Source: Arenicola marina
Taxonomy: Eukaryota > Annelida > Polychaeta > Arenicolidae
Direction of reading: 5' to 3'
Assembly: GCA_964019135.1 (NCBI GenBank)
Contig: OZ025249.1
Span: 6,126,039 to 6,190,038, forward strand
Length of the DNA stretch: 64,000 nucleotides
The notes below the pieces were generated by a model. It saw nothing but the letters and a program-made list of their open reading frames with translations. It was not told the origin of the DNA and ran no database searches. The position numbers were made by a program, and so were the translations under genes. Within the stretch, counting starts at the first letter, position 1, and each line of letters opens with the position of its first letter. This document shows, piece by piece, positions 1 through 64,000 of the stretch.

Positions 1-3000
1 CCTGTATCTGGTGCCATTTCATACAGACATCCTAGAAGTTCAAACCCCGCCTGTATCTGGGGCCATTTCATACAGACATCCTAGAAGTTCAAACCCCGCC
101 TGTATCTGGGGCCATTTCATACAGACATCCTAGAAGTTCAAACCCCGCCTGTATCTGGTGTCATTTCATACAGACATCCTAGAAGTTCAAACCCCGCCTG
201 TATCTGGGGCCATTTCATACAGACATCCTAGAAGTTCAAACCCCGCCTGTATCTGGTGTCATTTCATACAGACATCCTAGAAGTTCAAACCCCGCCTGTA
301 TCTGGGGCCATTTCATACAGACATCCTAGAAGTTCAAACCCCGCCTGTATCTGGTGTCATTTCATACGGACATCCTAGAAGTTCAAACCCCACCTGTATA
401 TGGGGCCATTTCATACAGACATCCTAGAGGTTCAAACCCCGCCTGTATCTGGGGCCATTTCATACAGACATCCTAGAAGTTCAAACCCCGCCTGTATCTG
501 GGGCCATTTCATACAGACATCCTAGAAGTTCAAACCCCGCCTGTATCTGGTGCCATTTCATACGGACATCCTAGAAGTTCAAACCCCGCCTGTATCTGGT
601 GTCATTTCATACAGACATCCTAGAAGTTCAAACCCCGCCTGTATCTGGTGTCATTTCATACGGACATCCTAGAAGTTCAAACCCCACCTGTATCTGGGGC
701 CATTTCATACAGACATCCTAGAGGTTCAAACCCCGCCTGTATCTGGGGCCATTTCATACAGACATCCTAGAAGTTCAAACCCCGCCTGTATCTGGTGCCA
801 TTTCATACAGACATCCTAGAAGTTCAAACCCCGCCTGTATCTGGGGCCATTTCATACAGACATCCTAGAAGTTCAAACCCCGCCTGTATCTGGGGCCATT
901 TCATACAGACATCCTAGAAGTTCAAACCCCGCCTGTATCTGGTGTCATTTCATACAGACATCCTAGAAGTTCAAACCCCGCCTGTATCTGGGGCCATTTC
1001 ATACAGACATCCTAGAGGTTCAAACCCCGCCTGTATCTGGGGTCATTTCATACAGACATCCTAGAGGTTCAACCCCGCCTGTATCTGGTGCCATTTCATA
1101 CAGACATCCTAGAGGTTCAAACCCCGCCTGTATCTGGGGCCATTTCATACAGACATCCTAGAGGTTCAAACCCCGCCTGTATCTGGGGTCATTTCATACA
1201 GACATCCTAGAGGTTCAAACCCCGCCTGTATCTGGGGTCATTTCATACAGACATCCTAGAGGTTCAAACCCCGCCTGTATCTGGGGTCATTTCATACAGA
1301 CATCCTAGAAGTTCAAACCCCGCCTGTATCTGGGGTCATTTCATACAGACATCCTAGAGGTTCAAACCCCACCTGTGCCTGGGGCCATTTCATACAGACA
1401 TCCTAGAGGTTCAAACCCCGCCTGTATCTGGGGTCATTTCATACAGACATCCTAGAGGTTCAAACCCCGCCTGTATCTGGGGTCATTTCATACAGACATC
1501 CTAGAGGTTCAAACCCCGCCTGTATATGGGGCCATTTCATACAGACATCCTAGAGGTTCAAACCCCGCCTGTATCTGGTGCCATTTCATACGGACATCCT
1601 AGAAGTTCACACTCCGCCTGTACCTGGTGTCATTTCATACAGACATCCTAGAGGTTCAAACCCCGCCTGTATCTGGGGCCATTTCATACAGACATCCTAG
1701 AGGTTCAAACCCCGCCTGTATCTGGGGTCATTTCATACAGACATCCTAGAGGTTCAAACCCCGCCTGTATCTGGTGCCATTTCATACGGACATCCTAGAA
1801 GTTCACACTCCGCTTGTACCTGGTGTCATTTCATACAGACATCCTAGAGGTTCAAACCCCGCCTGTATCTGGTGCCATTTCATACGGACATCCTAGAAGT
1901 TCACACTCCGCTTGTACCTGGTGTCATTTCATACAGACATCCTAGAGGTTCAAACCCCGCCTGTATCTGGGGCCATTTCATACAGACATCCTAGAGGTTC
2001 AAACCCCGCCTGTATCTGGGGCCATTTCATACAGACATCCTAGAAGTTCAAACCCCGCCTGTATCTGGGGCCATTTCATACGGACATCCTAGAGGTTCAA
2101 CCCCGCCTGTATCTGGTGCCATTTCATACAGACATCCTAGAGGTTCAAACCCCGCCTGTATCTGGTGCCATTTCATACAGACATCCTAGAAGTTCACACT
2201 CCGCTTGTACCTGGTGTCATTTCATACAGACATCCTAGAGGTTCAACCCCCGCCTGTATCTGGGGCCATTTCATACAGACATCCTAGAGGTTCAAACCCC
2301 GCCTGTATCTGGGGCCATTTCATACAGACATCCTAGAGGTTCAAACCCCGCCTGTATCTGGGGCCATTTCATACAGACATCCTAGAGGTTCAAACCCCGC
2401 CTGTATCTGGGGCCATTTCATACAGACACCCTAGAGGTTCAAACCCCGCCTGTATCTGGGGTCATTTCATACAGACATCCTAGAGGTTCAACCCCGCCTG
2501 TATCTGGTGCCATTTCATACAGACATCCTAGAGGTTCAAACCCCGCCTGTATCTGGTGCCATTTCATACGGACATCCTAGAAGTTCACACTCCGCTTGTA
2601 TCTGGGGCCATTTCATACAGACATCCTAGAGGTTCAAACCCCACCTGTATCTGGTGTCATTTCATACAGACATCCTAGAGGTTCAAACCCCGCCTGTATC
2701 TGGGGCCATTTCATACAGACATCCTAGAGGTTCAAACCCCGCCTGTATCTTGGGTCATTTCATACAGACATCCTAGAGGTTCAACCCCGCCTGTATCTGG
2801 GGCCATTTCATACAGACATCCTAGAGGTTCAAACCCCGCCTGTATCTGGGGCCATTTCATACAGACATCCTAGAGGTTCAACCCCGCCTGTATCTGGTGT
2901 CATTTCATACAGACATCCTAGAGGTTCAAACCCCGCCTGTATCTGGTGCCATTTCATACAGACATCCCAGAAGTTCACACTCCGCTTGTACCTGGTGTCA

Positions 3001-6000
3001 TTTCATACAGACATCCTAGAAGTTCAAACTCCACCTGTATCTGGGGCCATGTCATACAGACATCCTAGAAGTTCAAACCCCGCCTGTATCTGGTGCCATT
3101 TCATACAGACATCCTAGAAGTTCAAACCCCACCTGTACCTGGTGTCATTTCATACAGACATCCTAGAGGTTCAAACCCCGCCTGTATCTGGGGCCATTTC
3201 ATACAGACATCCTAGAGGTTCAAACCCCACCTGTATCTGGGGCCATTTCATACAGACATCCTAGAGGTTCAAACCCCGTCTGTATCTTGGGCCATTTCAT
3301 ACAGACATCCTAGAGGTTCAAACCCCGCCTGTATCTGGGGTCATTTCATACAGACATCCTAGAGGTTCAACCCCGCCTGTATCTGGTGCCATTTCATACA
3401 GACATCCTAGAGGTTCAAACCCCGCCTGTATCTGGTGCCATTTCATACGGGCATCCTAGAAGTTCACACTCCGCTTGTACCTGGTGTCATTTCATACAGA
3501 CATCCTAGAGGTTCAAACCCCGCCTGTATCTGGTGCCATTTCATACAGACATCCCAGAAGTTCACACTCCGCTTGTACCCGGTGTCATTTCATACAGACA
3601 TCCTAGAGGTTCAAACCCCGCCTGTATCTTGGGCCATTTCATACAGACATCCTAGAGGTTCAAACCCCGCCTGTATCTGGGGTCATTTCATACAGACATC
3701 CTAGAGGTTCAACCCCGCCTGTATCTGGTGCCATTTCATACAGACATCCTAGAGGTTCAAACCCCGCCTGTATCTGGGGCCATTTCATACAGACATCCTA
3801 GAAGTTCAAACCCCGCCTGTATCTGGTGTCATTTCATACGGACATCCTAGAAGTTCAAACCCCGCCTGTATCTGGTGTCATTTCATACGGACATCCTAGA
3901 AGTTCAAACCCCGCCTGTATCTGGGGCCATTTCATACAGACATCCTAGAAGTTCAAACCCCGCCTGTATCTGGGGCCATTTCATACAGACATCCTAGAAG
4001 TTCAAACCCCGCCTGTATCTGGGGCCATTTCATACAGACATCCTAGAAGTTCAAACCCCGCCTGTATCTGGGGCCATTTCATACAGACATCCTAGAAGTT
4101 CAAACCCCGCCTGTATCTGGTGTCATTTCATACGGACATCCTAGAAGTTCAAACCCCGCCTGTATCTGGGGCCATTTCATACAGACATCCTAGAAGTTCA
4201 AACCCCACCTGTATCTGGGGCCATTTCATACAGACATCCTAGAGGTTCAAACCCCGCCTGTATCTGGGGCCATTTCATACAGACATCCTAGAAGTTCAAA
4301 CCCCGCCTGTATCTGGGGCCATTTCATACAGACATCCTAGAAGTTCAAACCCCGCCTGTATCTGGTGTCATTTCATACAGACATCCTAGAAGTTCAAACC
4401 CCGCCTGTATCTGGTGTCATTTCATACGGACATCCTAGAAGTTCAAACCCCACCTGTATCTGGTGTCATTTCATACGGACATCCTAGAAGTTCAAACCCC
4501 ACCTGTATCTGGGGCCATTTCATACAGGCATGCTAGAGGTTCAAACCCCGCCTGTATCTGGGGCCATTTCATACAGACATCCTAGAGGTTCAACCCCGCC
4601 TGTATCTGGGGCCATTTCATACAGACATCCTTGAGGTTCAAACCCCGCCTGTATCTGGGGCCATTTCATACAGACATCCTAGAAGTTCAAACCCCGCCTG
4701 TATCTGGGGCCATTTCATACAGACATCCTAGAAGTTCAAACCCCGCCTGTATCTGGTGTCATTTCATACAGACATCCTAGAAGTTCAAACCCCGCCTGTA
4801 TCTGGTGTCATTTCATACGGACATCCTAGAAGTTCAAACCCCACCTGTATCTGGGGCCATTTCATACAGACATCCTAGAGGTTCAAACCCCGCCTGTATC
4901 TGGGGCCATTTCATACAGACATCCTAGAGGTTCAAACCCTGCCTGTATCGGGGGCCATTTCATACAGACATCCTAGAAGTTCAAACCCCGCCTGTATCTG
5001 GGGCCATTTCATACAGACATCCTAGAAGTTCAAACCCCGCCTGTATCTGGTGTCATTTCATACGGACATCCTAGAAGTTCAAACCCCACCTGTATCTGGG
5101 GCCATTTCATACAGACATCCTAGAGGTTCAAACCCCGCCTGTATCTGGGGCCATTTCATACAGACATCCTAGAAGTTCAAACCCCGCCTGTATCTGGGGC
5201 CATTTCATACAGACATCCTAGAAGTTCAAACCCCGCCTGTATCTGGTGCCATTTCATACGGACATCCTAGAAGTTCAAACCCCGCCTGTATCTGGGGCCA
5301 TTTCATACAGACATCCTAGAAGTTCAAACCCCGCCTGTATCTGGGGCCATTTCATAGAGACATCCTAGAAGTTCAAACCCCGCCTGTATCTGGGGCCATT
5401 TCATACAGACATCCTAGAAGTTCAAACCCCGCCTGTATCTGGGGCCATTTCATACAGACATCCTAGAAGTTCAAACCCCGCCTGTATCTGGTGTCATTTC
5501 ATACGGACATCCTAGAAGTTCAAACCCCACCTGTATCTGGGGCCATTTCATACAGACATCCTAGAGGTTCAAACCCCGCCTGTATCTGGGGCCATTTCAT
5601 ACAGACATCCTAGAAGTTCAAACCCCGCCTGTATCTGGGGCCATTTCATACAGACATCCTAGAAGTTCAAACCCCGCCTGTATCTGGTGCCATTTCATAC
5701 GGACATCCTAGAAGTTCAAACCCCGCCTGTATCTGGTGTCATTTCATACAGACATCCTAGAAGTTCAAACCCCGCCTGTATCTGGTGTCATTTCATACGG
5801 ACATCCTAGAAGTTCAAACCCCACCTGTATCTGGGGCCATTTCATACAGACATCCTAGAGGTTCAAACCCCGCCTGTATCTGGGGCCATTTCATACAGAC
5901 ATCCTAGAAGTTCAAACCCCGCCTGTATCTGGTGCCATTTCATACAGACATCCTAGAAGTTCAAACCCCGCCTGTATCTGGGGCCATTTCATACAGACAT

Positions 6001-9000
6001 CCTAGAAGTTCAAACCCCGCCTGTATCTGGGGCCATTTCATACAGACATCCTAGAAGTTCAAACCCCGCCTGTATCTGGTGTCATTTCATACAGACATCC
6101 TAGAAGTTCAAACCCCGCCTGTATCTGGGGCCATTTCATACAGGCATCCTAGAGGTTCAAACCCCGCCTGTATCTGGGGCCATTTCATACAGACATCCTA
6201 GAAGTTCAAACCCCGCCTGTATCTGGGGCCATTTCATACAGACATCCTAGAGGTTCAACCCCACCTGTATCTGGTGTCATTTCATACAGACATCCTAGAA
6301 GTTCAAACCCCGCCTGTATCTGGGGCCATTTCATACAGACATCCTAGAAGTTCAAACCCCGCCTGTATCTGGTGTCATTTCATACAGACATCCTAGAGGT
6401 TCAAACCCCGCCTGTATCTGGTGTCATTTCATACAGACATCCTAGAAGTTCAAACCCCGCCTGTATCTGGGGCCATTTCATACAGACATCCTAGAAGTTC
6501 AAACCCCGCCTGTATCTGGGGCCATTTCATACAGACATCCTAGAAGTTCAAACCCCGCCTGTATCTGGTGCCATTTCATACAGACATCCTAGAAGTTCAA
6601 ACCCCGCCTGTATCTGGGGCCATTTCATACAGACATCCTAGAAGTTCAAACCCCGCCTGTATCTGGGGCCATTTCATACAGACATCCTAGAAGTTCAAAC
6701 CCCGCCTGTATCTGGTGTCATTTCATACAGACATCCTAGAAGTTCAAACCCCGCCTGTATCTGGGGCCATTTCATACAGACATCCTAGAGGTTCAAACCC
6801 CGCCTGTATCTGGGGCCATTTCATACAGACATCCTAGAAGTTCAAACCCCGCCTGTATCTGGGGCCATTTCATACAGACATCCTAGAGGTTCAACCCCAC
6901 CTGTATCTGGTGTCATTTCATACAGACATCCTAGAAGTTCAAACCCCGCCTGTATCTGGTGTCATTTCATACGGACATCCTAGAGGTTCAAACCCCGCCT
7001 GTATCTGGGGCCATTTCATACAGACATCCTAGAAGTTCAAACCCCGCCTGTATCTGGGGCCATTTCATACAGACATCCTAGAAGTTCAAACCCCGCCTGT
7101 ATCTGGTGTCATTTCATACGGACATCCTAGAAGTTCAAACCCCACCTGTATCTGGGGCCATTTCATACAGACATCCTAGAGGTTCAAACCCCGCCTGTAT
7201 CTGGTGTCATTTCATACGGACATCCTAGAAGTTCAAACCCCACCTGTATCTGGGGCCAGTTCATACAGACATCCTAGAGGTTCAAACCCCGCCTGTATCT
7301 GGGGCCATTTCATACAGACATCCTAGAAGTTCAAACCCCGCCTGTATCTGGGGCCATTTCATACAGACATCCTAGAAGTTCAAACCCCACCTGTATCTGG
7401 GGCCATTTCATACAGACATCCTAGAGGTTCAAACCCCGCCTGTATCTGGGGCCATTTCATACAGACATCCTAGAAGTTCAAACCCCGCCTGTATCTGGTG
7501 CCATTTCATACAGACATCCTAGAAGTTCAAACCCCGCCTGTATCTGGTGTCATTTCATACAGACATCCTAGAAGTTCAAACCCCGCCTGTATCTGGTGTC
7601 ATTTCATACGGACATCCTAGAAGTTCAAACCCCGCCTGTATCTGGGGCCATTTCATACAGACATCCTAGAAGTTCAAACCCCGCCTGTATCTGGTGTCAT
7701 TTCATACAGACATCCTAGAAGTTCAAACCCCGCCTGTATCTGGGGCCATTTCATACAGACATCCTAGAGGTTCAAACCCCACCTGTATCTGGGGCCATTT
7801 CATACAGACATCCTAGAGGTTCAAACCCCGCCTGTATCTGGGGCCATTTCATACAGACATCCTAGAGGTTCAAACCCCGCCTGTATCTGGGGCCATTTCA
7901 TACAGACATCCTAGAAGTTCAAACCCCGCCTGTATCTGGTGTCATTTCATACAGACATCCTAGAAGTTCAAACCCCGCCTGTATCTGGGGCCATTTCATA
8001 CAGACATCCTAGAGGTTCAAACCCCGCCTGTATCTGGTGTCATTTCATACGGACATCCTAGAAGTTCAAACCCCGCCTGTATCTGGTGTCATTTCATACG
8101 GACATCCTAGAAGTTCAAACCCCACCTGTATCTGGGGCCATTTCATACAGACATCCTAGAGGTTCAAACCCCGCCTGTATCTGGGGTCATTTCATACAGA
8201 CATCCTAGAGGTTCAAACCCCGCCTGTATCTGGGGCCATTTCATACAGACATCCTAGAGGTTCAAACCCCGCCTGTATCTGGGGTCATTTCATACAGACA
8301 TCCTAGAGGTTCAAACCCCGCCTGTATCTGGGGCCATTTCATACAGACATCCTAGAGGTTCAAACCCCGCCTGTATCTGGGGCCATTTCATACAGACATC
8401 CTAGAGGTTCAAACCCCGCCTGTATCTGGGGCCATTTCATACAGACATCCTAGAAGTTCAAACCCCGCCTGTATCTGGGGCCATTTCATACAGACATCCT
8501 AGAAGTTCAAACCCCGCCTGTATCTGGTGTCATTTCATACGGACATCCTAGAAGTTCAAACCCCACCTGTATCTGGGGCCATTTCATACAGACATCCTAG
8601 AGGTTCAAACCCCGCCTGTATCTGGGGCCATTTCATACAGACATCCTAGAAGTTCAAACCCCGCCTGTATCTGGGGCCATTTCATACAGACATCCTAGAA
8701 GTTCAAACCCCGCCTGTATCTGGGGCCATTTCATACAGACATCCTAGAAGTTCAAACCCCGCCTGTATCTGGTGTCATTTCATACGGACATCCTAGAAGT
8801 TCAAACCCCGCCTGTATCTGGGGTCATTTCATACAGACATCCTAGAAGTTCAAACCCCGCCTGTATCTGGGGCCATTTCATACAGACATCCTAGTAGTTC
8901 AAACCCCGCCTGTATCTGGGGCCATTTCATACAGACATCCTAGAGGTTCAAACCCCACCTGTATCTGGGGCCATTTCATACAGACATCCTAGAAGTTCAA

Positions 9001-9242
9001 ACCCCACCTGTATCTGGGGCCATTTCATACAGACATCCTAGAAGTTCAAACCCCACCTGTATCTGGGGCCATTTCATACAGACAGCCTAGAAGTTCAAAC
9101 CCCACCTGTATCTGGGATCATTTCATACGGACATCCTAGAAGTTCACACTCCGCTTGTACCTGGTGTCATTTCATACAGACATCCTAGAGGTTCAAACCC
9201 TGCCTGTATCGGGGGCCATTTCATAAAGCCACGCTAGAGGTT
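1..9242. repeat. 49-bp minisatellite array, about 188 copies
   Basis: Units begin CCTGTATCTGG and recur every 49 bp from base 1 to about 9225, then decay over a last degenerate unit. The array continues past the left edge. Units differ at a few fixed positions: GGGGCC/GGTGTC/GGTGCC/GGGGTC, ACAGAC/ACGGAC, AGAAG/AGAGG and CGCC/CACC. A divergent subtype (TTCACACTCCGCTTGTACC) is concentrated at 1600-3600 and recurs once near 9140. A few units lack one base (TTCAACCCC). Because 49 is not a multiple of 3, the frame shifts every unit and no long open frame survives; the 89-codon frame near 3435 is an artefact. No gene is visible inside. Confidence 0.97.
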
Positions 9243-9379
9243 TCCTTGGATCGTGTCATCCAATGGGGTATAAAACAGCACTCCAGCCATCCATCTACCA
9301 TGTTAACGTGAGGAACCCTCTACATGAGCTCACGTATTACTCATGCCTAGGGTTAACAACAATATAATAACGTCAGGCC
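9243..9379. other. Unique spacer after the 49-bp array
   Basis: This is single-copy AT-balanced sequence joining the minisatellite to the SINE-like region. I see no exon or regulatory motif in it. Confidence 0.4.
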
Positions 9380-9890
9380 CACAGTGCCAAGCTACCCCGC
9401 AAGGTGGCACTACGCAAGCTAGCTTTTACCGCTGCTGTCGGCCGGGGGCAAATTTCAAGATTCTTGAAAAACGGTCAAATCAGCTGTAATTTCTTGCAAC
9501 ATTATACTTTTTAAGAATAAAGCATAAAAATAACGAACTTTGTGTATTTAATACAGCAACAAACATATTGTACCCTTTCGAAAAAGTTATAATTGTGACA
9601 GAACTCTTTCCTTTCATGGCCTGATTTCATGTGTTATTAGGCTTAGGCTGGGTCCCAGCACTAATTTGTAGAAATGCGAGACGCATGTTTCCTATCGATT
9701 TGCGCAGCGCCGCCCTGGCGAGCGAGTGTGAAAATGCATTGAGGACGTAGGAGACAACAGAGATATAATGGAGCCCTGGCGGAGTGAGTCGAAGGCAGAG
9801 AGTGCCACAGTGGCTGCCAAATAGGCCGAGGTAGCGCCGCAGAACCCACGGTGCCGGGTTCGAGTCCGACGCGTGGAAGCCGTTTCACCC
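9380..9890 (+). mobile_element. Possible tRNA-derived SINE-like element
   Basis: A perfect RNA polymerase III B box (GGTTCGAGTCC, 9857-9867) follows an A-box-like TGCCACAGTGG (803-813 past 9000). The T-arm stem does not pair beyond two bases, so this is not a functional tRNA. About 36 bp upstream of the A box (near 9768-9803) recur with a few mismatches near 14010-14047, and the GGTGGCACTACGCAAGC segment near 9411 recurs near 13980. Two related copies in 5 kb suggest a dispersed element. Ends and class are not resolved. Confidence 0.4.
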
Positions 9891-10059
9891 TTTCACCCTG
9901 TATTCCTGGCAGATCCTTTAAAGCAATATACTTACATGCGCCATCTTAGATTTTTTAGATTTTAGAATCAAGACTAAAAGTATCTCAAAAATTATGATGC
10001 ATAAGTTTTATATCTCTTTGAGTCTGTAAAACAAACATTTCAACATCAAACTGCGCGGT

Positions 10060-10200
10060 CTATTTTTATCGCGCGCGGACGTGATAGCGAGCCGCGGTCG
10101 ACATCACACACAAAATACCGAACGGCGAACAGGCGCGCAGGGATATAAAGCCGGCCACCAACTTCTGCTCCGGTGACCAAATTGCTTCTCTCCGGATAGC
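10060..10200 (+). promoter_or_regulatory. Candidate promoter: CpG-rich patch with TATA-like box
   Basis: A short CpG-rich patch (GCGCGCGGAC, GAGCCGCGGTCGAC) is followed by TATAAAG at 10144-10150 in otherwise AT-rich DNA. It lies 1.4 kb upstream of the plus-strand coding exon at 11559 and could drive that gene or an alternative first exon. The assignment rests on composition and one box; no transcript evidence is available. Confidence 0.3.
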
Positions 10201-10622
10201 CCACGGGCTTTCAGGATTTAAATTCAAGACAGAATGTACTTATTTGACATGGAGAAGAGGTTGGTAATACAAAAAATTACGGAATATATTGCTTTAAACC
10301 AGCGTTGCCTCGTAATGCGTATTGGTTTGTAGACCCAGTGAGGTCGGCCGCCTGACTACCCTAGAACCGCAAAGTGAGTGCTAATGCTTTTCCAAGAAAT
10401 GGCTACACGGCGGGAATCTGGGCTCTACACATGGACACCGCTTTACCGTTCTGCGGTATTCTAGGTCTGACGGTTGAATTGCAGGAGCGCGAAACCGCCC
10501 ACAGGCGGGGAGCAAAGACTATAAGAAGGCAGAACTTGCACGGAAACCTGGGCAGCATATTGTGACCCAGCGATATATTCCCGCATCGGCATTTTTGTGT
10601 TAGCGTCCCTTCGTCCATGGAC

Positions 10623-10636
10623 GTTGCCATGGAAAC
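10623..10636 (+). promoter_or_regulatory. RFX X-box (GTTGCCATGGAAAC)
   Basis: The 14-mer matches the canonical RFX-family X-box: two half-sites, GTTGCC and GGAAAC, around a central AT. RFX factors control ciliary and some immune genes in animals. It lies about 0.9 kb upstream of the 11559 exon. A second, fully palindromic copy occurs at 20754-20767. Confidence 0.5.
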
Positions 10637-11558
10637 GTCTGTCGTCTAGAGATTTTTCTGTGAGCGATCTGGTTATATATTCAGTTGTGTATATTCAAAT
10701 TGTTTCCTGTTGAGCGACTGACTTCAGTTCGTTTGACAACTGTTATTTTTCGACAGCAAGTAATTGCTAAAACTCGTTGACATGACAAAATGTTTTAATA
10801 CAATTTAGTGAATTGTTCCCAGGTTTGCGTCTGTAATGTGTCTGTAATCATTAACAGATATATTAGTGTCCACGTTTCAAATATTTGGTTATTATTAATG
10901 CTATTTTATTATATGTTAATGCATTTAATAAATGTCTGGTACTGTTTTCAAATATCCACATAGGGCGATAATTGGAATCTTTATGGTCGTCTCCCATATA
11001 ATATGCAAACCCATATAACCCCATATAACCACTCCCTCCCCGGGGCGATACTACCGACACCGCCGGTGCCAACAACCATCATTAGCATTAACGTGACAGA
11101 CAGCATTGCTCCATGCCATCCTGCCATCAACCAGTCACCATAGGGTTAACCACGACTGTAAATGTGTCGGATCGGAAGGTCGGCCAGGCTTTGATCAATA
11201 CGGGCTGTTACCACGGATACCTCTGATTGTGCCGTAACGACTGTAACCACCAACGACTGATCGATTGATTGAACATAAAAACATTCTACTTATCAATATC
11301 CCGTTATGAGCGCTATTAAAAACCCAAATCCCAATGTCGATGGAAGTATATGGTCGATAGGACAATGCGTTTTATATGGCTGGGCGTCGCATGAAGTGTA
11401 TCTCCGGGGGGCGATGTATTGACAAAGTTTGCCAGACTGCTGAGTGCAGTGTTATGTAGGTAGGTGTATTACTTCGTTCTGTATTCCAGGGTGTTCAATG
11501 TGGCTGGATTGGCCGTACCTGCAGGGTTCTCACTGGCTTGTTGTCTCCTGTGTTGCAG
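10637..11558. other. Non-coding; probable intron or upstream region
   Basis: No convincing exon is visible. The 3' end carries a pyrimidine-rich tract and TGTTGCAG acceptor (AG at 11557-11558) that defines the start of the next exon. Short local duplications (for example CCCATATAACC twice near 11010) are present. Confidence 0.4.
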
Positions 11559-12533
11559 GTCAACCTCATAGTGCGGTATACCCCTGAGCGCTACTCTCCG
11601 GCCGAGTCGTCAAGGCAACCGACGCGCCGCCCGTTGCTGAGGACGTCGTCAAGCGGAAGTACCGTCAGCCGGTCGACGAGCGGCAGTCTGAGGCTGTCCC
11701 GCACCGCCACCACCCTGCTCAAGTCCCAGAACCCCGGGGGTGCCGGGGGGTACAAGACGGGCCTGCAGGGGGGCCGACAGGATGCTGTCGCCATGGCGAA
11801 ATTGGGGGGTGTCGGCATCAACGGTCTGGTTAGGGGTGGGGGGCTGTCTAGGGGTGGCGGTTGCGGGAGCGGCAATGGCAGCGGCGGGGGTGGGGGTGGG
11901 AATGGTCATTGTGGAGGGATGAGCGGGAACGGATACGCGGGAGGGGGGTTCGGGTTGCCCGGGTTGTGTGGAGAGGGTAAAAAGCGTAGAGGGTGTTCGG
12001 GGTATGGAAGTGGGGGTTGTGGGGTGACCCGGACGGGGGCTGGCGAGAGGAAGGCGGACGTGGAGGCTCATCCTGCCCTGACGTGCCAGACGTCCCGCTC
12101 CGCCTCCCCGCGGAGCGCTGCCCCCACCCCGCAACCCGCACCCAATACTGGATCTACCGAAGACGGACGTAACAGGAGGGACATTTTTAACTGGACCCTA
12201 AGCATTCCGGATACGATTAATGAGGAAAGCACTCGGTCCTCCCGGACCCCTTCCCCCCTGGCAGAGCCGGAGTCCTTCCTGGCCTTCCTGCAGGTGGATT
12301 CCGGCAGCGAGTCCGACACGCCCGACCAGGGTCATCAGGATCAATCCGGATGGGACGACTCCGAGGGTCGCGCGGTGGATTCCGGACAATGTTCTTTGGA
12401 TGACAGTAACACCGAGTCCGGTCGGGATCAGAAACACTCGGAGGTGCCCAGATCGCCGAGGCAGGACGCCGTGCGACCATTCGAGATCCACGTGCCAAGC
12501 ATCCAGATACACCTGCCGTGCGAAGACTACTGA
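11559..12533 (+). CDS. Terminal coding exon of an unknown gene, low-complexity Ser/Gly/Pro-rich C-terminus
   Basis: The exon starts after a good acceptor (pyrimidine tract, TTGCAG) in phase 0 and reads VNLIVRYTPERYSPAESS at its start. It runs 324 codons to TGA at 12531-12533 and ends in HLPCEDY. In order it shows a Ser/Arg/Thr-rich stretch (about residues 15-60), a long Gly-rich stretch (about 65-150, including runs of six Gly), a Pro/Ser segment, and an acidic Ser/Asp-rich tail with SP and TP dipeptides that could be phosphorylated. No globular domain or membrane segment is visible, so this is probably a disordered C-terminal tail. The frame cannot start here: the first in-frame ATG (about 11793) lies inside the Gly-rich part. 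Upstream exons are left of the window or in the 9.2-11.5 kb stretch. I do not recognise the family. Confidence 0.6.
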   Translation, partial: VNLIVRYTPERYSPAESSRQPTRRPLLRTSSSGSTVSRSTSGSLRLSRTATTLLKSQNPGGAGGYKTGLQGGRQDAVAMAKLGGVGINGLVRGGGLSRGGGCGSGNGSGGGGGGNGHCGGMSGNGYAGGGFGLPGLCGEGKKRRGCSGYGSGGCGVTRTGAGERKADVEAHPALTCQTSRSASPRSAAPTPQPAPNTGSTEDGRNRRDIFNWTLSIPDTINEESTRSSRTPSPLAEPESFLAFLQVDSGSESDTPDQGHQDQSGWDDSEGRAVDSGQCSLDDSNTESGRDQKHSEVPRSPRQDAVRPFEIHVPSIQIHLPCEDY

Positions 12534-13130
12534 ACGCTGCGGGACTCCCTTCTTGATGATCTCAAACATAGGCTGCTGCGCCGTCCGTATGGGAATCAGG
12601 GCGGTAGATGGAGGGGGGGGGGGGGGTGGTAATGAGGCTTGGACCAGAGATATGTTTAAGGCAGTAAATCTGAAGAGGGAAAAATCACAGCTCAGAAGGT
12701 TCCAAGTGGACAAATACACGTGTTTCAAAGATTCGATCCCTTCATGCTACATATAGTTGAGAAACTTCTGATTTGTATCAATGAGAATATAACGTTAGCT
12801 TTAGCGGGGGAGTGGTGGGGGGGGGGCACGCATTGGGATTCTAAAGAGTAGAAGTTGGGTAAAAGAAAATCAATATTATTTGATGTCTATAATAGTCGGT
12901 CAGATGTGTGACGGAGTCAGTACAATTGTCATAGCATGAACACAGGTCGCACGATGATAAATCTATTTTTAAGGCTGTAACAATTTGAAAACGAAAACTG
13001 AACCAGACCTGCAGAATGGTACTCTGCTGTCCCCAGTTGCGATATTTTACTATATATACTGCCACTACTTTGTTATGTGTTCCATATAGGCTCAATATTT
13101 TGAAATAAAATATCTCCTGTCTGTGTTGAA
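12534..13130 (+). other. 3' UTR of the 11559 exon
   Basis: About 570 nt lie between the stop codon and the polyA signal. They contain two poly-G runs (near 12609-12626 and 12815-12830) but no coding structure. Confidence 0.5.
13104..13109 (+). terminator. Polyadenylation signal AATAAA
   Basis: A perfect AATAAA is followed about 10-20 nt later by a GT-rich stretch (TGTCTGTGTTG), the usual cleavage and polyadenylation layout. It is well placed for the plus-strand exon that stops at 12533. Confidence 0.55.
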
Positions 13131-13974
13131 TAGTGTTGTCTTAATCGGAGGGCGATGAAAGCATCAGACTTCATCTATGTGTCATTTGATCTGATTTTTG
13201 ATTATGTATTTAACAGGCAATTAATATCAAATCCATATATAATTAAGTCTTCAGAACTAATGTATCAACATTCAGTAGAGTGAGCAGTATAACATTCAGA
13301 ATAATTAAGGCACCGTTGTATACGTGTTTGTCGAATGTTGTGAAGCACAACGAGAGGTTCACGGCATGACCAACCACCTTGTAACTCTCTTTATTCAAAT
13401 GCATAATGTTTGGTACACCAGACCAAATTTTAACCAGTAAATTGTGATTAAGCTAAAAACAAATACACATCTTTGAACAAATAATCGGTGCTATTCCTAG
13501 AAGTCGATACAATGGAGTTAGTGGTCAGCTTAACAAATGACACTTCTGTCGAATGTTGATAAAAAAAATATATACATAAGCTACAGCTTATTAAATGCAT
13601 AATAAGTTTCACAATGGTTTCCTAATTCGACTTGCGGCAATTAAATTATCTGAGTGATGGATTTGCTCATGAATGCGTCGATAGATCCCTTTTAGCCATC
13701 AGGTATATTCGTGAAGGAAAACGTTACTGATACATGTTTAACAGAAACAAAGACACATAGGCCTAACGTACGAAACCCCTTTAAAACAGATCAAATCTTT
13801 CAATGGGCGTATAGTTCGCATTTGACTTATTCCAACTAGCTATAGAATTATGTTGACCATGATGTACGGCATAAACCACCTTATTACCAACGCTATACGA
13901 CTACCCCGTGATACCACCGGGGATTATTCTCACTAAGCTGTGTAGATATCATCGACATGCTACCAATCTCTCAT
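13131..13974. other. Intergenic, no feature seen
   Basis: AT-rich single-copy sequence. I see no exon with plausible splice sites and no repeat. Confidence 0.4.
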
Positions 13975-14060
13975 TCGCTTGGTGGCGCTACGCAAGCCCC
14001 GCATATGACATATAATAGAGCCCAAGCGGAGTAAGTCGAAGGCAGAGAACCGGGGCGTCA
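13975..14060 (+). mobile_element. Second, shorter copy of the SINE-like element
   Basis: GGTGGCGCTACGCAAGC and GCGGAGTAAGTCGAAGGCAG match segments at about 9411 and 9780-9798, in the same order and strand. The roughly 340 bp that separates them in the first copy is missing here. No B box is retained, so this is probably a truncated or internally deleted relic. Confidence 0.35.
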
Positions 14061-14439
14061 ATTGAGATGAAATGGACAGCAACTTCACAGAACAGTCATT
14101 ATCGAACTTCATTTCAAGTTGGACTGTTTCGGGTGATCTGATATGATGAGATCTGCGTGAGGTGGGCGACCAGGTTTGAGACAATCATCTCTACTTGTAC
14201 AGCCCAGTGTCTCTGTAGGAGATAAGCGAGGTGTCCCGGTCGATCCTGGCGGTTTTCCTGCCATCTGTCCCATAAGAAGTCTTGTCTGGCTGACATCTCA
14301 GGTATTCTGTCACAGACACGTTTGTCACGTCGTTCGATTCATTTCCCCGGAGGCGTGTGCGATGCCGTGGGTCTCATTGTCCACTCAACAATTGCTTTCG
14401 TTGTCTGAGTACTGACAGGTATCAGGCACCAGCAAGGAT

Positions 14440-15160
14440 GGATGGGGGGGGGATGGGGAAGGGTGGTGGCGAAGGGGGAGGGGGAAGGGTGAAGCGGGAG
14501 GGGGAGAGGGGAGGCGGGGGAGGGGGAACCTGGAGACGGAGGGAGGGGGAGTGGGAAAGGGCAGTCTGGGAAGGGGGACGGGGGGGGGGCTTGGGAGGGG
14601 GAAGGGTGAAGCGGGAGGGGGAGAAGGGAGGGGGGAGGCGGGGGAGGGGGAACCTGGAGACGGAGGGAGGGGGGAGGGGGAAGGGGCAGTCTGGGAAGGG
14701 GGACGGGGGGGGCTTGGGAGGGGGAACGGGGAGGCGGGTGGGAAGAGGAAGGGGGAGACGGGGGAAGGCGGCGGCGGGGGAGGGGGAAGGGTGAAGCGGG
14801 AGGGGGAGAGGGGAGGCGGGGGAGGGGGAACCTGGAGACGGAGGGAGGGGGAGTGGGAAGGGGGACGGGGGGGGGGCTTGGGAGGGGGAAGGGTGAAGCG
14901 GGAGGGGGAGAAGGGAAGGGGGAGGCGGGGGAGGGGGAACCTGGAGACGGAGGGAGGGGGGAGGGGGAAGGGGCAGTCTGGGAAGGGGGACAGGGGGGGC
15001 TCGGGAGGGGGAACGGGGAGGCGGGTGGGAAGAGGAAGGGGGAGACGGGCGAAGGCGGGGAAGGGGGAAGGGTGAAGCGAGATGGACTTGAGATCACGTT
15101 ACCAAGGCGACTGTTCGGCACCTGCGCGTGGGAGGGTAGGGGGGTGGCGAGGGGGGGGGG
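14440..15160 (+). repeat. G-rich minisatellite, strong G-quadruplex potential
   Basis: The plus strand is almost purely G and A with frequent runs of 4-9 G. The marker GAACCTGGAGACGGAGGGAG occurs at about 14526, 14650, 14828 and 14937, showing that a unit of about 300 bp was duplicated (spacings near 302 and 287). The complementary strand gives a 302-codon Pro/Ser frame that is a composition artefact. A GC-skewed tract like this can form G-quadruplexes or R-loops. Confidence 0.9.
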
Positions 15161-15570
15161 GCATTGAATGCCATGCGTCTGGTGTAGGGAGGTAGCTGCT
15201 ATATTCTGCGATATGTAACAAAACAAAACACGTGTTATATAATACAAATATGCATGGACTGGTTAGTATAGAGAGGCCTGTTTGCAGTAGATAAAATTTA
15301 AGTCCATCTCTTATGGTCCTACGTTACTTTGCAAATATTTAATCCATTCGCACTAGGATATACAATGACGAAATTCCACATGCACTAAAATTATTCTCCA
15401 ACCATATTTGCTATATTAGCCACCTTTTCACAGGCCTGCCTAAGAAAGCAAATGATAAACAGGGACATTTTTTTCACTGATTCCTCGCAAGATGTATCGG
15501 GGTTTTGCTCAGACAATTGGAGCACATGTTCTGTAGCTGCACGTATCGCCTCGAGCCCCCTCGACTGGAA
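15161..15570. other. Non-coding, no feature seen
   Basis: Single-copy AT-rich sequence with no convincing exon, repeat or motif. Confidence 0.4.
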
Positions 15571-15623
15571 GCGTAGGCAAAGAGTGTAATATATGTAGTT
15601 ATATTACACTCTTTGGCGTAGGC
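15571..15623. mobile_element. 38-bp palindromic micro-insertion flanked by 7-8 bp direct repeats
   Basis: Two perfect 16-bp arms, CAAAGAGTGTAATATA (15578-15593) and its complement (15600-15615), surround a 6-nt loop. The palindrome is flanked by the direct repeat GCGTAGG(C) at 15571-15577/8 and 15616-15622/3. A palindrome inside a 7-8 bp duplication looks like a transposition product; hAT-family elements make 8-bp target duplications. It would be extremely short for a MITE, so an end-only remnant is also possible. Confidence 0.5.
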
Positions 15624-17070
15624 CTAAGGCGTTGCCGTAGACTCCATTGGTCAACATTACAGGTATGTGCGGCGGAGAAGCTCCTTGTGTTTCCAAGAGA
15701 CCCCAGATATTTATCTGCCTGGCTCAGTTCCTGCTCAGTTGCCCATGTTTGAATTAGTTTTTGTTGAAAACATCGTAATTACTTTGCCCGCTTTCGTAGG
15801 CCCGTTTGCTGATCCATACAGCGATCCCGGACACTGGTCTGCGGGCATTGGAATTGACATAATTGCAGATAGAAGAGGAACTATAAATTAAAGTTGCAAA
15901 CCTCAAAAAGCCCTTTGCAAAAGAGTATTTTCTGAAAAGGTGCGAAAGCTTCATTTTTAGTACCCGATGCGTATTATATAATAGGATCCAGATAGAAAAC
16001 ATACAAATATGCCTTGTAATCATATAAAATATTAATTTAGCAACAAGCAGACAAGTAGGTAAAAACAATCTGGTGGCGTAGCATAAGTGGCGATTATGAA
16101 TACGGTCCCAGATGATTATTTCCAGATAATGTATAATTTTGAGAAAAGACTAAATCGTGGTTTTTGTACATAAGCAAATCTGTCTGACTTGTAGGAGGAC
16201 AAAAGTGCGTTTAATTTTCGACTTTTGCGATACATCGCGGACCACTGTTCAATAAAACCCTATTTCTTTCTGTGATTATTTAGTCCGCTCATCATTTAAA
16301 CCCACCCGCATACGTGCGTGAAAAAAAGCTCCCTCGTTTAGCTGGAATTCTGTTTCGTCTGTTTCGTCTTCAGCATTGGATATCCTTCAGCCTACGTTTG
16401 AATACCGTGATAGACGACGATTCTTGAATTTCTGTCGATATCGAGGACCGAGAATTACCTTATACAGGCGAATTAATGTATATACATAGTTGTCTGTGTT
16501 CCAAAATTACATCATAATATTCGGGTTTCCACAAGTATTACATTACTAAAAAGTAGAGGATTTTAGCCTAGCCCTAGCCACCCTTAGGAAGAGACGTAGG
16601 CAAGGCCGCTAACAACCCAGTCGTTTGTGTTGCTCAAACGACCAAAAGGAAACATCTTCGTCATCGTATATCTAGGTCTATCTGCCATTGGAAAATAATC
16701 ATCATAAAACGAAGAAACATTCGAGTTAGACGCTTCCTTGCCGTACGTACACATTCAAGCAGAGCGAGCCAGGCGCACTCAGTCGGTTCATCTTGTGACG
16801 TCACAAATCTCTACTCTGGGTGGGGGTTTGGAAATAGATCGTTCGCTGTTTGAATTTATTTAGGGGAGTTTAGATAGTAATCTTAATGGCATAAGATACA
16901 TGGTCAAATAATTCCACCTGATGAATGGCTTTAGTAACCGCAAGGAAATGTTTATTTGGAAGTGATTTAGTAACAAATCTCCCCCCAGGACTGGTAATGC
17001 TTGCGAGTGGCCATTGGACTGTGCCATTGTCAACACCATTTTCCAATGTTACCAATATTTCTCTGCCTTC
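15624..17070. other. Non-coding, no feature seen
   Basis: AT-rich single-copy sequence. Open frames here are short (up to about 104 codons) and lack recognisable domains or splice context. Confidence 0.35.
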
Positions 17071-17071
17071 T

Positions 17072-17175
17072 GATTAGGCTCATGGTGATAACGTGCGTTC
17101 TGGTTTTGGGTCTTGGTGAAGAAGTGCGTTCTGGTTTGGGTCATGGTGATGACGTGTGTTCTGCTTTGGGTCATT
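17072..17175. repeat. Short 30/31-bp tandem repeat, three copies
   Basis: GTGCGTTCTGG-type units followed by TTTGGGTC...TGGTGA begin at about 17093, 17124 and 17154. The copies are diverged. Confidence 0.7.
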
Positions 17176-20100
17176 ATTCTAGGCAATCTAGGTTGTTGGG
17201 GCTACCAATCAATCATCAATCAATGCACAGATTAGACCGATTAGTCTGTGGTTACCTCACAAGATAATAAATCCTACCATTGTGGGTCCTGTGCATGACT
17301 CAACATGCAAATGTGAAACCAGCTGACGATTCATAAGGTTAAAGCTGTAAATTGACCATATTATCTGAGGACAACCATAATTCTAATTCTATGACCAGTA
17401 TGTACATTTCTTTCTGCTCTGCGGGCTTTACAGCCTAGTGTAACACATATTGAATCCACTAATAAGCTTGACGCAATGAGTACTCATCGCGGGCGGCCTA
17501 AGTCAGCTAAATACAAAGTCCGCAAATCGCCTAATTTAAGACACGTGCCACAGACCCTAAGCCTTACCCCCCCCCCCCCCCCCACCCCCTACTGGCGGTT
17601 GTGGTGCATCCACGGTAGGTCATTAGCCGAAATTGTCTTACGTTTTACATGACTTGCTTAACCCGGAGGAAGACGTACGCATTGAAAGCCCATAAACCAT
17701 AAGATTTATGTGATTAACGTCAGTTTCCCCCCATGTCCGTGTTACTTTCTATCCAAGCTCACAGTCTGACATGTTACTTTTATAGGCAGGTGGCGGCTTA
17801 GTGGTTCTTGGTACCCAGACAGATAAAACGTCCTTCTCGCCTCAAAAGTCACGCCATTCCAAGTAGCCAAGGATAGAACTTGTTATCAGCGAGCTGCTCA
17901 TCTAACGACATCCTTCCCCAGAGAGTGGAGATTGACAAGAAGGTCTAATGATGACATCAACACGGCATCAGAAAAACCTAAATCCTATCCACAGATTCGA
18001 CGAAAAGTCAAAAGTATCCACATGACTTGCATCGCTTTACACTGAGACCCACCGCACAAACAGGCTTCAGTCTGTCTGGGTGTTATCTCACCTAAGGGAC
18101 CAGTGCTAAATCACCCTGGCCACTGTTGTGTACAGGGTGATAACTCGACATAGGGAAAAAGCAGTCAGCACGGCTATGGTGCTCCACTTGTCGACACGAT
18201 TCAGCAAAATTGGTAGGGTTTGGGGCCAGATTCATAATATTTTAGGGAACTACATACTTTCATGGAGGGGTCTGCCGATATTATACATATTTTTGTGTCC
18301 AATCGTTTCTTTTTTGGCCGCAATCGCTCCTCGTCGCCATATTGGCTCCGCAGTAAATGCATTTTTTTAGAGCAAAGTACCGAAAACAGTTGAGAAACCG
18401 ATAAAATTCATTTCACAAATGCTCATTGCTGGTGTTGAAAGCCCGTCCAAATCTCTAGTACCTATTCTGTTAAATAAAAAAAAGAATGAAACCTACGGTA
18501 TTTCTGGACGAATGCGTTCATGTTACGAATGGGAGGGGGTAAACAACACGGGTAGAGGCATTTTATGCGCGGGGGAGGGGGAGAGGGGTATTGGAGGCAG
18601 AAGCCGCACGGTGGGGAGCGGGGTTTTCGGCAATATATATGTCTAAGAAGAAGGAGTGAAGATATATGTATGACGCGAATATCCTACATCAAGGTGTTCG
18701 TAGAAGTCTTCAGATGTCAAGGGCGGGAGCAGGCCAACTCCTGAATAATTCTTGCCGGACAACTCCCCCTCCCCGATTACCCCACGCCCCCAGGACAATT
18801 CGCCCCGGTTCATGTTAGAAACCAGACCCTGCGTTCTGTGTTGGCTATCATCACATGTCTTCTCGTTACGGAGTCGTAATATCGTAACCAAATGGCACGT
18901 TAGATGGCAACACAATTCATCAGCTAACTACGAAATTCCTCACTAGAGGGCGGCACTACATTCTGTACAGCTGTTCAGTGATGTACCGCCTGTCAGAGCC
19001 TGAAATGAACAGTGTGCATGTCGGGAGATAACGCTAGTCAACGGCAACTGAAAAAGGCTAAGCTACAGATTCAGGTCAAGGGTCTCGCTCTGGTACATGT
19101 AGCTGCATCTTGAGCAGATGGCGTCCAACCCGATGGCAGTGTTATGGGAGGCCCCGTTCAACATTCGTGTGCCCGCAAGTAGCCTTAAACACTGATATTG
19201 TCGATTCTCCCATCGACGCCAGAATGGTCAAATGAGGCGTTCATCAAAGCTCTTCTTCGTGTGTCCTGTTCAGATACGTGTTGTTCTTTATCGGAGACAG
19301 CACTGTTTTAGATGTAATCCTTATCCTTAGTCGCTTACCGTAACGGCAATCGTTGTGTGTGGGTCAGTCAGTCGATAATACAGGGCTGTATAATGCCTTC
19401 GGTCGATAACAACGGTCGATAAGGACCTCTTATCTTGGAATATTAATTATCATACGCATCCCTTTGAGATTCTTGGCGCACTTCTGCCCGTTGCTCCCGC
19501 TGTGTGTAGGACACTTCAGAGATATGCTGTGGAGACCAGCACGCCATCAGCATGAATGGCCTTTAATTATTACTCGATATTAGACTCCGCTTACGTGCTT
19601 AAATGTGTCTTTATCCAATAATGGGTGCCACTGAGCTAAAGTAACACCCGTGTAGCTCAGCAATATGCAGGTGAAAGCTGCAATAAATGGCCTCGGTTTA
19701 TATGCGCTAGGCGCCTATAAGGGAAATTCATATGTCGGTAATTCGTCTGTGAATAAACTTGAACGTTGAACAACTGTATATTAAGTTAAAGCTTTGTTTA
19801 TTTTTTTACACGGACCATACAAAGTTTGTAAATGAAGATGAAAATGGCAATCCCCGGAGAAAACATAATGACACACATGTCGCCGGTGAGAATGTCATTT
19901 GCAAGGCAGTCAAACATTTGTTGTCGGTTGTAGTGAATTGCAGAAAGGATGTCAGTTACATGGTACATAATCTTGCTTTACGCTATGGGTCCGAACTCTT
20001 TATATCCTTAGAGTTTCTGACATACATACATCTGTTAAACGCATCCCGATATTAATTTTATGGATCCCAGTAAATAATAAATCTAAAAGTTCGCCGGTAG

Positions 20101-20690
20101 AGGGCGTCGGATTGCCTACATGTTATAAACAGCATAAACATATACACGTACGAAATTAACATAAGATATACAGTAAATAAAATTTTCTATATACACTGTT
20201 GGCCATACCTTGGAACTGAACACATCTAGAAGGTCTTTTTGAGGTCATCCAAGGTGAGTTATTGACGTTATGCTCACGCTTAATGTGTGCTCCGAAACTT
20301 GTTTCTTGCACAGACCGAAACGTCAAATAAAACCACGATAATTTTGGAAAAAGAACTTCAATATAGCCGTACATGCTAGTGATACAATCGCGTGCTTCAT
20401 ACATATTGGTATATACATGCGTACCTATAACATAAGCCCTATTACCCAATTGCACCATAGGCCGCCTTGTCGTGGCTCTCACACAACTGAGCATAGATCA
20501 AGCAGATTTTCGTTATAACTTCTTTTCGGAGGAATATTTTTCTCTTGGAGTACATCACCGTGCATTAATGCCACATATACTGAGTACATTCTGCCAATTG
20601 GCTCAATTGAGCACATTTTGTGGAGAGTTTTCAAGTTTAAAGCCTAAACAGACAGTTTCGTCGCCAAAAAATATGAAAGCTGAATTCACT
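17176..20690. other. Intergenic stretch with no confident gene
   Basis: Only a poly-C run (about 17567-17590) and scattered short open frames are visible. The phrase GGGGCCAGATTCATAATATTTTAGG near 18221 resembles the TATTCATAA-type phrases seen near 34648 and 34735 and may be a dispersed-repeat relic, but this is weak. Confidence 0.3.
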
Positions 20691-20699
20691 ACGAAAGTG

Positions 20700-20767
20700 T
20701 GCGTACGCGATCGACGCATGCGCGAAAGAAAGACGCACATTACCGAATAATGCGTTGCCATGGCAAC
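20700..20767 (+). promoter_or_regulatory. Palindromic X-box with CpG/NRF1-like half site
   Basis: GTTGCCATGGCAAC (20754-20767) is the fully palindromic RFX X-box consensus. About 40 bp upstream is a CpG cluster with GCATGCGCG, a half match to the NRF1 site. Such clusters are typical of animal promoters. No exon with a clear start is visible to its right before the minus-strand gene ends at 21294, so its target is unknown. Confidence 0.4.
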
Positions 20768-21150
20768 ATGGACCCTTGGTGTAGATGACACTATTCTCAA
20801 GCACCCACACTTCAGACGTCGAATGCCTCTTATGAAATGAAGACATTAAGTATCAGTGATGTTATTACGACGTCACGGAGGGCCTTGTACGTTGAATACG
20901 TACATTAGATATGGTATTGGTGTCTAATATTATAACAGAGACATTGAATAGTTACGGCGACAAGCGACCGTGGGCATAACGTAACCACTGACTGTGTTAC
21001 CACACAGGGACACGAAATCCTTCTTTCAAAGTGCAGACGGCGTTTTCTAAAGTGTATCTTTTCTAATTGGTTTTTACATCATTTGTCACTGGTCGATATC
21101 GCCCTTGTGTCCTCTGGTGACCGAAGCCTAAGGCCACTGTGCAGTCAGCG

Positions 21151-21189
21151 TGACGTCGTGACGTCGCCGAGTCGACATGCGCATGCGCA
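21151..21189 (+). promoter_or_regulatory. Tandem CRE-like sites plus perfect NRF1 palindrome
   Basis: TGACGTC occurs twice (21151-21157 and 21159-21165). The perfect palindrome TGCGCATGCGCA, the NRF1 consensus, is at 21178-21189. These sit only about 105 bp beyond the stop codon of the minus-strand gene, a place where 3' UTR would be expected. They may mark a promoter reading the other way or an enhancer. Confidence 0.4.
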
Positions 21190-21230
21190 GACATCGTCGT
21201 CCAACACTCGTCAGTATCCGCTTCCTTCCT

Positions 21231-21275
21231 CCTCTCCGTCTTTCTCTCTCTCTCTCCCTCTCTTTCCCCGCCGCT
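21231..21275. repeat. (CT)n-rich pyrimidine tract
   Basis: A CT-dominated run (TCTCTCTCTCTCCCTCTC) next to the stop codon of the minus-strand terminal exon. Confidence 0.7.
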
Positions 21276-21293
21276 CGTTCCCTGTCTCAATGG

Positions 21294-21798
21294 TTAGTAC
21301 TGGTACTGGTAGTGGACCTGGGGCTCCACACTGACGGCGTTGTTGGTGGTCTGCCCCTGGGTCGTCATCAGCCTGAACTCATACCCTTCCTGGGTCATCC
21401 CGGCAGGCACCCCGTGCATGACCGCCCCGTTGGCCATCCCGTGGGGCACCCCGTGCATGACCGCCCCGTTGGCCATCCCGTGGGGCACCCCGTGCATGAC
21501 CATCCCGCCGTTGGAGACGACCACGGGACGGCTGCCCTCCAGAGTGGTCTCGATCCTCGGCACCAAGTCGCTGGTGGTCGTGGTGGTGGTCGTGGTGGTG
21601 CACGCTTCCTCCGAGGCGGCGCCACCACCGCTGGCGCTCACCCACCGTGGGTTGAACGACTTCTCCGTCATAGCGTCATTGATGATCATAGCGCGCTCCT
21701 GCTCCTCGATGTCCTTCGACTTAGGCGGCTCGGGCTTGGGCTGGGGCTGGGGCTGGGGCTGGGGCTGGGGCTGGGGCTCTGGGGCTGGCTGGACAATT
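21294..21798 (-). CDS. Terminal exon of the minus-strand membrane protein gene: Pro/Gln-, Thr- and His/Gly-rich cytoplasmic tail end
   Basis: The exon starts after CCCCTTGCAG (AG at 21800-21799) with the third base of a codon and encodes 167 residues ending VHYQYQY before TAA (21296-21294). It opens IVQPAPEP and then shows about seven Pro-Gln dipeptides, a charged helix-like stretch (SKDIEEQERAMIINDAMTEK), a run of nine Thr, and a 12-residue repeat (MHGVPHGMANGAV type) present about two and a half times from a 36-bp DNA repeat. There is no catalytic domain; this looks like an intrinsically disordered tail. The incoming phase matches the donor of the 22391 exon exactly. The opposite-strand frame of similar length is a shadow. 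The family is not recognised. Confidence 0.75.
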
Positions 21799-22390
21799 CT
21801 GCAAGGGGAACATTTGTATTTACTGACCACGTTATGATTAATATAACGTATTACTACACTACTATAACAACCATAAGCACATTTACGAACAAAACAAAAA
21901 TTACATCAGTAAATGATATGTGCATGTAAACGAATTTTGTTATAGGCTTGCCAAAAAACATGACGTTATTAAAGACATGATGTAAATATTATAATCAAAT
22001 CTGTTGTGAAATTCAAGAAAAGCGTTAAGGGTTACATGGTAGCCAAATTAATGGGAACCAAATATACCGGCTAGCACAAAGATAAGCGTGGTTCTGGGTT
22101 GTATGCCTAACGTATCTTTGTCTCTCTTACATACGTTTTTGTAAACCCTCTTGAAGTGAAAAATCTTAAACAGATAATAGCGAATTAACCGATATCGCGT
22201 CATCCCAGAAATTAAGCCACTAATTAGGAATTCAGATCAGAAGAAAAATTCCAGGTAATACTAGTTTAAAAAAGTTATGGCGCTTTAAGCTGTTTCATAC
22301 ACGCGTTCACAATGTTAAATAAATGTCTACTTAAGCAAAACGAGGAAAAAAAAGGAAAGTAACATTAATTGCCAAGGGATACATACTTAC

Positions 22391-22474
22391 TGGGGCAGAT
22401 GTTCCGCATTGTACATAGGAGGCAATGTCTGATGGTAACCAGTGTAACCAGGTTGCCAAAAAGGTTCGATATGC
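22391..22474 (-). CDS. Cytoplasmic-tail exon with PPMY (PPxY) motif
   Basis: This 84-bp exon lies between acceptor GGCCTAG (AG at 22476-22475) and donor CCA|GTAAGT (intron from 22390). It encodes HIEPFWQPGYTGYHQTLPP then MYNAEHLPQ, entering and leaving in the same phase (one base in, two bases out). PPMY fits the PPxY consensus bound by WW domains, for example of Nedd4-family ubiquitin ligases. The Tyr- and Pro-rich character continues from the upstream exon. It is too short to be found by an open-frame search; the call rests on both splice sites and on phase agreement with both neighbours. Confidence 0.7.
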
Positions 22475-22659
22475 CTAGGCCATTAACAATACAACATGGT
22501 TAGTAAAATCTACACACAGATGACATAGTTGCAAGCTATAGATGACCCATATCCAAACAATAATGACACTGCTGGAGGTCAAGCAGAGGGTTAAAAAAGA
22601 GTTTAGTTAGGGTTAATGGTCTCAAGTTAATGGTGACGCTGTGGACATTGAAATGTGAT

Positions 22660-22755
22660 ATGTTAAACCATTCCTGTAAATTAAGTAAATGTTCTAGATA
22701 AACAACAATTAAACTATTACTGTAAATTAAGTAAATGGACTAGATAGACAACGCT
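22660..22755. repeat. 46-bp direct duplication, two copies
   Basis: TGTAAATTAAGTAAATG starts at 22675 and again at 22721, with similar flanks (TAGATAAACAAC / TAGATAGACAAC). It is intronic. Confidence 0.7.
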
Positions 22756-23040
22756 TAAGTTTATACAAGGTGGGGACAGATGGACAGAGTGTAAGCGGTA
22801 ACAACGATAAAAATAAAGTATATACTTATAAAAAAAACGAATTAAAATTAATAAAAAGCAAATATTAGCTTGTTAGCATGTATACGCTATCCATTAAACT
22901 AGCAATGCAATGAAGCCGTTAGATTACAACTATGAAAACATATTTAGTGTCATGAAAGCTGTATGTTAGCAGGACATATAAAAGCATGTTGTGAAGCCGA
23001 CTTCGGGACCGGTCTAGGCCGGAGTGTTGGACCAGCTTAC

Positions 23041-23100
23041 CTGGGGTAGTAATAGGGGTACCCATACATGTAGTGCTGTGGGTGCTGCTTCGGCAGCTCA
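23041..23100 (-). CDS. Cytoplasmic-tail mini-exon rich in Tyr, His and Pro
   Basis: This 60-bp exon lies between CTGTTACAG (AG at 23102-23101) and CCCAG|GTAAGC (intron from 23040). Read in the phase demanded by its neighbours it encodes ELPKQHPQHYMYGYPYYYPR. The other two frames either start with a stop or fail to match the next exon. Tyr-rich segments next to PPxY motifs are usual in tails of small adaptor-like membrane proteins such as the Shisa and WBP1 families, but there is no proof of membership. Confidence 0.68.
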
Positions 23101-25160
23101 CTGTAACAGACATGGCATCGCTTTATATATTGACCATATTAATGAAGCATGGCACTTAATATTACAAGATAGTACAACAAATAACTGATATTAACATAAA
23201 TTGTTTTTGGTATGTTCATTCATATCAACGTGATGAGTTGTTAGTGATACTGTTGGGCTTGCACTATACATGTAATAGTATATGGCAACAGGAATTAAAC
23301 TGAATTAAATTGAACTAAATTAAAGATAATACTTTGTGTAAAATTCATACTGGACTCTACCCGTTTCATGCTCCATCTGCAGAATAATTCATATATCCAC
23401 ACAACTGAACTTAAAATTGTATTTAATATAAGGTCTTCATTAAGGAGGTAGGGTCTGGAGGAAGGAATGTCGTTTCACAAATTATCCCATCTATAAATTA
23501 GGTGTTATGCTGCTCTAACATAATCTTCAGGGACGCAAGATTCGCCCGGTAGGTCACCACACTTAATGCACTACCACTCCTGAAAAGGTATGTGCGACTG
23601 ACAGTGGTGGCTAGGAGCGTGGGCGGGAGTGGGGGCGGGAGTGGAGGCGGGGTGCGGGGGTGGACGGGGGGGTTCGGATGGCAATAACATAGAGGAGGGT
23701 GAGAGACCAGACACTGGTCAGCAGTGGTAAGCAGCTCCGTGTATCCATGTTCCATGGTCAATACTGTCAGTACGTGATCCAGACTGAACCCTGGGCAGTT
23801 GTGGGTCAGCTCGACTTATACCTGCCCTTGCTTGACCTTGAGCTGGTGGTTGAATGGCGGCGAGTGACACGGCGGCGATGCACGTGTTTGGTTCTGTTGT
23901 GCTCACACCTGGCACAGAGCATGGCGCACCACAGTGAATACGTCATACCACAGCCATGACGTCAGCACGTCACCCTTAACCGTTAACGCTGGGTTATATA
24001 TGCTGTGTTTGTTAAAGCGGTTAAACATTGATCTTAGCCATAGGGATATGTAAGCCGTGTTATTATCGCATATCATTTGGGAAGCGTGCTTCATGCGTTA
24101 TTATCGTGCAATGTAAATAAATTATAGATAAGTAACAAATTAGCCTGTTACGATAATATATCCATAGTACTTGTTATTTGCAGTTAGGTGCTGATTACAC
24201 AATGTAAATATGAGATACCGCATAGCAATATAAGCACATGGTTATCATGTAAAATAAATGTCAGTAATTGACTAGTGAACTTGCCTTTTCCATTGAGCTG
24301 TCATTTACAGTTATACCAATTATTATGCAAGCTATGCAATAATTCTGTATTAATGTGCATCTAACTGTAGATTATCGTATTTTCGAGTCAGTGAAGGGTA
24401 AGACAAGTTTGAAATGTACATCAAGTGAAAGAAATGGAAATGAAATGGATGTAGGATCAAGAGGATAGAAGGGAAATACGGCTACTAAGGCATGAAAGTT
24501 AACACCGAAGAACATTTACCTACCTTTAGAAAACGACGTTTGGGTGTGCCAAATAACGTATGACTAAAACATTGTGCTAGCGTCACGGATACTCTTAACG
24601 TAGTATAATTGGATGTTATATTATAGTTGATTCGAAACGACTTTTGACGACTATATGTCAAGTTCGATATCGATAATGCGTGAAGATTGAATCGTGCGCA
24701 GACACAGCGGATATGGTTGAGCGTATGTTAAATGTCGCAACCCCGACCGTTACTTTCCAGAGGTAGTTAGTCATTCAGCGGCAGATCCTAATCCTAAATC
24801 AAACAACGACGCAATGTGCTAGGGTCTAATCAAGGGTCACGTGATGAAGCTGCAAGGTCAAAACAAAGCATGGCGCCGTGACGTCATTAATTAATGGATT
24901 AATATATGCAGGATATACAACGCGTAGATCATCAATGTTACCAAGTTAGGCAATAGGCTGAAATATTAACATGGAGTGTTATGTACATATATTGATGGAT
25001 TATTTGAAGCAGGTTACATACATTACATAATATACGACCAACTCATAATTCCATTGCAACAAGCGGCATTTGTAGACATAGACTTTGCAGGCCACCTATG
25101 TGTACACATTGGAAAAAGTGGGACAAGAACCCATATGGAAATGGCATGAAAATATAAAGT
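23101..25160 (-). other. Intron of the membrane protein gene (non-repetitive part)
   Basis: I found no further exon fitting the required phase. A donor-like GTAGGT at about 24524 follows a short open stretch but gives the wrong phase. A CpG and purine-rich patch with a short GGAGTGGGGGCG-type repeat lies at 23610-23680. Confidence 0.4.
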
Positions 25161-25162
25161 GG

Positions 25163-28100
25163 TTACAGCCACAGGATCCTAGGGCCACAGGATCCTACAG
25201 CCACAGGATCTTACAGCCACAGGATCTTACAGCCACAGGATCCTAGGGCCACAGGATCCTACATCCACAGGATCTTACAGCCACAGGATCTTACAGCCAC
25301 AGGATCTTACAGCCACAGGATCTTACAGCCACAGGAACTTACAGCCACAGGACCCTACAGCCACAGGATCTTACAGCCAGAGGATCTTACAGCCACAGGA
25401 TCCTAGGGCCACAGGATCCTACATCCACAGGATCTTACAGCCACAGGATCTTACAGCCACAGGATCTTACAGCCACAGGATCTTACAGCCACAGGAACTT
25501 ACAGCCACAGGATCCTACATCCACAGGATCCTAGGGCCACAGGATCCTACAGCCACAGGATCTTACAGCCACAGGATCTTACAGCCACAGAAACTTACAG
25601 CCACAGGATCCTACATCCACAGGATCCTAGGGCCACAGGATCTTACAGCCACAGGATCCTACAGCCACAGGATCCACCAGCCACAGGATCTTACAGCCAC
25701 AGGATCCTAGGGCCACAGGATCTTACAGCCACAGGATCCTACAGCCACAGGATCCTACAGCCACAGGATCCTACAGCCACAGGATCTTACAGCCACAGGA
25801 TCTTACAGCCACAGGATCTTACAGCCACAGGATCCTAGGGCCACAGGATCTTACAGCCACAGGATCCTAGGGCCACAGGATCTTACAGCCACAGGATCCT
25901 AGGGCCACAGGATCTTACAGCCACAGGATCTTACAGCCACAGGATCTTACAGCCACAGGAACTTACAGCCACAGGATCCTAGGGCCACAGGGTCTTACAG
26001 CCACAGGATCTTACAGCCACAGGATCTTACAGCCACAGGATCTTACAGCCACAGGATCTTACAGCCACAGGAACTTACAGCCACAGGATGCTACATCCAC
26101 AGGATCCTACAGCCACAGGATCCTACAGCCACAGGATTTTACAGCCACAGGATCTTACAGCCACAGGAACTTACAGCCACAGGATCCTACATCCACAGGA
26201 TCCCACAGCCACAGGATCTTACAGCCACAGGATCCTACAGCCACAGGATCTTACCGCCACAGGATCTTACAGCCACAGGATCCTAGGGCCACAAGATCTT
26301 ACAGCCACAGGATCCTACAGCCACAGGATCTTACAGCCACAGGATCTTACAGCCGCAGGATCTTACAGCCACAGGATCCTAGGGCCACAGGATCTTACAG
26401 CCACAGGATCTTACAGCCACAGGATCTTACAGCCACAGGATCCTAGGGCCACAGGATCTTACAGCCACAGGATCCTAGGGCCACAGGGTCTTACAGCCAC
26501 AGAATCTTACAGCCACAGGATCTTACAGCCACAGGATCTTACAGCCACAGGATCTTACAGCCACAGGATCCTAGGGCCACAGGAACCTACAGCCACAGGA
26601 TCCTAGGGCCACAGGGTCTTACAGCCACAGGATCTTACAGCCCCAGATCTTACAGCCACAGGATCTTACAGCCACAGGATCCTAGGGCCACAGGATCTTA
26701 CAGCCACAGGATCCTAGGGCCACAGGGTCTTACAGCCACAGGATCCTACAGCCACAGAATCCTACAGCCACAGGATCCTACAGCCACAGGATCCTACAGC
26801 CACAGGATCCTAGGGCCACAGGATCTTACAGCCACAGGATCCTACAGCCACAGGATCCTACAGCCACAGGATCCGACAGCCACAGGATCCTACAGCCACA
26901 GGACCCTACAGCCACAGGATCCCACAGCCACAGGATCCTACAGCCACAGGATCTTACAGCCACAGGATCTTACAGCCACAGGATCCCGCAGCCACAGGAT
27001 CTTACAGCCACAGGCTCCTACAGCCACAGGATCCTACAACCACAGGCTCCTACAGCCACAGGCTCCTACAGCCACAAGATCCTACAGCCACAGGATCCTA
27101 CAGCCACAGGATCTTACAGCCACAGGATCCCACAGCCACAGGATCTTACAGCCACAGGCTCCTACAGCCACAGGATCCTACAACCACAGGCTCCTACAGC
27201 CACAGGCTCCTACAGCCACAAGATCCTACAGCCACAGGATCCTACAGCCACAGGATCTTACAGCCACAGGATCCCACAGCCACAGGATCTTACAGCCACA
27301 GGCTCCTACAGCCACAGGATCCTACAACCACAGGCTCCTACAGCCACAGGCTCCTACAGCCACAAGATCCTACAGCCACAGGATCCTACAACCACAGGAT
27401 CCTACAGCCACAGGATCTTACAGCCACAGGATCCCACAGCCACAGGATCTTACAGCTACAGGCTCCTACAGCCACAGGATCCTACAACCACAGGCTCCTA
27501 CAGCCACAGGCTCCTACAGCCACAGGATCCTACAGCCACAGGATCCTACATCCACAGGATCTTACAGCTACAGGATCCTACAGCCACAGGATCTTACAGC
27601 CATAGAATCCTACAACCACAGGATCCTACAGCCACAGGATCCTACAGCCACAGGATCCTACAACCACAGGCTCCTACAGCCACAGGCTCCTACAGCCACA
27701 GGCTCCTACAGCCACAGGATCCCACAGCCACAGGATCCTACAGCCACAGGATCCTACAGCCACAGGATCTTACAGCCACAGGATCCCACAGCCAAAGGAT
27801 CCTACAGCCACAGGATCCCACAGCCACAGGATCCTACAGCCACAGGATCCTACAGCCACAGGACCTTACAGCCACAGGATCCTACATCCACAGGATCCCA
27901 CAGCCACAGGATCCTACATCCACAGGATCCTACAGCCACAGGATCCTAATTCCACAGGATCCTACAACCACAGGATCCTACAGCCACAGGATCCCACAGC
28001 CACAGGATCCTACAGCCACAGGATCCGACAGCCACAGGATCCGACAGCCACAGGATCCTACAGCCACAGGATCTTACAGCCACAGGATCCTACATCCACA

Positions 28101-29320
28101 GGATCCCACAGCCACAGGATCCTACAGCCACAGGATCCTAATTCCACAGGATCCTACAACAACAGGACCCTACAGCCACAGGATCCTACAGCCACAGGAT
28201 CCTACAGCCACAGGACCCTACAGCCACAGGACCCTACAGCCACAGGACCCTACAGCCACAGGATCCTACAGCCACAGGATCCTACAGTCACAGGATCCTA
28301 CAGCCACGGGATCCTACAACCACAGGATCCTACAGCCACAGCATCCTACAGCCACAGGATCTTACAGCCATAGAATCCTACAGCCACAGGATCCTACAGC
28401 CACAGGATCCCACAGCCACAGGATCCTACAGCCACAGGATCCCACAGCCACAGGATCCTACAGCCACAGGATCCTACAGCCACAGGAACCTACAGCTACA
28501 GGATCCTACAGCCACAGGATCCTACATCCACAGGATCCTACAGCCACAGGATCCTACAGCCACAGGATCCTACAGCCACAGGATCCTACAGCCACAGGAT
28601 CCTACAGCCACAGGATCCCACAGCCACAGGCTCCTACAGCCACAGGACCCTACAGCCACAGGATCTTACAGCCACAGGATCCTAGGGCCACAGGATCCTA
28701 CAGCCACAGGATCCTACAGCCACAGGATCTCACAGCCACAGGATCCTACAGCCACAGGATCTCACAGCCACAGGATCCTACAGCCACAGGATCCCACAGC
28801 CACAGGATCCTACAGCCACAGGATCCTACATCCACAGGATCCTACAGCCACAGGATCTCACAGCCACAGGATCCTACAGCCACAGGATCCCACAGCCACA
28901 GGATCCTACAGCCACAGGATCCTACATCCACAGGACCCTACAGCCACAGGATCCTACAGCCACAGGATCCTACATCCACGGGATCCTACAGCCACAGGAT
29001 CCCACAGCCACAGGATCCTACAGCCACAGGATCCTACAGCCACAGGATCCTACATCCACAGGATCCTACAGCCACAGGATCCCACAGCCACAGGATCTCA
29101 CAGCCACAGGATCCAACAGCCACAGGATCCCACAGCCACAGGATCCCACAGCCACAGGATCCTACATCCACAGGATCCCACAGCCACAGGATCCTACAGC
29201 CACAGGATCCCACAGCCACAGGATCCTACAGCCACAGGATCCCACAGCCACAGGATCCTTCAGCCACAGGATCCCACAGCCACAGGATCCCACAGCCACA
29301 GGATCCTACATCCACAGGAT
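25163..29320. repeat. 16-bp minisatellite, about 260 copies
   Basis: The core CCACAGGATC recurs every 16 bp with a variable remainder: CTACAG, TTACAG, CTAGGG, CCACAG or CTACAT. CTAGGG and TTACAG variants dominate 25.2-26.9 kb. CTACAG and CCACAG variants and a repeated multi-unit block with CTCCTACAGCC dominate from about 27.0 kb. Most units contain a GGATCC palindrome. The array is entirely inside an intron of the minus-strand gene. The open frames at 26088-26606 (+) and 29034-29219 (-) are artefacts: three 16-bp units give a 16-residue period. Confidence 0.97.
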
Positions 29321-29468
29321 TCAGCCGACTGTGGCATGACACGCACGTTTAACACCATGGAACAATGAGTTGATGTTGATCTATGTACAACATGCATAAG
29401 TGATTAGACTAATTGTTATGAGTTATGCGGACTACACAGTGACATATATTAGTCATACAGACGGCCGG

Positions 29469-29656
29469 GTCAGTCCACGGCGCGGGTGTCAGGTTAGTCC
29501 AGCACGTGTTCAGGTTAGTCCAGCACGTGTTCAGGTTAGTCCAGCACGTGTTCAGGTTAGTCCAGCACGTGTTCAGGTTAGTCCAGCACGTGTTCAGGTT
29601 AGTCCAGCACGTGTTTAGGTTAGTCCAGCGCGTGTTTAGGTTAGTCCAGCACATAG
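29469..29656. repeat. 21-bp tandem repeat, about eight copies, each carrying a CACGTG E-box
   Basis: CAGGTTAGTCCAGCACGTGTT repeats with a 21-bp period. Six units carry a perfect CACGTG E-box, one has CGCGTG, and the edge units are degenerate. It is intronic, about 320 bp downstream (in the minus-strand transcript) of the candidate mini-exon at 29973. Confidence 0.9.
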
Positions 29657-29972
29657 GTATTACCACTTCTCCAGGGAGGGGCGACGGCGGACGGTCTGAG
29701 GCCGTTTGCGGGGCCTGAACGGAAGTTACACCTCTATTAGTACTAGAATATGACATACGGGTTATTCGGCTTAATTTATATCCATGTCCGACATGGATGG
29801 TGTGAAATCTTATACTGTATTGGCGTAAACAAACAACATAAAGTATATTGTGAATTCCGAATAATGAAGTTAGTTGAGGTAGCCACGTTTCGATAATATA
29901 GTTATGCATGCATATTAAGTGAATTGATATATTCCCGCCCTCTCCAGTAATCGCTTGAGTTGGGTCACTTAC

Positions 29973-30005
29973 CATGTCCCCATCCTCACTTGGTACCTGC
30001 GAAGT
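29973..30005 (-). CDS. Candidate 33-bp mini-exon, possibly alternatively spliced
   Basis: A very strong acceptor (C-run, ACTCAG; AG at 30007-30006) and a consensus donor ATG|GTAAGTGA (intron from 29972) enclose 33 bp. In the phase imposed by the flanking exons it encodes LRRYQVRMGT plus parts of two codons. Because 33 is a multiple of 3, including or skipping it keeps the frame, as expected for a cassette exon. A second in-frame AG (TTCGCAG) would give 25 bp and break the frame. The encoded peptide is unremarkable, so confidence rests on the splice signals. Confidence 0.45.
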
Positions 30006-30253
30006 CTGAGTGGGGGGGGGGGGGAAGAGCAAGAGCAATATGATTAAAATTATTACATATATATTATAAAACATTTATTGATGAAGAAAACATTATGTAC
30101 TTTTTAACAGCGTCACGAGACGTATTTATATTTGTAGTATTATGAATTCATTAATAAATTTAAACGTCAATAATAGCATTCTGCTGATGTAGATTGTACC
30201 GCAACTAGAAGTACCTGGTCGACACAATTGGTGTTAGATTGACAGTTACTTAC

Positions 30254-30328
30254 TTTGGCGGAGGGCCTGGTGCGGGTGGTGGGGGCGGCGGGGGTGCGGG
30301 GTGTTCGGCAATGAACTCGTCCATCCGC
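30254..30328 (-). CDS. Cytoplasmic-tail exon, acidic then polyproline
   Basis: This 75-bp exon lies between TGTGTGACAG (AG at 30330-30329) and CCAAA|GTAAGTAA (intron from 30253). It encodes RMDEFIAEHPAPPPPPPPAP followed by GPPP and the first two bases of the next codon. The polyproline stretch is a potential SH3, WW or EVH1 ligand. Its incoming base completes the AG|G codon left by the exon at 35725, and its outgoing two bases are completed by the exons downstream, so phase is conserved on both sides. Confidence 0.73.
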
Positions 30329-30330
30329 CT

Positions 30331-33300
30331 GTCACACAATATCCGGTTATTCACACGCTCCAGTCGTTCACATGGTATGAGATACGGGATACAGGGAACA
30401 CGGTAACGGGCAGAACACGCGCCAATACACCCAGGAACCAACGCTCCGGGTCATAGTTGCAATAAATTAATATTCGCAAATATCTATAAATATGTGACCC
30501 AAATTTATAGGTGCTGTAAATTGTATATTGGGTCATTCTAAATGTTGGATAACGTGGGATTCAATGTAACCCCATGGCGGGAGGTGGGGGGGGGGCGGAG
30601 GCACTTAGGGAAGTTGTCTCTTATTTTTAGGTAGAATTGAAGTAAACTAACAAATACTAATCACTTTATTCACAGACGATAAAGATAAAAACGTTACAAT
30701 TCAAACAAGCATTACATTGTAGCTTCCTGCTCAGATGCATTTCTGAGTGAAAGAATCACATCCCTGATACGGGCTGCCATCGTTCACACTACCGACGCCA
30801 CAGCCAGCAATGTCAGGCAAAATATTATTATTATTATTACCAATGGCTTTCTATAGCGACAAATCCCTAATCCGTTCATTGACGCTGTACATGGATCGGA
30901 CCAGGCGCTATACCCAATATACCGGCTGATCTTTAACATGGCATAGGTAGCTAACTGAACTAACAAATATATACACAATTAATAATCTTCATCGATTATT
31001 AATAAGTTACTTCTTGAAGTGGTTGATATTTACGCTGGGTGGGCGGACGGTTGAAGCAAGCAAGGATCCCTTATTTGTTCCAATTGGCAGAGGAAACACG
31101 GGTATAGGGCTTGAGGAGTAGCCACGTGGCTCACTATATCTACCACAACAAAGATTGCTTCTCCGTATCTATCACAACAAACAAGCGGCTGCAGCAGAGG
31201 ACGAGGAAAGCATGAACACGGAAACTGCGCAGAGAGGCAAACAAAATACTGGGTATTTATATTGAAGTGATTCTGGTATTATGTTACATTATTTCTCTAC
31301 AGCTTGTGATTTCAAATTACAGGCCGAGGTGTATGAACCCACATTATCCAGAGTTCAATACCTGTAATGCTTGTAACTTGTCTACCCGTCCGTGGAATAA
31401 TATACCCGACTCGACTTTCATTAAAGAGATGTGAAAGCTGATTTCTTTTTCAAAGATCTATATGACAACTGTCGTTTGCTGATGAACACATCAAAAGCGA
31501 AAAAAAAGTTGGAGTCATTTGAGAGTAAACATAGCAGTTTGTACTCAAGCTCAACAGACTGATATTTTACGACGACACTGATGACACTAATGATACTAAT
31601 GACACAAGAGGATGATACCTACTAAGTAGCGAGGAATAATAGATAGGAAAACACTTCTCGGACAGCGCCAACATATAAAAGAAATTGCGCCAGGGATCTC
31701 AGCGAGAGTTCAACGGTGGTTTGCTGTTTCATAGAGATTGTGACTCCTCGCCTGGAGTCAGCACATAGAAAGCACTAGACGACTCGGTATCTAGGTGTCT
31801 AATCTTCACTCTCCCTGTGAGAGAACAAACCTAGGCGGTCGTGGGTCCGGGGCAGGCAAATAGCTCCTCTTTGGCTCAGGGGGCGGAGAGGATGGGGGCG
31901 AAAAGCGCCTCTCACCCTCTTGGAACCGTCTATGGTGGGCATTGATTATATTGAGATGCCTTCAATGTATTTATGGCATAGGGATACATGATGAACGGAT
32001 GCGACGCTAATAATTTTTACGCCAATGAACGTCAGATGCCCATAACCGATGATTTACTGGTTTATTTAATGATATTACTCATATATCATTGGTAATAATT
32101 GTAAGGGCTTAAGAGATCAATTTATCAATCTATTTCGTGGGTTATGGGAAGACGGCAATTACTGTGATTTCTCGGTATTCAGTTATTTCGGGATTACTCT
32201 TGTTCAGTTTGAGGTACATCCTATCTGATTGGCCACATGATAAATACGTCACATGCACGTGAGCTGACTATTTACGCACCTCTTTTCCACCACCTCCACA
32301 TGTTCCGTGCTCTCAACCTGGTCGAAATATAGACTGGAGGAAGAAAGACATCACTCAATGAAAAGGTTAAGTAAACGGGTGTGACATGGGTCAGCGAGTG
32401 CCGTCGCCGAACACCGTCCATGCCTGCCGCGAAGTGCGTGGGATGCCGCGAGACTTGAACGAGACAAAGGTCAAGGTGGGCGTCATGTCTTCGCGACACA
32501 GACGCGCTGGACAAAGCAAATGTCACTCTAGTGGGAAAAGAGGGCACGATTAATACATGCTTCACAAGGCGCGACGCCGTAAAACAAGGTTGGTAGGTGC
32601 GAAGGTCTAATTCTTGCTGGCCGCTGTAATGTTGCAGACATGCAGTTACACCTTGGTGCCGATGTCGAGAGGCTGTCGTCATCACTCATAATAAAGGGCA
32701 ATGCAGTCTAGAGGGGGTCAACTATAATGGTGAAATAATAAGAACATAAGATAATTTACATAAATAATGAATACGATATAATCCATGTTCCCTGTCGGTG
32801 CATCTTGGCTGCAAAGCCTTCAAATCTAAAACAGAGTGAAACATTATAGTAGTCGTTAAGTGGTTAAAATTAGAACACAAAAGCGATGACAAGTGTCAGA
32901 ACGTCAAAGCGCAGAAGGTGAGAAGCCTGAGTTAGCAAATAGAAGAGTTCATTAAAATCACATTCTTGAGTAAAGAAAATATACCTGAGAAGATTTAGTA
33001 GTTTGCTGTTAATCGTATTAAAGTTTTACATTTTATTGTGATTTATTTGTATTTATTCAGAATATGTTTTATATTTGATGGTGCTGTACTGGTATTTATT
33101 GAGAACATCTTTATATTTGACGGTGATGTACTTGATGACGTGTATTGCGCGTGGTGTCAGAACAGTCACGTGATGAGGAAAGGGTTGTTCCTTGTAAGTG
33201 GCCGTTGGATGAGGCCTTACGCTAGGCCCGGGCTACATGGCCACACCAAGCAGAGGGTTCCTTATTGACGGAGAACCCTCTCCACGTGAGACCTGCATGA

Positions 33301-35140
33301 GCCATTGTTTGCACACTGTGGCCATTCCCTACCATGGCCTCCCATCATAATAATCATATGTTGATTCAGTTGCAGTCGCTTCGAAGACCCTTCGCCGGGC
33401 TTTTTAACCATGTGACCCACCCATCGTGCATTTTGGGCGGGGTGGCTTTCGCGTTCCCGTTATGGGCGGCTACAGATAGAGACACCGCCCATGTTGAAAA
33501 AATACTCGTATCCGTCCACCCCCCCCCCCCCGCCCCCCCTCCGTACCCCCCTTCCCCGTGAGCTACCATACAGCCACGCCTGAGTGACGCCACCTTGTTC
33601 ACGCCTATGTTCATGCTGAGGCAACCAGGGGACATCCAGCCCGCTGATACACCCACGCCATCCGACGGCCTGTAAACCCCAACACTGGCGTGGCACGTCA
33701 CGGGCTCTGATCATAGTGACGTCATTGCCACGGTAGAGTGTAAACACCGGTTACATAATAATTAGGGGGCATACATTTTTTGCTAAGGGTTTGAACCACC
33801 GTTATGATATCACTTTGTGGTCAATGTCCCCCAATGTCTCCAATTCATCCTTTTCATTTGTGTGGATATAGAACATTCTGCTGTGAGAATCAATGACGCT
33901 CTAAAAGAATAGATGAGATATTCCCTATTATAGGATTCAGGGTTAGGCGTGGAACTTACTGGTTTTGGCCATCTTTAGTTCTCACCGAATAGCTGAAATC
34001 ATTACAGACGTGGTTTAAGCATATGTACACACGCCTTTTCCACGATACTGGTTGTAATGAGAGCTCTCTCATACTCATACAATTACAATAGTACATCACG
34101 TGCAGTGCCTTTACTTTCTTTTCCTGTGCTGTGGAACCTTTGAGGGTCCGTCCAACCGTTGCATGCACATCCGTCTGGATGTCAGTCTGACGCATGCTTG
34201 CGAAAACCGGCTAGCGAGTCTCAATACATCACCCAGCACCGACCTAGTTCAGGACTACTTTACAGGTAAGGAAACCCCGGAAGTGCCAGAGACCACCATT
34301 CTGATACCATTTGTGTTCCCATATATGGGGAGACAGAAAGAACACCGCTGACAACGTAGAAGCAAAACCCTTTGTAACTTTTTACCTTGTTTCATTAGAT
34401 TAAATACAATACCAACCCCGTTCCCCACACAAGGGAATTGCAGTAATAAAGCAAGGCTTTGAGCAAACAATTTAAGCACGTCATACCAGCATAATATTGA
34501 CTCGTTTAATTGAGGGAATGGACAAGACATGGAGACAAAGCCTCGGAATGGGAAAGCCGCATCCGCTAGCACCGACGTCCCAGACATGGCAATCAACGAG
34601 GGAAATGAGCACGAAACAGTACCGGAAGAAGGACAAGGGGTCTGATTCATAAACCTCACGTAACGGATGAAATCTGGCAGGCCCCAGGGAGAAAAGATTC
34701 TTGGAAATGTCATGCTTAATTTGCCATCCCAGGGCTGGTATTCATAATCCACATTTAGCTTACGCCTCACATTTCCAGGGGATCGTTTCATTAGGAAGTC
34801 GAAAGAAGCGTTTTCCAGATAGCGCTAGGATGCAACCATCTGGAATTTGATTTCCATCCAATATCATTCAAATGAACGTTTGCAATAAATTAGTGATACA
34901 TGTTATTGAACTATCTTGGGCCCGGTAGTATCAGGTTTAATTATTACAATATCTCAGTGAGAGAGTCCTGGCGTAATAACTGGGGTACATCAACTCACAC
35001 CTGGAAGAGTGTAGATGCCGTATCTGTTGCCACTGCCATAGGCCCAATCTGGGCCTTCCAAGTCATACGCGTAAACTACGTGGTGTTATGAACACGGCCC
35101 CAGGGCCGCATCCGAACCACCCCAGCCCCAGATCCATGTC
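30331..35140 (-). other. Intron of the membrane protein gene (about 5.4 kb in total)
   Basis: No phase-compatible exon was found. Open frames of 137 codons (32272-32685, minus) and 178 codons (34255-34791, minus) have no recognisable domain and no matching splice sites. A 9-bp stem AGAGGGTTC / GAACCCTCT (33252-33260 and 33273-33281) with a 12-nt loop is present, as are a poly-C run near 33520 and TATTCATAA phrases at 34650-34740 that may be repeat relics. Confidence 0.4.
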
Positions 35141-35144
35141 AGGA

Positions 35145-35635
35145 TCAGGACCAGGATCAAAAACAGGACCGGGACCAGGATTAAAAACAGGACCAGAACC
35201 AGAATCAGAAACAGGACCGGAACCAGGATTACAAACATGACCAGGAGCAGAAACATGACCAAGACCAGGATCAGAAACATTACCAGGACCAGGATCAGGA
35301 TCAAAAACAGGACCGGGACCAGGACCAGATTCATGACCAGGACCAGGATCAGAAACAGGACCGGAACCAGGATTAAAAACAGGACCAGGAACAGGATCAG
35401 AAACAGGACCGGAACCAGGATTAGAAACATGACCAGGACCAGAAACATGACCAAGACCAGGATCAGAAACATTACCAGGACCAGGATCAGGATCAAAAAC
35501 AGGACCGGGACCAGGACCAGATTCATGACCAGGACCAGGATCAGAAACATTACCAGGACCGGGACCAGGATCAAAAATAGGACCAGGACCAGGATCAGAA
35601 ACATGACCAGGACCTGGACCAGGCTATGAAGCAGG
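35145..35635. repeat. Hexamer-based (GACCAG/GATCAG) minisatellite with 192-bp higher-order duplication
   Basis: Six-base units GACCAG, GATCAG, AACCAG and AAACAG follow one another. The block beginning AAACATGACCAAGACCAGG at about 35251 recurs at about 35443, so a 192-bp segment was duplicated. It lies in the intron just downstream of the exon ending at 35725. The Val/Leu and Thr/Arg frames it creates are artefacts. Confidence 0.92.
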
Positions 35636-35724
35636 ATCGGTATTATGAAATAGGGTCAAGATATGAAACCGGACCACGAGTAATATTGAGACATCACACC
35701 GTCCTGTTGTTTTTCAACGTCTAC

Positions 35725-35952
35725 CTCTTCTTGGGCAGACTTTGACTCCTGGTGAAGATGGTCGGCGGCATTACCTCCTGCCGCAAGGTGGGAGGTGGGG
35801 TGGAAGCCCGCAGAGTTGGGGGAGGGGTCGCCCTCAGGGTGGGAGGCGGAGTGGACCTGAGGGTGGGCGGGGGTGTGGCCCGCAGTACCTCGACATGTGA
35901 CCGGGTCGCTATGTCTGGTCTGTGGTGTCTGACCACGTGCACGTTCTCCACC
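35725..35952 (-). CDS. Cytoplasmic-tail exon with four TPPPTLR repeats
   Basis: This 228-bp exon lies between CCACTCACAG (AG at 35954-35953) and AAGAG|GTAGAC (intron from 35724). It encodes VENVHVVRHHRPDIATRSHV, then four near-identical copies of ATPPPTLR (the last ASTPPPTLR), then EVMPPTIFTRSQSLPKK. The repeats are a coding minisatellite of 24-27 bp. SP/TP and polyproline character suggests protein-interaction or phosphorylation sites. Its phase agrees with the transmembrane exon upstream (TG|G) and the 30254 exon downstream (AG|G). A second in-phase acceptor 18 bp upstream (GCCATTGCCAG, exon from 35970) would add six residues, so NAG-type alternative splicing is possible. The longer frame in another phase is a shadow. 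Confidence 0.73.
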
Positions 35953-36019
35953 CTGTGAGTGGACGGGTAGCTGGCAATGGCCGCCCGGGAGAAACAACAC
36001 GTGATGATCGGCAGAACCA

Positions 36020-36430
36020 GAACGGTCAACACAAATCACTGCTGAAGCCATATCACTGTCAATGGCTCCCTATATCACTGCTGAAGCCATATCACTCTCA
36101 ATGGCTCACTATATCACTGCTGAAGCCATATCACTGACAACGGCCACAAGATATCACTGCTGAAGTCACATCGCTGACAATGACCGCAACAGATCACTGT
36201 TGACTGTTGAAGCCATATCATTGAAAAATTGCCATAATATATCATTGCTAAAGACATATCACTGACAATGGCCACAACAAATCACTGTTGTGGCCGTATC
36301 TCAAAGAAAACGGTCCCAACAGATCACTGTTGAAGCTCTATCAGAAAAGTAAGCCACAACAGATCCCTGGTGAAGCCATATCACAGAGACAACTGCAACC
36401 ACAGATCACTGTTGAAGCCATATCATATTG
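36020..36430. repeat. 39-bp tandem repeat, decaying
   Basis: GCTGAAGCCATATCACTGTC begins at 36041 and recurs at 36080 and 36119 (39-bp period). Units become more diverged towards 36430 (GTTGAAGCCATATCA, CACAACAGATCACTG). It sits just upstream (in the transcript) of the exon starting at 35952. Confidence 0.85.
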
Positions 36431-37447
36431 AAGAAATACAAACAATAAACTGCGTTGTTAGCCACGAACTAAGTTAGTGCATACAATTATCATATGATTA
36501 CAGTATTATGTTATTAGCGTTAATAATAAGCAGGGCATTAGTACAATTATTCAGCTTCATAAATACAACGTTAATCGGTGTAAATACTGGTTATTATATT
36601 AGTTCTTGTTTAAAAACAACTTCGATAACAGTATTATGATAAATACCATACGTAATCAAATAATTTGGAAAGCGTTGCAAATTCCATAAAACCTGTCGAA
36701 AAACACTGGGAAAACAGAAACTGTCATGTGTTGCCTGGAGGCCTCTCTGTATGCGGTCTCACCTCCGGATCTCGTGAATGGACGAGTTGTCACGTCTCCG
36801 ACCATACTCCTCAACCTTCTCAATAATGGGTTCTCGTATGTAGCTACGTACGCCACGAGAGTATGGTAATGTATGAACACGTGACAAGTCATCACAAATA
36901 AGCACAAGACACTAGTTATCAAAGACTAGCACAATTTAGCGATTTTTAATATATCACTGAATAATGAGGACAATCGCATGAGTCTTTTATGGTCCACATG
37001 CATGTTAATTTAGATGCAATAAATTATTAACATAAGAAGCTTCAAGCATAATATTTAGTTTCACTTCAATAAAACCTTTAAGTTAGTCTATATGTATTCG
37101 GTCATGTATAATGAAAACATACCGCTTTCCTTTTATTGTTTTTTGACCCCGAAATTCTTCGCTCCTGAAGTAAAATAATATATATATATATATATATATT
37201 AGTCAAAATGTGGAAATATTAACCATCTAATGAAAAATTGTCAACCTCAGATTTGTTGTTCTGGTTAACATTTTTCTGGAGCCACTTTGCGATTCAGAAA
37301 CAAGTACCATTAGAAAGAATAATGCTTGTGCCTTATTTATATACGAATGACGTACAATTCTTAGCGGAAAACAACAGTACATGTTTTGGAAAACAAATTC
37401 TGTACGACTCGGTAAGTTAATCAATTAATAATTCAGGGATAACTTAC
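36431..37447 (-). other. Intron between transmembrane exon and tail exon
   Basis: AT-rich sequence with a (TA)n run at about 37177-37200. No exon is visible apart from those listed. Confidence 0.45.
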
Positions 37448-37610
37448 CATTTATCTTTGACGACATCGCCACCAGAAGTCATAAGTTTCTCGCGGACGTT
37501 AGTGCGCTTGCGCAGCCGTCGCGAGAGGAAGACGAAGAAGACGATCAGGACGACGAGAACGATTAACCCCAACACTCCGCCGGCAATGGCTCCGATAACG
37601 AGCGGCTCCA
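37448..37610 (-). CDS. Transmembrane exon of a single-pass type I membrane protein
   Basis: This 163-bp exon lies between CTCTGTTTCCAG (AG at 37612-37611) and AAATG|GTAAGTTA (intron from 37447). It encodes EPLVIGAIAGGVLGL, then IVLVVLIVFFVFL, a membrane segment of about 25 residues containing GxxxG-like AIAGG. The basic stop-transfer SRRLRKR follows, then TNVREKLMTSGGDVVKDK. The positive charges after the segment place the Pro-rich tail in the cytoplasm. The exon starts with two bases that complete the G left by the 43920 exon (GTG, Val) and ends with two bases (TG) completed to TGG (Trp) by the 35952 acceptor. The first 47 nt of this exon, with its acceptor, are repeated in the 107-bp array just upstream. 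Confidence 0.8.
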
Positions 37611-38208
37611 CTGGAAACAGAGCGAAACACGCCATTACAGGGGTTATTACAGTCATGCCGTTATCACGAATAACCCCAACACTCCGCCCGCAATGGCTCC
37701 GATAACGAGCGGCTCCACTGGAAAAAGAGCGAAACACGTCATTAAAGGGGTTATTACAGTCATGCCGTTATAACGAATAATCTCAACACTCCGCCGGCAA
37801 TGGCTCCGATAACGAGCGGCTCCACTGGAAAAAGGGCGAAACATGTCATTACTGGGGTTATTACAGTCATGCCGTTATAACGATTAATCTCAACACTCCG
37901 CCGGCAATGGCTCCGATAACGAGCGGCTTCACTGGAAAAAGGGCGAAACACGTCATTACCGGGGTTATTACAGTCATGCCGTTACAACGAATAACCTCAA
38001 CACTCCGCCGGCAATGGCTCCGATAATGAGCGGCTCCACTGGAAAAAGGGCAAAACATGTCATTACCGGGGTTATTACAGTCATGCCGTTACAACGAATA
38101 ACCCCAACACTCCGCCGGAAATGGCTCCGATAATGAGCGGCTCCACTGGAAAAAGGGCGAAACACGTCATTACCGGGGTTATTACAGTCATGCCGTTATA
38201 ACGATTAA
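37611..38208 (-). repeat. 107-bp tandem array built from the transmembrane exon's 5' part
   Basis: Each unit contains about 60 bp of intron, the acceptor TTTTTCCAG and the first 47 bp of the transmembrane exon. Copies of the acceptor boundary lie at 37717, 37824, 37931, 38038 and 38145, each exactly 107 bp apart and from the real one at 37610. In each copy the frame reads VEPLVIGAIAGGVL with minor changes (for example VKPL in the 37931 copy), then FVITA (one copy IVITA) and a stop, because intron follows directly and no donor is kept. These are partial exon duplications, not genes. The 60-64 codon frames seen here are these relics. Confidence 0.93.
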
Positions 38209-38733
38209 AGTGTTCGTGCCACGATTTTGTCTTGCTCAGATTTAACTTGATTTAGGGAAAATAATCAAATAACAATTTGTTTTAATGGGAGTTAACAGTT
38301 TTTATTCCACGATATCACTATAAACGGGTTCGTTAAAGTAGCAAAAGTGAGGTCCGGCGGGTTTATTTCTGAGAGCGTTGCATCTGAGCGTTATTTGAAA
38401 ATTCCCCAATGATGTCACAAGATTGACAGGTGAGCTTTGATGCAGTGCGTTGACATCTGTGGTCGAGGGCGTGTATTGTTTTCATGGTTGAGTGCGTTTC
38501 GTTGAGTTCAAGCCAATGAGCAGACAGAGTCTGAGTCTCAATATAAAAGCACGTGCGTTTGTATTCCCCTTTGACGTCACTTTCCTCGCTCGCAGAAGTT
38601 AAATTGGTAAGTGCGAAAACAAGTGGAAAAAGTATGCCCTTCTACTATTTGGGGCGTTACAGCTCGATACTATAAGCGCGGATACACAGAAGATTAATAT
38701 GAGCTAAAGTTGTTTTGGCGTGGCACGAACACT
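38209..38733. mobile_element. 525-bp inverted-repeat element flanked by TTAA (piggyBac-type target duplication)
   Basis: The ends AGTGTTCGTGCCACG and CGTGGCACGAACACT are perfect 15-bp inverted repeats. TTAA lies directly outside both (38205-38208 and 38734-38737). It interrupts a 107-bp unit: neighbouring units show the uninterrupted sequence CGATTAATCTCAACACT with a single TTAA. No transposase frame is present, so it is a non-autonomous MITE. TTAA duplications are characteristic of the piggyBac superfamily; the terminal AGTG is not the usual piggyBac CCC start, so the exact family is open. Confidence 0.8.
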
Positions 38734-38768
38734 TTAATCTCAACACTCGGCCGGCAATGATAACGAGC
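38734..38768 (-). repeat. Remnant of a sixth 107-bp unit, left part
   Basis: CTCAACACTCGGCCGGCAATGATAACGAGC continues the unit broken by the TTAA element, with a small deletion compared with intact units. It ends abruptly at 38768. Confidence 0.75.
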
Positions 38769-39226
38769 CTCAGCGTAAGTTTGCCGATCACTGCATTAGA
38801 CACAATCTACTAACCATAATGAATAAAAATCATTTTAGACCATGCAACATCATATTGTTTTAAGGGCATTACATAATACATAAAAAACACGACCATCGAT
38901 TCATACTCCTATGAATGTAACATCCTTCACTGCTACGCATGTAATAAACTAAAGTTATAACTATCATACCTACTTATCTACAATTCCATTCGATGTTTTA
39001 GCCATTAAGTCCTTGTATTGTGACACATATGTTTTATTTATTTGTTTTTCGTGTGTTATCTATTTACTTTTTTTAGCTGGCTCCCATACTAGCGACTAAC
39101 CGTCTTAATGGGAGTCTCCTCAACTAATGCCAATGTATTTTTGTCTTGTCAGTAGGTACTTTTCATTGTATTTCTAGTATATTTTTGTTGGCATGTTGAA
39201 GTAAACATATATCATCAACAAGCTTA
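38769..39226. mobile_element. Second insertion (about 458 bp) in the same repeat unit
   Basis: The unit sequence stops after GATAACGAGC at 38768 and resumes at TCCACTGGAAAAAGGG from 39227. The intervening sequence is AT-rich and single-copy within the window. Neither inverted repeats nor a clear target duplication are visible, so it could be a retroelement end or filler DNA from break repair. Confidence 0.4.
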
Positions 39227-39285
39227 TCCACTGGAAAAAGGGCGAAACAGGTCATTACAGGGATTATTACAGTAATGTCATTAAA
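39227..39285 (-). repeat. Remnant of a 107-bp unit, right part, with acceptor relic
   Basis: TCCACTGGAAAAAGGGCGAA and the following GTCATTACAGGGATTATTACAG match the intronic half of the 107-bp unit, including the acceptor CAG (39233-39231). This is the far edge of the array. Confidence 0.75.
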
Positions 39286-39628
39286 TTGCTTTTCCGGCTT
39301 TTAAAATCATATTGGAAATACACTCAGTATATGTGTATCTGAGTGCTTATATGAGGATAAAGCGGTTCAGATTCAGCAACTCTGATGAAGCTGGTGAGTG
39401 TAGTAGTAAGTCGTATATACATGAAGGCTATCAAAACAAAATAAGTTGATTTTGTATTCAAAATCTACTGAATTTACATGTATTCAAGTAGATCGAGGAA
39501 GGCAAAGTAGGAGACGCTAGGAGTTGGGGGGAGGGGGGGGGGGGGTAGTGGGGGGTGGGGGGTAGTGGGGGGGCACTACAAAAACCCGTCGCAGACATAA
39601 CATTAATACCCGTATGCTATGCGCTTAA
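39286..39628. other. Intronic spacer with poly-G tract
   Basis: It holds a G-rich run (about 39525-39570) and otherwise nothing recognised. Confidence 0.4.
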
Positions 39629-39898
39629 CTAAGTATTGGAGACCTGTGTTCACGGTGTATTCTGCAAATGCGTGTCGAAGACATGTTTCCGTATCCGATC
39701 CTTGTATCCTGGGCTTCAATTGGTGTTACGCACTTAAATACACTGTACAGAGAAGTCATGGGACAGATGATTGATTTTCCAAACATACCAATAGAGGACA
39801 AATTCATTTATCTAATGCAAAATGGAAGTAAAGAAGTTGCGCGGTACTTAGATGAGGCGTGGGTATATAGACGAGGGTTATTGTACATAACTGGTTAA
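39629..39898 (+). pseudogene. Degraded LINE ORF2 C-terminus (zinc-knuckle region)
   Basis: The frame reads SIGDLCSRCILQMRVEDMFP, later LNTLYREVM, then EDKFIYLMQN and WVYRRGLL before the stop. A CxxC pair, a V-E-D-x-F element and a following E-x-K-F-I-x-L-M segment with a terminal aromatic/basic stretch is the layout of the C-terminal end of non-LTR retrotransposon reverse transcriptases. The expected His/Cys after VED is lost and a stop lies just upstream (39626-39628), so this is a dead fragment. It is antisense to the surrounding gene and intronic. The match is from memory of the family layout. Confidence 0.45.
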
Positions 39899-41269
39899 GT
39901 GTACATATGTCTTCGTTTTGTTTAATTTAAGTCCATTCACTACGTTATATTTTAACATACTAGTGCCGTCTAATGGCTGTTCTAATGCTGTAGTTAATTT
40001 AAAGCCACTTATAAGTCCTGTAGACCTGGGCGAGGTAATATTTGCATTTTTGTATTGTGTTAGTATGTCTGTATTCTCTCAAGTGACTATAATAAAACAA
40101 TATCTATCTATAGATATCCGCGCCTCAAGTACGTCTTGATTGTTCTGCCAGTTCCGCTGTCACACTGATTTACCTCATGTTGTATTGGGAAATTAGAACA
40201 TGTGTTCATATTTGGCGTGAACTATACTATCTTTGCCTTGGACCGCTTTGTCACGGAATAAATATTTATAATGTTACCGCCATGTATGTGTCATGCACTT
40301 ATATGTATCAGGTATCAGAGCCTTATGCTATCTAAACCATGTTCAGATACGAATTTTGCAGTACGAGCATTGTATCTATATGCACTTAAATACATATAAC
40401 AGTTAAGTGTTGTGTATTTAAGCTTGTATCCGATCCCGGTGTTATGCACTGCTTATCCATGTTTGGAGTGGTCGGGCGGGGGTTGGAGGGCATCCACCGA
40501 TATTTTTCAGACGGCCGCCTTCACTGGTGCAGCTCTTGTCCTTTGTTATCCAGCAGTAAATCTCAAGTTCAGTTTAGACATCACACGCGCCCCGAGACAA
40601 AAAAGATAGACTTTCCGCCTCGCAATTACCCCGGAAGCAGAAAGACGCCCTCTTTGGAATCTCGAGCACCTCAATCTGTTTTGACATATTAAATAGCGTT
40701 GTTTGAAAGGTCAGTTACCCTGACATGTTTATGTCAAGACGATGAGCCCAGTTTGGGAGATTACCGTCGAATCCCTGCCACTTTTACCATAAATGGAACT
40801 GCAGATACACAAAGACGTCATTCGGGATGAAACAGAGACTTCGGGAGACTGCCGGAAGCCCGCTGACAGGTTAAAGGGCATCTCACCGACGTCAGAGCTC
40901 AATTGCCTGGTTTCCGAATGACGTCACGCTCAGGCTCATTTGATATGCGCATACATGAATACTTAATGAGCTTCAGGATTCGGACAAACAGTGATAAAAT
41001 GGCAGCGAACACAGTGAAACCAATCATGAAGCAGAGCGAAAGTGACGTTTAATTATGCTTTACATAGTTTTTCATCATATGTTTATTGCCACTGACCTTA
41101 TGATTACAGCAATCAATTGTTCGTCTTGGACATCAGTCTTCAGTGAATCATTTATCTGCATTACTGATAATTGTTGATAAGCTTAATTGTATATCCAGTT
41201 ATGATAGTTTTTTATTCTAGACTTGTATAATATGTACACCATTTAAAGATACACTGAGCTCCAAAAAAA
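39899..41269. other. Intronic, possibly LINE 3' tail, otherwise nothing recognised
   Basis: An AATAAATATTTATAATG run (about 40257) downstream of the LINE fragment could be its tail. No phase-compatible exon of the minus-strand gene was seen. Confidence 0.3.
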
Positions 41270-41990
41270 GAAGAAAAATGTCGCCATGCCTGTTAAAGAG
41301 CTAAGACTTAAAGGGAACCGCCAGCCTGGCCTTCAACGCTGCTTTACCGATTCATATAATACCCAATTGTCTATCCTCCAAATTACATAATTTTTCGTTC
41401 TATCTGTAGCTCACAATAAAATTTAGAAATGACCGCCAAGCACGATTTCGCCGCTTACCCAGGCGGCAGCCCTTTTTGGAGGCGTGTCTGTGATTGACCA
41501 ACCAGGAGGCGATACTCTAATTTATTCAAACCGGAAATTGCGCCTATTGTGTGACCAAAACAAGAGCGCGTGATTCCAACTCCAATTATGGCATTGATGC
41601 GGAGTCAATCGTCGCAAGACGTATATATCAACTTGTTTGGATGGTACTTTGCCATGAAACACTAAGATCTTGCGCTACTGTGAGGCTTGGAACTGCCGCT
41701 GTTCATCTGTAAATCGCGGCCCTGATCTATCTCTCCGCGAGTTAAAACGTAAGGCGGCGCCATATGAATAGTCACAATATGGGTCACTGCTCCCGGCAAA
41801 ATGGCGCTCTGCTTGACATTGCTGGCGGCGGGTTGCCTTAATTTTGTTCTCCTCACCAGTCGGTCGAAACGAAGCGTTAACACTCGCCAATTTCATTTTA
41901 AAATGTAAACTTTCGGTGCAGATCGCGATTAAATTAGGTTGGACACCCACTTTAAATACATGTCAATGAGAGGCCCCATTATAAGTTTTC
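41270..41990. other. CpG-richer module, possible dispersed repeat
   Basis: This stretch is richer in CpG than its flanks. It holds a 91-codon minus-strand frame (41675-41950) with the phrase CQAERHFAGSSDPYCDYSYG. There is no start context, splice context or known domain. It may be a fragment of a transposable element; a genome-wide copy count would tell. Confidence 0.25.
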
Positions 41991-42755
41991 GGCATATTGT
42001 TAACATGTGTTTCAATGAAATTTTAGATTACAATTGATGCTTTAACCCAGATTCAAATTTTATGTTTCTTTTGCTGCTATGTTTTCTTGGCGATAGAACT
42101 AGTCATCCAGCTGGGTCAAAATGATAGTAAACAGATGATCTGTTTGAAAACAGTTGACAGTTGACTTCGGCGTAGCGTGTTACTAAATCGATGCGAATAT
42201 CTGACGTTGTGACAGGTGTTAATGCATTGAATGAAATGAAGACACCAAGAAACGTTGTCTCTTACTTAACACATGAATATCAAAAAGAAAACAAAAAATA
42301 CTTTAAATTAATTCATCTGTAATTGGTTTGGATCTGTGAAGATACAACCGGCGGTATATCAAGGAAGCTAAAAGTGTGTGAAAAGGGTTTGTGGGGGGAG
42401 GGGGCGGTGCTCCCGACTACCCTGTCGGTTCCTACCCATATGGCCAAACACAAGCCTTACTACGCGGGGAGGAATCCCCTCCCACCTCCCCCTGCCCCCC
42501 TCCCAGCGCTTCAAACGCATATGATTTAATAATAATATGACGTAAGTTTAATAATATCGTAATAGATTCATATTTCTTCTTGTAACAGCAGTGTAATAAT
42601 ATAGCAAAATTAATACTGCAATCCTATGATGATTGTATGCAGTGACTCATTACAATGCTGGACGGTATTTTCGGGTGGCTCTGCATGCTTGACCCCCGTG
42701 ACCTCGCGTCTGGACGGGTGTTATTGTGATGTTGTTTACCAAACACCGTAATGGA
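41991..42755. other. Intronic, no feature seen
   Basis: AT-rich, with a C-rich run near 42478-42510. No exon or repeat was recognised. Confidence 0.4.
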
Positions 42756-42756
42756 G

Positions 42757-43542
42757 GGCATGCATGGGCCAGCCTGGGCCATCAGGGGCCAGCCTGGGCC
42801 ATCAGGAGTCAGCATGGGCCAGCCTGGGCCATCAGGGGCCAGCCTGGGCCATCAGGGGCCAGCATGGGCCATCAGTGGCCAGCATGGGCCATCAGGGGCC
42901 AGCATGGGCCATCAGGGGCCAACATGGGCCATCAGGGGTCAGCATGGGCCATCAGGGGCCAGCATGGGCCATCAGTGGCAAGCATGGGCCATCAGGGGCC
43001 AGCATGGGCCATCAGGGGCCAACATGGGCCAACATGGGCCATCAGGGGCCAGCATGGGCCATCAGGGGCCAGCATGGGCCATCAGGGGTTAACATGGGCC
43101 ATCAGGGGCCAACATGGGCCATCAGGGGCCAGCATGGGCCATCAGGGGCCAGCATGGGCCATCAGGGGCCAGCCTGGGCCATCAGTGGCCAGCATGGGCC
43201 ATCAGGGGTTAACATGGGCCATCAGGGGCCAGCATGGGCCATCAGGGGCCAGCATGGGCCATCAGGGGCCAGCATGGGCCATCAGGGGCCAACATGGGCC
43301 ATCAGGGGCCAACGTAAGCCATCAGGGGCCAACATGGGCCACCAGGGGCCAGTATGGGCCACCAGGGGCCAACATGGGCCATCAGGGGCCAGCCTGGGCC
43401 ATCAGGGGCCAGCATGGGCCATCAGGGGCCAGCATGGGCTATCAGGGGCCAGCATGGGCCACCAGGGGCCAGTATGGGCCACCAGGGGCCAACATGGGCC
43501 ATCAGGGGCCAACATGGGCCATCAGGGACCAGTATGGGCGTC
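42757..43542. repeat. 20-bp minisatellite, about 39 copies
   Basis: AGCATGGGCCATCAGGGGCC repeats every 20 bp with small variants (AACATGGGCC, AGCCTGGGCC, GTTAACATGGGCC). Three plus-strand frames stay open across it (up to 298 codons) because 20 is not a multiple of 3 and the unit lacks stops; none is a gene. It is intronic in the minus-strand gene. Confidence 0.96.
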
Positions 43543-43919
43543 ACTACGCACAGAACACACGACAAAGCGAACGCTCCTTGGATAGCAAAACGTGCTCCAA
43601 TTTATATATACGTCGTCGGTGAATCTCCTGTCAGTATACTATAATACTATATAATATGTCAATCGTAAAAGAGGCTCAGAGAAATTACTTCCTAACTCCA
43701 GAGCAATGTACAACAGTAGGAGATATTATTGCGATTTACACAGCGAAAGTGGTAATGTGTACAAAGAACAAAACGGATATATATAATACTATGGCACTGG
43801 CTATGTGATCACTTGGGAATACATGTAAAAGTCTTTGTTAAATAACAACAACTAATAAGGTGATATATAATAATCGAGGGTAACTTCAACGCCTCATGCT
43901 GCGGTTTCTGTAGACTTAC

Positions 43920-44081
43920 CCATGATTAACCTGGACGGGTATCCTCTGTGTATCAAGAACTGGGAGCGAATACCATTGTCTGGAGTGACGTATCCGGGGC
44001 AGGTCCTGGCAGTCTGGAATGCCCGCCAGATGGCGGTGGTGTCCCCTACCGGTCGGCCCGGACAGTTAAGGGTGTGACCCC
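43920..44081 (-). CDS. Juxtamembrane ectodomain exon
   Basis: The donor AATCATGG|GTAAGTC (intron from 43919) leaves one base, exactly what the transmembrane exon needs. The frame reads CPGRPVGDTTAIWRAFQTAR, then TCPGYVTPDNGIRS and FLIHRGYPSRLIM before joining VEPLVIGA. Two Cys-Pro-Gly motifs and a Trp suggest a small folded extracellular segment. The 5' boundary is uncertain: the acceptor can be after GTCTGAG (start 44081) or after CCGGTAG (start 44045), both in the same phase. A phase-0 acceptor, GGCATTCCAG, is also possible. An in-frame TGA just upstream of 44081 limits the exon. The family is not recognised. Confidence 0.58.
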
Positions 44082-44287
44082 CTCAGACGTGACCTCCAGT
44101 CACAACTAACCGTCCACTGCCGCCAAAGTTGACTCCACACCTTAATCCAAATTGTTTTAATAAGGTTTAGGTGCAGCTAATTGATTGGAAAGGCCACCAG
44201 AGTGGAGATCTTGCGAAGTCGAAACGGGCCCCTGACTACTGGAGATCGCGTTGGGCAAATCTCGGGCCCGCGTGACTGAGCAGGAGA
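44082..44287 (-). other. Intronic, no feature seen
   Basis: Short single-copy sequence upstream of the ectodomain exon in the minus-strand transcript. Confidence 0.4.
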
Positions 44288-44353
44288 GTGAGACGAGATG
44301 ACGGGCTGGGTTGGCTGGGCTGGGCTGGGCTGGGCTGGCTGGGCTGGCTGGGC
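44288..44353. repeat. (GGGCT/GGCTG)n microsatellite
   Basis: TGGGCTGGGCTGGGCTGGGC-type pentamer repeat, slightly interrupted. Confidence 0.85.
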
Positions 44354-47034
44354 TGGGTCGAGCTTTACAAGGTATGTGTGTGTGTATATATGTGTGAGTG
44401 TGTCTGTGAGTGAAGGGGCTACCTGTGCTACAGTGGTGTGCTGCTCTGAAAGGCAAGGTAAGGCTCGTCATGGTTCACTGTCCCCCGGGGTAGGTCTCCT
44501 AGAGGAGGGGGGAGGGCGGTGTGGTAGTGCTGGGGCAAGGGCTATAGGTGTCTCAGCGTCTATAGTAAGGAGGGCATGGGAGGTTGGGGGGTGGGGGGGG
44601 GGGGGGGGGGGTAAGAGAAATACTGCAGCGGTGGTTCAAGGTGGATCTACTTAAGTAAGACCGTCAAACGCCCACAGGTGAACCACAAACCGGCCTGAGG
44701 TGAGGCCTAAAAGTATCCGCCCCAGACTGTACACTACACTCCGCCTACCCTCCTTCCCTACTTCCCTTCCCCATAGCAGCCCCCCCCCCCCCCACCCCGG
44801 TGATGACGGGGGCCTGGCGCCCCCACCCCGCGATGAGGGTGCCCGGGCCGGACGCCCGTCACTGGGGTGGGGTGAGACCGTGTATGTGTGAGGCCGCACC
44901 CACAAACTCGCCCCTCACCGTTTGGGCGTGTCGCCTTGGCGGTGAATGGCGGGGTTCAGTGCAGTGAAGTCTCCGCAGACAGCGTCGTCTTGTCACCAGA
45001 GGGCGACCCCAGCCCGGGTGGGTCTCCCGCCTCAAGAGACCACGCCTTGAAAACCGAACGATTCAAGCCAACTGGAGCGCCGCCTCGCCCCCCCCCCCCC
45101 CCCCGCCTCCCCCTCCCAGCGCCCTCCCTCACTCTCGCTGTTTTACACACGGTCACATAAGGAAATGATGCTTTATTGTATCTCTGTTGTGTCCATATAT
45201 TCGACGCCCTATTACAAGCCGACCAGGATTCTCAACAACCATGAGGCATGTTTAGGATTTTTCTTGGTTCGCCGCTGAAGCTCATTTGAATAAAAAGGCA
45301 AACGAGTCACTGGCTTAAAAAAAAACAAAAGCAATCTTATTAACTAGGGTAGTGCGCTGAGCTTCAGATTGGCAGGCCCTTGTCAGGGCAGGGGGGACAG
45401 GTGGGGGGGGGGGGGGCTGCTACCGGTCACTGAATCCAGTGAGTGTTTACATACGGTTCATCTAAATACCTCCAAGACTATCATTTACCAACTTATTTTG
45501 ATATTTATTTGATTAGTGCCAAATCATTCAAAAAGTTACATAACAGAGATAATACATTATATATGATAATAAGGCAGTTGCACTATAATTACATATATAT
45601 ATAATGGGGAATACACATACATCGTTCGTATTATATCAGGAGTCTAGTGAGATGGAATTGGGGGAGAGGGCACTAATTGAATTTTTTGGGGTATATGGGG
45701 AGGGGGGCGGGTGTCGACGTGGTTCGTCCGGTGTAAAATGTGGTTAAAAGTGCACAAAATTGGGGAGTTGCCATTGATTTTAAATTTCAGATAGATCACT
45801 CTTAAAGGAAAAAGATCACTCTTAAAGAAAAAAGGTTTGCACAAATGCTGCCAAACATGAGATCCGGGTCCAAAGTGGTATGGAAAGCTCTTTCCATCTT
45901 AAACCTGGATGGGAAACCTCGTGGGATCGTATGTAGATATATATAACCCTGGGGCTACATGCCCTGTTTTACTAATTTAATAAAACAGGGCATTCCAGAT
46001 CATTAAAACTTCAAGAAACAGTGAGAGGCGAACAGTCGACGTTTCGTGACGTAAGTAAAGGTTCTCGTTTGAGGAGTTGGTGCGCTGTCCATACGCGACA
46101 GGCCGCCATTACCTTCAGCAAAAACTTCGTGACAAAACGTCCGAGCATTAAATGTTACTTCACATAATAAAACATTTCACACATCAACGATCACTGTTTC
46201 TTTTTCTTTTCTCAAAAATTCACATTCATCTAAATATTTCTAACTCCTTCATCGGTCTACAATTAGCCTGACCAACGAGTGAGCCTGTATCGTTGTGATG
46301 ATTCCCGAGTTTGTTCGGATTTTATAACTTGATATTGCTACACTTACCAAGCCATGAGCCACATATTTCGCATAGTAATTTAAATTGTTTTAATATTTAC
46401 TTTTCAGCAAGGTTTTGATTTTGACAAGTTGATGAACTAATGCTCAACGTAGGAGTTGTTCAGGCATGACAACTTATTACATAATGATTGCTACTTATTA
46501 TTTGATGTTTCTTGGATGTATCAGCATAAATGTGAAAGATTGGATGCGCAATTTCATCCATTTTGTACGAGTTTTTTCTCTGCGCTGTATGATGGCTGCA
46601 GCCAATGAACTCCGGTTTGTTATTTTACCGACAAATACTTGTCTATTGGTCTGCCTAATTCTTATGCTCACTACCTTTCTGTCCCCACACGGTTAACCGA
46701 ACCGCATCACGATTCCTAATGTACTCGACATCTCCCATGCAGGAGGCGAAAACCAATACAAGGCAGTGTATGACATTTGCCATGTGAGAATATGGTCTGT
46801 GTCTATATGCAGTATGTACCAGTGCACACGACATGGCGCTCGTGACCCATGCCGCCGCCCGCCATACCTTCAGCACGACCGACATCATGTCAGGAGTGTG
46901 ATCAGTGTGCAATGAAGGACTCGGTTCTCATCCTGGGGAGGCTGGCGGGGGTGGGAGTTGGGAAGCGTAGTGATGTCGGAGGCAGTGAGATCCAGTCAGA
47001 CACTGACGGTAGTCCAGTAAGTCCTCAGGTTAGA
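44354..47034. other. Non-coding; several homopolymer G/C runs
   Basis: Poly-G (about 44590-44611), poly-C (about 44780-44794 and 45089-45104) and poly-G (about 45400-45413) runs punctuate the region. 44880-45060 is CpG-richer. A donor-like AAG|GTATGG follows MMSVVLK on the minus strand near 46866, but its phase fits no known exon, so I do not call it. Confidence 0.35.
45959..45993. other. Perfect 13-bp stem hairpin
   Basis: ATGCCCTGTTTTA (45959-45971) pairs perfectly with TAAAACAGGGCAT (45981-45993) across a 9-nt AT loop. This is a potential cruciform or RNA hairpin, or the end-joined remnant of an inverted-repeat element. No flanking duplication is seen. Confidence 0.6.
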
Positions 47035-47612
47035 TCAGAGAGGTGGGCGGATAAGAGTGTTAGTCGGATGAGAGAGGTGGTCGGATAAAAGAGGTGGTCG
47101 GATAAGATAGGTGGTTTGAATAAGAGTGTTGGTCGGATGAGAGTGGTGATCGGATAAGATAGGTGGTTTCAATAAAAGTGTTGGTCTGATAAGGCAGGTG
47201 GTCGGATAAAGAGGTGGTCTGATAAGGCAGGTGGTCGGATAAAGAGGTGGTCTGATAAGAGAGGTGGTCGGACAAACTAGGTGGTGTAAATAAGAGTGTT
47301 GGTCGGATAAGAGCGGTGGCCGGATAAGAGAGTTGGTCGAATAAGAGTGAGGTAGAATAAGAGAGGTGGTCGGATAAGACTGGTGATCGGATGAGAGAGG
47401 AGGTCGGATAAAAGAGGTGGTCGGATAAGAGTGGTGGTCGGATAAAGGCGGTGGTCGGACGAGAGAGGTGGTCGGATAAAAGAGGTGGTCGGATGAGAGA
47501 GGTGGTCGAATACAGTAGATGGTCGGATAAGAGAGGTGGTTGGATAAGAGAGATGGTCGCACAGGAGTGGGGGTCGGATAAGAGAGGTGGTCGGATAAGA
47601 GATAACGTTAAG
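47033..47612. repeat. About 17-bp minisatellite
   Basis: GGTGGTCGGATAAGAGA-type units repeat, often as imperfect pairs. Variants AGTGTTGGTCGGATGAGA and TAAGATAGGTGGTTT occur. The 175-codon Pro/Ser/Tyr frame on the minus strand is an artefact. Confidence 0.92.
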
Positions 47613-48885
47613 GTCCGATAAAGCGGGAGTCAAGATAAGGCGCTAGATAGGAGACGGCCAGAAGCCTGTCGGCTATAGGAGGCATGTGGCACTATGTTGG
47701 CAGTTTCGGCCGGACTGGGTCATTGTAATTTCCAGAAATAACAATGTGGACACGATCAAGTGTCATAACGCACCCACACAGCCTAGGTCTCAAATGTCAA
47801 GTCCTGATCAAGCGAGGGGTTGCATTCTGACAATTATTGCAAAGAAATTATTAAGTTCGCATCAATAGTCGAAGTAGATCCACATTTAATGCGTTTCTTT
47901 TGTTAATGTAGCAATGCCACGGCCATTTATATGTATCAAGGAAAACATTTCTTGAAATTATTGAAGCAGAAACATGCTTTCACATTCTCGCTAACCTACT
48001 CGTACTAAGCCAATATAATAGAGAAAAATAGAATTGAGCCCACGCGACCCAACTGAGATGATCCTAGTGTGAGCGCCTCACTTCTCCATCCACATACATG
48101 GTGGTAGTCTAGGAAACCCGGTTTTGTTACCAAGGTAACGCATCACTTGAAACTATGCGACGCATTTCAAGGCAAACACAACAGCATAGTCCCCCCCCCC
48201 ACTACCCCTCCACCCCTGCGGGTTCCGGTTTAACATGCTCATTATAGGCAGGGGAAGGGTTTATTTTGAATATTCAGATGTTTGGAGAAAGATTTTGGAG
48301 AAAGCAGGTAACCAATGTTCGATGTGTTCAATTCAAAATATCAGGAATTCGTAAAATTAATATAATAAACCCGTAGCAGAGTAAATATTGAAGCAATCTG
48401 TGTGGTTGTGCAAAATATATGGCTCATAGTTAGGAACGTGTGGCGCTTTGTAGTCACGAATCTGAACAAGCGCCGGCACCATCTCAAAGCCGTCATTTCT
48501 GCTTAGATGCAGGGTCTGGTTTAATTGTTGCTCACGCTAAATACAGGCAACTGAAGGGTTTATGTACATATTCAGATAAATTGACATTTTTCAGAAAGGC
48601 GATAACTTATAATTCTTCAATGTGTTTAATTCATTGTATCTGGAATAGTGTTCTAACCTGCGATGTTGGAATGCGGAATTTTTAACAAAACAAAATAGCA
48701 GGACTGCCCCGTCTGATGTGTACAGCTAAAGATGTATGGAAAAGAAGCGAAAGCCGTATCTATAACCCGGTAACAGAATCGTGGTGGCGCCGCCAAGCGG
48801 TGAGGGTTATCACATCGCTCTAGCCAGGTGTGCACGGGCGTGTCCTGCTGCCTGGACGAAGGCCGCTGGCGAACCCTCCTGGGTG
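47613..48885. other. Non-coding, no feature seen
   Basis: AT-rich single-copy sequence with a poly-C run near 48190. Short open frames lack domains. Confidence 0.35.
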
Positions 48886-48889
48886 CGCA

Positions 48890-49300
48890 CCGAATTTTGG
48901 GATTTTTTATTTTAATAATATTTTTTTTAACGATTTTTTGTACTTAATATTGTTTTTTGAGTGAAAATGTTTGCTTCGTTGACACCACCCGACCGCTAAG
49001 AGGCGTGGGATGGGGGCGGGTAACGGCGGAGGGGTGGGGGGAGTATAGCCCCAACCTTGTGGCGTTGTTGCCGAGAACAACGCCACAAGTCCTACCGTTT
49101 ACTTTTGCGTTGGAACAAAATAAAAAGTTGGGGAGAGTTTCAGTTTTAGTGGCAAATTTGGGAAAAAGACTTACCGTACAATGACAGTAAGGTCTAAATC
49201 GCACTGCATATATATGTTATGGGCATTTTGGGCACTGAGCTGACTGAGAGCGCATTCAAAAAGTCGCCATTGCAGCTGGAAGTCTGCGAAGTTTTCCGGA
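48890..49300. repeat. Dispersed repeat copy A
   Basis: Landmarks in order are TTTTTAACGATTTTTT (about 48925), TTTGCTTCGTTG, AAGAGGCGTGGGA (about 48999), and CATTTTGGGCACTGAGCTGA (about 49223). The same landmarks recur in order in copy B at 49930-50640. Confidence 0.5.
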
Positions 49301-49929
49301 GATGGCCGAAGTTTCATATGCTGCATACCGAAAAATAATTTGTTACCGACTTTTTTTGAGCCTAGAAAACACCGATACTTTAGTGCGAGTCTAGTGGGGT
49401 AGCTTGTGGCCCTGTAAGGCTATACGAATCCGAATACCTCGATTTAAAATGCAAAGAAAACATTTTTGCATTTTATACACTTCATGTTTGGAAGCCGATG
49501 ACAACACAGTAAACAACTTAAGGTCTATATTCCGTGATTGGTGGCATTTTTTCGCTTCAGTTTAACATGAGGGGCGGCTTCTCAAATTTTCGGTATTTGG
49601 TTATTGGGCACAGAACATGGCGGCAGGGATTTACAAAGGACCCCAGTCAACTGAAAGTTTTAGACGAAATACTTTATTTACAAGCAGAAATTTGCTATTC
49701 TTGATGCAAATAGTTTTACTGCCATTCAAGCTCTGAAATGCATTAGCCAAACACTTCTCTCCATAAACAACAAATATTTCCCCGTCGTGAGAATGCGTCC
49801 AACAGGGCCAACCAACGTAAGGAGACGTGACTGTTGTCAGGCAAGGAGGGAGGTACGACTGGACGCCTGTTAAAACTGGCACGTAACGGGACTAGGGGGA
49901 GTAGGGACGTATAGGGGAGTGGGGTGTGG
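49301..49929. other. Spacer between the two dispersed copies
   Basis: AT-rich with runs of T. Nothing else was recognised. Confidence 0.35.
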
Positions 49930-50640
49930 TAGGCTGAGTTTTTTTTCGATTTTTATAAAGCAATTTTGTTAACGATTTTTTTTGCTTGCGGGTTATTTCA
50001 TTCTAAAGGTTCGCTTCTTTGAAATCAGAAACCCCTTAAGAGGCGTGGGAGGAGGGGGAGGGGGGCGGAGGATAAGAAGCGTAGACACTAAAAATGGATG
50101 CATTTTTGGGTTGCATGCCATACCCTAGGCATATACATGGTAAAAGAGTGTTAAAAGTGGGATGACACAGTTGAACAGTAATTTAACGGAGATACTCTAA
50201 GCATTAATGAAAATATCTTTGGCTACATTCCACATCCATGAGTCTGATCAGACTAACAATGCCTAATTTACAGATCTTCACACACGCAGTTGACACTGGT
50301 TGAGCTGTCAAACAGTCAGTTGACAACGACTGTTCGCCTGTCAAAACAAAAACAAACATGGTCATGGACTAATCCCAATTGTTCGCCGAAACCTCATAGT
50401 AAAGACACTTACCTCTCTTTGTTCCTGTGGAATTAAAAGAAAGAAACATCTCCTCTTGTCCCTTTATAATAGTGGCACTTCCATGCCGCACAAAAGACCG
50501 GACTTCCAGCAGCTATAACCAGATAACCTGCGTCCATTTTGCCGTCTGCACCGAGTTGACCGAGCGCTGATTAACCCTCCGCGCTAGTCGGCGCGCGCGC
50601 GTGTCTGGTTACCGTTGTACGTCGCGCTTTCGCTGCTTGT
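49930..50640. repeat. Dispersed repeat copy B, ending in a CpG-rich patch
   Basis: TTAACGATTTTTTT (about 49970), GGTTCGCTTCTTTG, TTAAGAGGCGTGGGA (about 50036) and CATTTTGCCGTCTGCACCGAG (about 50533) match copy A in order and orientation, with a longer gap before the last landmark. 50560-50640 contains GTCGGCGCGCGCGCGTGTC, the most CpG-dense patch nearby, which could act as a promoter in its own right. Confidence 0.45.
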
Positions 50641-51562
50641 TTTCATAAATTCTTTGGTACAGCGCAAACAGGAACCTACGTTTACGTCAAGAAACGTCGA
50701 ACGATCGCCATTCACAATATCTTAATGTTTTAATGCATCATATGGGATAATGGTCAAGAATTCTAATAGTGCTCCCGAAAAAAAGTAACGGGTATTATAT
50801 GGTGGAGTAGTATATTGGGATTAATATTTTGGAAGTCCCATTGGACCAAGGAGCAGATTTTAAATACGAGACAAATAGCTGTAGCTAACCTTGTGATCAG
50901 GCCACACACACAACACGAGAGGACGGCAGGGCCCGGCGGGGGGTGGTCAGCAGACCACCGACACGACACAGACTCCATCAAGCAATAATGAAGGGTGCGT
51001 CGTTGTAGCACGTGGTGCAAAGCAGATCGTAGACAATCCCCGACAATTGGTCCACCCGTCTATGTAAATAGACATGTGGAAACTTGGCATGAAATCCACT
51101 TTCCACGTGTCATTGTCACTATAGGCTGTCAATGAATGCAAATGGTGCTAGGTTACGCGTAGGCCTAGTGCGTCACCTCGTTACTGCTGGCGACAGTCTG
51201 GGCGATGCCAGACAGTGACAGATGGCATAATGGAGATTCAAAGAAAAGATAGAAAACAGATAGAAAAGATAGAAAACAGGCGGCAGTCGACTATTCAGAC
51301 GTCTCACCCATGGCCACCAAGGCAGCGTCGTGGATGTCCCCGACCATTGCTTCTTTTTATGTGTCCCCAAACTATTCCTCCTTTGTACACTGATTCTGAG
51401 GGGATGGAGCAATTGGATAGTTTCGCGTCCCGCCAATATCTACGGCTGAATGCCTCCAGCGCCAACCAGCTAGCTTTAAAACCCATTCTCGCCCAGATTC
51501 TGGCTTTCTTTTTTCGTCTGAAAATGAACTTTATTGTATTTCACGGACTGAGATTGAATTCC
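50641..51562. other. Non-coding before the right-hand arrays
   Basis: Contains a short GATAGAAAACA direct duplication near 51246. Frames of 130 codons (+) and 87 codons (-) overlap here without domains or splice context. Confidence 0.35.
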
Positions 51563-54500
51563 ACCGAGAGTCAACTAACACCCAGGCGGCCGCAGACAGT
51601 CAACTAACACCCAGGCGGCCACAGACAGTCAACTAACACCCAATCGGCCACCGACAGTCAACTAACACCCAGGCGGCCACAGACAGTCAACTAACACCCA
51701 ATCGGCCACCGACAGTCAACTAACACCCAGGCGGCCACCGACAGTCCACTAACACCCAGGCGGTCACAGACAGTCAACTAACACCCAAGCGGTCACAGAG
51801 AGTCAACTAACACCCAATCGGCCACCGACAGTCAACTAACACCCAGGCGGCCACAGGCAGTTAACTAACACCCGACAGTCAACTAACACCCAGGCGACCA
51901 CCCAGGCGACCACCGACAGTCCACTAACACCCAGGCGGTCACAGACAGTCAACTAACACCCAAGCGGTCACAGAGAGTCAATTACACCCAATCGGCTACA
52001 GTCAACTAACACCCAGGCGGCCACAGGCAGTCTACTAACACCCAATCGGTCACCGACAGTCAAATAACACCCAGGCGGCCACCGACAGTCAACTAACACC
52101 CAGGCGGCCACAGACAGTCAACTAACACCCAATCGGCTACAGTCAACTAACACCCAATCGGCCACCGACAGTCAACTAACACCCAGGCGGCCACCGACAG
52201 TCAACTAACACCCAAGCGGTCACAGAGAGTCAACTAACACCCAATCGGCCACCGACAGTCCATTAACACCCACGCGGCAACAGGCAGTCAACTAACACCC
52301 AATCGGCTACAGTCAACCAACACCCAATCGGCCACCGACAGTCAACTAACACCCAGGCGGCCACCGACAGTCAACTAACACCCAATCGGCTACAGTTAAC
52401 TAACACCCAATCGGCCACAGACAGTCCATTAACACCCAGGTGGCAACAGGCAGTCAACTAACACCCAATCGGCCACCGACAGTCAACTAACACCCAGGCT
52501 GCCACCGACAGTCAACTAACACCCAGGCGGCCACAGACAGTCAACTAACACCCAGGCGGCCACTGACACTCCATTAACACCCAGGCGGCCACTGACAGTC
52601 AACCAACACCCAGGCGGCCACCGACAGTCAACTAACACCCAGGCGGCCACAGACAGTCAACTAACACCCAGGCGGCCACTGACAGTCCATTAACACCCAG
52701 GCGGCCACAGACAGTCAACTAACACCCAGGCGGCCACCGACAGTCCACTAACACCCAGGCGGTCACAGACAGTCAACTAACACCCACGCGGTCACAGAGA
52801 GTCAATTACACCCAAACGGCCACCGACAGTCAACTAACACCCAATCGGCCACCGACAGTCAACTAACACCCAGGCGGCCACAGGCAGTCAACTAACACCC
52901 AATCGGCCACCGACAGTCAACTAACACCCAATCGGCCACCGACAGTCAACTAACACCCAATCGGCCACAGACAGTCAACTAACACCCAATCGGCCACCGA
53001 CAGTCAACTAACACCCAATCGGGCAGAGACAGTCAAGTAACACCCAATCGGCCACCGACAGTCAACTAACACCCAGGCGGCCACAGGCAGTCAACTAACA
53101 CCCAATCGGCCACCGGCAGTCAACTAACACCCAATCGGGCAGAGACAGTCAAGTAACACCCAATCGGCCACCGACAGTCAACTAACACCCAGGCGGCCAC
53201 AGACAGTCAACTAACACCCAGGCGGCCACCGACAGTCAGCTAACACCCAATCGGCCACCGACAGTCAACTAACACCCAGGCGGCCACAGGCAGTCAACTA
53301 ACACCCAATCGGCCACCGACAGTCAACTAACACCCAGGCGGCCACAGGCAGTCAACTAACACCCAATCGGCCACCGACAGTCAACTAACACCCAATCGGG
53401 CAGAGACAGTCAACTAACAACCAAGCGGTCACAGAGAGTCAACTAACACCCAATCGGCCACCGACAGTCAACTAACACCCAATCGGCCACCGACAGTCAA
53501 CTAACACCCAATCGGCCTCCGACAGTCAATTAACGCCCAGGCGGCCACAGACAGTCAACTAACACCCAATCGGCCACCGACAGTCAACTAACACCCAATC
53601 GGCCACAGACAGTCAGCTAACACCCAAGCGGCCACCGACAGTCAACTAACACCCAATCGGCCACAGACAGTCAACTAACACCCAATCGGCCTCCGACAGT
53701 CAACTAACACCCAATCGGCCACCGACAGTCAGCTGACACCCAATCGGCCACCGACAGTCAACTAACAACCAGGCGGCCACAGGCAGTCAACTAACACCCA
53801 ATCGGCCACCGACAGTCAACTAATACCCAGGCGGCCACCGACAGTCAACTAACACCCAGGCGGTCACAGACAGTCAACTAACACCCAAGCGGTCACAGAG
53901 AGTCAATTACACCCAAACGGCCACCGACAGTCAACTAACACCCAATCGGCCACCGACAGTCAACTAACACCCAGGCGGCCACAGGCAGTCAACTAACACC
54001 CAATCGGCCACCGACAGTCAACTAACACCCAGGCGGCCACCGACAGTCAACTAACACCCAGGCGGCCACAGACAGTCAACTAACACCCAGGCGGCCACTG
54101 ACAGTCTATTAACCCCCAGGCGGCCACAGACAGTCAACTAACAACCAATCGGCTACAGTCAACTAACAACCAATCGGCCACCGACAGTCAACTAACACCC
54201 ATGCGGCCACCGACAGTCCACTAACACCCAGGCGGTCACAGACAGTCAACTAACACCCAAGCGGTCACAGAGAGTCAATTACACCCAATCGGCCACCGAC
54301 AGTCAACTAACACCCAATCGGCCACCGACAGTCAACTAACACCCAGGCGGCCACAGGCAGTCAACTAACACCCAATCGGCCACCGACAGTCAGCTAACAC
54401 CCAGGCAGCCACCGACAGTCAACTAACACCCAGGCGGCCACAGACAGTCAACTAACACCCAGGCGGCCACTGACAGTCTATTAACCCCCAGGCGGCCACA

Positions 54501-57500
54501 GACAGTCAACTAACACCCAATCGGCTACAGTCAACTAACACCCAATCGGCCACCGACAGTCAACTAACACCCAATCGGCCACCGACAGTCAACTAACACC
54601 CAGGCGGCCACAGGCAGTCAACTAACACCCAATCGGCCACCGACAGTCAACTAACACCCAGGCGGCCACCGACAGTCAACTAACACCCAAGCGGTCACAG
54701 AGAGTCAACTAACACCCAATCGGCCACCGACAGTCAACTAACACCCAGGCGGCCACCGACAGTCAACTAACACCCAGGCGGCCACAGACTGTCAACTAAC
54801 ACCCAGGCGGCCACTGACAGTCCATTAGCACCCAGGCGGCCACAGACAGTCAACTAACACCCAATCGGCTACAGTCAACTAACACCCAATCGGCCACAGA
54901 CAGTCAACTAACACCCAATCGGCCACCGACAGTCAATTAACACCCAGGCGGCCACAGACAGTCAACTCACACCCAAGCGGCCACCGACAGTCAACTAACA
55001 CCCAATCGGCCACCGACAGTCAACTAACACCCAGGCGGCCACAGGCAGTCAACTAACACCCAATCGACCACCGACAGTCAACTAACACCCAGGCGGCCAC
55101 CGACAGTCAACTAACACCCAGGCGGCCACAGACAGTCAACCAACACCCAGGCGGCCACTGACAGTCTATTAACCCCCAGGCGGCCACAGACAGTCAACTA
55201 ACACCCAATCGGCTACAGTCAACTAACCCCCAATCGGCCACCGACAGTCAACTAACACCCATGCGGCCACCGACAGTCCACTAACACCCAGGCGGTCACA
55301 GACAGTCAACTAACACCCAAGCGGTCACAGAGAGTCAATTACACCCAATCGGCCACCGACAGTCAACTAACACCCAATCGGCCACCGACAGTCAACTAAC
55401 ACCCAATCGGCCACAGGCAGTCAACTAACACCCAATCGGCCACCGACAGTCAACTAACACCCAGGCGGCCACCGACAGTCAACTAACACCCAAGCGGCCA
55501 CAGACAGTCAACTAACACCCAGGCGGCCACTGACAGTCCATTAACACCCAGGCGGACACAGACAGTCGACTAACACCCAATCGGCCACCGACAGTCAACT
55601 AACACCCAATCGGCCACCGACAGTCAACTAACACCCAATCGGCCACCGACAGTCAACTAACACCCAGGCGGCCACAGGCAGTCAACTAACACCCAATCGG
55701 CCACCGACAGTCAACCAACACCCAATCGGGCAGAGACAGTCAACTAACGCCCAATCGGCCACCGACAGTCAACTAACACCCAGGCGGCCACAGGCAGTCA
55801 ACTAACACCCAAGCGGCGACCGACAGTCAACTAACACCCAATCGGCCACCGACAGTCAGCTAACACCCAATCGGCCACCGACAGTCAACTAACACCCAGG
55901 CGGCCACAGGCAGTCAACTAACACCCAATCGGCCACCGACAGTCAACTAACACCCAGGCGGCCACCGACAGTCAACTAACACCCGGGCGGTCACAGACAG
56001 TCAACTAACACCCAAGCGGTCACAGAGAGTCAATTACACCCAATCGGCCACCGACAGTCAACTAACACCCAATCGGGAACCGACAGTCAACTAACACCCA
56101 GGCGGCCACAGGCAGTCAACTAACACCCAATCGGCCACCGACAGTCAACTAACACCCAGGCGGCCACCGACAGTCAACTAACACCCAGACGGCCACAGAC
56201 AGTCAACTAACACCCAGGCGGCCACTGACAGTCTATTAAACCCCAGGCGGCCACAGAGAGTCAACTAACACCCAGGCGGCCACAGGCAGTCAACTAACAC
56301 CCAATCGGCCACCGACAGTCAACTAACACCCAGGCGACCACCGACAGTCAACTAACACCCAGGCGGTCACAGACAGTCAACTAACACCCAAGCGGTCACA
56401 GAGAGTCAATTACACCCAATCGGCCACCGACAGTCAACTAACACCCAATCGGCCACCGACAGTCAACTAACACCCAGGCGGCCACAGGCAGTCAACTAAC
56501 ACCCAATCGGCCACCGACAGTCAACTAACACCCAGGCGGCCACCGATAGTCAACTAACACCCAGGCGGCCACAGACTGTCAACTAACACCCAGGCGGCCA
56601 CTGACAGTCCATTAACACCTAGTCGGCCACAGACAGTCAACTAACACCCAATCGGCTACAGTCAACTAACACCCAATCGGCCACAGACAGTCAACTAACC
56701 CCCAATCGGCCACCGACAGTCAACTAACACCCAATCGGCCACCGACAGTCAACTAACACCCAGGCAGCCACCGACAGTCAACTAACACCCAGGCGGCCAC
56801 AGACAGTCAACTAACACCCAGGCGGCCACTGACAGTCTATTAACCCCCAGGCGGCCACAGACAGTCAACTAACAACCAATCGGCCACCGACAGTCAACTA
56901 ACACCCATGCGGCCACCGACAGTCAACTAACACCCATGCGGCCACCGACAGTCCACTAACACCCAGGCGGTCACAGACAGTCAACTAACACCCAAGCGGT
57001 CACAGAGAGTCAATTACACCCAATCGGCCACCGACAGTCAACTAACACCCAATCGGCCACCGACAGTCAACTAACACCCAGGCGGCCACAGGCAGTCAAC
57101 TAACACCCAATCGGCCACCGACAGTCAACTAACACCCAGGCGGCCACCGACAGTCAACTAACACCCAAGCGGTCACAGAGAGTCAACTAACACCCAATCG
57201 GCCACCGACAGTCAACTAACACCCAGGCGGCCACCGACAGTCAACTAACACCCAGGCGGCCACAGACTGTCAACTAACACCCAGGCGGCCACTGACAGTC
57301 CATTAACACCCAGGCGGCCACAGACAGTCAACTAACACCCAATCGGCTACAGTCAACTAACACCCAATCGGCCACAGACAGACAACTAACCCCCAATCGG
57401 CCACCGACAGTCCACTAACACCCAGGCGGTCACAGAGAGTCAATTACACCCAATCGGCCACCGACAGTCAACTAACACCCAATCGGCCACCGACAGTCAA

Positions 57501-58630
57501 GTAACACCCAGGCGGCCACAGGCAGTCAACTAACACCCAATCGGCCACCGACAGTCAACTAACACCCAGGCGGCTACCGACAGTCAGCTAACACCCAGGC
57601 GGCCACAGACAGTCAACTAACACCCAGGCGGCCACTGACAGTCTATTAACCCCCAGGCGGCCACAGACAGTCAACTAACAACCAATCGGCTACAGTCAAC
57701 TAACACCCAATCGGCCACCGACACTCAACTAACACCCAGGCGGCCACAGACAGCCAACTAACACCCAGGCGGTCACAGACAGTCAACTAACACCCAGGCG
57801 GCCACAGACAGTCAACTAACAACCAATCGGCTACAGTCAACTAACACCCAATCGGCCACCGACAGTCAACTAACACCCATGCGGCCACCGACAGTCCACT
57901 AACACCCAGGCGGTCGCAGGCAGTCAACTAACACCCAAGCGGTCACAGAGAGTCAACTAACACCCAATCGGCCACCGACAGTCAACTAACACCCAGGCGG
58001 CCACCGACAGTCAACTAACACCCAGGCGGCCACAGACAGTCAACTAACACCCAGGCGGCCACTGACAGTCCACTAACACCCAGGCGGCCACACACAGTCA
58101 ATTAACACCCAATCGGCTACAGTCAACTAACACCCTATCGGCCACAGACAGTCAACTAACACCCAATCGGCCACCGACAGTCAACTAACACCCAATCGGC
58201 CACCGACAGTCAACTAACACCCAATCGGCCACCGACAGTCAACTAACACCCAATCGGCCACCGACAGTCAACTAACACCCAGGCGGCCACAGGCAGTCAA
58301 CTAACACCCAATCGGCCACCGACAGTCAACTAACACCCAATCGGCCACCGACAGTCAACTAACACCCAGGCGGCCACCGACAGTCAACTAACACCCAGGC
58401 GGCCACAGACAGTCAACTAACACCCAGGCGGCCACTGACAGTCCATTAACACCCAGGCGGCCACAGACAGTCAACTAACACCCAATCGGCTACAGTTAAC
58501 TAACACCCAATCGGCCACAGACAGTCAACTAACACCCAATCGGCTATCGACAGTCAACTAACACCCAATCGGCTATCGACAGTCAACTAACACCCAATCG
58601 GCCACCGACAGTCAACTAACACCCAATCGG
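51563..58630. repeat. 29-bp minisatellite, about 243 copies
   Basis: ACAGTCAACTAACACCCAATCGGCCACCG repeats every 29 bp. The main alternations are AATCGGCC / AGGCGGCC / AAGCGGTC and CACCGACAG / CACAGACAG / CACAGGCAG / CACAGAGAG. Shortened 25-bp units (CGGCTACAGTC) recur. Blocks of many units are repeated as larger segments, for example the series around 53.8, 54.2, 55.3 and 56.0 kb, which indicates unequal exchange of multi-unit blocks. Stops in every frame prevent long frames. It would be intronic if the minus-strand gene reaches 60-62 kb. Confidence 0.97.
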
Positions 58631-60680
58631 CCAGTCGTTAGTCTGTGAGACACAGCCTCACGCTGGCCAGTCGTTAGTCTGTAGGACACAGCCTGACGCT
58701 GGCCAGTCGTTAGTCTGTGGGACACGGCCTCGCGCTGGCCAGTCGTTAGTATGTGGGACACGGCCTGAGGCTGGCCAGCCGTTAGTCTGTGGGACACGGC
58801 CTGACGCTGGCCAGCCGTTAGTCTGTGGGACACGGCCTGACGCTGGCCAGCCGTTAGTCTGTGGGACACGGCCTGACGCTGGCCAGCCGTTAGTCTGCGG
58901 GACACGGCCTCACGCTGGCCAGCCGTTAGTCTGTTGGACACGGTCTCACGCTGGCCAGCCGTTAGTCTGTGGGACACGGCCTGACGCTGGCCAGCCGTTA
59001 GTCTCTGGGACACGGCCTCACGCTGGCCAGCCGTTAGTCTGTGGGACACGGCCTCACGCTGGCCAGCCGTTAGTCTGTGGGACACGGCCTCACGCTGGCC
59101 AGCCGTCAGTCTGTGGGACACGGCCTCACGCTGGCCAGCCGTCAGTCTGTGGGACACGGCCTGACGCTGGCCAGTCGTTAGTCTGTGGGACACGGCCTCA
59201 CCCTGGCCAGCCGTTAGTCTGTGGGACACGGCCTGACGCTGGCCAGCCGTCAGTCTGTGGGACACGGCCTCACGCTGGCCAGCCGTTAGTCTGTGGGACA
59301 CGGCCTGACGCTGGCCAGCCGTTAGTCTGTGAGACACGGCCTCACGCTGGCCAGCCGTTAGTCTGTGGGACACGGCCTCACGCTGGCCAGCCGTTAGTCT
59401 GTGGGACACGGCCTCACGCTGGCCAGCCGTTAGTCTGTGAGACACGGCCTGACGCTGGCCAGCCGTTAGTCTGTGAGACACGGCCTCACGCTGGCCAGCC
59501 GGTAGTCTGTGGGACACGGCCTGACGCTGGCCAGCCGTTAGTCTGTGGGACACGGCCTGACGCTGGCCAGCCGTTAGTCTGTGGGACACGGCCTGACGCT
59601 GGCCAGCCGTTAGTCTGTGGGACACGGCCTGACGCTGGCCAGCCGTTAGTCTGTGGGACACGGCCTCACGCAGGCCAGCCGTTAATCTGTGGGACACGGC
59701 CTCACGCTGGCCAGTCGTTAGTCTGTGGGACACGGCCTGACGCTGGCCAGCCGTTAGTCTGTGGGACACGGCCTGACGCTGGCCAGCCGTTAGTCTGTGG
59801 GACACGGCCTGACGCTGGCCAGCCGTTAGTCTGTGGGACACGGCCTCACGCAGGCCAGCCGTTAATCTGTGGGACACGGCCTCACGCTGGCCAGTCGTTA
59901 GTCTGTGGGACACGGCCTGACGCTGGCCAGCCGTTAGTCTGTGGGACACGGCCTCACGCTGGCCAACCGTTAGTCTGTGGGACACGGCCTGAGGCTGGCC
60001 AGCCGTTAGTCTGTGGGACACGGCCTGACGCTGGCCAGCCGTTAGTCTGTGAGACACGGCCTGACGCTGGCCAGCCGTTAATCTGTGGGACACGGCCTCA
60101 CGCTGGCCAGCCGTTAGTCTGTGGGACACGGCCTCAGGCTGGCCAGCCGTTAGTCTGTGAGACACGGCCTCACGCTGGCCAGCCGTTAGTCTGTGGCACA
60201 CGGCCTCACGCTGGCCAGCCGTTAGTCTGTGGGACACGGCCTCACGCTGGCCAGCCGTTAGTCTGTGGGACACGGCCTGACGCTGGCCAGCCGTTAGTCT
60301 GTGGGACACGGCCTGACGCTGGCCAGCCGTTAGTCTGTGGGACACGGCCTCACGCTGGCCAGCCGTTAGTCTGTGAGACACGGCCTCACGCTGGCCAGCC
60401 GTTATTCTGTGGGACACGGCCTCACGCTGGCCAGCCGTTAGTCTGTGGGACACGGCCTCACGCTGGCCAGCCGTTAGTCTGTGGGACACCACCTGACGCT
60501 GGCCAGCCGTTAGTCTGTGGGGCACGGCCTGACGCTGGCCAGCCGTTAGTCTGTGGGACACGGCCTGACGCTGGCCAGCCGTCAGTCTGTGGGACACGGC
60601 CTGACGCTGGCCAGCCGTTAGTCTGTGAGACACGGCCTGACGCTGGCCAGCCGTTAGTCTGTGGGACACGGCCTCATTAC
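58631..60680. repeat. 36-bp minisatellite, about 57 copies, directly fused to the 29-bp array
   Basis: CTGGCCAGCCGTTAGTCTGTGGGACACGGCCTGACG repeats every 36 bp. The junction with the 29-bp array falls inside the shared bases CGGCCA at about 58630. Because 36 is a multiple of 3 and the unit has no minus-strand stop, one frame stays open for 700 codons with a 12-residue period (HRLTAGQRQAVS). It has no signal peptide, splice sites or recognisable fold and is best treated as repeat. Confidence 0.95.
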
Positions 60681-60833
60681 CGGGAAGAGGGTGGGGCGGC
60701 CCACATTTGGCCAAATAATCGGGTGTACGAAATAATATCAGGGGTCGGGAAGTAATAATAGGGGGTTACATGGGGGCGTATCTCAGATAGCTTACAGTTA
60801 TCAGAATATCTTTGCTTAAACTAGACACCTCAC
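60681..60833. other. Spacer between 36-bp array and Ig-like candidate exon
   Basis: AT-rich, with a donor-like GTAAGC near 60792 on the minus strand. Nothing else was seen. Confidence 0.35.
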
Positions 60834-61121
60834 CCCTGTATCGCCTGTGGATATAATACATACCCTGCAATATAATAATGGCGACATGACAAGCTTGGGG
60901 CGTTGGCTATCGACAACGAGATGGGAGGCCAGGCGAGCGCCGTGTGGGTCAGTAACCGCGGGAGTGTGACCTGTGAACTGGTCCATGGTGCCCCACTCCG
61001 AACACTGTTGGTGTTTTAGTTGGCATTTGTGCACGTGAAGGGCCAACACGCATCCCAGGACATTGGCGAGTGGTCGGGGGGAACTGGCCCGGATGCCGGT
61101 TACCGGCGGTGAGTCCACGGT
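60834..61121 (-). CDS. Candidate Ig-like ectodomain exon
   Basis: This 288-bp stretch is open in phase 0 between ACATCAACAG (AG at 61123-61122) and donor GATACAGGG|GTGAGG (intron from 60833). It begins TVDSPPVTGIRAS. It contains NVLGCVLALHV, later CSEWG, and ends HLVVDSQRPK..SPLLYCRVC. A Cys near residue 24, a Trp near 43 and YxC-like LYCRV about 61 residues after the first Cys resemble the B, C and F strands of an immunoglobulin-type domain. An alternative donor lies at TGCAGG|GTATGT. Its end phase (0) does not match the preferred 44081 acceptor (phase 1), so it joins directly only with another acceptor or an unseen exon. It could also be chance. Confidence 0.33.
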
Positions 61122-61142
61122 CTGTTGATGTGTAGGCGGATA

Positions 61143-62037
61143 CCCAGCTAACACAAAAACGTTACATTGACGTTTTAGTAACAAAGCAAAAAGGGCGGAA
61201 ACATTTTTATAGAACATTAAAGTGCCGATATTTTGTAGAGGTGTTTTAATGTTTCTAAAAGGTTTTGATAAAACGTTTTTAATACCTTTTTTAACGTTTT
61301 AGAAAAGTGTTAAAAACCATATAAAAAGTCTATTGGATGTCATTATGAGGCTATTTTGATTTTGTTTTTAATGCATTGTATACCATTACTAAAATCATTC
61401 TGATGATATTTCAATGTCATGCAAGGAAAAAGTAATTCATGCGACAGCAATCTATTTCACTTCAAAAACTGTCTTGCATTTCAATAATATATGCAATAAA
61501 TCTTAGGCTTGCCCGTAATGTCACATGTTTTGTACTTAGTGGTAAACGTTACCAGTTTTTGCGGTTGGCGATGCTTTGTTATAAGTAGCAGTGCCGCGAG
61601 TGTCACGGGATAGACACGTTAGCCATATCACAGGCTTTTGAATTTATAGAATTAAACAATTGAGTTTGACATAAATGTCGCCTTAACATAACATAACATA
61701 TGTACATGTACAATATATATAAATATGGAATTGAATTATTCGATTCAAACCAATATACACGTGATTATTAAGCATTTTTATAACGTCACTGTAACGTAAG
61801 TAAAATATAAAATAATTCGAAGGCTTTTATGTGATTTGTTTTTTCATCTGTTGTCAACTAATATATTTGACTCGTTTGGCGAAACGTTTTTAAACTGTTA
61901 ATATAACCTTTCGATAGTCAACCTTTGGGATATGGTTTATACGAAGACTTTTCATAACGCTATTTGAACGCTTTAAAAAAACGAAACGAAATTAGGATCA
62001 TTTTAAAACGCTATAAAAAAGTCAGGTGTTTGCTGGG
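61143..62037. mobile_element. 895-bp inverted-repeat element flanked by TA
   Basis: The ends CCCAGCTAACAC and, on the other strand, CCCAGCAAACAC match at 11 of 12 positions, with TA directly outside each (61141-61142 and 62038-62039). The interior is AT-rich, repeats AACGTT and AAAACG motifs many times and has no transposase frame. It is therefore a non-autonomous DNA element. TA duplication fits the Tc1/mariner group among others, but the terminal sequence does not identify the family. Confidence 0.65.
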
Positions 62038-62127
62038 TAACAACTAAACTAGTTAGGCTCCCTGACACACTTGGGGTGAATCGACGGACTGACAGTCTAT
62101 ACCACCAATACGATATGTGAAACCCAC

Positions 62128-62466
62128 CCTTGCTTCTGTCGAGATGATAGGACGTGTTGTGGGTCAGGCCGTTCACGCTGCCATTTGACCCACAAGGACT
62201 CACTGCGAGAGGTTCATTGAACGAGACCTAAAAAAACAAAGACAAAGTGACACCAGCCTGTAACCGGATCACTTCCCCCGGGCTCCGTCCCTTTATGAAG
62301 CGTCATCTACCCGTGCAATGAGCACTAGTCGTGAAGCCAGACGGTAAATGACCGGGGCTCACCAGCACACATGGTCCTCCGCCACCACGTGGGCTGCTGC
62401 AGGATACAGCCGCACAATGACACCGCTTGAGACCGCTTCCGGTCCCGTAACAACGGAGAACAATGA
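62128..62466 (-). CDS. Candidate ectodomain exons, frame unresolved
   Basis: Two pieces look coding on the minus strand. 62466-62363 has acceptor CACTTCGCAG with a TAATAAC branch-like motif upstream and donor GTGCTG|GTGAGC. It can read SVVTGPEAVSSGVIVRLY then HVVAEDHVC, leaving two bases. 62227/62202-62128 can start after TTTGTTTTTTTAG, reading VSFNEPLAVSPCGSNGSVNG. It can instead start after CTCTCGCAG, reading ESLWVKWQRERPDPQHVL, which fits the phase of the first piece. Both end near CAAGG|GTGGGT. The two readings exclude each other and neither ties cleanly to the 61121 exon, so treat this as a region likely to hold exons of the same gene. Confidence 0.25.
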
Positions 62467-62754
62467 CTGCGAAGTGCCGCGTTATTATCTCTCAATGCCC
62501 GGATGCGCATTATCCGATGCCTGCCGAGGCGGCCCTGTTAGATAACCACCTGCCCCCCCCCTCCCTACGCGCCGCACCCACCCACCGACAACCCTTTCAT
62601 CTCCCCTCATGCCCACCCCACCGGGCTGGCCACGTGCAGTATCTTTACGATGGCCTTCCCTGCCCCCGGTCTGGTCGCGTCGTGACACCAGCACACTGGC
62701 TGAACACGGCATGCAGGTGGCGAAAGGAGGCCCCGGTCACCAGTGAATGATACG
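62467..62754. other. Non-coding, no feature seen
   Basis: Moderately GC-rich, with a poly-C run near 62552. No supported exon was recognised. Confidence 0.35.
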
Positions 62755-63232
62755 TGGGCGTGTGACTGGGTGGTGGGTCGGTGGGGGAAGGTGGGTGGCT
62801 TGGCAGTGGGCCAGTGGGGGAGGGTGGGTGGCTGGGTGGTGGGCCGGTGGGGGAGGGTGGGTGGCTGGGTGGTGGACCAGTCGGGGAGGGTGGGTGGCTG
62901 GGCAGTGGACCGGTGGGGGAAGGTGGGTGGCTCGGCAGTGGGCCAGTGGGGGAGGGTGGGTGGCTGGGTGGTGGGCCGGTGGGAGAGGGTGGGTGGCTGG
63001 GTGGTGGGCCGGTGGGATAGGGTGGGTGGCTGGGCAGTGGTGCCAGTGGCGGAGGGTGGGTGGCTGAGTGGTGGGCCGGTGGGGGAGGGTGGGTGGCTGG
63101 GCAGTGGGCCGGTGGGGGAGGGTGGGTGGCTGGGTGGTGGGCCGGTGGGGGAGGGTGGGTGGCTGGGCAGTGGGCCGGTGGGGGAGGGTGGCTGGCTGGG
63201 TGGTGGGCCGGTGGGGGAGGGTTGTCTTCGTG
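62755..63232. repeat. 33-bp G-rich minisatellite, about 14 copies
   Basis: GGGTGGGTGGCTGGGTGGTGGGCCGGTGGGGGA repeats every 33 bp. Frames in both directions stay open (11-residue period) and are artefacts. Clustered G-runs give G-quadruplex potential on the plus strand. Confidence 0.95.
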
Positions 63233-63287
63233 CAGGTGAGAGTCTGTGACAATCAGTGGGTGGGTGGAGAGGAGGTTGTGTTTGGGG

Positions 63288-64000
63288 TGGGCGGGGCACA
63301 CGCTGGCTGCCCGAGACACACACTGGCTGCCTGGGGCACAAACTGGCTGCCCGGGGCACACACTGGCTGCATGGGACACACACTGGCTGCCCGAGACACA
63401 GGCTGGGTGCCCGGGACAAACACTGGCTGCCCGGGACACACACTGGCTGCCTGGGACACACACTGGCTGCCCGGGACACACACTGGCTGCCTAGGACACA
63501 CACTGGCTGCCCGGTACACACACTGGCTGCCTAGGACACACACTGGCTGCCCGGTACACACACTGGCTGCATGGGACACACACTGGCTGCCCGGTACACA
63601 CACTGGCTGCCTGGGACACACACTGGCTGCCTGGTACACACTGGCTGCCCGGTACACACACTGGCTGCCTGGGACACACACTGGCTGCCCGGTACACACA
63701 CTGGCTGCCCGGTACACACACTGGCTGCCTGGGACACACACTGGCTGCCCGGTACACACATTGGCTGCCTGGGACACACACTGGCTGTCCGGTACACACA
63801 CTGGTTGCCTGGGACACACACTGGCTGCCCGGTACACACACTGGCTGCCCGGTACACACACTGGCTGCCTGGGACACACACTGGCTGCCCGGTACACACA
63901 CTGGCTGCCTGGGACACACATTGGCTGTCCGGTACACACACTGGCTGCCTGGGACACACACTGGCTGCCTTGTACACACTGGCGGCCCGGGACAAACACT
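63288..64000. repeat. 20-bp minisatellite with 40-bp alternation, continuing past the right edge
   Basis: CACACACTGGCTGCCTGGGA repeats every 20 bp. Units ending CCTGGGA and CCCGGTA alternate over much of 63480-63980, giving a 40-bp higher-order period. A few units lack two or so bases (near 63640). All long frames over it are artefacts. Confidence 0.95.

Follow-up and report, generated by a model that had tools for sequence, protein, structure and literature searches.

A minisatellite across the splice acceptor of a membrane-segment exon in an annelid gene, most likely a neutral mirage

In the annelid Arenicola marina one splice acceptor of a minus-strand gene is repeated in tandem together with the start of its exon, and the resulting array is most likely a neutral mirage, i.e. 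a minisatellite across an intron/exon boundary whose surplus acceptors (here called decoys) are, as we infer, ignored by splicing. The array lies at 37564-38205 of the window, by which the whole analysed stretch of 64,000 nucleotides is meant, and it consists of six head-to-tail units of 107 bp, each made of 60 nt of intron end and 47 nt of exon start. Its anatomy is that of a mirage: the repeat is tandem and minisatellite-sized (TRF 37558-38208, period 107, 6.1 copies, 94% matches, score 1113) and its unit spans a true intron/exon boundary, the transmembrane (TM) exon concerned being backed by homology to a protein, P0001. The chief doubt about the neutral reading is that the decoys outscore the native acceptor.

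The first-pass annotation of this DNA had described five extra copies, 107 bp apart, of the acceptor and the first 47 nt of the exon, and this is borne out by TRF, by a repeat search (spacing of 107 between neighbouring units, five times) and by the alignment of units. The same first exon bases as given there were found, namely 38145, 38038, 37931, 37824, 37717 and 37610. The acceptor sequence is TTTTTCCAG in all five outer units and TGTTTCCAG in the native unit, which occupies 37564-37670 with its acceptor at 37610. On a rough matrix of human type the decoy units going outwards score as follows: unit 1 (37671-37777, acceptor 37717) 11.75, unit 2 (37778-37884, acceptor 37824) 10.91, unit 3 (37885-37991, acceptor 37931) 10.91, unit 4 (37992-38098, acceptor 38038) 11.65 and unit 5 (38099-38205, acceptor 38145) 10.91.

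The six acceptors in series are near-identical, as had been claimed, with 5-10 pairwise differences per 107 nt, and two groups of units are seen: the native and the 37717 units are 5 differences apart and stand 7-10 from the four outer units, which differ inter se by 5-7. With regard to the homogenisation inside a mirage, with divergent boundary units, this array has a decayed outer edge and two inner units that are 5 apart and 7-10 from the rest. Exon sequence does serve as minisatellite unit, 47 nt of it in every 107 bp; variable columns make up 6 of 47 in this exonic part and 10 of 60 in the intronic one (Fisher p 0.79), so that the former shows no reduced variation, and amino acids are altered in the decoys, by G to R (three units), V to I (two), E to K (one) and A to S (one). 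For both reasons the sequences give no sign of protein-level constraint on the units, and the decoys vary as would be expected if they behaved as intron. LII is encoded by the two outermost units, as in P0001, and LVI by the inner units.

The array had been drawn as ending at 38208. Six units do lie there, but the array is cut by a miniature transposon (MITE) and its remains continue beyond. The MITE (38205-38737) measures 533 bp with its two terminal TTAA included, and its ends are marked by an inverted repeat of 21 nt that pairs 38203-38223 perfectly with 38719-38739. A genome search with the array and its flank gave 40 scored matches of 1340 first-look candidates, one being the window itself and the other 39 covering only the end of the MITE. 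Seven other MITE loci were fetched (L002-L008) and aligned end to end; they measure 496-534 bp (496 and 516 bp in two, 532-534 bp in five), lie at a p-distance of 0.018-0.054 from the window copy, carry TTAA at both ends and differ in their flanks. One of the patterns used for the TTAA check itself contained TTAA; the best-match alignment, which has no more than one mismatch in the rest of the terminal repeat, also shows TTAA. Having terminal inverted repeats and end TTAA at several loci, the element is a TTAA-flanked, putatively piggyBac-like MITE. The family of about 533 bp has many genomic copies.

Beyond the MITE a seventh unit has decayed and lost its acceptor (38735-38798, minus strand; local alignment score 29 against a best of 19.5 in 500 mononucleotide shuffles). 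About 420 bp past it an older outlying copy is found (39217-39283, minus strand), 85% identical to the reference unit (score 45, against no more than 21 in 500 shuffles), with an exon part of about 14 nt and an intact acceptor at 39230 (10.91 on the human-type matrix). With both remnants beyond the MITE, the array was once longer, and is older, than was first implied, its present outer edge being a transposon junction. Selection on the outlying acceptor was considered, as its tract is intact, and was rejected: only 1 of 6 intron mismatches falls in the last 22 of 50 nt, which is not significant (P 0.16). In the assembly of 867 Mb the array has two matches only, the array itself and the outlier 1 kb away, by a search that skips very common words, so that absence is not equal to rarity; as no match was found elsewhere, the array is most simply explained as a local duplication.

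Tandem repeats are plentiful in the surroundings, the merged TRF rows covering 44% of the window. Very large minisatellites are located at 1-9225, 25164-29320 and 51561-60676 (49 bp x 188, 16 bp x 260, 29 bp x 246, 36 bp x 57). A mitochondrial contig (C762, 15,942 bp) carries COX1, with TGA read as Trp. Among the best 120 of 7999 matches of this COX1, Pilargis wolfi (Pilargidae, Phyllodocida) stands at the top with 91% over 100%, followed by Saccocirridae (87%), Phyllodocida (89% over 98%) and Namalycastis (90% over 98%), with gastropods lower. COX1 thus puts the host among annelids, close to Pilargidae; a cephalochordate host had been considered before, and a search for the GFP family, to which no control genome responded either, gave no match. 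The long open reading frames (ORFs) of the contig that we take to be mitochondrial genes lie on one strand; annelid mitochondrial genes usually lie on one strand.

The gene that holds the array is, on homology, a real one, with nine inferred exons and a predicted product of 328 aa. It spans 21294-43923 of the window (minus strand) when the first, ATGG-ending exon is counted. A search of 5.8 billion proteins, with length and word limits that would hide much longer relatives, returned one protein, P0001 (321 aa, longest contig 1462 nt, E 3e-31), which was alone again when the search was repeated. The gene is apparently lineage-restricted, or its relatives are hidden by these limits. The product aligns with P0001 end to end (84% identity, 333 columns, 17 gaps), and the residues of P0001 fall on eight exons of the window, from 37610 to 21294 (16.3 kb), which the ATGG exon brings to nine, all phases fitting. 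P0001 therefore derives from spliced RNA or from a retrocopy. It is the protein of another organism, whose gene may be without the array, and in that organism it joins M directly to VEPL..., the very join that native splicing predicts here.

All exons are on the minus strand. The proposed start codon lies in the last 4 nt (ATGG, 43920-43923) of the inferred upstream exon, with the donor GTAAGT at 43919 and a phase 1 that fits the TM exon; it has A at -3 and G at +4, and P0001 begins with the matching M (M-VEPL). The native TM exon (37448-37610, 163 nt, acceptor CTGTTTCCAG, donor GTAAGT at 37447) was located by tblastn of P0001, with 93% identity to residues 2-56. The match to P0001 and phase then place exon 3 at 37123-37164, exon 4 at 32280-32333, exon 5 at 30254-30328, exon 6 at 29973-30005, exon 7 at 29664-29714, exon 8 at 23041-23100 and exon 9, with the stop codon, at 21294-21798. 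Exon 9 contains a 39-bp tandem repeat at 21406-21501 (minus strand; HGMANGAVMHGVP), and the repeat structure differs in P0001. An earlier gene model, which had placed exons downstream of the array at 36.8 and 36.0 kb and a coding exon upstream of it at 44 kb, was dropped, as the homologue showed other downstream exons. In the predicted protein a short N-terminus leads to a membrane segment (VIGAIAGGVLGLIVLVVLIVFFVFL), which is followed by a basic tail rich in proline and tyrosine; the topology is likewise a prediction. For this protein nothing in Pfam or among solved structures lay above cut-off (best structure E 0.035). With its start codon at the very end of the upstream exon, within the final 4 nt, the best gene model begins MVEPL... 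and would have nothing extracellular before the membrane segment, hence no ectodomain.

On the human-type matrix the native acceptor reaches 8.80, against 10.91-11.75 for the five decoys and 10.91 for the outlier, and it ranks seventh among the 11 acceptors in the intron that score at least 8.0; elsewhere on the same strand the same matrix finds 11 acceptors of at least 10.9 in 62,200 nt. The native acceptor is also the only one of the six with a G in its tract. For the seven remaining inferred acceptors of the gene this matrix gives 11.21, 11.48, 1.91 (exon 5), 6.25, 7.2, 5.01 and 8.43, so that little weight can be put on it, and the native 8.8 is ordinary for the gene. Predicted pairing leaves the native tract the least open (0.32 vs 0.54-0.70 in the decoys). 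Shielding of the decoys by RNA structure was entertained: the predicted fold of the 811-nt region is better than that of any of 20 shuffles (z -5.0). It was rejected as the selector, as the six units do not stand out when taken singly (z -0.46 to -1.96) and the decoy tracts are more open than the native one. Site strength alone therefore predicts that the decoys are used.

It had also been stated that the copies are without a donor. No donor of native strength is indeed present in them, but CCG/GTAATG occurs in three units (38173 in unit 5, 38066 in unit 4, 37959 in unit 3; 5.09) and GAG/GTTATT in one (37995 in unit 4; 3.55), compared on the human-type matrix with 10.34 for the native TM-exon donor and 3.86 for GTG/GTAATA, the gene's own inferred exon-7 donor. 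As these scores lie in the range of the exon-7 donor, it is conceivable that the donor-like sites define cryptic exons of 79 nt.

Predicted pairing gives the decoys no cover, and for this reason faithful splicing here would need exon context, the whole exon and a GTAAGT donor (10.34 on the human-type matrix) being present only after the native acceptor. Classical tests with duplicated splice sites spoke for a role of exon context and proximity. The neutral mirage may be pictured as follows. A tandem duplication across the intron/exon boundary would have given rise to a locus-specific minisatellite whose unit holds a complete 3' splice site and the first 47 or so nt of the exon; the array would have grown by slippage or unequal exchange and later been cut by the TTAA-flanked MITE. 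In the transcripts the upstream ATGG exon would be spliced to 37610, with the decoys removed as part of the intron. The presumed cause is exon definition, since a complete exon with a strong donor (10.34) follows the innermost acceptor only, within 163 nt, and stray transcripts from decoys would meet an early stop and probably be degraded.

The stop predicted earlier for the use of outer acceptors is there for all five, each leading to TGA after 22 codons, with 205-633 nt of the extended exon still to follow. By the best gene model this would yield a peptide of 22 aa and no soluble receptor. In each unit a stop and a start overlap as ATGA, which leads back into the full frame. Decoy transcripts would thus hold a chain of ORFs, the first of 22 aa and then one of 36 aa for every further unit, and the chain ends in frame; its last ORF is a predicted protein of 342 aa, namely the native one with M replaced by 15 other residues, MTVITPVMACFALFP. 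Such a chain follows from the 107-nt period together with ATGA, and selection for it is not shown.

Arrays of like build are known from amphioxus, where the globin genes BflGb6 and BflGb9 carry minisatellite-like tandem duplications called mirages, that of BflGb6 covering an intron's 3' end together with the 5' portion of the exon that follows (PMC3087553). Its acceptor-side units of 150-160 bp number 6 and 3 in two haplotypes, and RT-PCR suggests undisturbed splicing, with the reservation that cryptic sites could give aberrant transcripts (PMC3087553). Splice signals are said to be kept in many units of the globin mirages and boundary units to escape homogenisation (PMC3087553). The present array is like that of BflGb6 in having tandem units across an acceptor, up to 6 of them, with signals retained (PMC3087553); unlike the amphioxus mirages it is hosted by an annelid instead of a cephalochordate. 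The mobile-element insertion and the comparison of decoy and native strength belong to the array described here, neither appearing in the available text on BflGb6 (PMC3087553). In the lancelet PGBD5 gene, repeats of 60 bp (2 or 7) and 108 bp (3 or 6), depending on assembly version, run over exons and splice sites, and the mirages of Adh and troponin C are described as not generating aberrant mRNAs (PMC3902484). The boundaries concerned in PGBD5 are other ones, and its gene structure is largely one of predicted splice sites (PMC3902484).

Internal tandem repeats at exon-intron boundaries are also reported for human segmentally duplicated genes, where they can form novel introns and alternative transcripts; these too are minisatellites at exon-intron boundaries, but with units of about 30 bp on average (PMC2812944). 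Intronic minisatellites of C. elegans have been linked to multiple alternative splicing (PMC4039745). The earthworm metallothionein genes concern an annelid too and have intronic minisatellites in the family, with exon-4 duplications absent from the final transcript; in the text available, however, these are exon duplications and inversions and are not described as an array across one acceptor (PMC12783039). In the literature searched, no annelid case of an exon-intron-boundary minisatellite across a splice acceptor was found; the literature found on mirages in the sense of boundary minisatellites concerns amphioxus, the human boundary repeats going by another name.

Against this background the decoys might still be used enough to matter, competing with the native acceptor and diverting pre-mRNA to early-stop transcripts, with the unit number setting the output as in a poison-splice rheostat. 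This is considered rather unlikely, although several observations speak for it: the native acceptor, alone in having a G in its tract, scores below each of the five decoys and below the outlier at 39230, the stops leave 205-633 nt of the extended exon behind them, and three units hold donor-like sites. It is also favoured by the C. elegans minisatellites (PMC4039745) and the human boundary repeats (PMC2812944), which are linked to alternative splicing and to new introns and alternative transcripts respectively, and by the amphioxus paper itself, which allows aberrant transcripts from duplicated signals (PMC3087553). On the other hand, the like-built amphioxus arrays reportedly leave splicing undisturbed (PMC3087553, PMC3902484), the decoys miss the second half of the exon, constraint on the units is not seen, and the scores come from a rough, human-type matrix that gives 1.91-11.48 for the other inferred acceptors of the gene. 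Quite improbable is the extended version, a variable-number rheostat with translational rescue through the ATGA-linked ORFs, in which the pre-mRNA is shared among the native and five higher-scoring decoy acceptors; if it were true, the unit number would set the amount and the N-terminus of the protein, differing between individuals.

The first-pass annotation had left open whether the array is silent or produces soluble or decoy isoforms. The silent alternative is the likelier one, because amphioxus arrays of matching anatomy reportedly leave splicing undisturbed, and soluble or truncated receptor isoforms are judged very improbable. The stop after 22 codons in the best model would truncate the product, and a candidate upstream exon at 62227-62128 (minus strand; acceptor 12.89, donor 7.55 on the human-type matrix), which ends in phase 1 as the TM exon needs (VSFNEPLAVSPCGSNGSVNGLTHNTSYHLDRSK), makes a longer isoform with an ectodomain possible. 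Yet the best model begins MVEPL..., has no ectodomain and gives a 22-aa peptide, and the homologue shares its start M; a product of the longer form made through a decoy would still end in a hydrophobic tail of about 21 residues, thus retaining most of the hydrophobic stretch, and no Pfam family lay above cut-off in the upstream pieces searched (5 of 42 frames, plus a join of the 62.2 kb and TM exons). That the array is an assembly artefact is highly improbable: tandem repeats are prone to misassembly and the copy number rests on the assembly and not on reads, but the units differ at 5-10 of 107 sites, and the MITE, the decayed unit and the outlier form an independent structure. Extremely improbable is an origin of the unit as part of a dispersed introner-like mobile element carrying splice signals. 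The outlying copy at 39217-39283 and the MITE within the array would suit such an element; dispersed copies, however, were not found, both genome matches of the array lying at the locus (very common words skipped), whereas the same-genome search that included the MITE end gave 40 scored matches of 1340 candidates, and the exon part of the unit encodes a segment conserved in P0001.

As a most likely neutral mirage, the locus extends the boundary minisatellite across a splice acceptor to an annelid. It is at the same time a natural test of splice-site choice, for its near-identical acceptors differ mainly in the rest of the exon and the donor that follow, and the native one is the lowest-scoring of its set on the human-type matrix. 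Faithful splicing at this locus would mean that exon context prevails over site strength; without it, copy number could tune the output of the gene.
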